Origin: Hypericibacter adhaerens
Lineage (GTDB): Bacteria; Pseudomonadota; Alphaproteobacteria; Dongiales; Dongiaceae
Length of the DNA stretch: 64,000 bases
NCBI RefSeq assembly: GCF_008728835.1
Contig: NZ_CP042582.1
Span: 4,328,217-4,392,216 of the forward strand
Direction of reading: 5' to 3'
Shown: positions 1 through 64,000 of the stretch, in pieces
Numbering within the stretch: the first letter of the stretch is position 1
Layout: each line of letters starts with the position of its first letter
Position numbers and translations under genes: made by a program
Notes under the pieces: model-generated
What the model was told of the DNA's origin: nothing
The model's database searches: none
Seen by the model: the letters and a program-made list of their open reading frames with translations, nothing else

Positions 1-32
1 TCGCTGAGCCGCTGACGGACGGATGCATTCAT
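1..32 (-). CDS. 5' end of an unidentified minus-strand gene (partial)
   Basis: Only the first ten codons lie in the window, reading MNASVRQRLS. The start is supported by a purine-rich ribosome binding site (GGAGAGAGG) about ten bases upstream of the ATG. A perfect palindrome of TetR-operator type lies 37 bases further upstream. This would fit a self-regulated TetR-family gene or a gene controlled by one, but ten residues cannot identify the product. Confidence 0.35.
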   Translation of the reverse strand, partial: MNASVRQRLS

Positions 33-68
33 CGCTGCCGGACCTCTCTCCTTCGGCGCCGGCAAGAC

Positions 69-84
69 TGTCAGTTTTCTGACA
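69..84. promoter_or_regulatory. TetR-type palindromic operator candidate
   Basis: TGTCAGTTTTCTGACA is a perfect 16-bp inverted repeat (6-bp arms, 4-base centre). A related half, TTTTCTGATAT at 104-114, repeats TTTTCTGACAT at 75-85. It lies between the minus-strand gene leaving the window and the small lipoprotein gene at 199, so it could control either. TGTCAG-n-CTGACA is a common pattern for TetR-family operators; the assignment is inference. Confidence 0.45.
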
Positions 85-198
85 TACGGTCAACGATGGA
101 TGTTTTTCTGATATGGCGCCCGCGGCCAGAGCCGGGCGCGTGACAGGGACGGAAGTTCCGCGCTAGCGTCTTCCGGCAATCAGGGGGAGTTCGGGCGG

Positions 199-384
199 AT
201 GGATCGCGAAGGATGTCGTGACGCGGAAGGGATGGCCGGCGACGAGGCGCCGCCGGCCTGGTCGCGCCGCAGATTGCTCCTGGGCTGGAGCCTGATGGCC
301 GGCGCAGCGGCCGGGCTCGCGGCCTGTTCCACCCCGCGCTACGACCCCGACCGGGGCCTCTTCGTGATGCGTCCGAAGAAGTAG
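199..384 (+). CDS. Small Tat-type lipoprotein candidate, 61 aa
   Basis: The product has a twin-arginine stretch (SRRRLLLG, residues 22-29), a hydrophobic segment and a lipobox ending in Cys43 (GLAAC), leaving only about 18 residues after the predicted lipidation site. This looks like a very short membrane-anchored lipoprotein. A good ribosome binding site (GGGGGAG) precedes the ATG. No family is recognised and no function can be given. It stands alone, convergent with the response regulator gene downstream. The main alternative is a chance frame in G+C-rich DNA, but the signal sequence and ribosome binding site together argue for a real gene. Confidence 0.55.
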   Translation: MDREGCRDAEGMAGDEAPPAWSRRRLLLGWSLMAGAAAGLAACSTPRYDPDRGLFVMRPKK

Positions 385-445
385 ACGGGCCTCGGCCAGG
401 GGCGAGGCGAAGAGGACGGGCCGGCGCGCCGACGGGTCTTCCGTC

Positions 446-1171
446 CTAGGCAGCGCTCTCCGGCACGAACATGTAGCCCACGCCGCGCACGGTCTTCAGC
501 ACCTCGGGGCGCTCCGCATTGACCTCGATCTTCTTGCGGATGCGCGCGATGCGGACATCGACGCTGCGGTCGAAGACCTCCTCGCCATGGGTATGGGCGA
601 GTTCCAGCAGCCGGTCGCGGCTGAGCACGCGGTTGGGATTCTTCGCGAAAGCCACCAGCAGATCGAACTCCATGCTGGTCATGGCGATCTCGTCGCCGTT
701 CGCGTCGTAAAGCTTGCGCGAGGCCACATCGAGCGTGCAGCGGCCCATGCGGATCTTCTCCATCGCCTGGCTCGGGCTTGCCGCGCGCGCGGCGCCGCCG
801 GTGCGCACGCGCCGCAGCACGCTCTTCACCCGCGCCAGCAGCTCGCGCAGATCGAACGGCTTGGTCACATAATCGTCGGCGCCCATCTCAAGCCCGACGA
901 TGCGGTCGACCGTCTCGCCCAGGCCGGTCACGACCACGATCCCGACGCCGCCCCGCGCGCGCAGCTCGCGCGTCAGCGCGAGGCCGTCCTCGCCCGGCAG
1001 ATGCAGGTCCATCAGCACGATCTCGACCTGCTCGACGGCGATGACCTGGCGCATCGCAGCCCCGTCGCCGGCGGTGCTGACGGCGAAGCCCTGCATCTCG
1101 AAATATTCGCGGACCGTGCTCTGCACATCCGGATCGTCATCGACGACCAACAGGCGGGTCTTGCCGTCCAT
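446..1171 (-). CDS. OmpR-family response regulator (TorR-like)
   Basis: Two-domain DNA-binding response regulator of 241 aa. The receiver domain (about 6-120) has the acidic pocket (DDD at 11-13), the phospho-acceptor Asp55 (LMDLHLPGEDG) and the conserved Lys in YVTKPFDLREL. A winged-helix Trans_reg_C domain follows (about 140-237) and ends with the usual RGVGYMF motif. The receiver, with GLEMGADDYVTKP, resembles the TorR/TctD group, so respiration or small-molecule sensing is possible but unproven. The ATG is preceded by GGGGAGCGGTGAG. No cognate kinase is adjacent; the hybrid kinase 0.9 kb away is on the same strand but separated by a divergent gene and a terminator. Confidence 0.93.
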   Translation of the reverse strand: MDGKTRLLVVDDDPDVQSTVREYFEMQGFAVSTAGDGAAMRQVIAVEQVEIVLMDLHLPGEDGLALTRELRARGGVGIVVVTGLGETVDRIVGLEMGADDYVTKPFDLRELLARVKSVLRRVRTGGAARAASPSQAMEKIRMGRCTLDVASRKLYDANGDEIAMTSMEFDLLVAFAKNPNRVLSRDRLLELAHTHGEEVFDRSVDVRIARIRKKIEVNAERPEVLKTVRGVGYMFVPESAA

Positions 1172-1704
1172 CCTGATCTCACCGCTCCCCAGTCATCGCC
1201 TTCGGCCGAAACGGAAATGAAAGGCCACACCATCCCCCTGCCGGTTTCCTTATCGAAACCCGGCATCGGGGCTGGGGCCACAGACCCGATTCCCATCCTG
1301 TTCGGTGATTCCAAACCCCGCCAGGACTTCTGACACATTACCCAAAAGCCCCCGCCGATGCACGGCCGGGTTTGGGCTATTGGAGGATAATCGGGGCGGC
1401 CATTGGGGAAAGCCTGAAATTCGTCGGAATTCCCTGGTTTTGGCGATCCGGTCAGCAATCCGTCCACGGTTTTTTCCGCCGCCGCGCCGACAAGGACGCC
1501 CTTGCTGCCGCATGCCCGAAGACGCTGATTTATTTCAGGCCCCGGCGGAATCGCAATCAAATCTGCAACAATAGAAACAGGATTCCCGCTTCCGAGACAC
1601 CATGCTGCAACGCGGGGAGACCAAATTCCTGTCCGACGCGCTGGACCGGAGGCGATCGAAACGATTGCCGCTGGGGGGCCGGCGCCAGGAAAAGGAGATG
1701 TTCC
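1172..1704. other. 533-bp intergenic region
   Basis: Divergent spacer between the response regulator and the DUF1127 gene. It must hold promoters for both. I see no convincing gene, tRNA or strong hairpin in it; the reading frames crossing it have no ribosome binding sites and unusual composition. The last 15 bases carry the ribosome binding site (AAAGGAG) of the DUF1127 gene. Confidence 0.6.
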
Positions 1705-1920
1705 ATGGCCATTCAAACCAACGACCACCTTTTTGCGTCCCGCAGCCAAGTCGCGGTCGTGCCGGTGCTGATGCGCACGCTGGAGTCGGTCTACCACTGG
1801 TGGACCCGCACCAGCGAGCGCCAGACGCTGGCCAACCTCGATGAGCGCACCCTGCGCGACATCGGCATCTCGAAGGCCGATGTCTATCGCGAGGCGCTGA
1901 AGCCCTTCTGGCGGTCCTGA
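1705..1920 (+). CDS. DUF1127 (YjiS-like) small protein, 71 aa
   Basis: The C-terminal half carries the DUF1127 signature: a hydrophobic/aromatic helix, then LANLDERTLRDIGISKADV, which is typical of the YjiS-like family of short, highly expressed alphaproteobacterial proteins. Some members have been linked to RNA binding and phosphate or carbon metabolism; the role here is unknown. The ATG was chosen because AAAGGAG lies five bases upstream and the product begins just before the family domain. A strong intrinsic terminator follows, so this is a monocistronic unit. Confidence 0.9.
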   Translation: MAIQTNDHLFASRSQVAVVPVLMRTLESVYHWWTRTSERQTLANLDERTLRDIGISKADVYREALKPFWRS

Positions 1921-1983
1921 TGCGCATGAGAGGGGGCGCCATCGTCCCCCTGGCACCGCGCCAGCCGCAGCCGCATCTGCCGA

Positions 1984-2018
1984 ACCCTCTTCCTCGCGAG
2001 CCGGGGAAGAGGGTTTTG
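1984..2018 (+). terminator. Intrinsic terminator of the DUF1127 gene
   Basis: A 10-bp perfect stem (ACCCTCTTCC / GGAAGAGGGT) with an 11-base loop is followed by TTTG. It lies 63 bases after the DUF1127 stop codon and before the 3' end of the convergent histidine kinase gene. Confidence 0.8.
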
Positions 2019-2037
2019 CTTTCCGGCTTGAGGCCGG

Positions 2038-3798
2038 TCAAGTCGCCGGCTGCAGCAGATGGCCGACGAACCGCCGGACATCCTCGGGCGTGAACGGCTT
2101 CTCGAGGCAGGCGGCGCCGGTTTCCGCCAGGAACTCGCCCTGGCGCTGCGACAGGGTATCGCCCGTCATGAACGCGATCTTCGCCACCATCGAAGGATGG
2201 TCGCGCGCCAACGCGGCATAGAGACCGGGGCCGTCCAGCACCGGCATCTTGAGATCGCTGAGAATCAAGTCGAACGGCCGCGTCTTGAGCTGGTTCAGCG
2301 CCGCCTCTCCCTGGGCGACGATCTCCACGCGGTGACCGAGATCTGTCAGGATCTCGGCCAGCGTCTCCGCGATTTCCGCCTCGTCATCGACCACCAGGAT
2401 GCGCCGGCCCTCGTCGGCGGTCGCCGCCTGTGCTACTGCGGCCGGCGCCGCCTTGGGTTTCGGCAAGCCGGCCAACGGCAGCTCGACCGTGAAGGTGGCG
2501 CCGCCGCCGGGCGTCTCGCTCGCCGTGATCGAGCCGCGATGCGTGCCCACGATCGTCATGCAGAGCGAAAGCCCGATCCCGGTACCTTGTCCCGTCGGCT
2601 TGGTGGTGAAGAAGGGATCGAAGATGCGCGAACGGATCTCGGGCTCGATCCCGGGGCCGTTATCCGCCACCACCAGCCGCAAGCTCTGCCGCGTCTTGTC
2701 GAACCGGGTCGAGATCTTGAGCCGGCGCAGCGACGGGCGATCCGATCCGGCCGGGCCGGTTCCCGGCTGGCCCGCGAGCGCCTGCTCGGCATTGACGATC
2801 AGGTTGGTCATAACCTGATGCAGCTGGTCCGCGTCGGCCATCAGTTCGGGCAGGTCCGGCGCCAGATCGAGGGTCAGCTCCACGCCCGAGGTGCGCAGCT
2901 GATAGCCCAGGAGGTCGAGGGCCATGCGGACGACCGTGTTGATCTGCACCGGCCGCGGCTCCGGCTCGCGCCGGCGGGCCAGCGCCAGGAAGGTCCGCAC
3001 GATCTTGGAACAGCGCTCGGCCGCGTGGCGGATCTTCTGCGCGCGGGCGGTGAAGGCGCTCTCGCGCGCGGCCTCCTCCAGCAGGAGCGACTGTCCCACC
3101 ACCACCGAGAGCGGATTGTTGAGCTCATGCGCCACGCCGGCGAGGAGCGAGCCTAGCGCCGTCAGCTTCTCGCTCTGATAAAGCGCCTCGCGCTGGCGCG
3201 CCATCTCCGCCTCGGTCTGCTTGCGTTCGATGGCGCCCGCGATGAGCGCAGCCGCGGTCCTGAGCACGTCGATCTCGATCTCGGTCCAGGCCCGCTCGGT
3301 GCGGCAATCGTCGAATCCGAGGAAACCCCACCAGCGCCCGTTGGCCGTTAGTGGCACCGAGAGGAAGGAAAGCGTGCCCTGCTCCTCGAACACCTCGCGG
3401 GTATAGCCCGAGGTGGCGCTGCGGACGGTCTGAATCACCTCGCCGCGCTGGCGCCGATGCGCCCAGTCGTCGAGCTCGTCATTGAGCGTGTCAGGGTCCC
3501 GGATCGGCATGTTCTGGTAGCGCTGGTCGCTGCTGATGGGCTCGAGCGGCGCCACGCACCAGTCATAGCGGCAGCTCTGCACCATCTCGTTGTCGGGACC
3601 CCGGTGGGTCTCGAACAGCGTGACGCGATCGACCTCGGCCGCCTTGCCGAGCCGGCCCAGCAGGTCCTGGATCCCCGCCTGCCAGTCATTGCCGCCGACG
3701 ATCCGCGTGGCGGCATAGCCGATCGCCTCGAGCATCGCCTCGCGGCGCGCGAGCTCGGCCGCGACTGAGCGGCGATCGGTAGGATCCTGGGATGCCAT
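2038..3798 (-). CDS. GAF-domain hybrid sensor histidine kinase / response regulator
   Basis: Soluble hybrid kinase of 586 aa. An N-terminal GAF-like sensory domain (about 20-190) is followed by a short coiled coil, a HisKA domain with phospho-acceptor His224 (GVAHELNNPLS), a HATPase_c domain with the N-box/G1 (DNGPGIE) and G2 (GQGTGIGLSL) motifs, and a C-terminal receiver with Asp515 (ILSDLKMP) and LEKPF. No membrane segment is visible, so it probably senses a cytoplasmic ligand or redox state. The start is placed at the ATG preceded by AGGAGG; longer in-frame starts upstream add a low-complexity Pro/Ser/Arg stretch unlike the family. The output protein is not identifiable from the neighbourhood. 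Confidence 0.93.
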   Translation of the reverse strand: MASQDPTDRRSVAAELARREAMLEAIGYAATRIVGGNDWQAGIQDLLGRLGKAAEVDRVTLFETHRGPDNEMVQSCRYDWCVAPLEPISSDQRYQNMPIRDPDTLNDELDDWAHRRQRGEVIQTVRSATSGYTREVFEEQGTLSFLSVPLTANGRWWGFLGFDDCRTERAWTEIEIDVLRTAAALIAGAIERKQTEAEMARQREALYQSEKLTALGSLLAGVAHELNNPLSVVVGQSLLLEEAARESAFTARAQKIRHAAERCSKIVRTFLALARRREPEPRPVQINTVVRMALDLLGYQLRTSGVELTLDLAPDLPELMADADQLHQVMTNLIVNAEQALAGQPGTGPAGSDRPSLRRLKISTRFDKTRQSLRLVVADNGPGIEPEIRSRIFDPFFTTKPTGQGTGIGLSLCMTIVGTHRGSITASETPGGGATFTVELPLAGLPKPKAAPAAVAQAATADEGRRILVVDDEAEIAETLAEILTDLGHRVEIVAQGEAALNQLKTRPFDLILSDLKMPVLDGPGLYAALARDHPSMVAKIAFMTGDTLSQRQGEFLAETGAACLEKPFTPEDVRRFVGHLLQPAT

Positions 3799-3941
3799 CT
3801 TGCGGAAAAACCTCCTGTCGCCCGGCGGAGAGCCGCTGTCGTGGGGCCGCCTGCAGGGCCCGACTATTCCTATCAGAAAGCGCCGGGAAGACCCAACTTT
3901 GCCCCCTGAAAGCGTTGGCAGGGCCTCCCATATGGAATGAA

Positions 3942-4496
3942 ATGAAGCGTTTCCGCTTCCGTGGCGGAATGCGGGGTTGCATGGCGATAAGGTCCCTGAC
4001 GCGATCGGTTGTCCTTGCCCTGGCGCTGCTTCTGGCGGCGGGGACGGGGCCCGGCGCGGACGATCAGATGGGAACCCGTTCGGGGGCATCCTCTTCGCCA
4101 CCCCCGAGAATGCCGTCCCGGGGGCCTGGCCTCGTGCCGTCCTCCGGCTCCGGAATCGTGCCTTCCTTCGGCCCGACCATCATCCCCTCACTCGGCGCGG
4201 GGATCGTGCCGCCGCTGGTCTCGGCACAGCCTTGCTGCCAGGGCGGTGCCGATCATCGCCGACACCATCGTCCCTTCTTCGCGGGCTTCGGCGTGGCGGC
4301 GGTGAACGGACCCACGTTCGTCCCGCAGCCCGTCGCGACGGCGCCTGCCCCGGCCCTCCCGCCGCCGGCGGATTTCGACCCGCATCTGGTGACATTGAAA
4401 CCCTTCATCCCCCGACCCGGCGACCCGGCCTCGGTCCGGATCTTGAGGCCCGGACAGCCGGACGAGATCGTGAAGGTCCAGACCGCCGCGCGCTGA
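3942..4496 (+). CDS. Secreted Pro/Gly-rich repeat protein
   Basis: About 184 aa. The N-terminus has basic residues and then a hydrophobic segment (SVVLALALLLAAG) that looks like a signal peptide. Residues 63-94 hold four tandem octapeptide repeats of the form G-[IL]-V-P-S-x-G-x (GLVPSSGS, GIVPSFGP, TIIPSLGA, GIVPPLVS). A His/Arg-rich patch (DHRRHHRPF) and a Pro-rich linker follow, and the last 50 residues are more ordinary. No family is recognised. Start codons at 3942, 3969 and 3981 are all possible; 3942 has the slightly better upstream context. The stop overlaps the stop of the convergent ABC transporter gene within TGATCA. A periplasmic or surface role is inferred. Confidence 0.55.
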   Translation: MKRFRFRGGMRGCMAIRSLTRSVVLALALLLAAGTGPGADDQMGTRSGASSSPPPRMPSRGPGLVPSSGSGIVPSFGPTIIPSLGAGIVPPLVSAQPCCQGGADHRRHHRPFFAGFGVAAVNGPTFVPQPVATAPAPALPPPADFDPHLVTLKPFIPRPGDPASVRILRPGQPDEIVKVQTAAR

Positions 4497-6443
<1,947 letters not shown>

Positions 6444-6597
6444 ATCCCGAGGTCTTACAGGGAGTCGCGCCCCCGGCAAAGCGGCAAGATTGCGGCTCCG
6501 CCATGTTGAGAGGACAGGCTCCCGCCCGCGCCTTTCCGCCATCATTGCACGGGGTTCATGGTCCTGAGCGCCACGAGGCGCCGGGTCCACCGGCGAC

Positions 6598-7743
6598 TCA
6601 GCTTCGGGGTTCCGAACCGAGGAAGTGGCCGAACGCCATCAGCGGCTTGATGCGGTCACAGACGATCTTCGTGGTGGCGAGCATCGGCACCGCCAGCAGC
6701 GCCCCCGGGATGCCCCACATCCAGTACCAGAACACCAGCGAGACGACGATCAGGACCGGGTTCAGGATGAAGCGCCGGGCCAGCAGCAGCGGCGTCACGA
6801 ACTCGCCCTCGATCAGATGGATGCCGAGATAGAGTCCGGCCGGCAGCAGCGCATGCCAGATCGTGCCGAAGGTCAGGAGGCTCGCCAGGAAAATCAGGAC
6901 GATGCCGCAGAGCGGTCCCAGGATCGGAATGTAGTTGAGGAGGAAGGCGAGCGTGCCCCACAGGACCGGATCGGGCAGGCCGCAGAGGAAAGCGGCGACG
7001 CCGGTCAGGAGGCCCACCGCGATGTTCATCATGCTGACGGTCGCGAGATAGGCCGAGATGTTGCTTTCGATCTCATGCGCGATCTCCACCACCTGCTTCT
7101 TGTCGCTCAAGGTCGGCAGGATCTCGACGAAGCGGCGCAGGAACAGGTCGCCCGACATCAGCAGGAAGAACAGCAGCACGATCATGGTGCCGATCCCCGT
7201 CAGCATGTTCCGCGTCCCGCTGAAAAGAAGGCCGGCCACGCCCGGCCCGGCGACCGTGACGGAAACCGCGTTCTCGCCCTCGGCCAGATGCTCGAGCTGC
7301 TTGCTGGCTTCCTCGAGATCGGCGATGGGCTGCTTGAAGATGCGGATCTGGGCCTCGAGCTGCGCCAGGCTCTGCGGGATCTTGGCGAGCCAGTCGGCCG
7401 CGGGGCTCGACAGGCTGTAGCCGAGCGCCACGAGGCCGGCGATGACGAGGATGATCATGAGCAGCGCCGCGGCGAGCCGGGGCAATCCGAACTTCGCCCC
7501 CAGCCGCATGGCCGGCTGCAGCATGAGATAGAGGATGACGGCGAAGATGACCGGCAGGACGATCGGGCCGGCCAGATAGAGCGCGTAGAAGCTCAGCAGC
7601 AGAAAGATGCCGAGCAGCAGGAGCGTCTTGGGATCCTGCGGCAGCGGCATCTCGTCGGGGGCGGTTGCCGGCTCGGCCGGCGGCGGGCTCGCGGCGCCGG
7701 CCAGGACGACAGGGGCCGGGGTGTCTGCGGAGGGCTGGGCCAT
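6598..7743 (-). CDS. AI-2E family (PerM/TqsA-like) membrane permease
   Basis: Integral membrane protein of 381 aa with about eight hydrophobic segments, a mid-protein soluble loop (about 120-190) and the AI-2E signature region near the C-terminus (GTLAFLLNYIPILGPLCG, then HLIEGEFVTPLLLARRFILNP). The family includes TqsA, which affects AI-2 export, as well as Na+/H+ antiporters and permeases of unknown substrate, so the real cargo cannot be assigned. The cytoplasmic N-terminus is Pro/Ala-rich. It lies upstream of the ABC exporter on the same strand but 150 bp away. Confidence 0.9.
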   Translation of the reverse strand: MAQPSADTPAPVVLAGAASPPPAEPATAPDEMPLPQDPKTLLLLGIFLLLSFYALYLAGPIVLPVIFAVILYLMLQPAMRLGAKFGLPRLAAALLMIILVIAGLVALGYSLSSPAADWLAKIPQSLAQLEAQIRIFKQPIADLEEASKQLEHLAEGENAVSVTVAGPGVAGLLFSGTRNMLTGIGTMIVLLFFLLMSGDLFLRRFVEILPTLSDKKQVVEIAHEIESNISAYLATVSMMNIAVGLLTGVAAFLCGLPDPVLWGTLAFLLNYIPILGPLCGIVLIFLASLLTFGTIWHALLPAGLYLGIHLIEGEFVTPLLLARRFILNPVLIVVSLVFWYWMWGIPGALLAVPMLATTKIVCDRIKPLMAFGHFLGSEPRS

Positions 7744-7774
7744 GGATCGGGCCCTTCATCCTCGTCCGGGCTGC

Positions 7775-8098
7775 TCAGCGCAGGATCAGCCGGCTGGCGA
7801 TGAAACCGAGGCCGAAGGCGACGAGAACGCTCGTCAAGGGGCGCGCCCGGACCTGATCGCTGACGCGCTCGACCGATTGCGCGCCCTGCTCCGAGACCGT
7901 GTCGTAGAGCGCGTTGGCGCGGTCGCTGAGCTGGGTCAGCAGCAACTCGGCCCGCTCGCTCGCATGGTCGACCGCACCGCTGCGGATCTGGCCGACGATG
8001 GTGGCGAAATCGCTCTTCAGCGCCGCCAGATCGTCGATCAAGCTGTCCAGATCGACCGTGGCCGGCGCCTTACGCCTTGATTTCGTTGCGCGTTTCAT
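7775..8098 (-). CDS. DUF883 (ElaB/YqjD-like) membrane-anchored protein
   Basis: A 107-aa protein with a basic N-terminus, a long amphipathic helical middle (about 15-80) and a single C-terminal hydrophobic helix (PLTSVLVAFGLGFIASRLIL). This is the architecture of the DUF883/ElaB/YqjD family, C-tail-anchored inner-membrane proteins associated with ribosomes in stationary phase in E. coli. It lies 31 bases upstream of the AI-2E-family permease and may be cotranscribed with it. Confidence 0.8.
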   Translation of the reverse strand: MKRATKSRRKAPATVDLDSLIDDLAALKSDFATIVGQIRSGAVDHASERAELLLTQLSDRANALYDTVSEQGAQSVERVSDQVRARPLTSVLVAFGLGFIASRLILR

Positions 8099-8205
8099 GC
8101 CTGTCTTCCTTGCTCGAGCTGCGGCGGCATGAGGGCGGAATTCCCCCTCGCCTCCGCCAGCAGAACGGCCGGGCGCGCGCGAAGTTCCGGAACGCCGGCA
8201 GGAAA

Positions 8206-9030
8206 TCAGGCCGGATCGGGCGGCAGGTAGCGGGTGGCGAGCCAGCCGCCATCGACCGGCAGCACGACGCCCGAGAGGAAATCGGCTTCGGGCGATGCCA
8301 GGAAGCTCACCGCCGCGGCGATGTCCTCGGGCTGCCCGACGCGCGGCGCCGGCGTGGTCTCGATCATCGCCCGCTGGTACCAGCGGCTGTTGTCGATATA
8401 GCGCTTCGTCATCGCCGTCTCGATCACGCCCGGCGCCACCGCGTTGACGGTGATGCCTTGCGGCGTCCAGTCGGCCGCGAGCTGGCGGGTGAGCTGCGCC
8501 ACGCCGCCCTTGGTCGCGGCATAAAGCGCGGAGCTCGGGAAGCCGACCAGGCCGAAGACCGAGCTCACATTGACGATGCGCCCGCCCGGCCGGGTCATGA
8601 CCTTGAGGCAGTCGCGGGTGAGCCGGATCAGGCCCAGGAGATTGACGGCGAACATGCTGGCGATGGCCTCGTCGTCATTGTCGGTGAAACGCTCGGCCTC
8701 CTCGCCGACCCCGGCATTGTTCACCAGCACGTCGATCCGGCCGAACCGCGCCTGGCACGCCCCGACGATGCGCGCGGGCGTCTCCGCGGCGCCGACATCG
8801 CAGACCAGCGGCTCGATCGGCGACTTGCCCGAACCCGTGGACGCCGCCGCAACCAGGCCGGAGAGACCGTCGGGATTGCGGTCGACGGCCAATACGTCCG
8901 CCCCTTCCCGCACCATGCGCAGGGCCACGCCACGGCCGATGCCGCTGCCCGCGCCCGTGACGATCACGACGCGGCCCGCGAAGCGCTCCGGAACGAACGA
9001 CATGGCGGGCGTCTCCTGGACGTGCGTCAT
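8206..9030 (-). CDS. Short-chain dehydrogenase/reductase (second gene of SDR pair)
   Basis: Classical SDR of 274 aa: Rossmann motif TGAGSGIG, NNAG, catalytic Ser in NVSS, the YxxxK motif in YAATKGG, and the C-terminal PVDGGW. It is an NAD(P)-dependent oxidoreductase of unknown substrate. The start was chosen because its ATG overlaps the stop of the upstream SDR gene as ATGA, which indicates translational coupling; an internal ATG nine codons in (MSFVPE) is the alternative. Two different SDRs produced from one message suggest two successive or alternative alcohol/ketone steps in one pathway. Confidence 0.9.
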   Translation of the reverse strand: MTHVQETPAMSFVPERFAGRVVIVTGAGSGIGRGVALRMVREGADVLAVDRNPDGLSGLVAAASTGSGKSPIEPLVCDVGAAETPARIVGACQARFGRIDVLVNNAGVGEEAERFTDNDDEAIASMFAVNLLGLIRLTRDCLKVMTRPGGRIVNVSSVFGLVGFPSSALYAATKGGVAQLTRQLAADWTPQGITVNAVAPGVIETAMTKRYIDNSRWYQRAMIETTPAPRVGQPEDIAAAVSFLASPEADFLSGVVLPVDGGWLATRYLPPDPA

Positions 9031-9809
9031 GCGACCGAGCCGCCGTCGACCGGCAGGCTGATGCCCGTGACGAAGGACGAGGCCGGGCTCGCGAGATAGA
9101 GCACCGCGTCCGCCACCTCCGCCGGCTTGCCGAAGCGGCCCATGGGATGGAAGGCGATGAACTCGCGCTCCCGTTGGGCCTTCGCCGCCGGATCGTCCTG
9201 CAGGTCGTCGAACACCGACTGCAGCATCGGCGTCTCGATCGAGCCCGGGCAGACGCAGTTGACGCGGATGTTCTCGGCCGCGTGATTGCGCGCGAGCGAG
9301 CGCGTCATCAGCGTGACCGCCCCCTTCGAGGCCGAATAGGGGCCCAGCAGCGGATCGCCCACCAGCCCTGCGGTCGAGGAGAAATTGACGATGCTGCCCC
9401 CGCCGCGTTTGCGCAGGAGCGGCAGGAAATGCTTCACCGTCAGGAAGGTGCCATGGACATTGACGGCGAAAACCTTGAGCCAGTCCTCCTCCGGACAATC
9501 CACGATCTTGCCGAAAGGCCCGATGATGCCGGCGGCGCAGACGACGATATCGGCACCGCCGAAGGCCGCCTCGGCCTTGCGCGCCGCATCGGCAAGCGCC
9601 GCGCTGTCTGTCACGTCGAGCGCGCGCGCATGGATGTCGCAGCTCTTGGGCGCCGCGATGGTCTCGCGGGTGTCGGCCAGCCCCGCCTTGTCGCGGTCGA
9701 TCAACACCAGGCCTGCGGCACCTTCGGCCGCGAATTTCTGTGCCACGGCGCGGCCGAGGCCCGAGCCCGCACCGGTGACGACGGCGATCTTGCCGGCAAG
9801 CATTCCCAT
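9027..9809 (-). CDS. Short-chain dehydrogenase/reductase (first gene of SDR pair)
   Basis: Classical SDR of 260 aa with TGAGSGLG, the catalytic Ser in NFSS, YSASKG and a C-terminal PVDGG. Substrate unknown. The start MGMLAGK is preceded by AGGAGCC; upstream in-frame ATGs are not preceded by a ribosome binding site and add non-homologous sequence. It is the promoter-proximal gene of a two-gene operon. A perfect inverted repeat about 100 bases upstream is a likely operator. Confidence 0.9.
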   Translation of the reverse strand: MGMLAGKIAVVTGAGSGLGRAVAQKFAAEGAAGLVLIDRDKAGLADTRETIAAPKSCDIHARALDVTDSAALADAARKAEAAFGGADIVVCAAGIIGPFGKIVDCPEEDWLKVFAVNVHGTFLTVKHFLPLLRKRGGGSIVNFSSTAGLVGDPLLGPYSASKGAVTLMTRSLARNHAAENIRVNCVCPGSIETPMLQSVFDDLQDDPAAKAQREREFIAFHPMGRFGKPAEVADAVLYLASPASSFVTGISLPVDGGSVA

Positions 9810-9906
9810 CCGAGGCTCCTGCGATTGGATGCGGGCCGCGGGCCGGGGCATGATCGCTCCCGCCCTGCGGCCCGGCATGCCCATCACTATCGCAACCGCC
9901 TCCCGT

Positions 9907-9935
9907 TGCGTCGATACGATTTCAGTATCGACGCA
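9907..9935. promoter_or_regulatory. Perfect inverted repeat, operator candidate for the SDR operon
   Basis: Two 11-bp arms (TGCGTCGATAC and its exact complement GTATCGACGCA) are separated by GATTTCA. The element lies 98 bases upstream of the first SDR start, in the only intergenic space that can hold that operon's promoter. There is no T-tract, so it is not a terminator of the CBS gene. It fits a dimeric transcription factor site; the factor is not encoded next to it. Confidence 0.6.
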
Positions 9936-10040
9936 GCTCGGCTCCCCGTAACCCGCAAGCGGTATTGCCAATTCCTGCCGCAGCGGTGGCAACCGTCACG
10001 AGCGCGGCGAGTGCGATCCGGTCGCGGGACGAGACCCGCG

Positions 10041-10460
10041 TCAGATCCGTTCCCAGTATCCCGTCTCGGTGTCGAGGCGCTCCTGCTCCTCGCCGTGGAA
10101 ATCGCCCCGGGAGACGATGCTGACGACCTTGCCGTTCTCGACGATCGGGACATGCCGGAATCCCCCGTCCTCCATCAGCCGCAGGGCGTCGATGGCGGAA
10201 TGGCGGGTCGAGATGCTGCAGGGCTTCTTCGTCATCACTTTGGAAAGCGTCGTCTCGGCCGGATTCCGGCTCTCCGCCATGAGAGCCACGGCGTCGCGGC
10301 CGGTGAAGATGCCGACCAGCTGCTGCGCCTCGTCGACGACCAGGACCGCGCCGATGCGCCGTTCCCGCATCTGGCGGCAGGCTTCGCAGACCGTCGCATG
10401 CGCCGGCAGCGTGAGCGGATGCTTGTGCCGTACTATGTCGGAGATGCGGCGGACCGTCAT
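10041..10460 (-). CDS. CBS-pair domain protein
   Basis: A 139-aa protein consisting of two tandem CBS motifs (about 8-65 and 75-125) and a short charged tail. VLVVDEAQQLVGIFTGRD and HVPIVENGKVVSIVSRGD are the typical CBS strand-helix cores. Stand-alone CBS pairs bind adenine nucleotides and act as energy or redox sensors. A symmetrical FNR/FixK-type box lies 127 bases upstream, suggesting induction under low oxygen, which is common for such genes. It is likely monocistronic, because an operator-like element separates it from the SDR pair. Confidence 0.9.
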   Translation of the reverse strand: MTVRRISDIVRHKHPLTLPAHATVCEACRQMRERRIGAVLVVDEAQQLVGIFTGRDAVALMAESRNPAETTLSKVMTKKPCSISTRHSAIDALRLMEDGGFRHVPIVENGKVVSIVSRGDFHGEEQERLDTETGYWERI

Positions 10461-10586
10461 ATCGGCTCTCCTCTGGCTTCACCCCGTGTCGGTCGGTCTC
10501 GGGCAATGGCGGGATGCCGGAACCGAACGGCCCTCGGCCCCGGCAAGTCCGTTTCAACTTTGTGACAAATCGGAGAGGTTGCCGCG

Positions 10587-10600
10587 TTGACATAAGTCAA
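10587..10600. promoter_or_regulatory. FNR/FixK-type box
   Basis: TTGACATAAGTCAA is a perfectly symmetrical TTGAC-N4-GTCAA site, matching the FNR/FixK/FnrL pattern TTGAY-N4-RTCAA. It lies upstream of the CBS-domain gene; the other flanking gene (M1 aminopeptidase) ends here and is not a target. No FNR-like regulator is encoded in the window. Confidence 0.65.
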
Positions 10601-10672
10601 GACCCGGGGGTGCGACCCCGTTTTCAGCCACGGGGAGCGGTCAAGCTGCCGGCCGCCGGAAGGACTCCGTGC

Positions 10673-13231
10673 CTAGCCGTTGACCTTGAGCCAGGCATCG
10701 ATCTCCGGCAGCCGCTTCGCCTTCACCGACAGCCGGAACTCGAGATCGGCATGGAACCGCTCGACCTGCTTGCGGTTGGCGGCCGGCACGTTCTCGTCGA
10801 TGAAGCGCCGGAGCGCGGGCAGCAGCGCCGGATCGGTCGACATGGCCGCCAGCGAAGGGACGAAATTATAGCGCTGGAGCGCGTCGAGCCGGGCATTCAC
10901 CTCGCTCAGATGCGCCTGCACGAAATCCCAGGCCAGCTTCGTATGGTCGAGCGCCACACGGGCGATCATGGAGGGGCTCGTGGTCTTGGCCGGCTCGTCG
11001 CTCAAGGCCAAAGCGAGATTGCGCTGTGCCAGACCCGGATCGCGGGCCGCGGCGAGCGCCAGGAAATACTGGTCCTTCGCCACCGGGTCGACCGCTGTCT
11101 TCGCCAGGCCGTGCAGCGTCTCATGGAGAGCCGCGTCGGCGGCGAAGCCGACCGTCCGCAGAACGGGCTGCCGGATGGCGGCGGGCAGGGCCGCGGCGTT
11201 CTCGGGATGGGCCACGAAGCTCTGGAAACGCGCCCTCGCCTCGCCGATCACCGCGGAATCGCCGAGCCGGCCGAGCGCGCCGATCAGGTCCTCGCGCAGG
11301 ACCGCGGCATTGTCCGGTTCGCCGGGCCGCCGGTCCCAGCCCACCCGCTCGAAGACGGGCTTGAGGAGGCGCGCGGCATAGGCTTGCAGCGCGGCGCGGC
11401 CGGCCAAGCCGGCATAGAGCGCATCGATCGAGAGCAGCGTCTCGGTGATCTGGCGCCAGATGATCGTATCGGTCGCCGGGTTCGTGCGACGGGTCAGGTC
11501 GAGATAGGAAGCGACCGGCATGAACCCGACCTCGCCCAGGGCCCAGCCGTCATAAAGCAGACCCAGCTGATCGACGGAAGGCAGGTCGGCGAATTTCCCG
11601 GCGAGGCTGGCGAAGGCGTCCGCGCCATAGCGGCTTCTGAAATAGGCCGACTGGCCGGCATTGATCTTGACGGGAAGGCCGCCCTTGACCGGGATCGTGA
11701 CGGGCGCCGGCCCGGCGACGACCGCCTTGCTCACGGCAGCGTTCGCCCCGACCGAGACGGCGGAAACCGGCACATGCCAGGCGAGCGGCTGGCGCGACGC
11801 CTCGTCCACGCCGAAACGATCCTGCCGGACCGTGACGGCGACCTGCCCGCCCTGCGGCTGGGCCTGCTCGACGCTGACCAGGGGGACGCCGGGCTGGCGG
11901 GTGAAATCGTCCGCGATCGTCTTGATGTCCTTGCCGCCCGCCGCCTCGATCGCCGACCAGAGATCGTCCGTCACCGTGTTGGCATAGGCATGCTGGCGCA
12001 TATAGCGCCGGACGCCCTCCCGGAAGATCGCCTCGCCCACATAGTTCTCGAGCATCCGGATGACGGCCTGGCCCTTGCGGTAGGTGATGTCGTCGAAGGC
12101 CTGGTCGGCCTGCGCGCCGGTGGGCACGGGCTGCACCACCGGATGGGTCGTCGCCTTCGCGTCCTGCCTCATCGCCCGCTGGCGCGCGGATTCGGACTGG
12201 AGCCACATCGACCATTCCGGATGGAAGCGGTCGGTCGCCTTGTTCTCCATCCAGGAGGCGAAGCCTTCATTGAGCCAGAGCTCGTCCCACCAGCTCATGG
12301 TCACGAGATTGCCGAACCACATATGCGCCATCTCGTGGGCGATGACGACGAAGACGCGCTGCCGGTCGGATTCGCTCGAGAGCTGCGGATCGAGCAGGAG
12401 GACCTTCTCGAAATAGAGGATGGCGCCCCAGTTCTCCATGGCGGCGAAGCCGCCCGCTCCTGGTGCCGCGATCAGGTCGAGCTTCGGCAGGGGATAGGGG
12501 GTGCCGAAATAATCGTTGAAGTAGCCCAGCAGATCGACGGCGCTGTCGAGCGCGAACTGCCCCTTGAAGGCGCTGCCCCGCCGCGCGATGACAGAGATCG
12601 TGACGCCGCCGGCCTGGGTTTCCAGCCGCTCCAGGTCGCCGATGCCGAGGAACAGCAGATAGGTCGACATCAGCGGGCTTTTCTGGAAGCGGATATACTG
12701 AAGCCCCGCCTCCGACCGGTCGATCCGGTCGACCGGCATGTTGGAGACCGCGGTTTCGTTCGCCGCGATCGTCACGCCGATGGTGAAGGTCGCCTTGCGC
12801 GCGGGCTCGTCCCAGCAGGGCAGGAAGCGCCGCGCCGCCACCGCCTCGAACTGCGTCAGCAGCATCTGTCCGGGGCCCGTCGGCGTCTCGTAGCGCGTGA
12901 CGAAGAGGCCCATGGCGGTCTCGTTGATCTTGCCGCGATAGTCGATCGCGAGATCGTAGCGTCCCGGCGCCAGCGCCTTCTCGAAGGTGAAGCTCACCTG
13001 CTGGCGCTCCGCATCGATCGCCCAGCGGCCGGAGAGCGCCGCGCCGTTGCCGCCGAGCTCGGCCGACTGGAACTCGAGATCGAGGCTGTTCATGACCACG
13101 GTCGAAGTCGCTTCCTCGACGCTGATCGTGATCACCGCGCGTCCCTTGAAGCTCAACGTCTCCAGCCGCGGCGCGATCTCCACCGCGTAATGGATCGGAA
13201 CGGCGTTTCGGGGAAGCTCTGTCTGTGCCAT
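10673..13231 (-). CDS. M1 family zinc aminopeptidase
   Basis: An 852-aa gluzincin of the puromycin-sensitive/ERAP-like type. It has an N-terminal beta-sandwich domain, the exopeptidase motif (AAMEN in GFAAMENWGAILYFE), the zinc site HEMAH with the third ligand Glu in NEGFASW, and a long C-terminal alpha-helical ERAP1_C-like domain. It removes N-terminal residues from peptides. No signal peptide is seen, so it should be cytosolic, with a role in peptide turnover. The downstream intergenic region contains the FNR-type box of the CBS gene. Confidence 0.95.
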   Translation of the reverse strand: MAQTELPRNAVPIHYAVEIAPRLETLSFKGRAVITISVEEATSTVVMNSLDLEFQSAELGGNGAALSGRWAIDAERQQVSFTFEKALAPGRYDLAIDYRGKINETAMGLFVTRYETPTGPGQMLLTQFEAVAARRFLPCWDEPARKATFTIGVTIAANETAVSNMPVDRIDRSEAGLQYIRFQKSPLMSTYLLFLGIGDLERLETQAGGVTISVIARRGSAFKGQFALDSAVDLLGYFNDYFGTPYPLPKLDLIAAPGAGGFAAMENWGAILYFEKVLLLDPQLSSESDRQRVFVVIAHEMAHMWFGNLVTMSWWDELWLNEGFASWMENKATDRFHPEWSMWLQSESARQRAMRQDAKATTHPVVQPVPTGAQADQAFDDITYRKGQAVIRMLENYVGEAIFREGVRRYMRQHAYANTVTDDLWSAIEAAGGKDIKTIADDFTRQPGVPLVSVEQAQPQGGQVAVTVRQDRFGVDEASRQPLAWHVPVSAVSVGANAAVSKAVVAGPAPVTIPVKGGLPVKINAGQSAYFRSRYGADAFASLAGKFADLPSVDQLGLLYDGWALGEVGFMPVASYLDLTRRTNPATDTIIWRQITETLLSIDALYAGLAGRAALQAYAARLLKPVFERVGWDRRPGEPDNAAVLREDLIGALGRLGDSAVIGEARARFQSFVAHPENAAALPAAIRQPVLRTVGFAADAALHETLHGLAKTAVDPVAKDQYFLALAAARDPGLAQRNLALALSDEPAKTTSPSMIARVALDHTKLAWDFVQAHLSEVNARLDALQRYNFVPSLAAMSTDPALLPALRRFIDENVPAANRKQVERFHADLEFRLSVKAKRLPEIDAWLKVNG

Positions 13232-13496
13232 CTCGTCCCTCTTCCTGCAGTGCGCGCCCGACGGTCCCGGCCACCCGTGCCGCCCGGAAGTTATAGGGCG
13301 TTGGATCGCGCGAAGGAAAGGTGGCGAATGACTGCAGCGACCGGCGGCTCTCGACGATCGCTACGGCTCCGTGACGGGTCGGCGCGTTCCCGGATACCTT
13401 TGACTGCAGAACATTAAGTTACTGCAACCATAGCGGTTCCATGACTAGCATAGGCGATGATTCGCCGAATCCCAGGGATCCGGAAGAGGGCGCAGC

Positions 13497-13940
13497 ATGA
13501 AGACGATCATTTTGAGGTTCGCCTTGCTCGGTTTGCTATCGGCGTTACCCATCGGCATGAGCTGGGCCGATGATGCTCAACTGCAGCAACCGGAACAGAC
13601 ATGGATTCAGCCTGCCGGCAGGTATGCGGGCTATCACGAGTTCCTGGATCGGAAGTTCGCAGACCGCCGGTCCCGCGATGTCGCCGCCGGCATATATTCT
13701 GCTGACGTGGCGGCGACATTGGCGAAGTGCGAGGCGGACGCAACGGTCGCCCAGATGACGCCCGAGGATCTGGCGGTGCTGGATGCTGCCGCGCGAGGGG
13801 AAAGGGCCGCCCCGCGTTCCCTCGTCGAGAAAAGCCTGGAATGGCTGACGCAACCGAGCGCGTTCGGCTTGGCCAGGTTGGTGCCGTTCCAGCAGTACTG
13901 CCCGGAGACGTTCGAAAAATACCAGCGCTATCTGCTCTGA
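13497..13940 (+). CDS. Hypothetical exported protein, 147 aa
   Basis: A clear signal peptide (MKTIILRFALLGLLSALP, cleavage likely after SWA at about residue 25) and a GGAAGAGG ribosome binding site mark this as a real gene. The mature part is mainly helical with two cysteines (in AKCEAD and QYCPE), compatible with one disulfide. No family is recognised. It is monocistronic, between the divergent aminopeptidase gene and the AsmA-family gene. Periplasmic location is inferred. Confidence 0.7.
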   Translation: MKTIILRFALLGLLSALPIGMSWADDAQLQQPEQTWIQPAGRYAGYHEFLDRKFADRRSRDVAAGIYSADVAATLAKCEADATVAQMTPEDLAVLDAAARGERAAPRSLVEKSLEWLTQPSAFGLARLVPFQQYCPETFEKYQRYLL

Positions 13941-14149
13941 TCCTGACTTGTCTTGTCCCATGCCCGGCAAGCGAGCCGCGCTGACCCTTGAAGCGCCGCC
14001 GCCCTCGGCGCCGTACCACGGCTCGATCCGGAGCGGTGTCAAATCGGAGAAGGCGATCGATCGCCTTGTGCCGCTGTCCGTTCCTGGGAACGGAGGGTCG
14101 AAGTCCGCGTTGACAGTCTTTGACGGCGTGACACTGCGGGTCCGAGGGC

Positions 14150-16048
14150 ATGAAACGTTTCCTCAAGATCGCCGCCTGGACGGCCGGCATCCTGGTCCTG
14201 CTCATCCTGGCGGCGGGCGGGTTCGTCTATGTCTTCGCGACCTCGGACTATGTCCGTGCCCAGGTCGAGAATCACGCCAATGCGATGTACGGCCGCAAGA
14301 CCAAGATCGGCTCCATCGCCATCGACTGGGGCTCGACCTCGCATATCCGGCTCACGGACGCGCAGCTCTCCAACACCGACTGGGGCAAGGCCGATCACAT
14401 GTTCAAGGCGGAGGAGGTCGAGATCGACATCCGCCTCTGGCCGCTGCTCAAGGGCGATTTTGTCCTGCCGCGGCTGGTGCTGCACAAGCCCGACATCGCG
14501 CTCGAGCGCAACGCCGAAGGCAAATCCAACTGGAGCCCCGAGGAGAGCCCGATGGCGGGCAGCGTCGCCCAGGCGGTGCAGCCCGAGACGCGCAGCGAGA
14601 CGCCGCTGATCAGCCGGATCGAGATCGACGGCGGCCACGTCACCTACACGGACATGCAGCGCCGGCTCGATCTCGAAGGCGAGATCCAGACCGCGACCGG
14701 CCAGGCCGGCGCCGAACCGCAGACCGAGCTCGCGCTCAAGGGCAAGCTCGAGGGACGGCCCTTGACGCTGCATTTCACCGGCGGCTCGGCGCTGATGTTG
14801 CGCGATACCAGCATCCCCTACCCTGCCGATCTCGATATCGGCTTCGGCAACACCAGGCTGAAGGTCAAGGGCACGGTCCAGGACCCCTTCAAGTTCACCG
14901 GCGCCGACCTGCAGCTTTCCCTGTCCGGGTCGGACCTGGCGGACATCTATGTGCTGCTGGGCATCCCGGGCCCGCCGACGCCGCCCTACCAGATCACCGG
15001 CCACCTGACCCGCGACGGCGATGTCTGGCACGTCGCCGATATGAAGCTGCATGCCGGCAAGAGCGATCTCGCGGGCAAGGTCACCATCGACCAGAGCGTC
15101 AAGCCGCCCCATCTCACCGCGGATCTTGTTTCCGACCATCTCGTCTTCGCGGACCTGGCGCCCCTCACCGGCGCCTCTTCCGACGAGGGCACGCCGTCGC
15201 AGCCGGCCGGCAAGAACGAGCTCTTTCCCGACGTCCCGCTCCATCTCGAACGCATGCAGAAGATGGACATGGACGTGACCCTCGATGCCCGGAAGGTGAT
15301 CGCGCCTTCCTATGTTCCGATCGACGCGTTCAAGGTTCAGGTGAAGATCAAGGACGGCCAGCTCCTGGCGAAGCCCGTGGACATCGCCTTCGGCGGCGGC
15401 AGGGTGACGGGCGAGTTCGCCCTGCAATCGCAATCCGACAGCGCCAAGCTCATCACCGATCTCCGGCTCAAGGGCGTGAGGCTCGAGACCTTCTTCCGCG
15501 ATTCACCCTTCTTCGATACCACCAAGGCCACGCTCGGCGGCCGCGTCTCGCTGGCCGGCAGCGGCCGGTCGCTTGCCGATGTCATGAACACGGCCGAGGG
15601 CGACATCGCGGTCGCCATGGATGACGGCTGGGTGAGCGGGCTGATGGTGAGCCTCGCGGGTCTCCAGATCGGCGACGCGCTGGTTCTCTATGTCACCGGC
15701 GACAACAAGATCCCGGTCCATTGCGCCCTGGCGCGCCTGACCTTCGATCATGGCACCGTCGCCTTCGACAAGACCCTGCTCGACACCGAGAAATCGGTGC
15801 TGCATGTCGAAGGAAAAGCCAATCTCGAGACGCAGGCGATCAAGGTCAAGATCGAGGCCGACCCGAAGCATTTCGACCTGCTCGACATCCACGCGCCGGT
15901 GCTGGTCGAGGGAACGATGAAGGACCCGAAGATCTCGATCGACCAGGCGATCCCGATCCCCACGCCCGATCTGGGCGGCGCCGAGGACGTGCCGTGCGAG
16001 CAGATGACCCAGCAGCTCTTCGCGGCCAAGCCGGCACAGAGCGATTGA
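14150..16048 (+). CDS. AsmA-family inner-membrane protein
   Basis: A 632-aa protein with one N-terminal membrane helix (about 7-30, TAGILVLLILAAGGFVYVF), then a long beta-rich periplasmic part typical of AsmA/YhjG proteins. Near the N-terminus it has the family-like ALERNAEGKSNW segment, and near the end a region (KTLLDTEKSVLHVEGKANLETQAI) matching the AsmA C-terminal domain. AsmA-like proteins are bridge-type lipid-transport or outer-membrane-assembly factors; the exact role here is inferred only from the family. The 3' end is convergent with tRNA-Glu, 25 bp away. Confidence 0.85.
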   Translation: MKRFLKIAAWTAGILVLLILAAGGFVYVFATSDYVRAQVENHANAMYGRKTKIGSIAIDWGSTSHIRLTDAQLSNTDWGKADHMFKAEEVEIDIRLWPLLKGDFVLPRLVLHKPDIALERNAEGKSNWSPEESPMAGSVAQAVQPETRSETPLISRIEIDGGHVTYTDMQRRLDLEGEIQTATGQAGAEPQTELALKGKLEGRPLTLHFTGGSALMLRDTSIPYPADLDIGFGNTRLKVKGTVQDPFKFTGADLQLSLSGSDLADIYVLLGIPGPPTPPYQITGHLTRDGDVWHVADMKLHAGKSDLAGKVTIDQSVKPPHLTADLVSDHLVFADLAPLTGASSDEGTPSQPAGKNELFPDVPLHLERMQKMDMDVTLDARKVIAPSYVPIDAFKVQVKIKDGQLLAKPVDIAFGGGRVTGEFALQSQSDSAKLITDLRLKGVRLETFFRDSPFFDTTKATLGGRVSLAGSGRSLADVMNTAEGDIAVAMDDGWVSGLMVSLAGLQIGDALVLYVTGDNKIPVHCALARLTFDHGTVAFDKTLLDTEKSVLHVEGKANLETQAIKVKIEADPKHFDLLDIHAPVLVEGTMKDPKISIDQAIPIPTPDLGGAEDVPCEQMTQQLFAAKPAQSD

Positions 16049-16073
16049 ACCAGGATCGATGTTCGGAAGGGCG

Positions 16074-16149
16074 TGGCGTCCCCTAGGGGATTTGAACCCC
16101 TGTTACCGCCGTGAGAGGGCGGTGTCCTAGGCCACTAGACGAAGGGGAC
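16074..16149 (-). tRNA. tRNA-Glu (anticodon CTC)
   Basis: A complete 76-nt cloverleaf read on the minus strand. The 7-bp acceptor stem is GTCCCCT / AGGGGAC. The anticodon stem CCGCC / GGCGG encloses the loop CTCTCAC with anticodon CTC. The T-arm is AGGGG-TTCAAAT-CCCCT, the discriminator is G, and CCA is encoded in the DNA. It decodes GAG, the favoured Glu codon in this G+C-rich genome. No integrase or repeated tRNA 3' end is visible nearby. Confidence 0.96.
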
Positions 16150-16396
16150 CTACCGCAAGTCGGGCGCTCGGCCATGGGACGGCCGGCCCGGAAGGGCCTT
16201 TGAATAGGGGAAGGGCCGGCCGCGATCAAGCCCTTTCGCGAGGCCTCTCAAGCCCTTGATGCGGCAGGACGTCCCACCGGCCCTGGCTGGCTCGCGCCCC
16301 GGGGCCGCGCTTTCCTTGCCATCAGCCCAAAGAGGCCCGTCCCAGCCGACCGGACGGCGCGTCAAAACCGACAAGCCCCGCGGGACTGGCGGAACG

Positions 16397-16720
16397 CTAG
16401 TTCGCCTTCTTTTCCAGCCGGCCGATCATGCCGTCCGGCGGCCCGTTGAGCGAGCCATCGTCGTTCAGCGTGAAGTCGGCCTGCTCGCCTTCGCAGGTGA
16501 TCGACACGGTCTTGTCCTTTTGGACATAGCTGCAATCGCCTGTCATGGGCCCGAGGGCGACAGCCGCCTTCCCGTCCGACTTGAACTGGATCGACATCGC
16601 ACCCCCGTTGGCCAGGTAGGTGTTGCCTTCCACGTTGTTCGACTTCCCGCAAGCGCTGAGCCCGAGCACGCCCATGGCGATAACCGCGACGAGTGCGGCC
16701 CGCCGATCATGGATTCGCAT
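16397..16720 (-). CDS. Small lipoprotein, 107 aa
   Basis: The signal peptide ends in a lipobox (VLGLSAC, lipidated Cys24), followed by a short beta-rich domain with an internal Cys pair (GDCSYV and ITCEGE) and a C-terminal GMIGRLEKK. The start MRIHDRR is preceded by AGGGGA; a longer start seven codons upstream is less well placed. No named family is recognised. Outer- or inner-membrane periplasmic location is inferred from the lipobox. Confidence 0.75.
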   Translation of the reverse strand: MRIHDRRAALVAVIAMGVLGLSACGKSNNVEGNTYLANGGAMSIQFKSDGKAAVALGPMTGDCSYVQKDKTVSITCEGEQADFTLNDDGSLNGPPDGMIGRLEKKAN

Positions 16721-16816
16721 GATTTTCCCCTGAGATCGCAATCCTAGGCGGAATATTGCCTCCGGGCAGGAACGCTTTCAAGCGGCGGCGGCAATTCGCG
16801 CGCTCTTCTGCCGGCG

Positions 16817-18106
16817 TCAGCCGCCGGCCAGTGCCGGGCTCTTGGTCTTGGCCTGCATACCTGGGCGATAGGCCAGATAGCCGCGCTGCATCGAGATATG
16901 GTCCGCCAGGAACTTGGCGTCGTGCCAGACGCCCCAGATGAAGCTCGATCCCCGGCGCGACAGCCATGGCAGTCCCAGGAAATAGAGCCCCGGCACCTCC
17001 GAAACGCCGCGGCGATGCTTCGGCCGCCCCTTCTCGTCGAAGCTGCCGACCTTCAGCCAGCCATAGTCGACCGCGAAGCCCGTGGCCCAGATGATCGCGG
17101 TGATCCCGGCCTTCGCCAGGTTCAGCTCGCGCAGGGGCTCGCTCACGCAGCGCGGATCGGGCCCGATCTTGCGGGCCTCGGGCTCTTGCGGAAGATCGAG
17201 CCCGTTGCGGGCGATGAAAGCGTCCGCTTCGTCCAGCACCGAGAGGTAGTTCGCATCCCCGTTGGCGATGTTATCGGCCAGGTCCGGCGCGAAGCTCATC
17301 ACCCCGCCCCTGAACCCTTCCGCCCGCCCCACCAGCACCATCCCCCGTTCGGCGAAACGCCGGAAGTCGACGGTCTTGCCGCCATAGGCCCCGCTCACCG
17401 CGATCGTCACATGCTCCTTGCCTTGCGGCGGGGTCTCGGCATCCCACTTGCCCAGCACCCCCAGCCACCAGACGAAGTCGCGCCCGCGATAGCTCCGCGG
17501 CGGCCGGTCGTGCGGACCGACGGACAAGAAGACAGGCTTGCCCGCGCGCAGGAGCTCGTCGGCGATCTGCGCGCCCGAGGAGCCCGCCCCGATCACCAGC
17601 ACCGCACCCTCGGGCAACTGGCCGGGATTGCGGTAGGCGTTGGAATGGATCTGGAACAGCCCCGCACTCTCGGGAACGACGGTGGGGATGATCGGGCGCT
17701 GGAAGGGCCCGGTGGCGGCAACGAGATAGCTGGCCTCGATGGGGCCTTTCGAGGTTTCGACCCGGAAGCCGCGCCGGCCGACATGGCTTCGCACCGACGT
17801 GACCTCGACGCCGCAGCGGATGGGCGCCGCGATCTTTTCCGCGTAAGCGACGAAATAGTCCGCGACGCTCTCCTTGGCGGCGAAGCCGTCGGGGCCGATA
17901 TCGGAAAATTCCAGGCCTGGAAACCGGTCGTGCCAGGCCGGACCGTTGGCCACCAGCGAATCCCATCGCTCCGAACGCCAGCGCTCGGCGATCCGGTGCC
18001 GCTCCAGAACGAGGTGAGGCACCCCGCCCTTGCTCAGATGCTCGCTCATGGCGATGCCGGCCTGACCGGCGCCCACGACGAGCGTTTCCACGTTTTCGAT
18101 CGACAT
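16817..18106 (-). CDS. Flavin-containing monooxygenase-like oxidoreductase (CzcO/YhiN type)
   Basis: A 429-aa two-dinucleotide-binding flavoprotein: N-terminal FAD motif (VVGAGQAGIAMSEHL, about 10-25), a central NADPH motif (VIGAGSSGAQIADEL, about 170-185) and ATGF near the C-terminus. This is the organisation of class B-like FMOs, often annotated as putative K+-transport flavoproteins. It likely uses NADPH and O2 to oxygenate a small organic substrate, which cannot be predicted. It is monocistronic, divergent from no obvious partner. Confidence 0.9.
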   Translation of the reverse strand: MSIENVETLVVGAGQAGIAMSEHLSKGGVPHLVLERHRIAERWRSERWDSLVANGPAWHDRFPGLEFSDIGPDGFAAKESVADYFVAYAEKIAAPIRCGVEVTSVRSHVGRRGFRVETSKGPIEASYLVAATGPFQRPIIPTVVPESAGLFQIHSNAYRNPGQLPEGAVLVIGAGSSGAQIADELLRAGKPVFLSVGPHDRPPRSYRGRDFVWWLGVLGKWDAETPPQGKEHVTIAVSGAYGGKTVDFRRFAERGMVLVGRAEGFRGGVMSFAPDLADNIANGDANYLSVLDEADAFIARNGLDLPQEPEARKIGPDPRCVSEPLRELNLAKAGITAIIWATGFAVDYGWLKVGSFDEKGRPKHRRGVSEVPGLYFLGLPWLSRRGSSFIWGVWHDAKFLADHISMQRGYLAYRPGMQAKTKSPALAGG

Positions 18107-18286
18107 ATCCCGTGTCCTGTCCGGCGATCCTCGGCGAATCCGGGTGGCAGCTTAGCGGAGCCGCTTGCATTCAAAAAATATGAATTCGCGAGGCATTGGT
18201 TCGGTTTTTCCTATGCATGAACGACATGGGAACCCCAACGCGCTGGATAGCGCGCGGCCGCACGGCGTTGAAGAAGTCGGCTTCGA

Positions 18287-19324
18287 CTAAGCCGCGTTGG
18301 CCGCGAGCAGCCGCTTCGCCGCGGCGAGGAAGGCGTCGACCGCGGCGGCCGGCGTGTTCCAGGCCGCGACCAGCCGCAGGAGCTGCGCCCCGTCCCAGCG
18401 ATAGAAGCGGAAGCCCTCGCGTTCGAGACCGGCGACTGCGGGCTCCGGCAGGCGCACGAAGATCTCGTTGGTCTCGACCTCGTATTCGAGCTGGGAGCCC
18501 GGCAGGCGGGCCAGCCCCTCGGCCAGCCGCTTCGCCATGGCGTTGGCATGGCGCGCATTGGCGAGCCAGAGATCGCCCTCGAGATAGGCCTCGAGCTGCG
18601 CCGAGAGATACCGCATCTTGGAGAAGAGATGGCCGCCCCGCTTGCGCCGGAGCTCGAACTCCGGGGTCAGCGTCTTGTCGAACAGAATCACCGCCTCGAC
18701 GCCGAGCGCGCCGTTCTTGGTGGCGCCGAAGGAGAGGGCCTCGACGCCCGCGCGCCAGGTAAGGTCGGCGGGACTGCGGTTCAGCGTCACCAGCGCATTG
18801 GCGAAGCGCGCGCCGTCCATATGGTAGCGCAGGCCATGGCGCTTGCAGGCGGCGCCGACCGCCGCGATCTCCTCCTGGCGATAGACCGCGCCGAACTCGG
18901 TCGCCTGGGTGATGCTGACGGCGGCGGGCTGCACATGATGCACCACGCCCTTGCCGGCCCCGCCCCGCGCCTCGATCTCGGCCGCCGCGATCTTCCCGCC
19001 CTTGCCGCCCAGCGTGACCAGCTTGGCGCCGCCGGTGAAGAACTCGGGCGCGCCGCATTCGTCGACCGCGATATGCGAGACCTCGTGGCAGAAGATGGCG
19101 CCCCAGGGCGGCGTCATGCTGGAGAGCGCCAGCACGTTGGCCGCCGTGCCGGTCGCGACCGGGAACACCGCGCAATCGGTCTCGAAGATCGCCTGGAGCT
19201 TGCGCGTCACGCGCTCGCTGATCGGATCCTCGCCATAGGAGCTGACGGCGTCCCGGTTCGCGGCGACGAGCGCCTCCAGCACCTTCGGATGCGCGCCCGT
19301 CACGTTGTCGCTGCGGAAGTCCAT
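18287..19324 (-). CDS. ltaE: Low-specificity L-threonine aldolase
   Basis: A 345-aa PLP enzyme of fold type I in the beta-eliminating-lyase/threonine aldolase family. N-terminal FRSDNVTGAHP and YGEDPISERV are family hallmarks; the PLP lysine lies in SFGATKNGALG and RYHMDGARFANAL carries the cofactor Asp. It cleaves L-threonine or L-allo-threonine to glycine and acetaldehyde, supplying glycine. Length is normal. It is downstream of the DUF6476 gene on the same strand, 46 bp apart, and may be cotranscribed with it. Confidence 0.93.
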   Translation of the reverse strand: MDFRSDNVTGAHPKVLEALVAANRDAVSSYGEDPISERVTRKLQAIFETDCAVFPVATGTAANVLALSSMTPPWGAIFCHEVSHIAVDECGAPEFFTGGAKLVTLGGKGGKIAAAEIEARGGAGKGVVHHVQPAAVSITQATEFGAVYRQEEIAAVGAACKRHGLRYHMDGARFANALVTLNRSPADLTWRAGVEALSFGATKNGALGVEAVILFDKTLTPEFELRRKRGGHLFSKMRYLSAQLEAYLEGDLWLANARHANAMAKRLAEGLARLPGSQLEYEVETNEIFVRLPEPAVAGLEREGFRFYRWDGAQLLRLVAAWNTPAAAVDAFLAAAKRLLAANAA

Positions 19325-19370
19325 CGTCGCCTCTTTCGTTCAAGCTCGGGAAGGTCGGAAACGGCTCAGA

Positions 19371-19700
19371 TCAGCCCGGCGTGCCGGGGATGAGCCGGCC
19401 GACCACGGTGCCGGTCGCGGGGTCGAGAATGAGGATGTCGGCGCAGGCCGCATCGGCGCTGTTGCCGGTGAGCGGCGTCAGCCGCAGCCAGAGCCGGTCG
19501 GCGGCGGCCGTCATCTCGGCCACCTGGCAGCCCGGCGGCAGCGGCAGCACCACGTCGCCGAGCTGGGCCGTGCCCGTCGCTTCCGAGGTGATCGCCGGTG
19601 TCTTGTGCTGCAGCCGGTTGACGATCGTCGCCACCACGATCGCGACTCCGACCACGATGATGATCCCCATCACGATGACGAGAGCCTTGAGGGCGCGCAT
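19371..19700 (-). CDS. DUF6476-like membrane-anchored protein
   Basis: A 109-aa protein with one N-terminal membrane helix (ALVIVMGIIIVVGVAIVVATIV, interrupted by no charge) and a small extracytoplasmic beta-rich domain with two cysteines. Short anchored proteins of this form next to rluD are seen in many alphaproteobacteria (DUF6476). Function unknown. Its start lies only 25 bp from the start of divergent rluD, so the two promoters must overlap or extend into the coding regions. Confidence 0.7.
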   Translation of the reverse strand: MRALKALVIVMGIIIVVGVAIVVATIVNRLQHKTPAITSEATGTAQLGDVVLPLPPGCQVAEMTAAADRLWLRLTPLTGNSADAACADILILDPATGTVVGRLIPGTPG

Positions 19701-19725
19701 GGAGTTGGTCCAGTCTCGACGGGCG

Positions 19726-20703
19726 ATGGAAGCTGCAGACGAACGCCGCCTCGAGGTGACGATCGAGGCCGATCAGGAGGGCGAGCGGCTCGACCGCGCG
19801 CTTGCCCGGCGGCTGCCCGATCTTTCGCGCAGCCGCCTCAAATCCCTGATCGAGGAAGGCCGCGTCCGGTCGGGCGAGCGGACCATATCCGACCCCTCCC
19901 AGCGGGTCAAACCGGGCCAGCGCTTCGCCATCATCATCCCACAAGCGAGCGCACCGGTGCCGCAGGCCGAGGAAATTCCGCTGGCCGTCCGTTATGAGGA
20001 CCAGGACCTCATCGTCATCGACAAGCCCGCGGGCATGGTGGTGCATCCCGCGCCCGGCAACGAGGGCGCGACCCTGGTCAATGCGCTCATCGCCCATTGC
20101 GGCGCCTCGCTCTCGGGCATCGGCGGCGTGCGCCGGCCCGGCATCGTCCATCGCCTCGACAAGGACACGAGCGGGCTCCTGGTCGCCGCCAAGAACGACA
20201 TCGCGCACCGCAAGCTGGCGGAGGATTTCGCCGCGCACCGCATCGAACGCGCCTACCAGGCCGTGGTCTGGGGCGTGCCGGCGAAGCGGTCGGGCGAGAT
20301 CGAGGGCAATATCGGCCGGCATCCGACCAACCGGAAGAAGATGACGGTCCTGGCCCGGGGCGGCAAACCGGCCCTGACGCGCTACCGGGTTCTGCGCAGC
20401 TTCGGCACGGCCGCGAGCCTGGTCGAATGCCGGCTCGCCACCGGCCGCACCCACCAGATCCGGGTCCATCTGGCCTCGATCGGCCATCCGCTCCTGGGCG
20501 ACCCGGTCTATGGCCGGGTCACCCCCGCCCGGCTCCAGGCGCTGCCGCCCAAGGCCCGGGCGGCGGTCGCCGGCTTCAAGCGCCAGGCGCTCCATGCCTG
20601 GCTCCTCGGCTTCCAGCACCCGGTCAATAACCAAGCTTTGCGCTGGGAATCTCCGCTGCCGGCTGATATGGTCGAGCTGATTTCTTCTTTAGAATCAATA
20701 TAA
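19726..20703 (+). CDS. rluD: Ribosomal large subunit pseudouridine synthase (RluD family)
   Basis: A 325-aa enzyme with an N-terminal S4-like RNA-binding domain (about 12-75, DRALARRLPDLSRSRLKSLIEEG) and the RluA-type catalytic domain with Asp in HRLDKDTSG. GRTHQIRVHLA is the second family motif. It converts uridines in helix 69 of 23S rRNA to pseudouridine. The start is the ATG after CGGGCG, 25 bp from the divergent DUF6476 gene. Conserved linkage rluD-rpoH is common in alphaproteobacteria and is seen here. Confidence 0.94.
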   Translation: MEAADERRLEVTIEADQEGERLDRALARRLPDLSRSRLKSLIEEGRVRSGERTISDPSQRVKPGQRFAIIIPQASAPVPQAEEIPLAVRYEDQDLIVIDKPAGMVVHPAPGNEGATLVNALIAHCGASLSGIGGVRRPGIVHRLDKDTSGLLVAAKNDIAHRKLAEDFAAHRIERAYQAVVWGVPAKRSGEIEGNIGRHPTNRKKMTVLARGGKPALTRYRVLRSFGTAASLVECRLATGRTHQIRVHLASIGHPLLGDPVYGRVTPARLQALPPKARAAVAGFKRQALHAWLLGFQHPVNNQALRWESPLPADMVELISSLESI

Positions 20704-20756
20704 TGGTTAAAAACGGTTACTTGACCGTAACCCCTTGAAATTCCAAGCCTGAATTC

Positions 20757-20791
20757 AAATTTAGCACTTGTGCCCTCAAAGTGCCAAATTT
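20757..20791. promoter_or_regulatory. CIRCE-like element (HrcA operator candidate) upstream of rpoH
   Basis: TTAGCACTT-N9-AAGTGCCAA has the exact geometry of CIRCE (TTAGCACTC-N9-GAGTGCTAA): 15 of 18 arm positions match, and the 9-base spacer is kept. The symmetry extends to 13-bp arms with one mismatch (20757-20769 and 20779-20791). It lies 62-96 bases upstream of the rpoH start codon. There is no T-tract, so it is not a typical terminator for rluD. A CCCTTGAAA sequence just upstream (20732-20740) resembles a sigma-32 -35 element. Confidence 0.6.
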
Positions 20792-20852
20792 CCCCGGGAA
20801 ACTCCGACCCGTGGAAGCAGGGGTTACGCGAGGGGCGTAAGGAGGAGTTTCA

Positions 20853-21740
20853 ATGGCAAGCCTATCACGGTCGCTGCCGGTACTGGCGTCGGACGGCAAT
20901 CTCAGCCGGTATCTCCAGGACATCCGCAAGTTCCCCATGCTGGAAGCGGATGAGGAATACATGCTGGCCAAGCGCTGGCGCGAGCATGAGGACACCGAAG
21001 CCGCCCACAAGCTGGTGACCAGCCATCTGCGGCTCGTCGCCAAGATCGCGATGGGCTATCGCGGCTATGGGTTGCCGGTGAACGAGCTCATCTCCGAGGG
21101 CAATGTCGGGATGATGCAGGCGGTCAAGCGCTTCGACCCGGAGCGCGGCTTCCGCCTGGCGACCTATGCCATGTGGTGGATCCGCGCCGCGATCCAGGAA
21201 TACATCCTGCATTCCTGGTCGCTGGTGAAGATGGGCACGACCGCGGCGCAGAAGAAGCTGTTCTTCAACCTGCGGCGCATCAAGGGCCAGCTCAAGGCGA
21301 TCGAGGAAGGCGATCTGGCGCCGGAGACGGTGACGAAGATCGCGACCCAGCTCGACGTGCCGGAAGAGGACGTGATCCAGATGAACCGTCGCCTCGCGGC
21401 GCCGGATCATTCGCTCAACGCCTCGCCGCGCGCCGACAGCGAGGGCGAGTGGATCGACTGGCTCGAGGACGAGACCCAGAACCAGGAAGCGCGCCTCAGC
21501 GACAGCGAGGAGCTCGGCAAGCGCCAGGCCCTGCTGACCACGGCGATGAAGGGCCTCAACGAGCGCGAGCGTCATATCCTGACCGAACGCCGGCTCAAGG
21601 AGGACCCGACCACGCTCGAGGATCTGAGCCGCGAATACGGCATCAGCCGCGAGCGCGTGCGCCAGATCGAGGTCCGCGCCTTCGAGAAGCTGCAGAAGTC
21701 GATCAAGAACGCGGCGGTCGAGCAGAACCTGGCGTCTTAA
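20853..21740 (+). CDS. rpoH: Heat-shock sigma factor RpoH (sigma-32)
   Basis: A 295-aa sigma-70-family factor. Regions 2.1-2.4 include LRLVAKIAMGYRGYGLPVN and FRLATYAMWWIRAAIQEYIL; the RpoH box (QKKLFFNLRRIK) diagnostic of sigma-32 follows; region 4.2 is YGISRERVRQIEVRAFEKL. It directs RNA polymerase to heat-shock promoters. GGAGGAG precedes the ATG. A CIRCE-like palindrome lies in the leader, suggesting joint control by HrcA. A strong terminator follows the stop. Confidence 0.97.
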   Translation: MASLSRSLPVLASDGNLSRYLQDIRKFPMLEADEEYMLAKRWREHEDTEAAHKLVTSHLRLVAKIAMGYRGYGLPVNELISEGNVGMMQAVKRFDPERGFRLATYAMWWIRAAIQEYILHSWSLVKMGTTAAQKKLFFNLRRIKGQLKAIEEGDLAPETVTKIATQLDVPEEDVIQMNRRLAAPDHSLNASPRADSEGEWIDWLEDETQNQEARLSDSEELGKRQALLTTAMKGLNERERHILTERRLKEDPTTLEDLSREYGISRERVRQIEVRAFEKLQKSIKNAAVEQNLAS

Positions 21741-21762
21741 GCCACCGACGACTTATCAATCG

Positions 21763-21796
21763 AAAAGGCCCCGCCCTTCCAAGGCGGGGCCTTTTT
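21763..21796. terminator. Strong bidirectional intrinsic terminator
   Basis: A 13-bp perfect stem (AAAAGGCCCCGCC / GGCGGGGCCTTTT) with a 7-base loop is followed by T residues on the plus strand, and the A-run on the left gives a T-tract on the minus strand. It terminates rpoH and can also serve the convergent MFS transporter gene. Confidence 0.92.
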
Positions 21797-21828
21797 GCTT
21801 GGGTGCGAGACGGGCATCGGCCGTTTCA

Positions 21829-23058
21829 TTAGGCCGGCGCGAGCCGGCGCGTCCCCGCCACCACCAGGACGAACAGCAGAAGGCCCGTGAGAGTGAGGCC
21901 CAAACCCGCCCAAACGGCCGACAACAATCCCAAGCCCGCCCCGATCGCCAAGCCGCCGGCCCAGGCACCGACGGCATTGGCGACATTGAGGGAAGCGAGG
22001 TTCATCGCCCCCATCAGGGTCGGCGCTTCCGGCGCGAAGCCGGTGAGGCGGACCTGGATGGTGGGGATGGCGATCATCATCGTCGCGCCGACACCAAACA
22101 TGGCCGGCATCAGGACCCAGACATTCGCGCCGTAGGAGGCGAGGATCGCGAGCACGACGAGGGCGGAGCCGAATCCGATGATGAGCCCGAAGCCGGCATA
22201 CCGATCGGCGAGGCGGCCGCCGATCAGGTTGCCCGTCGTCATGCCGATACCGAACAGCGCCAGCGCGATGGGAATCACCGCCGGATCGAGGGAGGCGGCA
22301 TCCGTGACGAACGGGCCGATGAAGGTGTAGACCGCGAAAATGCTGGCCACGCCAAGGGCCGCAACGGCCATCATCACCCAGACCATCGGCTTGCGAAGGG
22401 CGCCGAGCTCTCGCGTCACCGAACCGCCGCGCAGGGCATCGGTGCGGGGTACCCAGCACCACAGGGCCGCGAAGGCGAGCGCCGCCACCCCGGCAACGGT
22501 GATGTACGTGTCGCGCCAGCCCAGATTCTGGCCCAGGAAGGTCGCGAGCGGCGATCCGACGATCGTCGCGACGGTGAGGCCGGTCATGACGAGGGAGAAT
22601 GCCTTCCCCGAGCGCCCGGGGCCCACGATGTAGGAGGCGACGACCGCTCCGGCGCCGAAATAGGCGCCCTGCGGCATGCCGCTGATGAAACGGGCGGCCG
22701 CCAGCATCTCGATGTTCGTCGCGGCGGCGGACAGGAGATTGCCGGCGATGAAGAGCCCCATCAGCCACAGCAGCAGGGATCGCCGATTGAGATGAGCCGC
22801 CGCCAGGGTGACGAGCGGGGCCCCGACCACCACGCCCATGGCATAAGCCGTGATCGCATGGGTCGCTACGGGGATATCGACGCCGAGGCTGGTGCAGAAG
22901 AGCTGGAGCACGCCCATGCTCGCGAACTCGGATGTCCCGATACTGAAGCTGCCGAGCGCCAGGGCGAACAGCGTGAGGCCGTGACTTCGCTGGCCCGGGA
23001 CGGGAGATGCCTTGGCTTCAGCGGCGGCGCATTGCGCCGCATAGGCTCTGGTGAGCAT
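21829..23058 (-). CDS. MFS transporter, DHA1 family (AraJ/YdhP-like)
   Basis: A 409-aa permease with 12 hydrophobic segments. GSFSIGTSEFASMGVL at about 37-52 and the DHA1-type loop after helix 2 (AAAHLNRRSLLLW) place it with the arabinose/drug efflux subgroup. It probably exports a sugar or small drug by proton antiport; the substrate is unknown. GTGAGGTATCCGC precedes the ATG. It is the most 3' gene of a minus-strand accessory group containing enzyme remnants, formate dehydrogenase and a fused aldo/keto reductase. Confidence 0.9.
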   Translation of the reverse strand: MLTRAYAAQCAAAEAKASPVPGQRSHGLTLFALALGSFSIGTSEFASMGVLQLFCTSLGVDIPVATHAITAYAMGVVVGAPLVTLAAAHLNRRSLLLWLMGLFIAGNLLSAAATNIEMLAAARFISGMPQGAYFGAGAVVASYIVGPGRSGKAFSLVMTGLTVATIVGSPLATFLGQNLGWRDTYITVAGVAALAFAALWCWVPRTDALRGGSVTRELGALRKPMVWVMMAVAALGVASIFAVYTFIGPFVTDAASLDPAVIPIALALFGIGMTTGNLIGGRLADRYAGFGLIIGFGSALVVLAILASYGANVWVLMPAMFGVGATMMIAIPTIQVRLTGFAPEAPTLMGAMNLASLNVANAVGAWAGGLAIGAGLGLLSAVWAGLGLTLTGLLLFVLVVAGTRRLAPA

Positions 23059-23144
23059 GCGGATACCTCACGAATGACCCGACGGAAGGAGCCGGCGTTT
23101 CGATGCCGCCCCTTTGGACGACGTCACCAGCCCACGAACGCGGC

Positions 23145-23342
23145 TCAGCTCGCACGCATCTGGACCCGCTCGCGGTGGAGCGCTTCCACGAACTGCTTGG
23201 CGATGTCGTGGTCGGAACGCGGGTTCTGGCCCGTGATGAGTTCGCGATCCTGGACGACATTGACCGCGACCAGACCGTCGTTGTCGGCGAGGATGCCGCC
23301 GCCCGCTTTCAGCGCATCGCCGGGATAGAACGTCATCGGCAC
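23145..23342 (-). pseudogene. DJ-1/PfpI family C-terminal remnant
   Basis: About 65 codons (GDALKAGGGILADNDG, then VVQDRELITGQNPRSDHD, then FVEAL) match the C-terminal end of DJ-1/PfpI (type 1 glutamine amidotransferase-like) proteins, where a V-x-D-x-x-L-ITGQNP motif precedes the last helix. The N-terminal two thirds, including the catalytic Cys elbow, are missing. It abuts, in a different frame, a fragment of an Old Yellow Enzyme gene, so a deletion probably joined two genes. Confidence 0.6.
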
Positions 23343-23344
23343 AG

Positions 23345-23550
23345 CTGACGCGGCCTCCCGGGAGAACGGCTGTGGCCTCGACCGTCGGGAGCGCGGCGCC
23401 GGAAAGGGCGAACTGGCCCAGATGGATCGGGTGCCAGTCGCTCATGCATCCGTTCCTTGCCGAATACTGGCACATCGGCACGACCACGATGCGGTTGACC
23501 AGGTCGAGGTCGCCGACTCGGATCGGCGTGAAGAGAACGGGCTGGCGCAC
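23345..23550 (-). pseudogene. Old Yellow Enzyme (NADH:flavin oxidoreductase) N-terminal remnant
   Basis: The first about 68 codons (LFTPIRVGDLDLVNRIVVVP, MCQYSARNGCMSDWH, then HLGQFALSG and VEATAVLPGGR) are a clear OYE/YqjM-type N-terminus, including the MCQYSA segment that contacts FMN. Homology then stops after GGR. The frame continues for about 90 codons in low-quality sequence and the rest of the TIM barrel is absent. It is broken at the junction with the DJ-1 remnant. Confidence 0.7.
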
Positions 23551-23580
23551 GATGGCCGCTCCTCGCCGGCTGTTCCCGAT

Positions 23581-24735
23581 TCAAACGGTATAGGATTGCG
23601 CGCCGGTGCCCGCGAGCTTGCCGCCCTTGACGATGATGTATTCCTCGCGGATGGGGCGATCTTCGAACCAGCATTCGAGGATCTCGCGCGTGCCCGCCGC
23701 GTATCGGGCCTGGGCGGACAAGGATGTTCCGGAGATGTGCGGCGTCATGCCGTGATGGGGCATGCTGCGCCAGGGATGGTCCCTGGGCGCCGGCTGCGGA
23801 TACCAGACATCGCCCGCATAGCCGGCGAGCTGACCGCTCTGGAGGGCCCGGACGATGGCGTCGCGGTTGCAGATCTGGGCGCGCGCGGTGTCGACGATGT
23901 AGGCGCCCCGCTTCATCTGGGACAGGAGTTCGTCGTTGAACATGTTGCGCGTTCCGGGATGCAGCGGCGCGTTGATCGTGACGACATCGCAGATCTTGAC
24001 CATCTCCTCGACGCTGGCATGGAAGGCCAGACCGAGCTCCTTCTCGACCACCTCGGGCAGGCGGTGGCGCGCGAAGTAATGCAGATTCACCTGGAACGGC
24101 TTGAGCCGCCGCAGCACCGCCAGGCCGATCCGGCCCGCGGCGACCGTGCCCACATGCATGCCCTCCAGGTCGTAGGAACGCTCGACGCAGTCGGCGATAT
24201 TCCAGCCGCCCTTCTTCACCCATTCGTAGGAAGGAAGGTAGTTGCGAACCAGCGACAGGATCATCATGACCGCATGCTCGGCGACGCTGATGCTGTTCGA
24301 TCCCGTCACCTCAGCCACCGTGATGCCATGCTTGATGGCGGCCTCCAGGTCCACATGATCGGAACCGATGCCGGCCGTGAGAGCAAGTTTCAGCTTCCTC
24401 GCCTTGGCGATGCGCTCAGCACTCAGATAGGCCGGCCAGAAAGGCTGGGAGATGACGATATCGGCGTCCGGCAGCTCGCGCTCGAAGACCGACCCCTCGC
24501 CATCCTTGTCGGAAGTCACGACGAAGCTGTGACCGAGGCTTTCGAGATATTTCCGCAGGCCCAGCTCGCCCGAGACGCTCCCGAGCAGCTGGCCGGGACT
24601 GAAATCGATCCGCTGCGGCGTCGGCGCCGTCTGCCCATTATCGTAGCGAACGATGGAGGGAACCGTGTCGCGTGCATAGCTGCAGGGATAGCCGTCCATG
24701 GGATCGTCGTAGAGAACGCACAGGATCTTGGCCAT
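23581..24735 (-). CDS. fdh: NAD(P)-dependent formate dehydrogenase (D-2-hydroxyacid dehydrogenase fold)
   Basis: A 384-aa metal-free FDH, colinear without gaps with the Pseudomonas enzyme as I recall it (offset of one for Met1). It oxidises formate to CO2. Catalytic residues are present: Ile123, Asn147 (SNSISVAEH), Arg285 (DTAR), Gln314 (WYPQPAP) and His333 (PHISGT). The dinucleotide motif AAGRIGLAVL is intact. The residue that normally gives NAD+ specificity (Asp221 in the Pseudomonas enzyme, followed by Arg) is Ala222 here (YFARHR), which suggests NADP+ may be used. The two reactive cysteines of the classic enzyme are Ser146 and Ala256. The start is set by TTGGAGGCGAGCA before the ATG. The C-terminal tail is shorter than in the 400-aa enzyme. 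Confidence 0.93.
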   Translation of the reverse strand: MAKILCVLYDDPMDGYPCSYARDTVPSIVRYDNGQTAPTPQRIDFSPGQLLGSVSGELGLRKYLESLGHSFVVTSDKDGEGSVFERELPDADIVISQPFWPAYLSAERIAKARKLKLALTAGIGSDHVDLEAAIKHGITVAEVTGSNSISVAEHAVMMILSLVRNYLPSYEWVKKGGWNIADCVERSYDLEGMHVGTVAAGRIGLAVLRRLKPFQVNLHYFARHRLPEVVEKELGLAFHASVEEMVKICDVVTINAPLHPGTRNMFNDELLSQMKRGAYIVDTARAQICNRDAIVRALQSGQLAGYAGDVWYPQPAPRDHPWRSMPHHGMTPHISGTSLSAQARYAAGTREILECWFEDRPIREEYIIVKGGKLAGTGAQSYTV

Positions 24736-24878
24736 TGCTCGCCTCCAATGTTCGGAACCGACAGCGGATTCACGGGGGACCGGGACAAGGGCGGCCCGGA
24801 CCGGAACGACATCCGCATTCACCCGATCGACGGGGCAGCCGGGCGCCTCCCGGGGCCGGGCGCTTCGTCTGACGGGCG

Positions 24879-26330
24879 CTACCTCTGCGTGGCGAATTCG
24901 GCAGCCAACGCCTTCAGCCCATCCTCATAGATGCCCTGGAACAGCCGGGAGGCCTCCTGGTCACTCACGCCATGGGGCGTGAATCGACCCGACCATTCGA
25001 CGCACGCGCCCTTGCCGCCATTCATCGCCTTGACGCGCAAGGTCGAGAAGTAGCCTGTCACCGGGAAGGGAGCCTGGAGGATGGAATAGCTGTAGCTGCG
25101 CGCGGCATTGTCGAAGGCTTCGAGGCGCTCGACGATGGCCTCGCCGTCGGGATTGGCGAGGCGCCGCACGCGGCCACCTTCGCTGACTTCGCTCTTGGGG
25201 ATATAGGGCAGCCAGTCCGGCAGGGAGTTGAATCCGCCGATCAGCTGCCACACCCGGTCGGGAGAGGCCGGGATTTCCATGGTCGCCGAGGCCTTCGCCG
25301 CGCGCGAGACCTCCTTTTGCCGATCGATGGGCAATGGCGCGTCGGCGGAAACCAGGCGCTCCTGCCGCATTTCCCGCCAGAAATCGTCGGGAATGACGGC
25401 CTCCAGCGCCGCATGGTCTTCCTTGATGCGCTCGGGCTTGCTCGCGCCCGGGATCACTGCCGCCGCGGCCGGGTGCGCAAGAGAGAACTGCAGGGCTGCC
25501 GCCTTGATCGGAACCTTGTAGCGCTCGGTGAGCGCCTTGATCTTTTCGACCCTCGCAAGGATGGCCGGCGTCGCCTCGGCATACTCGAAATGCTTGCCGC
25601 CGGCGAGGACACCGGAACTGTAGGGGCCGCCGATTACGATATCGACACCTTTGGCCTCCGCGGCCGGCATCAGGCGCTGCAGTGCGGGCTCATGATCCAG
25701 CAGCGTATAGCGGCCGGCCAGCAGCGTACCGTTCGGCCTGGTCTCGGACAGGCCCAGCATCAGCTCGACAGGCTCGATGCGGTTCACGCCCAGGCCCCAG
25801 CCCTTGGTGACGCCCTCGTCGCGCAGCCGGCTCAGGGCGCGGAAGGCCCCCGTGCGCGCGATCTCGAACTGGGCGAGCCAGCCATCGCCGTGGAAATCCT
25901 GGGCAATGTCATGAATCCAGACGAAATCCAGCCGGTCGACGCCCAAGCGCTTCAGGCTGTCCTCGATCGATTTCAGCGCCCCCTTCTCCGAATAGTCATA
26001 GACGATGCGGTTGGGCCTGCCGAACTCGAAGATGGCGCCCTTCTCGCCGAAGCTGCGGCGCCCGGCTTCGACTTCGTCGAGGATCAGCCGGCCGACCTTG
26101 GTGCTGAGCACATAATCGTCACGCTTGTGCCTGGCCAGCGCCTTGCCCAGGCGCATTTCGGACAGGCCGGCGCCATAGAAGGGCGCCGTGTCGAAATAGC
26201 GAGTGCCCTGCTGCCAGGCCGCTTCGACGGTGGCGATCGCCTCATCTTCGGGGATGTTGCGGAACATGTTGCCCAAGGGCGCGGCGCCGAAACCCAGCGG
26301 GCCATTCAGCAGGCTGCCTCTGATCGTCAT
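24879..26330 (-). CDS. Aldo/keto reductase fused to a C-terminal SRPBCC domain
   Basis: A 483-aa protein. Residues 1-340 form an aldo/keto reductase of the D-threo-aldose/L-fucose dehydrogenase type, with the catalytic tetrad Asp47, Tyr52, Lys78 and His140. Residues about 347-483 are a MxaD/polyketide-cyclase-like SRPBCC domain (MEIPASPDRVWQLIGGF, then GACVEWSGRF), a hydrophobic-ligand binding fold. The two parts share one uninterrupted frame. The start MTIRGSL is preceded by TGGAGGG. It probably oxidises a sugar or aldehyde with NAD(P); the SRPBCC part may bind the substrate. It lies upstream of formate dehydrogenase, separated by 143 bp. Confidence 0.88.
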   Translation of the reverse strand: MTIRGSLLNGPLGFGAAPLGNMFRNIPEDEAIATVEAAWQQGTRYFDTAPFYGAGLSEMRLGKALARHKRDDYVLSTKVGRLILDEVEAGRRSFGEKGAIFEFGRPNRIVYDYSEKGALKSIEDSLKRLGVDRLDFVWIHDIAQDFHGDGWLAQFEIARTGAFRALSRLRDEGVTKGWGLGVNRIEPVELMLGLSETRPNGTLLAGRYTLLDHEPALQRLMPAAEAKGVDIVIGGPYSSGVLAGGKHFEYAEATPAILARVEKIKALTERYKVPIKAAALQFSLAHPAAAAVIPGASKPERIKEDHAALEAVIPDDFWREMRQERLVSADAPLPIDRQKEVSRAAKASATMEIPASPDRVWQLIGGFNSLPDWLPYIPKSEVSEGGRVRRLANPDGEAIVERLEAFDNAARSYSYSILQAPFPVTGYFSTLRVKAMNGGKGACVEWSGRFTPHGVSDQEASRLFQGIYEDGLKALAAEFATQR

Positions 26331-26491
26331 AGCTTCCCTCCAGATTCTTCGGATCTGCTCCAGCTCGGCCGACAGGCCGATGGAGGCGCGCGACGAAGGG
26401 CGAGAGCGCAGCCTGGGCCGATGCTGCCGGCAATGCCCGAAGAGATCAGCGCGGTACAACGACTCTTACCGCCCGCCCGCCCGGGCTGGGC

Positions 26492-26506
26492 GTAAAGGGT
26501 GGTAAA
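26492..26506. promoter_or_regulatory. 10-bp-spaced GTAAA direct repeat upstream of the aldo/keto reductase
   Basis: GTAAA occurs at 26492-26496 and again at 26502-26506, exactly one helical turn apart. The 8-mer CTCTTACC occurs nearby (26463-26470). The same 8-mer and a 10-bp-spaced GGTAA repeat precede the CadC-like regulator gene, so both may be targets of that regulator. Direct repeats at 10-bp spacing are typical for OmpR/CadC-type winged helices. Confidence 0.45.
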
Positions 26507-26546
26507 TTTTAGTGAAGGCCCGCCGGCGCAGGCGATCGCCGGCGCG

Positions 26547-29429
26547 TCACGCGCTTGGGAGCGCGGCGCGCAGATCGTCGATCAGCATGCGGGCGATGAT
26601 GAGGTCTCGGGTCTCGAAACCTTCGCGGAACCGGGCGTAGACCGGGCACAGGAGTCGCTCCGCCTCTTTCGTCTGCCCCTGCCGATGCTGCAACCGGGCA
26701 AGCGTCGTGGCGGCACGCAACTCCCACGATAGCGCCTCTTGCCGGCGTGCCCAGTCGAGAGCCTGTCGATACTGGTCCTCGGCGGCACCTATCGCCGCCG
26801 CCGATCCTTCTCGCTCCAGGAGTTCGCCCTTGATGCGCAGCAGCTCAGCCAGGCACCAGAATTCCTCGCTCTGCATCGCGGATTCGAGCGCCTCGTCGAT
26901 CGTGCGACGAGCCTGCGAGGCATTCCCGGCCAGGCCCAGGGCCAGCGCCAACGTGCCGAGATGAGCCGGATAGCGCAGACGGTATCTCGCACCGCGCAGC
27001 TCGGTCAGTGCGTCGCGAATGAGCGGCGCGGCTGTCACGTCGCCTTTCATGACACGAAGCGTGCCTTGCAGGCTGAAGGCCAGCGCCTTCGATACGCTCA
27101 TGGGCTGTTTCGCCAGATGGCCGAGAAGCATCGCCAGCCGGTGTTCGGCCAGCGCCAGATTGCCGACATAGAGCGCGACCGGACAGACCGCCTGGGCCAG
27201 GGCGCTGCAGAGCGTGAGCACGTGACCGGTAGCCTGGGCCTCCTCGAACGTCTCTTGCGCCTTGCGAACAGCCTGGTCCGGGCAACCTTGCAGCCAGAGA
27301 ACGACGGCCAGCGCGTCCTGCGTCGCCACGCGCTGGTCGTAAAGGAACCGGGCGATGTGAGCGCGAGGAAAAGGGCCGGGATGTTCCCGGAGCGCCCGTT
27401 CCAACTGCCGCCGCGCGGCCGTCTGGTCGCCCAGATAGTGCTGCGTGGTGGCAGCCAGCCGGTCCCCGCTCAATCGAGCCGCGGCATCGCCCTTCTCGCC
27501 GGCGAGCTTGCGGAACCTTCGGGCGAATCCGAGTGCCGCCCGATAGTCCGCGACGTAGAACCGGCAGATGGCCACGCCCCAAAGACAGCGCAGCTGGTAT
27601 TCGCTGTCCGGCAGGCGTTCCGCGATTTGCAGCGCCTTCGCCCAGGCGATGTCGGTCTCCGGCAGCGGCCCGCGCGCGTGAAGCAAGGCTCCGGCGAGGC
27701 CGGCATAAAGCCTCATCTCGTCACGATCGTTCCGTCCCGGACTCGTCTCGTACCCCGCCAGCGCCCGCTCGATGCCGGCCCGGCACTCCTCCATCAACGA
27801 CAGATGCATCCATAGCGGAATCGCGGCGATCGTGAGCGCCACGCCGACCGACGCGTCGCCCGCCTCGGAGAACGCCCAGACCAATGCGGCCCGGACATTG
27901 TCGATCTTGCGCCCGTAATCGGCGAGCCACTCGGCCGTCGGCTTCGCGTCCCATTCGGCCTCGGCCCGCCCGAACAGATCCCGATGGTGCTCGGCATGGC
28001 GTCGCGCGACGAGGTCGGCCTCGCCGCTCTCCGCCAACTTCTGGAACGCATAGGCGCGGGTGGTTTCGAGCAGCCGATAACGTACGACGACGTCGCCGAC
28101 ATCCGCCGTCAGAAGGGATTTCGCCACCAGATTGGCCACGCCCTCCACGATCTCGGCCCCGGCGATACTGCGGTCCGAGACCACCGCGCATGCCGATTCG
28201 AGCGTAAAGTCGCCGGCGAAGACCGAGAAGCGACGCAGCAGGACCTGCTCGCTCGGCGGCAGGAAATCGTAGCTCCAGTCCAGGGCCGCGGCTAGCGACC
28301 GGTGCCGCGCCAGGGTGGTGCGTCGGCCCTGCTTCAGCAGCCGGAACCGATCATTGAGCAGCTCCGACAGCTCGCGCAGGCCGAAGGCGTCGATCCGCGT
28401 CGCGGCCAGTTCGATCGCGAGCGCGATACCCTCGAGCTTGCGGCAGATCTCGGCGACGATGGGCGCATCCGCGTCGCTGAGCTGAAAGCCCTCGAGGCAC
28501 GCCGCCGCGCGCTCGACGAAGAGCTGTACTGCCGGAAAGGCAAGCGCTTCCGCGGCCGTCAGGGAGGGTGAGGCCGGCGGGTTCTCGAACGGCGACAACC
28601 GATGCACGTGCTCGCCTTTCGCGCGCAGCGGTTCGCGGCTGGTCGTCAGCACATGGAGGCCCGGCGCCGCGCTGACGATCTGCTCGGCAAGCATGGCCGC
28701 CGTTTCGATGACATGATCGCAGCTGTCGAGCAGGATCAGCATCCGTTTGTCCCGCAGATAGGAGGTCAGCGCCGAAACCCCGTTGCCTGGGATCGTGAGG
28801 CCGAGGGCGGATGCGAGCGTGCTGGGCACGAATTGCGGGTCGCCGAGCGGCGCCAGATCGACGAAGCACACGCCATGCTCGTAGGTCTCGAGGAGCGCCT
28901 CGACGGTGGCGAGAGCGACCGTCGTCTTGCCGATACCGCTCGGACCGACGACCGTGATGAAGCGGCGCTGCGGCAATTGCCGCCGGAGCGCATCGATCGT
29001 GCCGGCACGGCCGATCGTTCGCGTCGATGCTGCCGGCAGGTTGTGCGCCAGCGGCTCGGCGGTGCCCCGCGGCGGCGGCATCTCCGGTTCCGAAATCCCG
29101 ACCGGCGCCACGAAGCGATAGCCGCGCCCGGAGACGGTCGCGACGTAACGGCGGCCGGGCTGGCCCTCGCCCAACGCGCGGCGGAGCGCCGCGATATGGA
29201 CCTTCAGATTGCTTTCCTCGACGACGGTGTTGGGCCAGACTCGCGCGAAAAGCTCGCTCTTGCTGACCAGCTCACCCGGCCGCTCCACCAGGGCCGCGAG
29301 GAGCTCCACCGCGCGGCTGCCCAGCCGAACGGGAGTTTCGCCCTCCAGCAAAAGCTGGCGCGTGGGAAGAAAGCGGAACGGGCCGAAGGAAAATGCACGT
29401 TCGGCCGCGGCAGTGGGCAAGTCCGCCAC
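26547..29429 (-). CDS. CadC-type winged-helix STAND regulator with AAA/NB-ARC-like ATPase and TPR region
   Basis: A 960-aa protein. An N-terminal OmpR/CadC-type DNA-binding domain (about 12-110, ending SGRGYRFVAPVG) is followed by a STAND-type ATPase with Walker A (VVGPSGIGKTTVAL) and Walker B (MLILLDSCDHV) and an arginine-rich sensor region (TTSREPLR), then helical TPR-like repeats to the C-terminus. Such one-component regulators are inactive until an inducer binds the repeat domain. GTG is the start codon, after GAGGGAAA. The gene lies upstream of the fused reductase and formate dehydrogenase on the same strand; control of these neighbours is inferred from shared promoter motifs. Confidence 0.9.
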   Translation of the reverse strand: MADLPTAAAERAFSFGPFRFLPTRQLLLEGETPVRLGSRAVELLAALVERPGELVSKSELFARVWPNTVVEESNLKVHIAALRRALGEGQPGRRYVATVSGRGYRFVAPVGISEPEMPPPRGTAEPLAHNLPAASTRTIGRAGTIDALRRQLPQRRFITVVGPSGIGKTTVALATVEALLETYEHGVCFVDLAPLGDPQFVPSTLASALGLTIPGNGVSALTSYLRDKRMLILLDSCDHVIETAAMLAEQIVSAAPGLHVLTTSREPLRAKGEHVHRLSPFENPPASPSLTAAEALAFPAVQLFVERAAACLEGFQLSDADAPIVAEICRKLEGIALAIELAATRIDAFGLRELSELLNDRFRLLKQGRRTTLARHRSLAAALDWSYDFLPPSEQVLLRRFSVFAGDFTLESACAVVSDRSIAGAEIVEGVANLVAKSLLTADVGDVVVRYRLLETTRAYAFQKLAESGEADLVARRHAEHHRDLFGRAEAEWDAKPTAEWLADYGRKIDNVRAALVWAFSEAGDASVGVALTIAAIPLWMHLSLMEECRAGIERALAGYETSPGRNDRDEMRLYAGLAGALLHARGPLPETDIAWAKALQIAERLPDSEYQLRCLWGVAICRFYVADYRAALGFARRFRKLAGEKGDAAARLSGDRLAATTQHYLGDQTAARRQLERALREHPGPFPRAHIARFLYDQRVATQDALAVVLWLQGCPDQAVRKAQETFEEAQATGHVLTLCSALAQAVCPVALYVGNLALAEHRLAMLLGHLAKQPMSVSKALAFSLQGTLRVMKGDVTAAPLIRDALTELRGARYRLRYPAHLGTLALALGLAGNASQARRTIDEALESAMQSEEFWCLAELLRIKGELLEREGSAAAIGAAEDQYRQALDWARRQEALSWELRAATTLARLQHRQGQTKEAERLLCPVYARFREGFETRDLIIARMLIDDLRAALPSA

Positions 29430-29437
29430 TTTCCCTC

Positions 29438-29452
29438 TTACCTCTATTTACC
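29438..29452. promoter_or_regulatory. 10-bp-spaced TTACC direct repeat before the CadC-like gene
   Basis: On the plus strand TTACC occurs at 29438-29442 and 29448-29452, exactly 10 bp apart (read as GGTAA repeats in the direction of the gene). It lies just upstream of the ribosome binding site and GTG start of the regulator gene, so it may mediate autoregulation. The 8-mer CTCTTACC at 29435-29442 is shared with the aldo/keto reductase promoter. Confidence 0.4.
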
Positions 29453-29592
29453 GTGCTTAACTTGACGAATCCTAGGAGCGGCGGGCAGCCGCTGTCCATG
29501 AAATAGGACCCCGCGCCCGGTGGGCGATGCTGGTATGCACCCCGGCGGCGATATCTCCAGGCAACAAAACTGTAGGAAAAGGCCGCCGGACC

Positions 29593-30882
29593 TCAATCCG
29601 CGAACGGATTGCGCACCAGGATCGTGTCCTCGCGTTCGGGGCTCGTCGACAGGAGCGCCACCGGAGCCTCGATCAACTCCTCGATGCGACGGATATATTT
29701 GATCGCGGTCGCGGGGAGTTGCGCCCAGGAGCGGGCGCCGCGGGTCGATTCCGACCAGCCTTCCATGGTCTTGTAGATCGGCGTCACCCGCGCCTGCGCG
29801 GCCGTGCCCGCCGGCAGATGGTCGAGGCGCTGGCCATCGAGGTTGTAGCCGACGCAGACCTTCAGCTCCGGCAGCCCGTCCAGCACGTCGAGCTTGGTGA
29901 GCGCGATGCCGTCGATGCCGCCGACCTTGACCGCCTGGCGCACCATCACCGCATCGAACCAGCCGCAGCGCCGCTTGCGGCCCGTCACCACGCCGAACTC
30001 GTGCCCGCGCGAACCCAACAGCTCGCCGGTCTCGTCGGTGAGCTCGGTCGGGAACGGGCCGGAACCCACGCGCGTCGTATAGGCCTTGGTGATGCCGAGC
30101 ACATAGGAGACGGCACCCACGCCCACGCCCGCCCCCACCGAGGCCTGCGCTGCCACGGTGTTGGAGGAGGTCACATAAGGATAGGTGCCGTGATCGATAT
30201 CGAGCATCGAGCCCTGCGCGCCTTCGAACAGGATGCGGTCGCCGCGGCGACGCGCTGCGTCGAGGCATTGCCAGACGCTGGTGACGAAGGGGGCCACCTT
30301 GGGCGCGATCTCGTTGAGCTGGGCCAGCAGCTGGTTTCGATCGACCTCGGGCGCACCCAGGCCGCGCAGCAGCGCGTTGTGATGCAGCAGCAAATCGTCG
30401 ACCCGCTCGCCAAGCGTCGCGGGATCGAGCAGGTCGCAGACGCGGATCGCGCGCCGCGCCACCTTGTCCTCATAGGCCGGCCCGATGCCGCGGCCCGTGG
30501 TGCCGATCTTCGCCGTGCCGCGCCGCTCCTCGCGCAGCCGGTCGAGCTGACCGTGGAGCGGCAGGATCAGCGGCGCGTTCTCCGCGAGCTTCAGCACGTC
30601 GGGGCCGACCGTGACGCCCTGCCCCTTGATCGTCTCGATCTCCTTCAGCAGCGCCCAGGGATCGACCACCACGCCATTGCCGATGATCGACTGCTTGCCG
30701 CGCACCACACCCGAGGGCAGCAGCGACAGCTTGTAGGTCTGGTTGCCGATGACGAGCGTATGGCCGGCGTTATGCCCGCCCTGGAACCGCACCACGACAT
30801 CGGCGCGCTCCGAGAGCCAGTCGACAATCTTGCCTTTTCCCTCGTCGCCCCACTGGGCGCCGATGACGGCGACATTGGCCAT
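29593..30882 (-). CDS. purA: Adenylosuccinate synthetase
   Basis: A 429-aa enzyme converting IMP, aspartate and GTP to adenylosuccinate in AMP synthesis. The N-terminal [17 protein letters not shown] P-loop ([16 protein letters not shown]), GGHNAGHT, and [11 protein letters not shown] are diagnostic. Length is standard. It follows hisZ with a 72-bp gap on the same strand, an arrangement common in alphaproteobacteria and likely an operon. Confidence 0.97.
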
Positions 30883-30954
30883 GCTTCAAACCCTCTCGAG
30901 ACTTCGTTGATGCCCGCCCGTCGGAGACGTGGAGCGGCGGGGTGATAAGGAACG

Positions 30955-32127
30955 CTACGCCTTGGTCTTGCGCCGGCGGGCGCCGGTCTTGACGACGGAC
31001 CGGGCCTTGCCGCCCTGCCAGACATGGCTGCAATGGAGGCGGCGCGCCTCCTCCATCATATCCGCCGTGGCGTGCAATGCACCGATTGTGACCCAGCCCT
31101 GGCGGCGCAGGGCGGCGGCGGCGGCCCGCGGCGTATCGAGCGGCAGCAGGATCCGTCGGGCCGCGACCGGGGCCGGCAGGGCCTGGATCAGGCTGTCGAG
31201 ATAGAGGCTGAAACCGGTGGAGGGCTCGCCCTCCCCGCTCACATAACGCCCGCCGCGGCCGAGCTCGTTGCGCGCGCCGCGCGCGAACAGGCTGAAGCCC
31301 ACGCCGTTGTAATATTCGAAGCCGCGATGCTCGGCCGGATCGATGGTCAGGTGGAGCTTCGGCATGGCGCGCAGCAGATGCGCCACCACGTCGCCCAGGC
31401 GGCGGCGTTCCTCGGCCGCCTCGGTCGGCAGATCGAGCCGCTCCAGCGCCGCGATCGCCCGGCGCGCCGGGCCGGCGGCCGCGATCAGCGCCTGGAACAG
31501 CAGGGCATGGCGCCCCGCATGGGCGGCGACGGCCGCCGCATCCTTGCGGTCCAGCGCCTGCACCAGCGATTTGACCGCGGCCTTGCGGAAGCCCAGCGCC
31601 GCGGCGGCGGCCGGCACCAGGGTCGGCAGATTGAGATCGATGGTGAGGCCCTCTAGCCCCAGCGCCGAAAGCGTCTCGGCGGCGAGCAGGATCACCTCCG
31701 CATCGGCGGCGGGTCCTTCGGCGCCGATCAGCTCGATGCCGACCTGGCCCAGCTGGCGCGCCGGCTTGAGCTCGGTGCCCTTCACCCGCAGCACCTGGCC
31801 CGCATAGGAGAGGCGCAAGGGGCGCGGCGCGTTCTTGAGGCGGGTCGCGGCGATCCGCGCCACCTGCGGCGTCATGTCGGCGCGCAGCCCCATCATCCGG
31901 TGCGAGATCGGGTCCATCAGGCGGAAGGTGTGCTCCGCCATGGCGGCCCCGGCGCCCGCCAACAGGCTGGTCTCGAACTCGATCAGCGGCGGCTTGATCC
32001 GCTCATAGCCCTGGGAGGCGAACAGCGCCGTGAGCCGGTCCACGACCGCCGCTTCGAAGGCGGCATCGGGCGGGAGCAGGTCGCTGAGGCCGGTCGGCAG
32101 CAGCGCGTTGGCGGCGGAGGCTTGCAC
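30955..32127 (-). CDS. hisZ: ATP phosphoribosyltransferase regulatory subunit HisZ
   Basis: About 390 aa, a class II His-tRNA-synthetase-like paralogue without catalysis. LLPTGLSDLLPPDA opens the domain; motif 2-like LRLSYAGQVLR and the late YYNGVGFSLFARG are present. HisZ forms a hetero-octamer with short HisG and confers histidine feedback in the first step of histidine synthesis. There is no Met near the domain start, so GTG at 32127 (VQASAANALLP) is chosen; an ATG 36 codons upstream would add an unrelated basic stretch. hisG is not in the window. Confidence 0.88.
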   Translation of the reverse strand: MQASAANALLPTGLSDLLPPDAAFEAAVVDRLTALFASQGYERIKPPLIEFETSLLAGAGAAMAEHTFRLMDPISHRMMGLRADMTPQVARIAATRLKNAPRPLRLSYAGQVLRVKGTELKPARQLGQVGIELIGAEGPAADAEVILLAAETLSALGLEGLTIDLNLPTLVPAAAAALGFRKAAVKSLVQALDRKDAAAVAAHAGRHALLFQALIAAAGPARRAIAALERLDLPTEAAEERRRLGDVVAHLLRAMPKLHLTIDPAEHRGFEYYNGVGFSLFARGARNELGRGGRYVSGEGEPSTGFSLYLDSLIQALPAPVAARRILLPLDTPRAAAAALRRQGWVTIGALHATADMMEEARRLHCSHVWQGGKARSVVKTGARRRKTKA

Positions 32128-32273
32128 GGGGAAAAGACGGCTTTCGGCTGGAAAAGGGCCGCGCGTGAATAGCCCGATTGGGCCCCGGGAGCAAGCCGCC
32201 AGAGGGCCGCGCCGGGAATAGCGGGTCTGCGCCAAGGGCTTGGCCGGCCCTGGTCCGGCCGGGCCTCGAGCCG

Positions 32274-33482
32274 TCAGACGGCCGCGCGCCGGTTATGGCC
32301 TGGGGGCAGCTCCTCCAGGAGCTGGCGGGCCACCCATTCATGGAAACAATGGGTCGGCGCATCCATCACGGGCGAGAACTTGCCGCCGTCGAAGCCGGCG
32401 GCGTGGCGGCCGCGCTGCATGCCCTCGACGACGAAGACATCCTCGAGGAACACCTGGCGCCACATGGCGGTGTTGTGCCGGCGCATCTCCGCCATCCCGT
32501 CCGCCAGCATCGCGGGATCGGCATAATAGAGCTCGAGATGCTCGATGGTGCGGTCGGGCGCCACCGGTTCCAGCATCAGGGCGAAGAAATGATCCTTGTG
32601 GACGCCCAGCAGGACGTTCGGGAAGAGCGAGGCATATTCGGCGCCATGGTCCCATTGCGCCGACAGGTCCGCGAAGGAGGCGAAGCGCTCGCCCCGCGAT
32701 CCGAGCTGCGGGTTATAGACCCGCGATCCCTGGCCGGAGAAGGCGCCCGGCTCGACGATGTTGTAATGGTCCTCGAGCCGCGAATAGCTGTTGAGGCCGG
32801 GATGCACCCAGGGCAGGTGATAGCTCTCGCAATAATTCTCGACCGCGAGCTTCCAGTTGGTCTTGAGATCGAAGCGGGTCGATGAATCGGCGCCACCGTG
32901 ATGGAGCGGCTGGCGGGCGAACTCCCGCCAGCGCCGGTCGAGCTTCGCGATATGCGTCTCGAAATCGGGCGCCTGGCCCGAGAGATTGACGAAGACCAGA
33001 TCCATCCAGACATGCGAGCGCAGCGCGAAGAGGCCGAGCTCCTCGCGCTTCACCTCGGGATGGCTGTTCTGGCCGGGGCCGCCCACATGCGGCGTGGCGC
33101 GCAAGGCGCCCTCGAGATCGTAGCTCCAGGAATGGTAGGGGCAGCGGATCAGGCCGTTGCAATGACGCGGCGCGTCGACGAGCGTCATGCCGCGATGGCG
33201 GCAGACATTCTCGAACACCCTGACCTGCCCCTTGCCATCGCGCACCATCAGCATCGGCCGGCCGAACAGCTCGATCGGCTTGAGGTCGCCCGCGTTGGGC
33301 AGGTCCTTGGCGAAACCGATGCAGGCCCAGTTGCGCGCGAAGACGCGTTCCTGCTCGACGGCGAAGACCGCGGGATCGATATAGGCGGCGTTCGGCAGGC
33401 CGCGCGCCGTTTCGACCGGACCCAGCACCTTCTCGAGGGCGCTGCCGTCCAATCCGGCGACCGATGCTGACAGGACCGACAA
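32274..33482 (-). CDS. Rieske-type aromatic ring-hydroxylating / N-demethylating oxygenase alpha subunit
   Basis: A 402-aa oxygenase component. The Rieske [2Fe-2S] ligands are Cys94-x-His96 and Cys114-xx-His117 (CRHRG and CPYHSW). The mononuclear iron site includes His222 and His227 in NYCESYHLPWVHPG, with Glu219 as the electron-bridge position. The protein resembles the GbcA/CntA (glycine betaine or carnitine) type more than benzene dioxygenases. No reductase gene is adjacent, so electrons must come from elsewhere. The gene ends 146 bp before hisZ on the same strand. The substrate is unproven. Confidence 0.9.
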   Translation of the reverse strand: MSVLSASVAGLDGSALEKVLGPVETARGLPNAAYIDPAVFAVEQERVFARNWACIGFAKDLPNAGDLKPIELFGRPMLMVRDGKGQVRVFENVCRHRGMTLVDAPRHCNGLIRCPYHSWSYDLEGALRATPHVGGPGQNSHPEVKREELGLFALRSHVWMDLVFVNLSGQAPDFETHIAKLDRRWREFARQPLHHGGADSSTRFDLKTNWKLAVENYCESYHLPWVHPGLNSYSRLEDHYNIVEPGAFSGQGSRVYNPQLGSRGERFASFADLSAQWDHGAEYASLFPNVLLGVHKDHFFALMLEPVAPDRTIEHLELYYADPAMLADGMAEMRRHNTAMWRQVFLEDVFVVEGMQRGRHAAGFDGGKFSPVMDAPTHCFHEWVARQLLEELPPGHNRRAAV

Positions 33483-33524
33483 GGGAGGCTCCGGGCTCTG
33501 AAGGGGGTGACGCGCGAGACTAGC

Positions 33525-33827
33525 CTAACCGATCAGCCAGCGCAGCAGGACAACGGACCCCACCCCGCCGACGAGAGCGACGATCACGGGCAGACGCAGC
33601 GCCAGGAGCACGGTGATCAGGGCCGCCAGCGCGTCGGCCGGCCCGGCCGCGAGCGCGGCCGGCGCGATGATCGCCGTCAGGATCGCGATCGGCACCGCCT
33701 CGAGCCCCGCCTTGACGCGGCCCTTAACCGGAAAGCGGCTCAGGAGCGCATAGCCGCCGATCCGGGTGACGTAGGTCACCACCCCCATGCCGAGGATGGT
33801 CAGCACCAGTTGCAGGTCGAGCTTCAT
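33525..33827 (-). CDS. azlD: AzlD-like branched-chain amino acid exporter subunit
   Basis: A 100-aa protein with about four hydrophobic helices and the AzlD-type segment TYVTRIGGYALLSRF. It pairs with AzlC to form an amino acid exporter of the LIV-E family. The ATG overlaps the azlC stop as ATGA, indicating translational coupling. The end lies 42 bp beyond the start of the Rieske oxygenase gene, which is on the same strand. Confidence 0.9.
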   Translation of the reverse strand: MKLDLQLVLTILGMGVVTYVTRIGGYALLSRFPVKGRVKAGLEAVPIAILTAIIAPAALAAGPADALAALITVLLALRLPVIVALVGGVGSVVLLRWLIG

Positions 33828-34555
33828 GACGGCTCCGGCGTCGAAAGCGCCGCGGCCAGCACGCCTGCGGCCCCGCCCAGGACGATGTACCAGACGCCCG
33901 GCAGCCAGGCGTGGGCCGCAAGCGCCACGATGGCGCTCGCCGCCAGGGGTGCGATGCTCCGGCGCCCGCGCCAGAGCCCGACGATCAGGATCAGGAACAC
34001 GGCGGTGAAGGCAAAGTCGAAGCCATAGCGCGCGGGATCCCGGATGATGGCGCCGACGACGGTGCCGAGCCCGGTCCAGAAGACCCAGCTCAGATAGAAG
34101 AAGGTGGCGAGGCCGAAATAATAGGCGGGCGTGAGCCGGCCCCGGCCCGCGCGGCGCATCGCCATGGCCCAGATCTCGTCGGCCATCAGGAACAGCGCCA
34201 GCGGCGCCTGGAAGCGGTTGAAGCGCCCCATCGCCGGCTGCATCGCCGCCCCCATCATCACATGGCGCAGATTGATCATGGCGGTCGTGGCGACGATCGT
34301 GAGCATCGGGATCGGGTCGCGCCACATGTCGAGCGCCACGAACTGCGAGGCGCCGGCGAAGACGGTGCCGCTCATCAGCATCATCTCGACCGGCCCGAAT
34401 CCCTTCTGCGCCGCCAGCGCCCCCATCAGCAGCCCGAACGGCACCAGGCCCACCTCCAAGGGCAGGATGTGCCACAGCCCCAGCATGAAATCCGCGCGCC
34501 AGCCGGCGGCCGGAGAGGATTTCCCCGGCGCCGGCTGGGCTTCGTCAATCGACAT
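33824..34555 (-). CDS. azlC: AzlC-like branched-chain amino acid exporter large subunit
   Basis: A 243-aa membrane protein with about six or more hydrophobic segments. LPLEVGLVPFGLLMGALA, then SGTVFAGASQFVALD and NLRHVMMGAAM are AzlC family hallmarks. With AzlD it exports branched-chain amino acids or analogues. Its start overlaps the 3' end of phzF by 11 bp, and its stop overlaps azlD, so phzF-azlC-azlD form one operon. Confidence 0.92.
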   Translation of the reverse strand: MSIDEAQPAPGKSSPAAGWRADFMLGLWHILPLEVGLVPFGLLMGALAAQKGFGPVEMMLMSGTVFAGASQFVALDMWRDPIPMLTIVATTAMINLRHVMMGAAMQPAMGRFNRFQAPLALFLMADEIWAMAMRRAGRGRLTPAYYFGLATFFYLSWVFWTGLGTVVGAIIRDPARYGFDFAFTAVFLILIVGLWRGRRSIAPLAASAIVALAAHAWLPGVWYIVLGGAAGVLAAALSTPEPS

Positions 34556-35339
34556 GAATCCGGCCTTCGAGATAGGCGACGCAGCGCCCCGCGATGTCGA
34601 CGCGCTCGCCCTTGAGCTCGCACTGGAACGTGCCGACGCGCGCGGAGATCTGCCGCCCCGTGAGCTTCGTCTTGCCGAGCCGCTCGGCCCAATAGGGCAC
34701 CGTCACGCATTGCGCGGAGCCGGTCGCCGGATCCTCGGGGATGCCGGCATGGGGTGCGAAATAGCGGCAGACATAGTCGCTGCGGTCGCCCGGCGCCGTC
34801 GCGATGATGCCGTCCTTGCCCAGCGCCACGATCGCCGCCATGTCGGGCTCGAGGTTCGCCACCTCTTCCTCGCTCTCATAGACCGCGAGCCATTGATGCA
34901 CCGCCCGCATCTCGGCCGGCTTGCGGCCCAGCGCCTTCTCGATGCCCGCCGGCATCGCCGTCTTCTCGGTCCGGTAGATCGGGAAATCGAGCGCCAGCAG
35001 ATCGCCGCGCCGTTCGACGCCCAGGAGACCGCCGCGCGAGCGGAACTTCATCTGCGTGCGGCCCGGCTCGAGATGGGCCGAGATCACATGGCCCGAGGCC
35101 AGGGTCGCGTGGCCGCAGAGATTGACCTCGACCGTGGGCGTGAACCAGCGCAGATGGAAATCGCTGCCGTCCGCACCCTTCTCGCGCAGGAAGAAGGCCG
35201 TCTCGGCCAGATTGTTCTCGGCCGCGATCGCCTGCAGCGTCGCGTCCGGCAGCCAGCGTTCGAGCGGCACCACGGCCGCCGGATTGCCCGCGAAACGCCG
35301 CTCGGCGAACGCGTCGATCTGAAAGATCCTCAACTCCAT
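34545..35339 (-). CDS. PhzF-family isomerase/epimerase
   Basis: A 264-aa protein of the diaminopimelate-epimerase fold. QIDAFAERRFAGNPAAVV is the N-terminal family motif; the catalytic Glu is in NNLAETAFF, and a Cys/His pair in NLCGHATLA plus PEDPATGSAQC mark the second lobe. PhzF itself isomerises trans-2,3-dihydro-3-hydroxyanthranilate in phenazine synthesis; most homologues have unknown substrates and no phenazine genes are present here. It is the first gene of an operon with the AzlCD exporter, divergent from a MocR regulator, suggesting that an amino acid-like compound is modified and exported. Confidence 0.9.
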   Translation of the reverse strand: MELRIFQIDAFAERRFAGNPAAVVPLERWLPDATLQAIAAENNLAETAFFLREKGADGSDFHLRWFTPTVEVNLCGHATLASGHVISAHLEPGRTQMKFRSRGGLLGVERRGDLLALDFPIYRTEKTAMPAGIEKALGRKPAEMRAVHQWLAVYESEEEVANLEPDMAAIVALGKDGIIATAPGDRSDYVCRYFAPHAGIPEDPATGSAQCVTVPYWAERLGKTKLTGRQISARVGTFQCELKGERVDIAGRCVAYLEGRIHVD

Positions 35340-35537
35340 GTCAGTCTCCCGGAAGAAGCTCCAGTCGCGGCAGGCCCCATGGGGTGGGGCCCTCTGATCC
35401 CTGGTTGCCGGTTTGCCCCAGCGTCTTTCTCATGCGACGGCCCGATGCGCAGGCTGTTGTCGGAGCCTGACCGTCTCGCAGACGAATCCCGATTGTGAGT
35501 GGCAACAATCAGGGTTGCGCCATAGGAAACAATGAAT

Positions 35538-35574
35538 ACAATCCTCCCAGTTTCATCGTCAATGTGTGGATTGT
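35538..35574. promoter_or_regulatory. ACAATCC / GGATTGT inverted repeat in the phzF-MocR intergenic region
   Basis: Exact 7-bp arms at 35538-35544 and 35568-35574 are separated by 23 bp, placing the half-sites on nearly the same helix face (30 bp centre to centre). They lie immediately before the MocR start codon, so autoregulation is possible, and upstream of the divergent phzF operon. The element is short, so the assignment is tentative. Confidence 0.35.
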
Positions 35575-35578
35575 CGTC

Positions 35579-36979
35579 ATGACAATTTGGTCGCCCGATC
35601 TGACGGGCCGCACGGGCCCCCGCTACATCGCCATCGCCGATGCGCTGGCCGGCGACATCCAGGCCGGACGGCTTGGCGCCGGGGACCAGCTGCCGACGCA
35701 CCGCGCGCTCGCCGATGCGCTGGGCGTCACGGTCGGCACCATCACCCGCGCCTATGCCGAGGCGGCGCGGCGCGGGCTCATCGGCGGCGAGGTCGGCCGC
35801 GGCACCTATGTGCGCGGCCAGGCCGACCGCACCAACGCCCTCTTCGTCGCGAGCAGGCGGCCCGAGAGCCGGCCGAACACGCCGCTCATCGCCGACATGC
35901 GCCACAACTTCGCGCCGCGCCTGACGCAGGATGACAGCATCAACCGGGCGCTCGCGGCGCTGGCGGGCGAGAATATCGAGCCTTTCCTGGCCTACCAGAC
36001 GCATGAGGGCATGGCCGAGCATCGCGCGGCCGGCTCCGAATGGGTGGCGCTCTCCGGCGTCGCGGCCGAGCCCGATCGCCTGCTCGTCACCTGCGGCGGC
36101 CAGCACGGCACCGCCATCGCCTTCAACTCGCTGCTCGAGCCGGGCGACACGCTGCTGACGGAGGCCCTGACCTATCCCGGCGTGCGCACCCTGGCGCGCA
36201 TGCTGCGGCTGCGGATCCAGGGCATTGCCATGGATTCCGAAGGCCTGATTCCGGAAGCGTTCGAGGCGGCCTGCCGGCAGGGCTCGCCGCGCGCACTCTA
36301 TTGCATGCCGACGATGCAGAACCCGACCGGCACCGTAATGTCGGTCGAGCGGCGGCGCGCGGTCGCCGAGATTGCCGAGCGCTACGGCGTCGCCCTGATC
36401 GAGGACGATGTCTATGGCTATCTGATCGACAACGCCCCGCCGCCGCTGATGAGCTACGCGCCGACGCAGGGCTATTACCTCACCAGCCTCTCCAAATGCA
36501 TCGCGCCGGGCCTGCGGATCGGCTATCTCGTCGTGCCGCCGAACCAGACCGACCGCTTCCTGCCGGCGATGCAGGCGAGCGTCTGGATGGCGGCCCCGCT
36601 CATGGCCGAGATCGCGCGCCGCCTGATCGCGGACGGCACCGCCCATCGTCTCGCCGACGCAAGGCGCCAGGAGGCGCGCGCCCGGCAGAACCTCGCGCGC
36701 CATGCGCTGGGCTCGCTCGGCTGGCGCGCCAATCCCGTGGCGCTCCATGGCTGGCTCAGGCTCTCCGAATCCTGGCGCGCCGAGGATTTCGCGATCGCCG
36801 CCGCGGCCAAGGGGGCACCCGTCACGCCGGTCGGCGCTTTCGCCGTCAACCGCACCAAGGAACAGGCCGTGCGCATCTGCCTGGGTGCTGCCAGCGACCG
36901 CACCTGCCTCGCCCGCGCGCTGGGCGAGCTCGCCAACCTCGCGGTGGCGGCGCCGGAGCCTTATCTGTCGGTGGTGTGA
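35579..36979 (+). CDS. MocR-family (GntR winged helix + PLP aminotransferase-like) regulator
   Basis: A 466-aa protein with an N-terminal GntR-type winged helix (about 12-80, LPTHRALADALGVTVGTITRAYAEA) joined to a fold-type I aminotransferase-like domain. CMPTMQNPTGTVMS and the PLP-lysine motif SLSKCIAPGLRIGY are present, so the cofactor should bind. MocR proteins sense amino acids or PLP derivatives. Its position, divergent from phzF-azlCD, suggests it controls that operon. The start is the ATG that follows a weak GTGTGGA; longer in-frame starts lack support. Confidence 0.92.
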   Translation: MTIWSPDLTGRTGPRYIAIADALAGDIQAGRLGAGDQLPTHRALADALGVTVGTITRAYAEAARRGLIGGEVGRGTYVRGQADRTNALFVASRRPESRPNTPLIADMRHNFAPRLTQDDSINRALAALAGENIEPFLAYQTHEGMAEHRAAGSEWVALSGVAAEPDRLLVTCGGQHGTAIAFNSLLEPGDTLLTEALTYPGVRTLARMLRLRIQGIAMDSEGLIPEAFEAACRQGSPRALYCMPTMQNPTGTVMSVERRRAVAEIAERYGVALIEDDVYGYLIDNAPPPLMSYAPTQGYYLTSLSKCIAPGLRIGYLVVPPNQTDRFLPAMQASVWMAAPLMAEIARRLIADGTAHRLADARRQEARARQNLARHALGSLGWRANPVALHGWLRLSESWRAEDFAIAAAAKGAPVTPVGAFAVNRTKEQAVRICLGAASDRTCLARALGELANLAVAAPEPYLSVV

Positions 36980-37086
36980 GGGAACGTCGAGCCTTTCGAT
37001 CATGCGCCGGTCTGGATTACGCCGGATTATAGGAATATTATCGCGGCCCCCGCGTGAAGAGTCTCATGGCACCGAGGAAGAGCAGA

Positions 37087-37902
37087 ATGGCGGCCGACCA
37101 TGACTATGCTCTCGGGCACTCAGACGCCGAACTGAAGCGTCTTTCAACCCAGGCACGTCTGATAGACCCGATCACGAACCGGTATTTCGTCGCTGCGGGA
37201 ATCTCCGAAGGAATGCGCGTGCTGGAGGTCGGCAGTGGCGCCGGCGATGTGGCCCTGCTGTTGGCCGCTCTCGTGGGACCGGGGGGCGAGGTGGTCGGCA
37301 CGGATCTGTCGCAGACCGCCATTGACATCGCGCAGCAGCGTGCCCGTAGCGCCGGCCATGCGAACGTCACATTCCGACAGGGCGACCCGGCTCTCATGCG
37401 CTTCGACCGGCCCTTCGATGCCGTTGCCGGCCGTTACGTTCTGCAGTTCATTCCAGACCCGTCGGCCGCATTGGCGAAACTTGCAAGCCACCTGCGCCTC
37501 GGCGGAACCGTGGTGTTTCACGAGCTCGACTGGAACGGCGCACGATCCGCTCCGCCCGTTCCCACCTATGATCAGGCCTGCCTTTGGATAAAGCGGACCC
37601 TTGCGCAAGCGGGTGCGCAAACGGATCTCGGCGCGAAGCTGGGTGTCGCCTTCGAAAGAGCCGGGCTGCCGGCACCGACGCTGCGCCTCGAGGCGGTGAT
37701 CGGTTCCGGCGCCGCGTCGATGGACGCCGTTCATCTCGTCACCGATCTCGTGGCGACCCTTCTGCCGAAAATGGAGCGCTTCGGTATCGTCGCGGCATCG
37801 GAGATCGAGCCCACCGACCTGGCGCGACGGATTCTGGCCGAGGTCGCCAGGGACGGTATATTGATCGGGCGTGCGGAAGTCGGTGCCTGGACGACGGTCT
37901 GA
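37087..37902 (+). CDS. Class I SAM-dependent methyltransferase
   Basis: About 271 aa with the Rossmann-like motif I (VLEVGSGAGDVALLLA), motif II (GTDLSQTAIDIAQ) and a motif near RFDRPFDAVAGRYVLQFI. The C-terminal half is compatible with UbiE/Methyltransf_11-type enzymes but has no specific signature. It methylates an unknown small molecule. Start: the ATG preceded by GAGGAAG was preferred to upstream GTG and ATG codons. Preceded by an A+T-rich stretch (TATAGGAATATTAT) that may hold the promoter. Confidence 0.85.
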   Translation: MAADHDYALGHSDAELKRLSTQARLIDPITNRYFVAAGISEGMRVLEVGSGAGDVALLLAALVGPGGEVVGTDLSQTAIDIAQQRARSAGHANVTFRQGDPALMRFDRPFDAVAGRYVLQFIPDPSAALAKLASHLRLGGTVVFHELDWNGARSAPPVPTYDQACLWIKRTLAQAGAQTDLGAKLGVAFERAGLPAPTLRLEAVIGSGAASMDAVHLVTDLVATLLPKMERFGIVAASEIEPTDLARRILAEVARDGILIGRAEVGAWTTV

Positions 37903-37912
37903 TCGTCCCGCC

Positions 37913-39259
37913 CTACTTCCCCGCCCGCTCGATCGCCTGCGCGATGTCCTCGACCACGCGGCCGACGAGCGCTTCGTCCTCGCCCTCGGCCATGATGCGG
38001 ATCACGGGCTCGGTGCCGGATTTGCGGATCAGCACGCGGCCATTCGTGCCCAGCGCCGTCTCGCCGCCCTTGATCGCGGCCTTGACCTCGTCGCGCTCGA
38101 GCGGCTGGCCGCCGTTGAACTTGAGGTTCTTCAGGAGCTGCGGCAGCGGCTGGAACAGCCGCGTTGTCTCGGAGACCGGCCGACCGGCGCGCACGATCAC
38201 CGCCAGCACCTGCAGCGCCGCGATCAGCCCGTCGCCGGTGGTGCCGTAGTCGCCCAAGATGATATGGCCGGACTGCTCGCCGCCGACATTGCAGCCCTCG
38301 GCGCGCATGCGCTCCACCACATAGCGGTCGCCCACCGGCGTGCGGAGCAGTTTGAGCTTGAGCCCCGCGAGGAACCGCTCAAGCCCCAGGTTCGACATGA
38401 CCGTCGCCACCACGGCACCGCCCTGGAGCCGGTCGCGCTCGGCCCAGGAACGCGCGATCAGCGCCATGATCTGGTCGCCGTCGACGATCTGCCCCTTCTC
38501 GTCGACCAGGATCAGCCGGTCGGCATCGCCGTCGAGCGCCAGACCCAGATCCGCCTTCTCGGCGATCACGCGCTTCTGCAGCGCCGCCGGCGCCGTGGCA
38601 CCGCACTCGCGGTTGATGTTGAAGCCGTCGGGCGCGTCGCCGATCGCGACCACCTCGGCGCCCAGCTCCCAGAGCACGGTGGGCGCCACGCGGTAGGCGG
38701 CGCCGTGGGCGCAATCCACCACGATCTTGAGCCCGTCGAGATTGAGCGATTTGGGGAAGCTGCGCTTGACCGCCTCCATATAGCGGCCGCGCGCGTCGTC
38801 GAGCCGCAGCGCGCGGCCGAGCTCAGCCGAGGGCGCCGCCTGCAGCGTCTCGTGCGCCGCCATGCGCGCCTCGATGCGCGTCTCGACCTCGTCGGAGAGC
38901 TTGTAGCCGTCCGGCCCGAACAGCTTGATGCCGTTATCCTCGTAAGGATTGTGCGAGGCCGAGATCATCACGCCCAGATCGGCGCGGAGCGAGCGCGTCA
39001 GCATCGCGATCGCCGGCGTCGGCATCGGCCCCAGCAGGATCACATCCATGCCCATGGCGACGAAGCCCGAGGTCAGGGCCGGCTCCAGCATGTAGCCCGA
39101 GAGCCGCGTGTCCTTGCCGATCACGACGCGATGACGGTGATCGCCGCGGGTGAACTCGGCCCCCGCCGCCATGGCGAGCTTCAAGGCCGTCATGGCCGTG
39201 ACCGGCTCGGCATTGGCCTTGCCGCGGATGCCGTCGGTGCCGAAGAGCTTGCGTGTCAT
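37913..39259 (-). CDS. glmM: Phosphoglucosamine mutase
   Basis: A 448-aa alpha-D-phosphohexomutase. The catalytic Ser102 lies in ISASHNP; the metal loop is LDGDADR; the sugar-binding loop is GGEQSGH; the phosphate loop is [10 protein letters not shown]. It converts glucosamine-6-P to glucosamine-1-P for peptidoglycan and LPS. In many proteobacteria, glmM follows ftsH-folP directly. Here the strand and order are kept, but 6.2 kb of catabolic genes intervene. Confidence 0.97.
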
Positions 39260-39393
39260 GAAGGTCTGCCGTCTCCGTTTGCGCGCTACGGGCCCAGTCT
39301 AGCAGCGCGCCCGGACCCGTGCCCCGTGCGATTTCAGGGCTGGACGGTACCCCTCGCGGGGGTATTCGGCCGACAGGAACGGCGCCGCCGCCG

Positions 39394-40422
39394 CTACAGG
39401 ACCCGCCCCTGGCGAACGACGGGCTTGCCGTCGAGCGCCACATCGCAATTGCGCATCGGAATGTCGATATGGCAGGCCGTCGTCCGCGATCCGCCCCCTT
39501 CGTTGTTCGGGCCCATGGAGAACAGGAAGTTGCCGGCGAAGGCTCGGGCATCCATGCCGATGGTCGCTTCGCGGTCGTAGAGGCCGAGGGTCGACCAGCG
39601 GGCCTTCTTCTGCAGCCCCCAGCCGACATGGGACACGGCGTAGGCTTCCGGATCGTCGAACGCGCTCATGTAGTCGTTGAGCAGGGCCGCATCGATATCG
39701 CCCTGGATGGCGGTCACATAGCCGTTCTTCACCGTCATCTCGATGGGGGTGTCGATATAGCTCTTCATCGGCAGCAGGATGTCACCCCGATCGAGGACGA
39801 CGCGGCCCGAGGCCTGCCTCTCATTGGGGAAGGTGAAGGTGAAGCCACTCGGCCAATGGTCCCAGCGGCCGGGCCGGTCGACATAGCCGTATTCCTCGAT
39901 GACCGGAAATTCCCCGATCGGCAGGTGCAGGTCGGTGCCGGCGGCGGAGGTCACCCGCATCTCGCGAGCCCCCTTCAAGAGAGCGGCCGCTTCCGCGCAA
40001 AGGCGCTTGTCGCCGGCCGAAGGCAGCAGCCGCACCAGGACCTCCGGCGGCTCGACCGCCAGCAGGATCTTGGTCCCGCTCTCGAGGATCTCCGCCTGTT
40101 CCGGGGAGAAGAGAAGCGTCATGAGATCGAGCACCAGGTCGCTCTTCTTCAGCGCGGCCATGGCCGCCGGATTGCCGGAGAGCGGCGTGCTGCCGAGATA
40201 GGCGAGGCTGTCGCGGCTATGCGCCAGCTCCGCATTGACCGGCGACAGGTCGAGGCGATTGACGATCGCGCCCATGTTCGCGGCCGCGATCTTCGCCGTC
40301 CGCAGCGTCTGCGCGTTGCTGTTCTCGGTCGTGAGAAGGGTGACCACTTGCCCGTGGCTCAGGTTCGAGAGGCCCAGGACATGGGTCCAGGCCTGGACCA
40401 TATCGGCATCGCTGACCGGCAT
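39394..40422 (-). CDS. nicX: 2,5-dihydroxypyridine 5,6-dioxygenase (NicX-like)
   Basis: A 342-aa protein of the M29-like NicX family. The iron ligands of the Pseudomonas putida enzyme, as I recall them (His265, His318, Asp320), occur at the same residue numbers here (SHVGWG and ACHIDIP). Other strongly family-like stretches are GRWDHWPSGF, ILLAVEPPEVL and NFLFSMGPN. The enzyme opens the ring of 2,5-dihydroxypyridine to N-formylmaleamate, the key step of nicotinate degradation. It ends the minus-strand operon, just after the NicC-like gene (21-bp gap). Confidence 0.9.
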   Translation of the reverse strand: MPVSDADMVQAWTHVLGLSNLSHGQVVTLLTTENSNAQTLRTAKIAAANMGAIVNRLDLSPVNAELAHSRDSLAYLGSTPLSGNPAAMAALKKSDLVLDLMTLLFSPEQAEILESGTKILLAVEPPEVLVRLLPSAGDKRLCAEAAALLKGAREMRVTSAAGTDLHLPIGEFPVIEEYGYVDRPGRWDHWPSGFTFTFPNERQASGRVVLDRGDILLPMKSYIDTPIEMTVKNGYVTAIQGDIDAALLNDYMSAFDDPEAYAVSHVGWGLQKKARWSTLGLYDREATIGMDARAFAGNFLFSMGPNNEGGGSRTTACHIDIPMRNCDVALDGKPVVRQGRVL

Positions 40423-40443
40423 CGTCGTCTCCAGATTGGGGGC

Positions 40444-41661
40444 TTAGGCCGCCACGAACGCGGAAGAGCGCGGGTCGAACTTGCGGGCATCGTACTCGTA
40501 GACCCAGTTCGCCTGGATCCCCGTCGCCTGCGGATTGACGAGGCTCTTCATCCAATAGACGAAGTCCCGTTTCATCTGCGAGAGCGCGGAAGGCAGATGA
40601 TAGGTGCGGCCGCGCTCGCGTGCCTCGAGCTGGACACGGCTCGTCCGGCCGAGCCGTTCCGCCTCGTAGGCGGCAAGCCCGGCGGCGATGTCCTGGCGGT
40701 TGAGATCCAGCGCCGCAGCCAGAACGAAGGCGTCCTCGATCGCCATGGCTGCGCCTTGCGACAGGAACGGCAACATCGGATGCGCCGCGTCGCCCAGCAG
40801 GGTCACGGCGCCCTTCGACCATCCGGCCATCGGATCGCGGTCGAACAGGCCCCATTTGAAGACCGTCTCGACCTGGTCGAACAGCCTTTGGACGTTGGGA
40901 TGCCAGCCCTGGAAGGCGCCGAGAAGCTCCGCCTTGCTGCTTTCGACATTCCAGGCTTCCTCGACCCAACGGGCCGTCTCGGCCACGGCCACGATGTTCA
41001 CGGCTTTCCCGCCCTGAACGTAATAGGTGACGACATGGCTCTTGGGACCCATCCAGAAGGAAGCGTCCGGGCTCACATGGCCGACAACGTCTTCGACCGG
41101 AACGAGAGCCCGATAGCACATATGGCCGGTGAACCGCGGCGCCTCGGGGCCGAACAGGGCCGACCGCACCGCGGAGCGGACCCCGTCCGCGCCGACGATG
41201 AGATCGGCCTCGAAACTGCTGCCATCCGCGAACCGCGCGACCGCCGATTTGCCGTGCTGCGTGACACCCGTGCAGGTCATGCCGAAACGGGTGAAGGCTT
41301 CCGGCACCGCCGACGCGAGAACGCGGCGCAGATCGGCGCGGTGGATATGAATGAACGGCGCATCGTAGAGGGTGGGACAGACCTCCTTCAGCGGCGTGCG
41401 GAAGGTGACGCGGCCCGAGCGCCAATTGCGGCCGACGATCGCGTTCGGCAGGAAGCCTACCTCGAGCATCGGCTCGAGCAACCCCAGCGCCTTCATGACC
41501 TTCACGGCATTGGGCGTCATCTGGATGCCGGCGCCGATTTCGCTGATCCCCTCGGCGCGCTCGAACAGATGCACCTCGACGTTCCGCTGCAGCAGGCTCG
41601 CCGCGAGCGCGGTGCCGCCGATGCCGCCGCCGACGATGCCGATCTTCAAACGCTCCCGCAC
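40444..41661 (-). CDS. FAD-dependent aromatic monooxygenase (NicC-like)
   Basis: A 405-aa group A flavoprotein hydroxylase. Motifs: GIVGGGIGGTALAASLL (FAD/ADP), DLIVGADGVRSAVR and LLGDAAHPMLPFLSQGAAMAIED. The C-terminal WVYEYD and general layout resemble 6-hydroxynicotinate 3-monooxygenase, which makes 2,5-dihydroxypyridine with loss of CO2, the substrate for the NicX next door. Salicylate-hydroxylase-like activity is the alternative. GTG at 41661 is chosen as start because GGGGAGGGG lies right before it; a GTG ten codons upstream has no ribosome binding site. Confidence 0.85.
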   Translation of the reverse strand: MRERLKIGIVGGGIGGTALAASLLQRNVEVHLFERAEGISEIGAGIQMTPNAVKVMKALGLLEPMLEVGFLPNAIVGRNWRSGRVTFRTPLKEVCPTLYDAPFIHIHRADLRRVLASAVPEAFTRFGMTCTGVTQHGKSAVARFADGSSFEADLIVGADGVRSAVRSALFGPEAPRFTGHMCYRALVPVEDVVGHVSPDASFWMGPKSHVVTYYVQGGKAVNIVAVAETARWVEEAWNVESSKAELLGAFQGWHPNVQRLFDQVETVFKWGLFDRDPMAGWSKGAVTLLGDAAHPMLPFLSQGAAMAIEDAFVLAAALDLNRQDIAAGLAAYEAERLGRTSRVQLEARERGRTYHLPSALSQMKRDFVYWMKSLVNPQATGIQANWVYEYDARKFDPRSSAFVAA

Positions 41662-41701
41662 GGCCCCTCCCCTTCCCGCTGCCCTGTTCACGACCGCGCG
41701 T

Positions 41702-42745
41702 TCAGGCCAGCTTCTTCTTCAGATTGCCCTCGTAGGCGTTGTCGACCCGACCCAGGACATAGTCGCCGGCCCGGATCGGCGGGTATTTGGGCGCTTCGCC
41801 TTCCGGCACGCAGTTGGGCAGCGGCGACATGACGATGTCGTCGTCCGAGCCGAAGAAGAACGCGATCGAGGTGCGGTCCATAGCATTCTTGTTCAGGACG
41901 CGATGCATGGTCGAGGAGAAGAGGTCGTTGGTCCACCGCTCCATCTGGTCGGCGATGTTGATCACGAAGGTGCCGGGAATCGGCGGTACCGAAATCCATT
42001 CGCCCTTGCCGTTGACCACCTGGAGCGCGGTGATGCCCTTCTGCTGCGCCAGGATGGTGAAGCACTCGAAATCGGTATGGGCGCCATTGCCGATATCCTC
42101 GTCGTCGCTGGCCTGATCCTCCTGCGGCGGATAGTGATTGACCCGCATCATGGTGATCGGCTTGGTGATCATCGGCTGGAAATGGTCTTCCGGCAGATCG
42201 AGCGCGAGCGCGAAACCGCCCAGGAGCTTCTGCCCCAGATTCCGCATCTCGCCGAAATAGGTGAGCAGGGTGTCGCGGAATCCGGCGGGCCGGCGGGGCC
42301 AGGAGTTCGGCTCGAAGAAGGGCCGGCGCGACGTGACATAGGGGTCGTCGAGCGGCAGCTCGAGATTCATGTTGAAGCCCTCCTGCCGCTTGCGCGACTT
42401 GGCGTCGCCGGATTCTTCCTGCATGGGCGTGTAGCCGGGATAGCCCGGCGTCCGGGTCTGCTCGATCTCCATCTTCTCCGCATAGGGCAGGGCGAAGAAT
42501 TCGGCCGAGGCCGCGAAAGCCTGGTCGATGATCGGCTGGGGCACGCCGTGGTTCTTGAGATAGAAGAACCCGACCTCGATGCAGGCCGATCGCAGGGCCT
42601 GGGCCATCGCCCGTTTCGCCTCGGGATCGCTGCCGAACATCGGCGCGAGATCGATGACGGGAAGCTCGGAGAAGTCGGTCTGCCGGGCGCTGAGCCCGAC
42701 GGGCACCTGCCGGCCGTATCGATCCAGTCTGTATCCCATCGCCAT
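41702..42745 (-). CDS. 2-oxoglutarate/Fe(II)-dependent oxygenase, isopenicillin N synthase family
   Basis: A 347-aa enzyme with an N-terminal DIOX_N domain (LPVIDLAPMF, GFFYLKNHGVP) and a 2OG-FeII_Oxy domain with His-x-Asp (GAHTDFECF), a distal His (STMHRVLN) and the Arg in RTSIAFFF that would hold 2-oxoglutarate. It hydroxylates or demethylates a small molecule; within this locus it may act on a substituted pyridine, which is inference. AGGAGACGGTG precedes the ATG. Gap of 40 bp to the NicC-like gene. Confidence 0.9.
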   Translation of the reverse strand: MAMGYRLDRYGRQVPVGLSARQTDFSELPVIDLAPMFGSDPEAKRAMAQALRSACIEVGFFYLKNHGVPQPIIDQAFAASAEFFALPYAEKMEIEQTRTPGYPGYTPMQEESGDAKSRKRQEGFNMNLELPLDDPYVTSRRPFFEPNSWPRRPAGFRDTLLTYFGEMRNLGQKLLGGFALALDLPEDHFQPMITKPITMMRVNHYPPQEDQASDDEDIGNGAHTDFECFTILAQQKGITALQVVNGKGEWISVPPIPGTFVINIADQMERWTNDLFSSTMHRVLNKNAMDRTSIAFFFGSDDDIVMSPLPNCVPEGEAPKYPPIRAGDYVLGRVDNAYEGNLKKKLA

Positions 42746-42794
42746 CACCGTCTCCTGCTCCTGAAATCCGCCGTCGCACTCGCCGATCGCGTTC

Positions 42795-43415
42795 TCAGCC
42801 CGGTCTCATCATGAAGAACATCGCCTCGGGCTGGATGAGCGCGTAATCGCCCCGGCCGCCGGCTCTCAAGACAGGCCTGGCGGCGGCGGTCTGATAGATG
42901 CCCTCGACCAGCAGCGACCGGTCGATATGAACGGCGACCACCTCGCCGAAGGTCATCCAGGTCTCGACGGGCCGCTGCGCCGCGTCCTTGAGCTGCAGGA
43001 TCTCGCACAGGCGGCATTCGAAATGGACCGGGCTCCCCGCGACGCGGTCCGGCCGCACCCGCCGGCCGGGCAGGCCCAAAAGGCCGGCCAGATCGAACTC
43101 GTCCGTGTCCCGCGACACGGCGGCGGAGGTGGCGTTCATCTTCTCCGCGAGGGAATCGACCACGAGGTTCCAGACGAACTCCCCCGTCTTGGCGATGTTG
43201 CCAACGGTGTCCTTCCAGCCGTTGCTGGCAAACCCGATGATGGGCGGCCGATAGCAGAAGGCGTTGAAGAAGCTGTCGGGCGCCAGGTTGCGGCGGCCGG
43301 TTTCGTCGCGCGTAGAGATCCAGCCGATGGGCCGGGGCCCGACGATCGCATTGAAGGGATCGTGGGTGAGGCCATGTCCCTGGGACGGCTCGTAATAGTG
43401 ATAGTCGTCCGCCAT
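42795..43415 (-). CDS. Flavin reductase-like protein (DIM6/NTAB family)
   Basis: A 206-aa split-barrel FMN-binding protein. FNAIVGPRPIGWISTRD and LAPDSFFNAFCYRPPIIGF are typical of the flavin reductase/DIM6-NTAB family. It could supply reduced flavin to an oxygenase in the operon or be a flavoenzyme itself. It is the first gene of the minus-strand operon, with start preceded by GAGGGTGATCG, and one palindrome ATCGTATACGAT lies 41 bases upstream. Confidence 0.88.
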   Translation of the reverse strand: MADDYHYYEPSQGHGLTHDPFNAIVGPRPIGWISTRDETGRRNLAPDSFFNAFCYRPPIIGFASNGWKDTVGNIAKTGEFVWNLVVDSLAEKMNATSAAVSRDTDEFDLAGLLGLPGRRVRPDRVAGSPVHFECRLCEILQLKDAAQRPVETWMTFGEVVAVHIDRSLLVEGIYQTAAARPVLRAGGRGDYALIQPEAMFFMMRPG

Positions 43416-43455
43416 CGATCACCCTCGGCACCGCGCCGGCATCGGTTCGCAGAAG

Positions 43456-43467
43456 ATCGTATACGAT
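43456..43467. promoter_or_regulatory. Palindromic operator 1 for the pyridine locus
   Basis: ATCGTATACGAT is a perfect 12-bp palindrome, 41 bases upstream of the flavin reductase start. A second copy with one mismatch lies before the divergent GntR gene. FCD-type GntR proteins bind short palindromes of this kind, so both are inferred sites of the adjacent regulator. Confidence 0.65.
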
Positions 43468-43599
43468 TTATGTCATCAAAGCAGATGCGCAGCGGCCCAG
43501 CAAGCCTGAACGCCGATTTCACATAATATATTGCAAATTATGCCATATTTACGTTCCGTCGACCGCGAAGAGCCGCCCAGCCTTGCGAGTTTTGACATC

Positions 43600-43611
43600 A
43601 ACGTATACGAT
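43600..43611. promoter_or_regulatory. Palindromic operator 2 for the pyridine locus
   Basis: AACGTATACGAT matches operator 1 at 11 of 12 positions with the CGTATACG core intact. It lies 77 bases upstream of the GntR start codon, so it could mediate autoregulation. The two sites are 144 bp apart centre to centre, which would allow looping. Confidence 0.6.
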
Positions 43612-43687
43612 ATTGGTTGTTGCTTGGGGGCGGCAGTTCAGCCCCTGAGCGAGACGAAACGGGCTTTGGAAGCAGCGCGGAAAGCCG

Positions 43688-44455
43688 ATGGTCGACATGG
43701 CGAGAGCGGGCCTCAACCTCGGCTCCGGCCGCAAAGGCAGCGTTCCGGATCCGGCGAAGCGGATGCCGATCCACGAAAGGATCCTTCCGCGGATCCGCAA
43801 GGACATCATCCTGAACCGCTGGCAGCCCGGCGAACGGCTGCCGGAAACCGACCTCTGCACGGAGTTCGGCATCTCCCGCACGCCGTTGAGGGATGCCTTC
43901 AAGATTCTGGAGGTGGAAGGGTTCGTCGCCCTGACGCCTCATGTGGGCGCGATCGTCACGCCCCTGACCGCCCGGGACGTCATGGAGAAATTCGAGGTCA
44001 TGAGCGGGCTGGAGCAGATAGCCGCGATGAAGGTCGCGCGATCGCAAGCCCCGGAAACCCTCGCCCTCGTCAAGCGCATTCACCGCGGCATGAAGCGCAG
44101 CGCCAAGGAAGGGAATGCCACCCAGTACTACCGGCAGAACGACGAGTTCCACCGCGCGATCGTCATGGGTGCCGGCAATCTCACCCTGGTCCAGATGCAC
44201 CAGAACCTGATGCTCCATGTGAGCCGTGCCCGCAATCTGATGCACATGTACGAGCCGCTTTCGGAAGCGGCGTTCGAGCATCATTCGGAGATCGTCCGCG
44301 CGATCCTGGCGGGCGACGGCGACGCCGCGCGACGCGCGATGGAAGATCATCTGGGACAGGTCGCGGCGCTCATGCTGCACCATGTCCGGTCGGAGAACGA
44401 CGCGACCCTGCCGGCGGGCGTCCCGGCCGCAGGGATGCGGGCACGCACCGAATGA
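43688..44455 (+). CDS. GntR-family transcriptional regulator (FCD/FadR subgroup)
   Basis: A 255-aa regulator. The winged helix (about 30-95) includes LPETDLCTEFGISRTPLRDAF; the C-terminal all-helical FCD domain (about 100-235) has the metal-ligand-like His residues in NDEFHRAIV and HHSEIVRAI. It should sense an organic acid, probably a pathway intermediate. It is divergent from the oxygenase operon. The described nicotinate regulator NicR is of the MarR type, so this locus uses a different control family. Confidence 0.9.
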   Translation: MVDMARAGLNLGSGRKGSVPDPAKRMPIHERILPRIRKDIILNRWQPGERLPETDLCTEFGISRTPLRDAFKILEVEGFVALTPHVGAIVTPLTARDVMEKFEVMSGLEQIAAMKVARSQAPETLALVKRIHRGMKRSAKEGNATQYYRQNDEFHRAIVMGAGNLTLVQMHQNLMLHVSRARNLMHMYEPLSEAAFEHHSEIVRAILAGDGDAARRAMEDHLGQVAALMLHHVRSENDATLPAGVPAAGMRARTE

Positions 44456-44474
44456 TGAAACGCGGGTCGGCGGC

Positions 44475-45470
44475 GTGACCTGGGCGGAAGAGACCGGGAC
44501 GTTTTCCTTGGGCGATCTGCCGGTGGCGGGCGGCGTTCTGCAGGATGCCGTCCTCAGCTGGAAGACCTATGGCAGCCTGAGCCCGAGCCTCGACAACGTG
44601 ATCCTCTATCCCACCAGCTTCGGGATCGGTCATACGGACCAGGAATGGCTCATCGGCCCGGGCAAGGTGCTCGATCCGACCCGCTGGTTCATCGTGACGC
44701 CGAACCTGTTCGGCAACGGCTTTTCCAGCAGTCCCTCCAACCGGCCGGACTGGCCGCCGCTGGTCACCTATCAGGACAATGTCGACGCCCAGATGAAATT
44801 CCTGGCCGGGCGGTTCGGCATCTCGCGAATCGCCTGCGTCTACGGATACTCGATGGGCGCTCAGCAGGCCTATCACTGGGCCGCCCGCCATCCGGAGGCC
44901 GTCGACCGGATCATCGTCGTGTGCGGCAGCGCCCGCACCTCGGAGCATAACCGCGTCTTCCTGTCCGGTCTGAGGGCCGTTCTGGAAACCGCCCCGGAGC
45001 ATCTCGTTGCCGGACGGTTCTCGGCCGAGCCCATCGCCACGCTGCGGGCCTTCGGGCGCATCTATGCCGGCTGGGGCCTGAGCCAGGATTTCTACCGGGC
45101 CGGCCTGCATCTCTCGGCCTTCCAGGCCGCGAGCCTGGAGGAATTTCTCCGCGTCAACTGGGAAGACCGTTTCGCCCGGCGGTCCGCGGCCAATCTCCAT
45201 GCCCAGCTTTGCACCTGGCATGCGGGCGATGTCGCCGCGGGGCAGGATCTCGCCGCCGCGTTACGCCGGATCCGGGCAGCGGTTCTTCTGCTTCCCGGCG
45301 AGACCGATCTCTATTTCAGGGTCGCGGACAACGAAGCCGAACTGCCTTGTCTGAAGCAGGCCGAACTGCGCGTCATTCCCAGCAAATGGGGCCACCGCGC
45401 CGGCAATCCGCTGCAGAATCCCGAGGACGCCGCCTTCCTCGCGAAACAGGTTCGTCGCTGGCTGAGTTGA
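44475..45470 (+). CDS. MetX-like alpha/beta hydrolase
   Basis: About 331 aa of the homoserine O-acetyltransferase-like alpha/beta hydrolase family: VLSWKTYGSLSPS, NLFGNGFSSSPSN, nucleophile elbow GYSMGAQQAYHWA, Asp in GETDLYF and His in WGHRAGNP. Real MetX proteins acetylate homoserine, but in this context hydrolysis is likely, for example deformylation of N-formylmaleamate, the NicX product. This is inference; NicD is a different alpha/beta hydrolase subgroup. The start is uncertain: GTG at 44475 follows the GntR stop by 19 bases, while an ATG at 44382 would overlap the GntR gene by 74 bp. Confidence 0.8.
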   Translation: MTWAEETGTFSLGDLPVAGGVLQDAVLSWKTYGSLSPSLDNVILYPTSFGIGHTDQEWLIGPGKVLDPTRWFIVTPNLFGNGFSSSPSNRPDWPPLVTYQDNVDAQMKFLAGRFGISRIACVYGYSMGAQQAYHWAARHPEAVDRIIVVCGSARTSEHNRVFLSGLRAVLETAPEHLVAGRFSAEPIATLRAFGRIYAGWGLSQDFYRAGLHLSAFQAASLEEFLRVNWEDRFARRSAANLHAQLCTWHAGDVAAGQDLAAALRRIRAAVLLLPGETDLYFRVADNEAELPCLKQAELRVIPSKWGHRAGNPLQNPEDAAFLAKQVRRWLS

Positions 45471-45489
45471 GCTTCTCGACCCCTGGGCG

Positions 45490-46647
45490 TCATGGCGACG
45501 CCAGGGCCTGCCACACGGCAACCGCCTGGGCCGTTTCGGCGACGTCATGGACGCGGATCATCTGCGCGCCCGTGCGGAGGCCCCAGAGGGCGGCCGCCAG
45601 CGAGCCCGCAAGGCGATGGCTCGCATCCTCGCCGCGGCTGAGCTTGGCGATGAAGCTCTTGCGCGAGACCCCGAGCAGCACGGGGCAGCCCAGCCCCTGC
45701 AGCAGCGCCAAGCGGTGGAGAATGTCCTGGTTATGGGCGACCGATTTGCCGAAGCCGATGCCCGGATCGATCGCGATCCGCCGGCGCGGCAGGCCGGCCG
45801 TTTCGGCCGTTTCGATCTGCGCGGCGAAATAGTCATAGAGATCGAGCGCCGCCTCGCGATAGCGCGGGTTCGCCTGCATCGTGCGCGGCTCCCCCTGCAT
45901 GTGCATGAGCACGACGCCCGCCCTGCTTCGGGCCGCGACGCCGAGGCTTTCGGGATCGCCTGTCAACGCCGTCACGTCGTTGATGATCGAGGCCCCCGCC
46001 TCCACCGCCGCCGCCATCACGCTCGAATGGCGCGTATCGATCGAAATCACGGCGCCGGATTTATGCAACCCCTGGATCACCGGCACCACGCGTCGGATTT
46101 CTTCGGCGGCGCTGACGGGCTCGGCGCCGGGCCGGGTGGATTCCCCGCCAATATCGAGGATCCCGGCACCGGCTTCGACCAGCCTGCGGCCATGTTCGAT
46201 CGCGCGGCCCGCATCGAGGAACTGTCCGCCGTCCGAGAAGCTGTCGGGCGTGACGTTGATGATCCCCATGATCCTCGGCCGGTCCATCGCGAGCCCCGCG
46301 AAGCGCGGCCGCCTGGCCGTCAGCCGATCCAGGAGCGCCTCGAGACGCCGGCGCATCGCAGCCGGCTGGCGCCTGAGGGAACGCTCGAAGTCAGGCGCGG
46401 CGAAGCCCGCTGCCGCGCGCTTGCGCGCATCGCGCTGGATGAGCTCGATCTGGGTAAAGGCAAGCGGTCCGCCCGCCAGCGGCAGGGCCCGGCCGGCCTT
46501 GACCGCGGCCCACGCGGCCTCGCCCGACAGCAGCCCCTCCGGCAAAAGATAGAGCCGGCGATCCTTCGCGGGATCGCCGGCTCGGGAACCGGATGGGCGT
46601 CGAGGCGGGGACGCGCGCGTCCCGCCTTTGCGGGAAGCACCCGCCAT
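45490..46647 (-). CDS. folP: Dihydropteroate synthase with N-terminal extension
   Basis: A 385-aa protein. The pterin/pABA-binding DHPS core spans about 120-380: IMGIINVTPDSFSDGG, DIGGESTRPGAEPV, SIDTRHSSV, INDVTAL, DPGIGFGKS and GVSRKSF. The preceding about 105 residues are an extra N-terminal region frequently found in alphaproteobacterial FolP. It makes dihydropteroate for folate synthesis. The start lies nine bases after the ftsH stop, so the genes are cotranscribed. The convergent MetX-like gene ends 19 bp away. Confidence 0.93.
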   Translation of the reverse strand: MAGASRKGGTRASPPRRPSGSRAGDPAKDRRLYLLPEGLLSGEAAWAAVKAGRALPLAGGPLAFTQIELIQRDARKRAAAGFAAPDFERSLRRQPAAMRRRLEALLDRLTARRPRFAGLAMDRPRIMGIINVTPDSFSDGGQFLDAGRAIEHGRRLVEAGAGILDIGGESTRPGAEPVSAAEEIRRVVPVIQGLHKSGAVISIDTRHSSVMAAAVEAGASIINDVTALTGDPESLGVAARSRAGVVLMHMQGEPRTMQANPRYREAALDLYDYFAAQIETAETAGLPRRRIAIDPGIGFGKSVAHNQDILHRLALLQGLGCPVLLGVSRKSFIAKLSRGEDASHRLAGSLAAALWGLRTGAQMIRVHDVAETAQAVAVWQALASP

Positions 46648-46656
46648 GGAACGGCG

Positions 46657-48594
46657 TCAGGCGCCGGGCTGGGGCTCGGGCTCGAAGCCGGGCCGCGGAC
46701 GGCCGCTGTCGCCACGGGCCGGCGTGCCGCTGGTGGGCACCGAGGAACGCGGCGGCACGGGGCCGGAGCTGTCCTCGCCGCCGACGCGGATCGGCTCACC
46801 GCGCAAGAGCGCCTTCACCTCGTCGCCACTCAGCGTCTCGTACTCGAGGAGCGCCTTCGCGATCCGATGCAGATCCTCGATATGTTCCGAGAGGATGGTG
46901 CGCGCCTTGAGCTCCGCCTCCTCGATGATGCGACGGATCTCCTCGTCGATCAGCTTGGCGGTGGCGCCGGAGATGGTCTGGCTGCGCGTGACCGAATGGC
47001 CCAGGAAGACCTCTTCCTGGTTGTCGACATAGCGCAGCCGGCCGAGCTTCTCGCTCATGCCCCATTCCGTCACCATCCGGCGGGCCAGATTGGTCGCCTG
47101 CTGGATGTCGTTGCTGGCGCCGGTCGAGACGTTCTCGGGCCCGTAGATCAGCTCCTCGGCCATGCGGCCGCCGAACATCATGGCGAGCTTCGCCACGATC
47201 TCGCGGAACTTGAGGCTGTAGCGGTCGGTCTCGGGCAGGTTCATCGTCACGCCGAGCGCGCGGCCGCGCGGGATGATCGTCACCTTATGCAGGGGATCGT
47301 TGCCCGGCACGAACAGGCCCACCAGCGCGTGGCCGGCCTCGTGATAGGCGGTCTCTTCCTTGTCCTTCTCGGTCATGACCATGGAGCGGCGTTCCGCGCC
47401 CATCATGACCTTGTCCTTGGCGGCCTCGAACTCGGCCATGGTGACGACGCGCTTGGAGCGCCGGGCGGCCAAGAGCGCCGCCTCGTTCACCAGGTTCGAG
47501 AGGTCGGCGCCGGAGAAGCCCGGCGTGCCGCGCGCGATCGTGCGCGGATCGACGTCGGGCGCCAGCGGCACCTTGCGCATATGGACTTTCAGGATCTGCT
47601 CGCGGCCCAGGATGTCCGGGTTCGGCACCACGACCTGGCGGTCGAAGCGGCCCGGGCGCAGCAGCGCCGGGTCGAGCACGTCCGGGCGGTTGGTCGCGGC
47701 GATGAGGATCACGCCCTCGTTCGCCTCGAAGCCGTCCATCTCGACCAGCAGCTGGTTCAGGGTCTGCTCGCGCTCGTCATTGCCGCCGCCGAGGCCGGCG
47801 CCGCGATGGCGGCCGACCGCGTCGATCTCGTCGATGAAGATGATGCAGGGCGCGTTCTTCTTGCCCTGCTCGAACATGTCGCGCACGCGGGAGGCACCCA
47901 CGCCCACGAACATCTCGACGAAGTCGGAGCCCGAGATCGTGAAGAAGGGGACGTTGGCCTCGCCGGCGATGGCGCGGGCGAGCAGCGTCTTGCCGGTGCC
48001 CGGGGGACCCACCAGCAGCACGCCTTTCGGAATCTTGCCGCCCAGGCGCTGGAACTTCTGCGGGTCCTTGAGGAACTCCACGACTTCCTGCAGCTCGAGC
48101 TTGGCCTCGTCGATGCCGGCGACGTCCTCGAAGGTGACGCGGCCGACCTTCTCGGTCAGGAGGCGCGCGCGCGACTTGCCGAAGCCCATGGCCTTGCCGC
48201 CGCCCGCCTGCATCTGGCGCATGAAGAAGATCCAGACGCCGACCAGCAGCAGCATCGGGAACCAGGAAATCAGGATCTGGAGCAGCGGGTGCACGCCCTC
48301 GTCGATCGGCGCGGCCGTGATCTTCACGCCCTTATTGGTGAGGTCCGACACCAGGTTCGGATCGTTCGGCGCATAGGTCTGGAAGGCGCGGCCATCGCCC
48401 GAGAAATGCCCGGAAATGGTCTGGCCCTGGATCGTCACATCCGCGATCCGGCCGTTGGCCACCTCGGTCAGGAATTCCGAATAGGCGATATCGCTCTGAG
48501 GCCCGCGATTGGTCGTGCCATCGAACAGGTTGAAGAGCGCGATCAGGAGCAGCGCAATGATGATCCAAAGCGCGAAGTTTTTCGTGAGATTCAA
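46657..48594 (-). CDS. ftsH: ATP-dependent zinc metalloprotease FtsH
   Basis: A 645-aa membrane protease. Two N-terminal membrane helices flank a small periplasmic domain; the AAA module follows with Walker A ([13 protein letters not shown]), Walker B ([15 protein letters not shown]) and the second region of homology ([18 protein letters not shown]); the M41 peptidase has the HEAGH zinc site. It degrades misfolded membrane proteins and regulators including RpoH and LpxC in other bacteria. A Pro/Ser/Gly-rich tail of about 40 residues ends the protein. folP follows directly. Confidence 0.97.
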
Positions 48595-48696
48595 GGGCTT
48601 ATACCGTAGCCACGGGTTGAGCTCGCACCTTACGCACGGGGTCAGGGCCCAAAGTCCCTGCCGGCTGGTCCCACTTTAGATAATGTCCCCCGGGAA

Positions 48697-49833
48697 TTAA
48701 ACAACCGCAAACCGGCCCGGGATCAAAGGCCTGCGAGGCAGCCAGCGAATCGGTCGCGGGTTCCGGCCGCCTTGCCTCGCGGCCCGCCCGCCCGGCATTT
48801 CCTGTCCTTCCGGCCAGACTCTCAGCCAGCCGTTGGCCGCCTGAATCCGGCAGCCGGCGAGCGTGCGCCCGCGGCCCGGCCCCGCCTGGATCCAGGCCAG
48901 GAGCCGCTCCAGCGCCTCGCCGCGCGGCGGATAGTCCTGCGATCCGACGGTCTGCAGCAGCCAGGCCAGCGCCTGGAGCGCCAGAGGCCGCGGCTGGTCG
49001 AGGATCAGCGCGCGGGGGAAGCGGGCCTCGCCCGCGGGATCGAGACGGACATGGGCGAAGAGAGCGGCGATCCGGTCCTCGAGACGAGCGCGGGCGCGGC
49101 CCAGGGCGCGGGCGGTGGCGGCGGCCTCGGCGCCGTCGATGCCCTGCGCCTGCAATTGCGGCAATCGGGCCCTGAGGCGGGCGCGCTCGAAGCTCATGTC
49201 CTGATTGGTCGGATCCTCGATCCAGCCCTGGCTTTCGGCGCGCAAAGTCGCACGCAGCGCGGCGCGGCCGACGCCGAGCAGAGGGCGCAGCAGCCGCACG
49301 CCGTCGAATTCCGCGACCGGCGCCATGGCGGCGAGTCCGACCAGGCCGCTGCCATGGCCGAGACGGATCAGGAAGGTCTCGGCCAGATCCTCGGCCTGGT
49401 GGGCCAGGAGCAGATGCAGCAGGGCATGGCGCCGGCAATAGTCCGCAAGCAGCGCGTAGCGCGCCCGGCGCGCCGCGGCCGGCAGGCCGTTCACGGGCTT
49501 GGGCCCGCGCCAGCGCAAGGTGACATGGCGGACGCCGCGCTCGCCCAGCCAGCGCTTGACCTGCCGCGCCTCCGCGGCCGCCTCGGGCCGCAGCCCGTGA
49601 TCGACGGTGATGGCAACGATCCGGCCGCCATGCGCCTCGGCCCAGCGGGCGGCGAGCAGCGTCAGCGCCAGGCTGTCCGAGCCGCCGGAAACGGCGACGG
49701 CGAGCTCGGGCGCCCGCTCGAACGGGCCCAGCGCCCGCATCGCCCTCGCAAACGCCGAAGCGCCCAACGGCCTTGCCGGCCGCCGGGCGCTTGGGTCTCG
49801 AGCGCGTTTACGGGCTTTCGGACGCGAGACCAA
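48697..49833 (-). CDS. tilS: tRNA(Ile)-lysidine synthase
   Basis: The N-terminal PP-loop ATPase motif is SGGSDSLAL; the ITVDHGLRPEA stretch and HQAEDLAETFLIRLGHGSG are typical. It lysidinylates C34 of tRNA-Ile(CAU), changing its codon preference to AUA. The start is probably the TTG at 49833: GGGAGG lies six bases upstream and the longer N-terminus (ASAFARAMRALGPFE) matches alphaproteobacterial family members. The ATG at 49740 is the alternative. The start lies 26 bp inside the cpoB 3' region, so the genes are likely coupled. The C-terminal part is shorter and less conserved. Confidence 0.88.
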   Translation of the reverse strand: MVSRPKARKRARDPSARRPARPLGASAFARAMRALGPFERAPELAVAVSGGSDSLALTLLAARWAEAHGGRIVAITVDHGLRPEAAAEARQVKRWLGERGVRHVTLRWRGPKPVNGLPAAARRARYALLADYCRRHALLHLLLAHQAEDLAETFLIRLGHGSGLVGLAAMAPVAEFDGVRLLRPLLGVGRAALRATLRAESQGWIEDPTNQDMSFERARLRARLPQLQAQGIDGAEAAATARALGRARARLEDRIAALFAHVRLDPAGEARFPRALILDQPRPLALQALAWLLQTVGSQDYPPRGEALERLLAWIQAGPGRGRTLAGCRIQAANGWLRVWPEGQEMPGGRAARQGGRNPRPIRWLPRRPLIPGRFAVV

Positions 49834-49858
49834 GTCCCGCCTCCCGGGCGCCCGCGCC

Positions 49859-50809
49859 TCAGGCGCAGCCGTAATGTTCCTTCTCGCGCTTGGCGCGGAC
49901 CAGGAGGTCCTCCGGCGCGCCCGGATATTTGGCGAGGAGCTGCGACAGCGCGGTGCAGGCATCCTGCTTCTTGCCCATCTCGCCCAGCGACATGCCGAGC
50001 TTCAGCAGGTTGTCGGCCGCCTTGCCGCTGTTGGGGTATTTCTGGAAGCCCTCGGCGAAGGCGACGGCGGCTTTCTGATAGTCGCCGCGCACGTAATAGG
50101 TCTCGCCCAGCCAGTATTGCGCATTGCCGGCGAGCACGTCGGTCGGGTTCTTCTGCACGAAGGCGCTGAAGGCCTTCTCGGCCTCGGGATAGTTGGCGGT
50201 GCGCAGCAGGCCGAACGCATATTCGTACTGTTCCTGCGGCGTGGCGCCGGGCAGGTCGTAGGCCGTCGCCGTGGCGGTCTGGGTCGCCGCCGGCGCCGTC
50301 GTCGAGGGGGCCGGCTGGCTGTTCTGCGCGGCTTCCATCTGGCTCTGGGTCAGGGTTCCCAGGATGCCGGAGCCGCTCGGCTGGGGCGGCGGGGTCGCCG
50401 CACCGCCGGTCGTCGTCGCGGTCTGCGTCGCCGGCGCGGAGGAAGCGGTGGCGCCGGCCGTCGCCGCAGCACCGGTGCCGGCGCCCGCCGGCGGCAGGGC
50501 CGAGCCGCCATGCTCCAGCGTCGACAGGCGCATCTCGTTGTCCTTCTGCATCCGGTCGAGGCGGTCGCTGAGCTGCTTGATCTGGAAGTTGGCATCCTCG
50601 AGCTTGCCGGTGAGGTCGCTGATCTGCTGCTCGAGCTGCTGGATGCGGACCTCCTGCTGGGCGAGCACGGAGGCGCTGTCCTGAGCCCGAGCCTCCGGGG
50701 CCTGCAGCAGCACCGGGACCGCCAGCATCAGACCGGCCGCCATAACCCAGGCGCCGGCCCTGGAACCGGAGGCTGTCTTGCGGTCGTTCACCCTTTCGAA
50801 CCCCTGCAT
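49859..50809 (-). CDS. cpoB: Tol-Pal system protein CpoB (YbgF)
   Basis: A 316-aa periplasmic protein: signal peptide to about 43 (cleavage near ARA-QD), a coiled coil (about 45-105, QQEVRIQQLEQQISDLTGK), a low-complexity Ala/Thr/Pro linker, then TPR repeats in the last about 130 residues (YEYAFGLLRTANYPEAEKAF). CpoB coordinates septal peptidoglycan synthesis with outer-membrane constriction through TolA. It follows pal, separated by 182 bp with a large hairpin. Confidence 0.92.
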   Translation of the reverse strand: MQGFERVNDRKTASGSRAGAWVMAAGLMLAVPVLLQAPEARAQDSASVLAQQEVRIQQLEQQISDLTGKLEDANFQIKQLSDRLDRMQKDNEMRLSTLEHGGSALPPAGAGTGAAATAGATASSAPATQTATTTGGAATPPPQPSGSGILGTLTQSQMEAAQNSQPAPSTTAPAATQTATATAYDLPGATPQEQYEYAFGLLRTANYPEAEKAFSAFVQKNPTDVLAGNAQYWLGETYYVRGDYQKAAVAFAEGFQKYPNSGKAADNLLKLGMSLGEMGKKQDACTALSQLLAKYPGAPEDLLVRAKREKEHYGCA

Positions 50810-50892
50810 CGCGCGGTTCCTCAGCTTCTCGTCGGGTCTCGCCTGTCCGATGGGGCCGGACGATGCCCGGTTTTATGGACCAAAATAAGGCA

Positions 50893-50924
50893 CAGCCGGC
50901 CAAGGGGATCCCCCTGGCCGGCTG
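50893..50924 (-). terminator. Long hairpin between pal and cpoB
   Basis: CAGCCGGCCAAGGGG pairs with CCCCCTGGCCGGCTG (one mismatch in 15 bp, two- to three-base loop). Read on the minus strand it is followed by TGCCTTATTTTGG, a moderately T-rich tail. It may attenuate transcription between pal and cpoB or stabilise the 3' end of the tol-pal message. Confidence 0.6.
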
Positions 50925-50991
50925 ACCGATCAATCAACAACGCACCGGGTGCGCCTGCGGTTCCAAGGGAGCCGCGGGGCCGGCACTCTTG

Positions 50992-51498
50992 TTACTGGAC
51001 GTTCGGAACCGTCACGCCGCGGCGGTTCTGGGCCCAGGCGGTCTCGTCATGACCATCCACCGCCGGGCGCTCCTTGCCGTAGCTGATGGTCTGGATCCGG
51101 TTCGCGTCGATGCCGAGCGCGACCAGGTAGTTCGCGACCGAGGCCGCGCGGCGCTCGCCGAGCGCCAGGTTGTATTCGCGGGTGCCGCGCTCGTCGCAGT
51201 GACCCTCGACCACAACCGTCGCCTGCGGGTAGGACTTCAGCCAGGCGGCCTGCTTCTGCAGGGTGGCCTGCGCCTCGGGCGTCAGGTCGTAGCGGTCATA
51301 GCTAAAGAACACGCGGTCGCCGACATTCTGCACGAAGTCCTGCAACGTGCCCGGCGTCACCGTGTTCGCGGTGGCCGAGTTCGTGGTCGAGGTGCCCGTC
51401 GTGCTGCTGCCATCCGTCGCCGAGCTCTGCTCGGGAGTCGAGGAGCAGGCGGCCAGCAGCAGAGCTGCGGCAGCCGCCGTCAGAATCTTGAACTTCAT
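50992..51498 (-). CDS. pal: Peptidoglycan-associated lipoprotein Pal
   Basis: A 168-aa outer-membrane lipoprotein. The lipobox LLAAC places lipidated Cys18; a Ser/Thr-rich linker is followed by an OmpA-like peptidoglycan-binding domain (VFFSYDRYDL, GHCDERGTREYNLALGERRA). It tethers the outer membrane to the cell wall and interacts with TolB. An AGGGCTACCCC region precedes the ATG. Confidence 0.97.
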   Translation of the reverse strand: MKFKILTAAAAALLLAACSSTPEQSSATDGSSTTGTSTTNSATANTVTPGTLQDFVQNVGDRVFFSYDRYDLTPEAQATLQKQAAWLKSYPQATVVVEGHCDERGTREYNLALGERRAASVANYLVALGIDANRIQTISYGKERPAVDGHDETAWAQNRRGVTVPNVQ

Positions 51499-51719
51499 GG
51501 GGTAGCCCTTTCTTCGCCAGTCCCGGGGGGAACGCTTATCTGAGCCTGATGTGGTCTTTTTGCTTCATGTGAGTTGGCGCTTCCAGACGGCAATTTTCCC
51601 TTCCGAATCAGCACCAGCCGGCCATTTCGCGGCCGCAATATATAAAGAGTGCCGGAAGGGGAATCAAGCGAGCCTGCGTCGGCATTTGTCTCAAACTGTT
51701 CACCCATTTTAGCGATTGA

Positions 51720-53057
51720 TCAAGGAATCAGCGGTGACCAGGCGGGGTCGGAGGCGTCCAGCGGGGTGATGAGCTGGCGCTCGTTCGTGCCAGTCAGATC
51801 AATCGTATAGAGCTTGGGCTGCCCCTGCTCGGACTCCCGGAAGAAGGAGAGCACGCGTCCGTTGGGAGACCAGGTCGGCCCCTCGACCAGGTACCCCTGC
51901 GTCAACATGCGCTCTCCCGAACCGTCGGGACGCATCACGCCGATATAGAAGGTGCCGCCCGAAATCCGGGTGAAGGCGATGAGATCGCCTCGCGGCGACC
52001 AGACCGGCGTGCCGTATTTGCCCTGGCCGTGGCTGATGCGCTGCACGTTCGAGCCGTCGGCGTTCATCGTGTAGATCTGCTGCGAGCCGCCGCGGTCGGA
52101 GTTGAAGGTGATCATGCTGCCGTCGGGCGCGTAGCTCGGCGAGGTGTCGATCGCGGGGTTGTTGGTGAGCCGCGTCACCTTCCGCGTGCGCAGATCCATC
52201 GTGTAGATCTCGGTGTTGCCGTTCTGCGCCATGCTCATGATGACGCGATTGCCGTCGGGCGCGAAGCGCGGCGCGAAGGTCATGCCCGGGAAGTCGCCGA
52301 GCACCTCCTGCTGGCCGGTGTCGATGTTGAAGAGATAAACGCGCGGCCGGTTGTTGTAGTAGGAGAGATAGGTGATCTCCTGCGTCGAGGGCGAGAAGCG
52401 CGGCGTCAGCACGATGTAGCTGCCGTCGGTGAGGTAACGATGGTTCTCGCCGTCCTGGTCCATGATCGCGAGCCGCTTCACGCGCCGGTCGTAGGGACCC
52501 GATTCCGCGACATAGACGATGCGGGAATCGAAATAGCCGTCCTCGCCGGTGAGCCGCTTGTAGATCGCGTCGGCGATGATATGGGCGACGCGACGCCAGT
52601 TCTCGGGCTGGGTGAAATAGGCGAGGCCCGTCATCTGCTGCTCGCCATAGACGTCCCAGAGGCGGAACTCGACCCGGAGCCTGCCGTCGGCCTGCGTCTC
52701 GGCGCCGCCCGAGACCAGCGCCTGCGCGTTGATCACGCGCCAGTCGCCGAAGCGCGGCTGCACCCGGAGCGATTCCGGCGTCTGGATGAAGGCCTTCGCA
52801 TCGATCGGCTTGAACAGGCCCGAGCGTTCGAGATCGGCCGCGATCACGCGCGAGATGTTGGCGCCCGTGGTCTGGTCGTTCGGGTTGGCGCCGTAGAGAT
52901 CGGTCACGGCGATCGGCATCGGCTTCATCGTGCCCTGCGTGATGTCGATCCGCAGGCCTTCCTGCGCCGAGGCGCGCGTGACCGCGATTCCAGCCGCGAT
53001 CGCGAGCAGGAGGATCGTCAAGGCCGCGTGCCGGCCGAGCTTAAAGAGCGGATTCAT
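51720..53057 (-). CDS. tolB: Tol-Pal system beta-propeller protein TolB
   Basis: A 445-aa periplasmic protein with signal peptide (cleavage near ASA-QE at about 32), an N-terminal alpha/beta domain and a six-bladed propeller built from WD40-like PD40 repeats ([20 protein letters not shown] and others). It bridges Pal and TolA. The ATG overlaps the tolA stop as ATGA. pal follows after a 221-bp gap in which I see no gene or strong hairpin. Confidence 0.97.
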
Positions 53058-53960
53058 TGGCCCAACATCTCCTTGGGATCGAAGTTCAGCGTCACAATCT
53101 TCCAGGTGTTGTATTTCTTCACGGGCATCCGCTGCAGCGGGCTGCAGGTCAGCACGGCACGATAGGCACTTTCCGCGGCAGTTCGATAAAAGGTGTCGGA
53201 GGCCATGCGCGAGGTGTCGACGATCTCCGCGCGCGCAACCGAGCCGTCCGGGTTGAACATGACCCGGATCTCGACCGCGAGATTCTCCGCGTCGCGCGCG
53301 CCGGCCGGAATGTTCCAGCATTGCGCGAGCTGACGCCTGATCTCGTCGATCTCGCTGATCGTCAGCGGCGCGTCCGACAGGTTCTGCTGCGGCTGCGGCT
53401 GGGCCGGCTGCTGCGTCGGCTGCGGTTGCGTCTGCGTCTGGTCGGGCTCCTCCTTGAGCTTCTCCACGTTCTTCAGGAGCGAGGCCAGCGCATCCTCCTG
53501 CGGCTTGGGCTGTTCGGCCGGCTTCTGCTGCGGCGGCTTGGGCTTCTGCTGCGGCAGGATCTTCGGCGGCTCGGGTTCCTGCACCGGCTGCTCTTCGGCC
53601 GGCTTGGGCTCGGGCATCGTCTCGTCCGGCACCGGCTCGGGCGGCGGCGGTGCCGGCTCGGGCTCGGGTTCCGGCGGGGTCGGCGGCGGCGGCTCGGGCG
53701 GCGGCGTCTCCGCCTGGGGTTGCGGCGGCGGGGGCGTGGGCTCGGGCTCCGGCGGTTTCGGCTTCTCGACCGGCGTCGGGGTCGGGTTGGGCTGCTCCTG
53801 CTTGGGCGGCGTGGTGATATCCGCGATGGTGGCGAGCTGCACCGGCACGGGTGTGGGAATCTCCTCAGGCTCGATCCAGTCGGGCAAGCCAAAATAGATC
53901 GCCGCCAGAATGGCGGCGTGGAACGCCACGCTCAGAAGCGCGCCGCGCCTCATGGAACGG

Positions 53961-53971
<11 letters not shown>
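53054..53971 (-). CDS. tolA: TolA-like protein with proline-rich linker
   Basis: A 305-aa protein: a single N-terminal membrane helix ([15 protein letters not shown]), a very long Pro/Glu-rich linker (about 50-190, repeated PEPEP and PPPP runs) and a C-terminal TonB_C/TolA-III-like domain from about 215 ([19 protein letters not shown]). It transmits the proton-motive force from TolQR to TolB-Pal. The Pro-rich spacer differs from the Ala/Lys helical spacer of enterobacterial TolA, as is usual in alphaproteobacteria. Confidence 0.93.
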
Positions 53972-55175
<1,204 letters not shown>

Positions 55176-55177
55176 CT

Positions 55178-55624
55178 CTAATCGACTCGCTTTTCGGATT
55201 GCTGGAAACGGGCAAGCGCGGCACGCACCACGGCGGGAATCCGCTTCGGCCGGCCGTCGCGGTTGAGGCAGGCGAGCCGGACCTTGAGGCGTGCGACGTC
55301 GTCCTCGTTGCGGCGGATCACCTGAAGGGCATCGAGCGTGGCTCCCCCCACCTCGACAACACGGGTCCGGACCTCGAGCAGATCGTCGAGCCGCGCCGAC
55401 TTGAGGTAGTCCACCTCGCAGCGCGCCACGGCAAAGCTCAGCTCTTCGGTCCGGGTCATCTCGGAATGGCTGGTGCCGAGCTCGCGCATCATCTCGGTGC
55501 GCGCGCGCTCGGCGAATTTCAGATAGTTGGCGTAATAGACGATCCCGCCGGCATCCGTGTCCTCGTAATAGACGCGGATCGGCCAGCGATGGATGGCGGC
55601 GCCGGAGGCTTCGCGCTCAATCAA
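55178..55624 (-). CDS. ybgC: YbgC-type acyl-CoA thioesterase
   Basis: A 148-aa hotdog-fold enzyme with the 4HBT-type catalytic motif [19 protein letters not shown], where Asp is the active-site residue. It hydrolyses short- or long-chain acyl-CoA and is linked to phospholipid metabolism at the Tol-Pal complex. It starts inside the end of ruvB (8-bp overlap) and is two bases from tolQ, joining the ruv and tol genes in one transcript. Confidence 0.95.
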
Positions 55625-56672
55625 CCGGAACCTCCGTCGGGTCGACCGGCTGGATCAGATCGAGCTGGCCGCTGCGCTCCGGCTCCGGCAAGCCCAGATG
55701 ACGGTAGCCGTTGCCGGTCAGCATGCGCCCGCGCGGGGTGCGCTGAAGGAGGCCGCGCTGGATCAGGAAGGGCTCGATCACCTCCTCGATCACGTCGCGC
55801 TGTTCGGAGAGTGCCGCCGCCAGCGTCTCGACGCCCACCGGCCCGCCCGCATAGTTCTCGGCGATGCAGCGCAGATAGCGCCGGTCCATGGAATCGAGCC
55901 CCAGCCCGTCCACCTCGAGCCGGTTGAGCGCGGCGTCGGCCGCCTTCTCGTCGACCTCGTCGCGTCCCGCCACCGCCGCGAAATCGCGCACCCGCCTGAG
56001 CAGGCGCCCGGCGATGCGCGGCGTGCCGCGCGCGCGCCGCGCGATCTCGGCCGCACCCTTAGGCGTCAGGTTCATGCCGAGGAGCCCGGCACCGCGGCGC
56101 ACGATCGCCTCGAGCTCGTCGGCCGCATAGAACTGCAGCCGCAGCGGAATGCCGAAGCGCTCGCGCAAGGGCGTGGTGATGAGGCCGGAGCGCGTGGTGG
56201 CGCCCACCAGCGTGAAGGGCGGCAGGTCGATCCGGACCGAGCGCGCGGCCGGTCCCTCGCCGATGATGAGATCGAGCTGCTGATCCTCCATCGCCGGATA
56301 GAGGATCTCCTCGACCGCGGGGTTGAGGCGATGGATCTCGTCGATGAAGAGCACGTCGCGCGGCTGCAGGTTGGTGAGGAGTGCCGCGAGATCGCCCGCG
56401 CGCGCGATCACGGGACCCGAGGTCGCACGGAATCCCACGCCCAGCTCGCGCGCCACGATCTGCGCCAGCGTGGTCTTGCCCAGGCCCGGCGGCCCGAACA
56501 GCAGCACATGGTCGAGCGCCTCGGCGCGGCCGCGTGCCGCCGTGATGAAGATGCGCAGGTTCTCGCGCAACTGCTTCTGCCCGACGAACTCGTCGAGCGT
56601 CAGCGGCCGGAGGCTCGATTCGGCCTGGTCCTCGCCGCGGCGCTCCGGCTGGATGACGCGCGTCTCGCTCAA
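55617..56672 (-). CDS. ruvB: Holliday junction branch-migration ATPase RuvB
   Basis: A 351-aa AAA+ motor: [12 protein letters not shown], Walker [10 protein letters not shown], Walker [10 protein letters not shown], sensor GATTRSGL and a C-terminal winged helix with [12 protein letters not shown] and RTPRGRMLT. It drives branch migration on RuvA. It overlaps ruvA by four bases. Confidence 0.97.
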
Positions 56673-57283
56673 TGGCTGAGCTCCTTAAGCCCGGCGCGGA
56701 TCAGCGCCTCGGCCGAGGCCTTGGCGCCCAGCGCGCGCGCCGCGCTGGAGACGGCGCCCAGCGCCTCCTGCGGGCGGTAGCCGAGATTGACCAGGGCCGA
56801 CACGGCGTCAGCCATGGGGCCGGGGGCCTCCGTCTCGGCGGCGGCACTGGCGAGGCCCGCCAAAGGCGTACCGAGCGCGATGCCGCCCGCCTTGTCCTTG
56901 AGCTCGGTCACGATGCGCTGCGCCAGCTTCGGGCCGACGCCGCCGGCGCGGGTGAGCGCGGTCTTGTCCTGCGCCAGCACCGCCTGCAGCAGCTCCTCCG
57001 GCGACAGCGCGCTCAGAAGGGAGAGCCCGACCTTGGCGCCCACGCCCTGCACCGTCGTCAGCAGACGGAACCAGTCGCGCTCGGCCGCCGTCGCGAAGCC
57101 GTAGAGATGGATATGGTCCTCGCGCACATGGGTCTCGATCAGGAGGCTCGCGCGCTCGCCGGTGCGCGCGAGGCCGCCCAGCGTGCGGCTCGAGGCGAAG
57201 ACGAGATAGCCCACGCCGTTGACGTCGATCACGGCGCTGTCGCCGCCGACCTGATCGACCAGGCCGCTGAGCTTGGCGATCAT
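56669..57283 (-). CDS. ruvA: Holliday junction DNA-binding protein RuvA
   Basis: A 204-aa protein with the N-terminal OB fold ([21 protein letters not shown]), central helix-hairpin-helix motifs ([24 protein letters not shown]) and a flexible acidic/Ala linker to the C-terminal RuvB-binding three-helix domain. It overlaps ruvC by four bases (ATGA) and ruvB by four bases. Confidence 0.97.
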
Positions 57284-57792
57284 CGGCGCGCCTCCGCCGC
57301 GACGGGTGCCTGCCAGCGATCGAGCGTGTTGGCGTGATGGGCATGGCAGATGGCCACCGCCAGCGCGTCGGCCGCGTCGGGGCTTTCGATCAGGCAGCCC
57401 GGCAGCAAGAGCTTCACCATGCGCTGGATCTGCTGCTTCTCGGCATGGCCCGCGCCCACCACCGACTTCTTGACGAGGTTGGTGGAATATTCGGCGACCG
57501 GGATGCCGGCCAGCGCCGGCACCAGCAGCGCCACGCCGCGCGCCAATCCGAGCTTCAAGGTCGAGCTCGCGTTCTTGTTGACGAACGTCTCCTCGACCGC
57601 GGCGGCGTCGGGCCGGTAGCGATCGATGATCTGCGTCAGTCCCTCATGGAGCTGCACCAGGCGCTCCGCCATCGGCCGGGCGCCGTCCGAATGGACGGCG
57701 CCGTCGGCGACATGCGAGAGGCGGTTGCCCCGCACCTCGATCACGCCCCAGCCGGTATGGCGCAATCCGGGATCTAGCCCCAGGAGCCGCAT
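57280..57792 (-). CDS. ruvC: Holliday junction resolvase RuvC
   Basis: A 170-aa RNase H-fold endonuclease. [14 protein letters not shown] carries catalytic Asp7; [12 protein letters not shown] carries the Glu; the C-terminal [15 protein letters not shown] carries the last acidic residues. It resolves Holliday junctions at the end of recombination. yebC lies 63 bp upstream on the same strand, giving the widespread yebC-ruvCAB order. Confidence 0.97.
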
Positions 57793-57855
57793 AAACCTCT
57801 TGTCCCGTGTCCTTCTTTCCGGACGGATCGATCCGGCGCGTGGCTGTCGGCGCTC

Positions 57856-58605
57856 TCAGGCCGACAGACGCGCCAGGACATCGTCGGCGATTTCGTAATT
57901 GGCGAAGACGGTCTGGACGTCGTCATTGTCCTCGAGCGCTTCGATCAGCTTCAGCAGCGTCTCGGCCGCGGTCTCGTCGACCGGCACCGTGTTCTGCGGC
58001 TGCCAGGTCAGCTTCGCGAACTCCGGCACGCCGAACTTGGCTTCGAGCGCATCGCGCACCTGCGCGAAATCCTCGGTCTGGGTCGTGACGGTATGGCCGC
58101 CCTCGTCGCTCTCGACATTCTCGGCCCCCGCCTCCAGCGCCGCCTCGAACATGGCGTCGGGCGTGGCGACCGCGAGCGGGAAGCGGATCGTGCCCTTGCG
58201 CCCGAACATGAAGGAGACGCTGTTGGTCTCGCCCATGTTCCCGCCGCCCTTGGCGAAGACCGAGCGGATCTCGGAGGCGGTACGGTTGCGGTTGTCGGTC
58301 AGCGCCTCGACGATGATGGCGACCCCGCCGGGACCGTAGCCCTCGTAACGGATCTCCTCGAAATTCGCGTCGGCCCCGCCGCCGCTGCCGCGCTTGATCG
58401 CGCGCTCGATCGTGTCCTTGGGCATGTTGGCGTTGCGGGCGGCGGTGATGGCCGAGCGCAGGCGCGGGTTGGCCGCCGGGTCGGGCAGCCCGTTGCGGGC
58501 CGCCGTCGTCAGTTCCCGGATGAGCTTGGTAAAGAGCTTGCCGCGCCGGGCGTCCTGGGCGCCCTTGCGGACCATGATGTTCTTGAATTGCGAATGGCCG
58601 GCCAT
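57856..58605 (-). CDS. yebC: YebC/TACO1-family protein
   Basis: A 249-aa protein beginning [19 protein letters not shown], the family's typical start, with [14 protein letters not shown] and [19 protein letters not shown]. Known roles of the family are translation of poly-proline stretches (YebC/TACO1) and, in some bacteria, transcription regulation. The start was chosen at MAGHSQF with TTGAGG upstream; a longer frame starts 21 codons earlier without family support. Confidence 0.96.
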
Positions 58606-58868
58606 AGCCTCAAAATCCACATGCTGAGGGGGAGTTAGCGATACCCTACCATATTTTGTGGGGCTCATTCGCCTTATCGGCGCAGAGGTAGTCCGTCAAT
58701 ATGGCAAGAATGGGGCCGCCTTCTAGCAGGATTTCCTAGGCTTCCCAAGGGCTAGAGAGGCCGCGACTCGGGGGCCCCGTGTCCGAGCTTTGCCACCCAG
58801 ACCGGTTTCAGCGCTTGTTAACCTTCGCGCACCCAAACTCGGCCCCGCGTCTTTCGAGGAGAGGCTTC

Positions 58869-59141
58869 ATGGCGCAGCTCACGGATCCGATCCTTCCCGA
58901 TCTGGAGAAGGCATTGAAGCGCCACGGCAGCGACGTTGCCGAGCTGGGCCGAGTCGCGCAGCGCGTGACCGAGATGGTCTCGGAAGCGGGCCTGAGCGCG
59001 CTCGATGCCTGCCTCGCCCTGGCCGAGACCGGCACGCCGGCGCTCGCCGCCTCCAAGCGCATCGCCGACGACCTCACCACCCGCGCCGCCACCATCGAAC
59101 GCGAGGTCGGCCGCGCGATCCTGACTGCGAAACCGGTTTAA
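58869..59141 (+). CDS. Hypothetical small helical protein, 90 aa
   Basis: Almost entirely helical (PDLEKALKRHGSDVAELGRVAQRVTEMVSEAGLS in shorter parts, Ala-rich later), without signal peptide or membrane helix. No family is recognised. The ATG has a strong upstream sequence (GAGGAGAGGC). It is divergent from yebC across a 263-bp spacer in which I see no other gene, and followed by a REP-like half element. Confidence 0.6.
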   Translation: MAQLTDPILPDLEKALKRHGSDVAELGRVAQRVTEMVSEAGLSALDACLALAETGTPALAASKRIADDLTTRAATIEREVGRAILTAKPV

Positions 59142-59153
59142 GGGCGCCCCTCC

Positions 59154-59183
59154 TCGTCATCCTCGCGAAAGCGGGGATCCAAC
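59154..59183. repeat. REP-like palindromic half element
   Basis: A sequence of about 28 bp with GCGAAAGCGGGGATCCA, nearly identical to the right arm of the large inverted repeat at 61949-62036. The first 12 bases differ at one position (cct for ccc). It forms a short hairpin (CTCGC-GAAA-GCGGGG) and stands just after the small helical protein gene. Confidence 0.7.
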
Positions 59184-59369
59184 CCAATCCAGCGACACCC
59201 GTCGAAAGATAGATTTCCGCTTCGAGAGGATGGCGCCGCGACGCAGGTTCACGGCCCCCTTCCTACTCGAAGCGAAACGGCACCGTGGATTTGACGAAGC
59301 GCATGTCGATTGACGATAGACATCAAATCCGGGTGCAACTATCCTAAAAAATCAACCTAAGGACGCACC

Positions 59370-59777
59370 GTGCGGGCATGTTTCGCAATAGCCTTGGCTG
59401 TGTTTTTGGCTGGTTGTGCGACCGAGCCGCCTAAGAACCCGGTACCAATTCAGGCGGCCGCCTATCAGACCGAGCCTCAGGGCGATTACGCAACTGTCGT
59501 TGTCATCAGAGACGGCGGCTATGGCGGAAGCTTCTGCTATGTGAACTTCTATGTAGACAGCCAGCTCATTGCCAATTTCGACGTTTCGCAAATGATCACG
59601 ATCTATGTGCCTCCTGGTGAGCACATCTTCAGCATACGCCCTGTCAGCAGTTTCTCCTGCGGCGACACATCGGGTCTGATGCAAGAAATCGCCGTGAACC
59701 TGAAGAACGGCGAAACCAAAAAGTACCGTATTGGTTTCATCAACATGGTCTTCACCATCGCCCCAACAGCATTCTGA
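59370..59777 (+). CDS. DUF2846-like small lipoprotein
   Basis: A 135-aa protein with signal peptide and lipobox LAGC (Cys16), then a beta-rich domain (VVVIRDGGYGGSFCYVNFYVDSQ, then VPPGEHIFSIRPVSSFSC) resembling the DUF2846 family of unknown function. GTG is the start, with AAGGA upstream. The gene and its flanks are clearly richer in A+T than the neighbouring genes and use codons such as AAA, ATA and GTA, which suggests acquisition from elsewhere. The mature part starts after ATEPPKNP. Confidence 0.75.
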   Translation: MRACFAIALAVFLAGCATEPPKNPVPIQAAAYQTEPQGDYATVVVIRDGGYGGSFCYVNFYVDSQLIANFDVSQMITIYVPPGEHIFSIRPVSSFSCGDTSGLMQEIAVNLKNGETKKYRIGFINMVFTIAPTAF

Positions 59778-59821
59778 CGCCCCCCTCGCTCTCGCCCCCC
59801 GGATAGGGCGGGTCGCCCGGC

Positions 59822-60631
59822 TTAGGGCCAGCTCTCCGCCAGCTTCCCTCCTACCCTGAGCGGCGCGCAGCGCTTCGCGAGCCCCGTCGCATCGTCCGTC
59901 TCGACGAAGAGCCCGCAGACCGTCGCGGGTCCTTCGGCCGCCGTCAGCCGCTCGGTCGGCATCTTGCGCACGAAGCGCTGGATGGGGAGCGTCTTCTGCA
60001 TGCCGATCACGGAATCATAATCGCCGCACATGCCGGCATCGGTCAGGTAGGCCGTGCCCTTCTCCAGCAGCATCGCGTCCGCCGTGGGCACATGGGTGTG
60101 CGTGCCGACCACCGCCGAGACGCGGCCGTCGAAGGCGTGGCCGAAGGCCATCTTCTCGCTGGTCGCCTCGGCGTGGAAATCGAACAGAACCGCATCCGCG
60201 CCGCGACCGAGGCCCGTCTCGGCCAGGATCGCCTCGCCGGCGGCGAAGGGATCGTCGAGCGGATCCATGAAAAGCCGGCCCATCAGGTTGGCGACCAGCA
60301 CCTTGCGGCCGCGGGGCGCCTCGTAGAGGGCATGCCCGCGCCCCGGCGTGTCCTTGGGGAAGTTCACGGGCCGCAGCAGGCGCGGCGCGCGGTCGATGAA
60401 GGCGGCCGTCTCCTTCTGGTCCCAGACATGGTTGCCGGTGGTGACGACATCGACGCCGGACCGGGTCAGCTCCGACAGGATGCGCTCGGTGATGCCGAAG
60501 CCGCCGGCCGCGTTCTCGCCGTTGGCCACCACGAAATCGAGCGCCAGGCGCTCGCGGATCGCGGGCATCCGCTCCGCCACCGCCTCGCGGCCGGCGCGCC
60601 CCACGATATCGCCCAGAAGCAGGATCCTCAT
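59822..60631 (-). CDS. ymdB: YmdB-family metallophosphoesterase (TIGR00282)
   Basis: A 269-aa calcineurin-fold phosphodiesterase: LLLGDIVGRAG (metal Asp8), VANGENAAGGFGIT, TTGNHVWDQKE and VGTHTHVPTAD. YmdB hydrolyses 2',3'-cyclic nucleotides in Bacillus; the role in alphaproteobacteria is less clear. It lies 28 bases downstream of the formyl-THF cyclo-ligase gene on the same strand, which is a conserved neighbourhood. Confidence 0.95.
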   Translation of the reverse strand: MRILLLGDIVGRAGREAVAERMPAIRERLALDFVVANGENAAGGFGITERILSELTRSGVDVVTTGNHVWDQKETAAFIDRAPRLLRPVNFPKDTPGRGHALYEAPRGRKVLVANLMGRLFMDPLDDPFAAGEAILAETGLGRGADAVLFDFHAEATSEKMAFGHAFDGRVSAVVGTHTHVPTADAMLLEKGTAYLTDAGMCGDYDSVIGMQKTLPIQRFVRKMPTERLTAAEGPATVCGLFVETDDATGLAKRCAPLRVGGKLAESWP

Positions 60632-60659
60632 GCCGTCACCGCCACCTCAATTCGCGCCT

Positions 60660-61268
60660 TCAGTTCGCCCCGACACGCTGCGCCCGCCGCTCGGTGACGA
60701 CCCAGTCGAGCGGCTGGTCGAAATCCGCATGCGGCACATGGGCGACCTCCTGCCCGTCGAAGGCCGTGCCGACCGCGAGCGCCCCCGCCCGCGCCCGCAG
60801 CTTCTCCAGGGTACGGTCGTAGAAACCGCCGCCATAGCCCAGACGATAGCCCTCGCGGTCGAAGGCCAGCATCGGCACCAGCAGGAGCTGCGGCTCGAGG
60901 AGCAAGGCGTCGGGCGGGCAGGTCGGCACGCGGAAGGGCCCGGGCACCAGGGCGATGCCGGGCCGCCAGTCACGGAACTGCAAGGGCTGGTCGCGGCCGA
61001 TCACCACCGGCAGGCCCACCGGATGGCCGAGCTCCACCAGCCGTTCCATCAACGGCCGCGGATCGAACTCGCCCTCGAGCGGCCAGTAGCCGGCGACCAC
61101 GGTGCCGGGCTTGGGCCGGCAGGCCGCAAGGAAATGCTCTGCAGCGGCGGCACCCGCCGCCGCGGGCCCGATCGTGGCCGCCAATTGCCGCCGCCGCTCG
61201 GTCGCGAGCGCGCGCAGCGCGCGCTTGGCGTCGGCCAGGCGGTCGGGATTCGGGCTTTCGGTGGCCAT
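60660..61268 (-). CDS. fau: 5-formyltetrahydrofolate cyclo-ligase
   Basis: A 202-aa enzyme using ATP to convert 5-formyl-THF into 5,10-methenyl-THF. Family motifs are LLLEPQLLLVPMLAFDREGYRLGYGGGFYDR and the N-terminal KRALRALATERRR. The start MATESPNP is chosen by homology length. It lies after a 6S RNA candidate and zapA, the zapA-ssrS-fau order being widely conserved. Confidence 0.94.
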   Translation of the reverse strand: MATESPNPDRLADAKRALRALATERRRQLAATIGPAAAGAAAAEHFLAACRPKPGTVVAGYWPLEGEFDPRPLMERLVELGHPVGLPVVIGRDQPLQFRDWRPGIALVPGPFRVPTCPPDALLLEPQLLLVPMLAFDREGYRLGYGGGFYDRTLEKLRARAGALAVGTAFDGQEVAHVPHADFDQPLDWVVTERRAQRVGAN

Positions 61269-61369
61269 GCTCAAGGCGCCCGCGTCGCAGGATCGCGGCC
61301 GGACTCGTCCCGGTGTCGCGAAGGAGGCCGGGCGGTTGCAGCCGGGGGATATGCCATGAGCGTCGAGAA

Positions 61370-61541
61370 GGTCGGACGGGGCCACGATGGCCGGTGAGCG
61401 TTTCTATCCTCTTGCGGCCTGCTCTCAGCAGGTGGGCGCCGTGTAATTGGGCCTAGACCCAACCAGGGACAGCTCCCAAGAGAATAATCATTGGCCCCAG
61501 GGATACGTAGCTCTGTCGCACCGCGCAGCGCCCGTCCGGCC
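61370..61541 (-). ncRNA. ssrS: 6S RNA (ssrS) candidate
   Basis: The zapA-fau interval conserved as the ssrS site in proteobacteria. Read on the minus strand, an 11-bp closing stem with one mismatch (GGCCGGACGGG / CCCGTCCGACC, 61531-61541 with 61370-61380) encloses 150 bases. Internal hairpins are seen, including TTGGGTCTAGGCCCAA and CCTGCT-GAG-AGCAGG. Total length about 172 nt is typical for 6S. It follows zapA, whose stop codon is eight bases before. A covariance-model search was not possible here. Confidence 0.65.
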
Positions 61542-61548
61542 TGAGAAC

Positions 61549-61869
61549 TTAGGGTGCCGAGAGCCTCGTCGCAATGGCGTCCATGCGCCGCGCCATGGCC
61601 TCGACCGCATCCGCCGCCGCCGCGGCATCCCGCTCGGCCGCGCGCTGCACCGAGGCGTCGGCGGCCGCGCGGGCCGTTGCGAGCTCGTCGGCGATGACCA
61701 GCGCCGCCATGGCGAGCAGCCGGTTGTCGGCGACCGGCCCCAGGCGGCGCGCCATCTCGGAGACCCGGCGATCGAGATCGATGCCCAGCGTCTGCAGCCG
61801 TTCCTCCTGCCCGTCGTCGCAGGCGATCTCGTAAGGCCGTCCGTTGAGCGAAAGCGTCACGGTCGCCAT
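61549..61869 (-). CDS. zapA: Cell division protein ZapA
   Basis: A 106-aa protein. MATVTLSLNGRPYEIACDDGQEERL is the ZapA opening, followed by a long C-terminal coiled coil rich in Ala/Glu/Arg (about 45-100). ZapA bundles FtsZ at the Z-ring. AAGGAAAGGACGC precedes the ATG. It is followed by the 6S RNA candidate. Confidence 0.93.
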   Translation of the reverse strand: MATVTLSLNGRPYEIACDDGQEERLQTLGIDLDRRVSEMARRLGPVADNRLLAMAALVIADELATARAAADASVQRAAERDAAAAADAVEAMARRMDAIATRLSAP

Positions 61870-61948
61870 GAGCGTCCTTTCCTTACTGCGAAGAAATCGA
61901 GATATCGACGGGAGCTGGCCACCGGCACGAGGCGCAAGGGCCACATTC

Positions 61949-62036
61949 CTTCGTCATCCCCGCGAAAACGGGGATCCATCCTGACCCAGATCGCCAAGCG
62001 TCGGCTTGGATCCCCGCTTTCGCGGGGATGACAATG
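61949..62036. repeat. REP-like large inverted repeat
   Basis: Two 28-bp arms are complementary at most positions: TCGTCATCCCCGCGAAAACG (61951-61970) continuing GGGGATCCA, and TGGATCCCCGCTTTCGCGGG (62008-62027) continuing GATGACAATGA. About 30 bp separate them. This is a dispersed REP-type element of the kind common in proteobacteria. It lies between zapA and the DUF4164 gene, with a half copy at 59154. Confidence 0.85.
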
Positions 62037-62077
62037 AGGGGATGGCCGATGGAGGCTGACGGAGTCATCGAATGTCG

Positions 62078-62302
62078 TCAGACTTCGACGGCGGCTTTCA
62101 GCCGCGCGATGACCTGGTCGATGCGGCTATAGACGCTGCGGGCCTCGCCCTGCAGCGCCTGATAGGCGGCGCGGAGCGCCTGCAGCTCCGATTCGAGCTG
62201 GCTGCGGTCGGCCTGGGTCAGGCGCTCGCGCGAATCGATCGCGTGCTCCAGCCGTTGCAACGCGACGTCGAGATGATCCAGCGCCTGCGCGAGCTTGGTC
62301 AT
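62078..62302 (-). CDS. DUF4164 coiled-coil protein, 74 aa
   Basis: A 74-aa all-helical protein ([18 protein letters not shown] and [18 protein letters not shown]), typical of the DUF4164 family found next to zapA and tkt in alphaproteobacteria. No function is established; a division-related role is inferred from neighbours only. The spacer upstream to tkt (293 bp) has no other visible gene and should hold divergent promoters. Confidence 0.85.
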
Positions 62303-62595
62303 GCGGTCGATCCCGGAACCGTTCCCGAACAGCCGGATCGGTCGGCAACCCAGCCGGAAAAATGGCTTCCGATCCGTTCTTCACTCGGGAGCATAGGGGG
62401 CGGCGGATTGCCGCGTCAACGCCGCCCCTCCCGAGCGCCCGCCTCGCATCCCTGCGCCGCATTCCCGAAGGGGCTCCCAGGGTTGACGCAAGGTCGGACG
62501 GGCGGCATGTTCCGGGCGCGCCGCCCAAGCCAGGCCCTTCGATCGTGCCGGCGGCCCGCAGAAGCCCCGCTTCCACCCGTTGGCGATATCCCATT

Positions 62596-64000
62596 ATGGA
62601 CACGGCTGTGCCCCCCTCCTCCTCCGTCGCTCCGGCTTCCCTCGCCTCCCCTTCCCTCGCCCATCCCAGCTACAAGGCCAGCCCTCGCGACATGGCCAAT
62701 GCCATCCGCGCCCTGGCGATGGACGCCGTGGAGAAGGCCGCCTCCGGCCATCCCGGCATGCCGATGGGCATGGCCGATGTCGCCACGGTGCTCTGGAGCC
62801 GGTTCCTGAAGTTCGACGCCGCCCATCCGCACTGGCCCGACCGCGACCGCTTCGTGCTGTCGGCCGGCCACGGCTCGATGCTGCTCTACAGCCTGCTGCA
62901 TCTGACGGGCTTCGCCGACATGACGCTCGACGAGCTGCGCCGCTTCCGCCAGCTCGGCAGCCGCACGGCGGGCCATCCCGAATATGGTCATGCCGCCGGC
63001 ATCGAGACCACGACCGGTCCCTTGGGCCAGGGCCTGGGCAACGCGGTCGGCATGGCGCTCGCCGAGCGCATGGCCGCCGCCCGCTTCGGCGCCGACCTCG
63101 TCGATCATTACACCTATGTGATCGCGGGCGATGGTTGCCTGATGGAAGGCATCAGTCACGAGGCGATCTCGCTCGCGGGCCATCTCAAGCTTGGCAAGCT
63201 GATCGTCCTCTTCGACGACAACAGCATCTCGATCGACGGACCGACCTCGCTCGCGGTCTCCGACGACCAGATCGGCCGCTTCAAGGCCAGCGGCTGGGCC
63301 ACGGCCTCGGTCGACGGCCACGATCCGGAGGCGGTCGCCGCCGCGATCGAGGCGGCACGCACCAGCGACCGTCCCACGCTGATCGCCTGCAAGACCGTGA
63401 TCGGCTTCGGCGCGCCGAAGAAGGCCGGCACCGCGGCGACGCACGGCGCGCCTCTCGGCGCCGACGAAGTGGCTGGCGCCCGCGAGAAGCTCGGCTGGTC
63501 CTTCCCGCCCTTCACGGTGCCCGAGACCATCCTCCAGTCCTGGCGCCAGGCGGGATCGCGCGGAAGCGAGGCCTACCAGGCCTGGACGCAGCGCCACGCC
63601 GCCCATAAGGACCGCGCCGAGTTCGATCGCCGCCAGGCGGGCGAGCTGCCGGCGCAATTCGCCGCCACCATCGAGGCCGCCAAGAAGGCGGTCTCGGCCG
63701 AGGCGCCGAAGCTCGCCACCCGCCAGTCCTCGCAGCGCGTGCTCGAGGCGCTGTCGCCGGTGATGCCCGAGCTCCTGGGCGGCTCGGCCGATCTCACCGG
63801 CTCCAACAACACCAAGGCCAAGGACATGGCGCCGGTGACGGCGCAGAACTATGGCGGCCGCTACGTCTACTGGGGCGTGCGCGAGCATGGCATGGCGGCG
63901 GCGATGAACGGCATCGCGCTGCATGGCGGCTTCGCGCCCTATGGCGGCACCTTCCTGGTCTTCACCGATTATTGCCGGCCCTCGATCCGCCTCTCGGCGC
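62596..64000 (+). CDS. tkt: Transketolase (5' part; gene continues beyond the window)
   Basis: The first about 468 residues of a thiamine-diphosphate transketolase. [29 protein letters not shown] opens the N-terminal pyrophosphate domain; the Mg2+/ThDP motif is [20 protein letters not shown]; the second domain begins around residue 380 with GSADLTGSN, and [13 protein letters not shown] contains the catalytic Glu. The enzyme links the pentose phosphate and Calvin/glycolytic pathways. The start at 62596 gives a 32-residue Ser/Ala-rich extension; an internal ATG at 62692 fits the usual family start and is the alternative. Confidence 0.94.

Follow-up and report, generated by a model that had tools for sequence, protein, structure and literature searches.

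How does substrate enter the 2,5-dihydroxypyridine pathway at a locus where a NicX-type ring-opening dioxygenase shares its block with an FAD monooxygenase (FMO), a 2-oxoglutarate/Fe(II) (2OG) oxygenase, a flavin reductase and a MetX-like hydrolase? We examined this question in a 64,000-nucleotide stretch of the Hypericibacter adhaerens genome (the window). The reading that we favor, with a probability of roughly 0.55, is that the six genes form a single acquired, self-regulated catabolic module, in which an exchangeable front-end oxygenase makes the substrate of the FMO and thereby feeds the 2,5-dihydroxypyridine pathway. In a search of openly licensed papers we recognized no description of this gene set.

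Gene order and control

The block consists of six full-length open reading frames between two housekeeping genes that lie outside it, glmM (37913..39259, minus strand; TIGR01455 above cut-off) and folP (45490..46647, minus strand; TIGR01496 above cut-off), with ftsH (46657-48594; TIGR01241 above cut-off) beyond folP. Four genes follow one another on the minus strand: the flavin reductase (42795..43415; Pfam PF01613), the 2OG oxygenase (41702..42748; Pfam DIOX_N and 2OG-FeII_Oxy), the FMO (40444..41691; Pfam FAD_binding_3) and NicX (39394..40422). Because the gaps between them, from the ORF coordinates, are 46, 10 and 21 bases, we regard these genes as an operon that the flavin reductase opens and NicX ends. 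Divergent from it, on the plus strand, are a GntR/FCD regulator (43688..44455; Pfam GntR and FCD) and the MetX-like alpha/beta hydrolase (44382..45470; Pfam alpha/beta hydrolase, NCBIfam PRK07581 subfamily), whose gene, as annotated from the first ATG, overlaps the end of the regulator gene by 74 bases. All proteins named in a preliminary description of this DNA are present, with Pfam families in agreement except for NicX, which was identified through PDB 7cn3; the span given there, 40444..45470, contains the other named genes, and NicX lies just outside it.

Two candidate GntR operators occupy the divergent promoter: ATCGTATACGAT at 43456..43467, 41 bases 5' of the flavin reductase start, and CGTATACGAT at 43602..43611 (plus strand), 77 bases 5' of the regulator start. 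A scan of the entire 5.87 Mb genome found CGTATACGAT at two sites, both within this promoter. FadR-type GntR regulators bind GT-AC palindromes, and the regulator here combines GntR and FCD domains with such a palindrome at its predicted target. We propose that it would repress both promoters through the CGTATACGAT operators, located by sequence, and that the substrate or an intermediate would release it. The preliminary description had considered that the genes might not be co-regulated, which these predicted operators contradict.

Relatives of the regulator at 43-58% occur in 10 of 80 loci that carry a related FMO (the GntR tree omits repeats of the window gene, a short match at L010 and a second match at L069). 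In four of the 80 loci, all of them GntR-bearing, the motif CGTATACG lies upstream of the FMO at a distance of no more than 1 kb, against 0.22 expected, and it also precedes the 2OG gene at a fifth locus, L076. As a control, 16 palindromes gave up to 5 near sites, though from larger totals. Six of the ten loci with a GntR relative of at least 43%, including the five nearest to the window regulator, are without CGTATACG.

The route to 2,5-dihydroxypyridine

The identity of the ring-opening enzyme is clear. P. putida NicX (PDB 7cn3) matches residues 1-341 of the block protein with E 2.6e-117, and residues E177, H189, H265, R293, S302, E308, H318 and D320 are all kept, so that the iron ligands are retained; Pfam and NCBIfam profile searches gave no match. 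Two positions are substituted, H105 by F and C76 by L: the available part of PMC7910607 reports an active H105F variant, and C76L is absent from the variants in that part. The overall match and the conserved iron and substrate residues place the protein among NicX enzymes, as the preliminary description had recognized, and strongly favor the prediction that it would cleave the ring to N-formylmaleamate.

The adjacent FMO had been described as NicC-like. It is 37% identical to NicC over the aligned part only, and of the NicC pocket residues, C202, Y225 and H302 are changed while H211 and Y215 are kept. These differences, together with its membership in a separate family resembling HpaM, rule out a NicC ortholog. 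The family comprises 80 loci with 56-76% identity to the window FMO; NicX lies near the FMO in 59 of them, NicX, NicD and NicF in 55, and NicE as well in 42. Members from Alcaligenes and Pusillimonas, 62-63% identical to the window FMO, group together in the FMO tree (90 rows: the 80 loci, plasmid loci, a second copy and the window; the second FMO copy at L055, with a stop within the aligned stretch, was left out of the counts). The family is presumably that of HpaM, the decarboxylating 5-hydroxypicolinate monooxygenase. Judged by family and gene context, the window FMO looks like an enzyme of this type, which would hydroxylate and decarboxylate its acid substrate to 2,5-dihydroxypyridine.

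This raises a further question: what would supply the acid? We propose that the 2OG oxygenase is the front-end enzyme and would oxidize a substituted pyridine at a side group, or remove that group, yielding a 5-hydroxypicolinate-like acid. The protein has the hallmarks of its superfamily: the iron triad H224, D226 and H282 and the 2OG-binding R292/S294 (R-x-S) are invariant between the window protein and that of L076, its closest relative found. These two proteins are sisters in the 2OG tree (support 100/100), from which we omitted fragments of the gene itself and repeats of the same gene (L001, L011, L097, L098, L140, L141, L172, L174). The predicted structure of the 2OG oxygenase, computed from an alignment of two rows, reached a mean pLDDT of 30.9 and was left unused. 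L076 is the sole other locus with a 2OG front end and came to light through its FMO, which lies in a different part of the FMO tree from that of the window; its 2OG gene adjoins that FMO, with kinase and aldolase genes intervening, and our preferred reading leaves these two genes unaccounted for. A relative of the 2OG oxygenase with E<=1e-70 occurs in 3 of 44 FMO-bearing genomes, which represent 45 of the 80 loci less L068; in two of the three, the sequence read does not place it beside the FMO. A general association of the two enzymes across genomes was therefore dropped. Three things thus tie the 2OG oxygenase to the pathway: its place in the operon, a single sister protein and the operator. 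To this extent the unusual entry into the 2,5-dihydroxypyridine trunk suggested by the preliminary description stands, while the NicC-type core and the place it gave to a MetX-like deformylase do not.

The other FMO loci suggest that the front end is exchangeable. Among the 80 loci a front-end oxygenase is seen in 22, namely a Rieske enzyme in 16, a luciferase-like enzyme in 5 and a 2OG enzyme in 1, with 9 label changes along the FMO tree; the remaining 58, with none seen, include loci cut by contig ends and any oxygenase types outside our queries. Left out of these counts were weak matches (Rieske, 27%, L046; luciferase-like, 27-28%, L079), a Rieske and reductase pair about 5 kb away (36-37%, L028) and partial flavin reductase matches (L050 and others). 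The Rieske oxygenase and reductase loci are from Pseudomonas, Gluconacetobacter and others, and the luciferase-like loci, with NtaA/DmoA genes and a flavin reductase, are from Rhizobiales. All share the FMO family with the window, and those of Rhizobiales and Gluconacetobacter also have a related GntR regulator; the difference is that their front-end oxygenase belongs to another superfamily than the window's. The FMO of these relatives may thus be served by a Rieske enzyme with its reductase or by a luciferase-like enzyme with its flavin reductase, or may stand with no front end seen.

The same survey bears on a simpler arrangement, which we consider unlikely: a plain hydroxypyridine module of FMO, NicX and GntR, with the 2OG oxygenase, flavin reductase and MetX-like hydrolase as passengers. 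The 58 loci without a visible front end would fit it, as would the distribution of the latter two genes described below. However, only 10 bases separate the 2OG gene from the FMO, the 2OG sister also adjoins an FMO and sits behind CGTATACG, and other front-end oxygenases occur at 21 further loci of the 80.

Within the preferred reading, the 2OG oxygenase might specifically oxidize a methyl group, much as thymine 7-hydroxylase does, converting 5-hydroxy-2-methylpyridine stepwise to 5-hydroxypicolinate for the FMO and NicX. This sub-case, the nearest to the methylated pyridine of the preliminary description, is also improbable as stated. Thymine dioxygenase does appear in the PDB results (E 2.4e-31), although far from the best match. 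For the Rieske front ends, VanA_C is matched, as are N- and O-demethylases at lower PDB ranks; such enzymes have methyl groups as their targets. Against it, the best PDB match is an enzyme named as 2OG ethylene/succinate-forming (E 2.8e-61), TropC, hyoscyamine hydroxylases and others outrank thymine dioxygenase, and the sequence carries no substrate information.

A broader possibility, to which we give a low probability, is that oxygenases of the Rieske, luciferase-like and 2OG superfamilies, unrelated to one another, all feed the 2,5-dihydroxypyridine trunk by dealkylation and can replace each other. Each would free the same 5-hydroxypicolinate core from an alkylated form; N- or O-alkyl 5-hydroxypicolinates, with N-substituted pyridinium-3-ol betaines among them, are examples. 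In this scheme the window would hold the 2OG version. Natural growth substrates of an overlooked class would then exist, and a 2OG oxygenase would be an entry enzyme of hydroxypyridine breakdown. If the reading that we favor is correct, soil bacteria can enter the pathway from pyridines other than nicotinate, picolinate and the simple hydroxypyridines, and the gene adjoining the FMO tells which entry enzyme is used. The candidate operator offers a simple handle for locating the regulon, and the limited range of front-end enzymes a direct route to testing the hidden substrate.

Flavin reductase, MetX-like hydrolase and the lower pathway

Two further enzymes of the block, its flavin reductase and its MetX-like hydrolase, are assigned no step in the proposed route. 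Twelve regions around the nearest relatives of the flavin reductase, some of them short, contain no core gene, and a relative (37-38%) lies beside NicF in 2 of the 80 FMO loci (L071 and L078, Celeribacter), so we rejected it as a conserved part of the module. It is quite improbable that this reductase serves an unlinked luciferase-like monooxygenase as the true first enzyme, with the 2OG oxygenase acting at another point. The luciferase-like pairs at five FMO loci lend this idea some appeal, and the genome holds luciferase-like relatives elsewhere, at 52% and 46%, with a third frame at 32% that contains a stop; yet the window flavin reductase does not match the subfamily at those loci, and no luciferase-like partner that would complete a two-component system was matched in the window at E 1e-10.

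The hydrolase belongs to PRK07581 (369.5 bits, cut-off 332) and is not a MetX homoserine O-acetyltransferase (TIGR01392, 101.6 bits, cut-off 500). It was found in none of the 80 FMO loci, which excludes it from the conserved trunk genes, and the relatives inspected lie in unrelated gene settings. The preliminary description placed it beside a NicC-type core as the N-formylmaleamate deformylase, a proposal that we find very improbable. NicD and MetX are both alpha/beta hydrolases, and the gene, which follows GntR within the block, may for that reason share its induction. However, its best local match to NicD is 22.7 bits over 32 residues, with no significant full-length similarity, the FMO is not NicC, and other loci would still have to supply the amidase and the isomerase.

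Homologues of such enzymes are encoded at 5.15 Mb, in a second cluster that also bears a NicX and holds the only NicD match of the genome, its only strong NicE match, and NicF; the MetX-like protein therefore need not be a deformylase. In the preferred reading, this cluster would supply the deformylase, amidase and isomerase. The preliminary description had allowed that nicD, nicF and nicE might lie elsewhere and suffice; their location bears out the first half. The whole-genome scan found no CGTATACGAT at the 5.15-Mb cluster, which by this sign places the lower pathway outside the regulon of the block.

Comparison with known pyridine pathways

In the P. putida nicotinate cluster, NicAB, NicC, NicX, NicD, NicF and NicE act together. 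The system described here shares NicX and the lower pathway with it and differs in its FMO, as described above; no NicAB gene appears among the ORFs inspected around the block. The picolinate pic cluster (PMC10142695) reaches 2,5-dihydroxypyridine through PicA, PicB and the decarboxylase PicC and shares the lower pathway from that compound onward. None of PicA, PicB and PicC was seen among the block genes. The 5.15-Mb cluster resembles the hpd cluster, reportedly for 3-hydroxypyridine in Ensifer adhaerens HP1, which ends in 2,5-dihydroxypyridine with the same lower steps; its entry genes encode a molybdenum hydroxylase and a PEP-utilizing protein, not an FMO as in the block.

The hpa operon of Alcaligenes faecalis JQ135, which is said to degrade 5-hydroxypicolinate through HpaM, HpaX, HpaD and HpaF under the regulator HpaR, resembles the block in setting an FMO of the presumed HpaM family next to a 2,5-dihydroxypyridine dioxygenase. 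In Alcaligenes sp. SORT26 the FMO, 62% identical to that of the window, has NicD, NicX, NicF and TetR adjacent. The window block differs in three respects: its regulator is GntR/FCD rather than TetR; it contains NicX without the deformylase, amidase and isomerase, homologues of NicD, NicF and NicE being at 5.15 Mb; and it adds the 2OG oxygenase, the flavin reductase and the MetX-like hydrolase.

The block between folP and glmM

Four genes of the block form a tight operon on the minus strand: flavin reductase (42795-43415), 2-oxoglutarate (2OG)/Fe oxygenase (41702-42748), FAD monooxygenase (FMO, 40444-41691) and NicX (39394-40422), separated by gaps of 46, 10 and 21 bases. A GntR regulator (43688-44455) and a MetX-like hydrolase (44382-45470) run divergently on the plus strand. 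The preliminary description had named these protein families correctly, although NicX lies just beyond the boundary it drew. The block is flanked by glmM (37913-39259) and folP (45490-46647), with ftsH beyond folP. The order ftsH-folP-glmM is common, and because the six genes sit inside it, they look inserted between folP and glmM. In 1-kb steps, G+C is 0.625-0.661 inside the block and 0.651-0.739 outside, which supports insertion weakly. Among 17 genomes of the order, a NicX-like gene (E≤1e-40) occurs in this genome and in the other species of the genus (39% in the latter); the order's other genomes hold only distant relatives of the 2OG oxygenase (39-45%).

NicX aligns with P. putida NicX over residues 1-341 (E 2.6e-117) and retains E177, H189, H265, R293, S302, H318, D320 and L104, given as iron- or substrate-binding residues in passages of PMC7910607. 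H105 is replaced by F in the window protein and in each of the 70 aligned rows that span this position (repeats of one gene included), and the H105F variant is described there as still active. Position C76 is L; the same paper reports variants C76Q and C76E as inactive, and C76L is not among the variants seen there. Two plasmid loci carry other NicX homologues: in Variovorax (L009, 7547-13685; 61%) the gene adjoins a Rieske oxygenase set with NicF, and in Rhizobium sp. ACO-34A (L010, 6671-14577; 52%), where position 177 is Q, it adjoins a gene annotated as pyridoxine 4-oxidase.

The FMO had been described as NicC-like, a reading that we reject: identity to NicC is only 37% in the aligned part, and C202, Y225 and H302 are changed. 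H211 and Y215 are retained; all five are positions with a role in NicC. The top PDB match is tropone 2-monooxygenase, followed by NicC. When 385 evenly drawn genomes of the class were screened at E≤1e-110, this genome alone had the FMO; a scan with one genome per species gave 118 loci, of which we kept 80 (56-76% identity). The fetched stretch holds a NicX homologue in 59 of these, NicX, NicD and NicF together in 55, and NicE as well in 42; TetR is present in 58, and an ABC substrate-binding protein resembling that of Azospirillum in 44. This context matches the hpa operon for 5-hydroxypicolinate (HpaM, HpaX, HpaD, HpaF and HpaR), and by analogy we take the FMO to be HpaM-type. A figure legend of PMC6692525 names an HpoO as 5-hydroxypicolinate monooxygenase. 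In the FMO tree, the members from Alcaligenes, Pusillimonas and related genera cluster together (support 100/100).

Front ends that vary among loci

The oxygenase found beside the FMO differs among the 80 loci. A VanA_C-type Rieske oxygenase lies nearby in 16 (52-92% to the Gluconacetobacter query); in all five loci inspected it is accompanied by a reductase that was identified by eye as ferredoxin-type. In the PDB the Rieske protein matches SxtT and SxtDIOX best; the methylxanthine N-demethylases NdmA and NdmB come next, and dicamba O-demethylase DdmC ranks lower. Five loci, all from Rhizobiales (L049, L063, L065, L067 and L068, about 2300-11200 in each), combine a luciferase-like NtaA/DmoA-type monooxygenase with a flavin reductase, GntR, an oligopeptide-type ABC transporter and the FMO; luciferase-like genes are present in a plasmid locus (L176) too. 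A 2OG oxygenase stands near the FMO in one locus (L076), and 58 loci, contig-end ones included, have none of the three queried types (Rieske, luciferase-like, 2OG). Four front-end labels require 9 changes on the 90-row FMO tree versus a shuffled mean of 22.7: the front end is lineage-clustered, yet it has changed several times by gain, loss or exchange. The window itself also holds a lone ORF resembling a Rieske oxygenase alpha subunit (32274-33482, minus strand) near an AzlCD-like transporter, with no NCBIfam match at E 1e-40.

Relatives of the 2OG oxygenase at E≤1e-88 occur in 2 of 398 genomes of the phylum, this one counted, and the best of 330 matching plasmid records reaches 48%. The L076 protein (55%) is sister to that of the window (support 100/100, long stem, 12-row tree), and both retain the active-site residues. 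Since the FMOs of the two loci fall in separate parts of the FMO tree, the 2OG front end has become associated with two distinct FMO branches, an argument that the two enzymes probably act in one pathway. In L076 (2224-7419: 2OG oxygenase, 3-oxo-tetronate kinase, class II aldolase, FMO and NicE, with a divergent ABC transporter adjoining), two sugar-acid genes, those of the kinase and the aldolase, separate the 2OG gene from the FMO gene. Caution is called for, since L076 was picked up by way of its FMO and a 2OG relative (E≤1e-70) occurs in only 3 of 44 FMO-bearing genomes. Other relatives (47-48%) adjoin transport or purine-type genes.

Probable control by GntR

The divergent promoter contains two candidate operators, ATCGTATACGAT (43456-43467) and CGTATACGAT (43602-43611). 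CGTATACGAT, which fits the operator shape of the GntR FadR subfamily, occurs in the 5.87-Mb genome in this promoter only; the reversed control pattern has two matches. In the 80 FMO loci (1.516 Mb), CGTATACG has eight sites. Four (in L028, L051, L061 and L069) lie no more than 1 kb upstream of the FMO, versus 0.22 expected (Poisson P 9e-5), and each of these four loci carries a GntR of the window's group. Sixteen control palindromes gave 0 to 5 near-FMO sites of 0 to 72 in total, one having 3 of 16. In L076, CGTATACG precedes the 2OG reading frame by 112 bases and the divergent transporter gene by 19. Counting against CGTATACG as the GntR operator, 10 of the 80 loci have a GntR at 43% or more, and among these CGTATACG is absent from L045 and from the five Rhizobiales loci, although the GntR of the latter is closest to the window's (57-58%). 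A sigma-70 scan of the region gave no promoter match. At the sequence level, the case is good but incomplete that GntR controls the operon and, to judge from the gene arrangement, its own gene and the MetX-like one. Elsewhere in the window, a MocR-type regulator (35495-36979, plus strand), adjoined by a PhzF-family gene, scores 485.6 bits and so exceeds the 480 bits that NCBIfam requires for the ectoine regulator EhuR.

Lower pathway and comparison with known systems

The steps reported as missing are present elsewhere in the genome, since a cluster at 5.15 Mb (C1:5138600-5158500; about 5805-17634 of the fetched locus L003) encodes NicD, NicE and NicF homologues, together with a second NicX (44%), a molybdenum hydroxylase and a PEP-utilising protein. 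It holds the genome's sole NicD match (40%) and sole strong NicE match (58%; next best 29%). An ammonium-transporter-like ORF and a GntR are also present. The FMO and molybdenum hydroxylase modules keep company outside this genome too: in Acetobacter conturbans (L069, 5374-14400), FMO-NicX-NicF-NicD-GntR adjoins a molybdenum hydroxylase 69% identical to that at 5.15 Mb. An HD-type ORF lies beside the same set.

The proposal that the MetX-like hydrolase replaces the deformylase is not supported: its similarity to NicD is limited to a 32-residue match, nine regions fetched around its relatives contain no core gene, and a NicD homologue lies at 5.15 Mb. In the class, 40 of 384 other genomes contain such relatives (45-69%) at E≤1e-75. 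Flavin reductase relatives occur at E≤1e-40 in 74 of 384; 12 regions surrounding the nearest of them (51-65%) contain no core genes, and the window protein does not match its counterpart in the Rhizobiales loci. In two Celeribacter loci (L071, 4963; L078, 5054), a 37-38% relative directly follows NicE-NicD-NicX-NicF. Because both lie within the block, the flavin reductase and the MetX-like hydrolase may serve the pathway. The window also encodes an NAD-dependent formate dehydrogenase (23581-24822, minus strand; 696 bits, with a cut-off of 329). Breakdown of N-formylmaleamate yields formate as a by-product; given the distance, a link to the block is doubtful.

We read the block as a module with an FMO taken to be HpaM-type, a putative GntR switch and a 2OG front end, its lower steps probably supplied from another cluster. 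The 5.15-Mb cluster looks like the hpd (3-hydroxypyridine) cluster. The 2,5-dihydroxypyridine trunk is already known; the parts that appear new are the use of a 2OG oxygenase as front end, the switching of front ends among three oxygenase families and the candidate operator.
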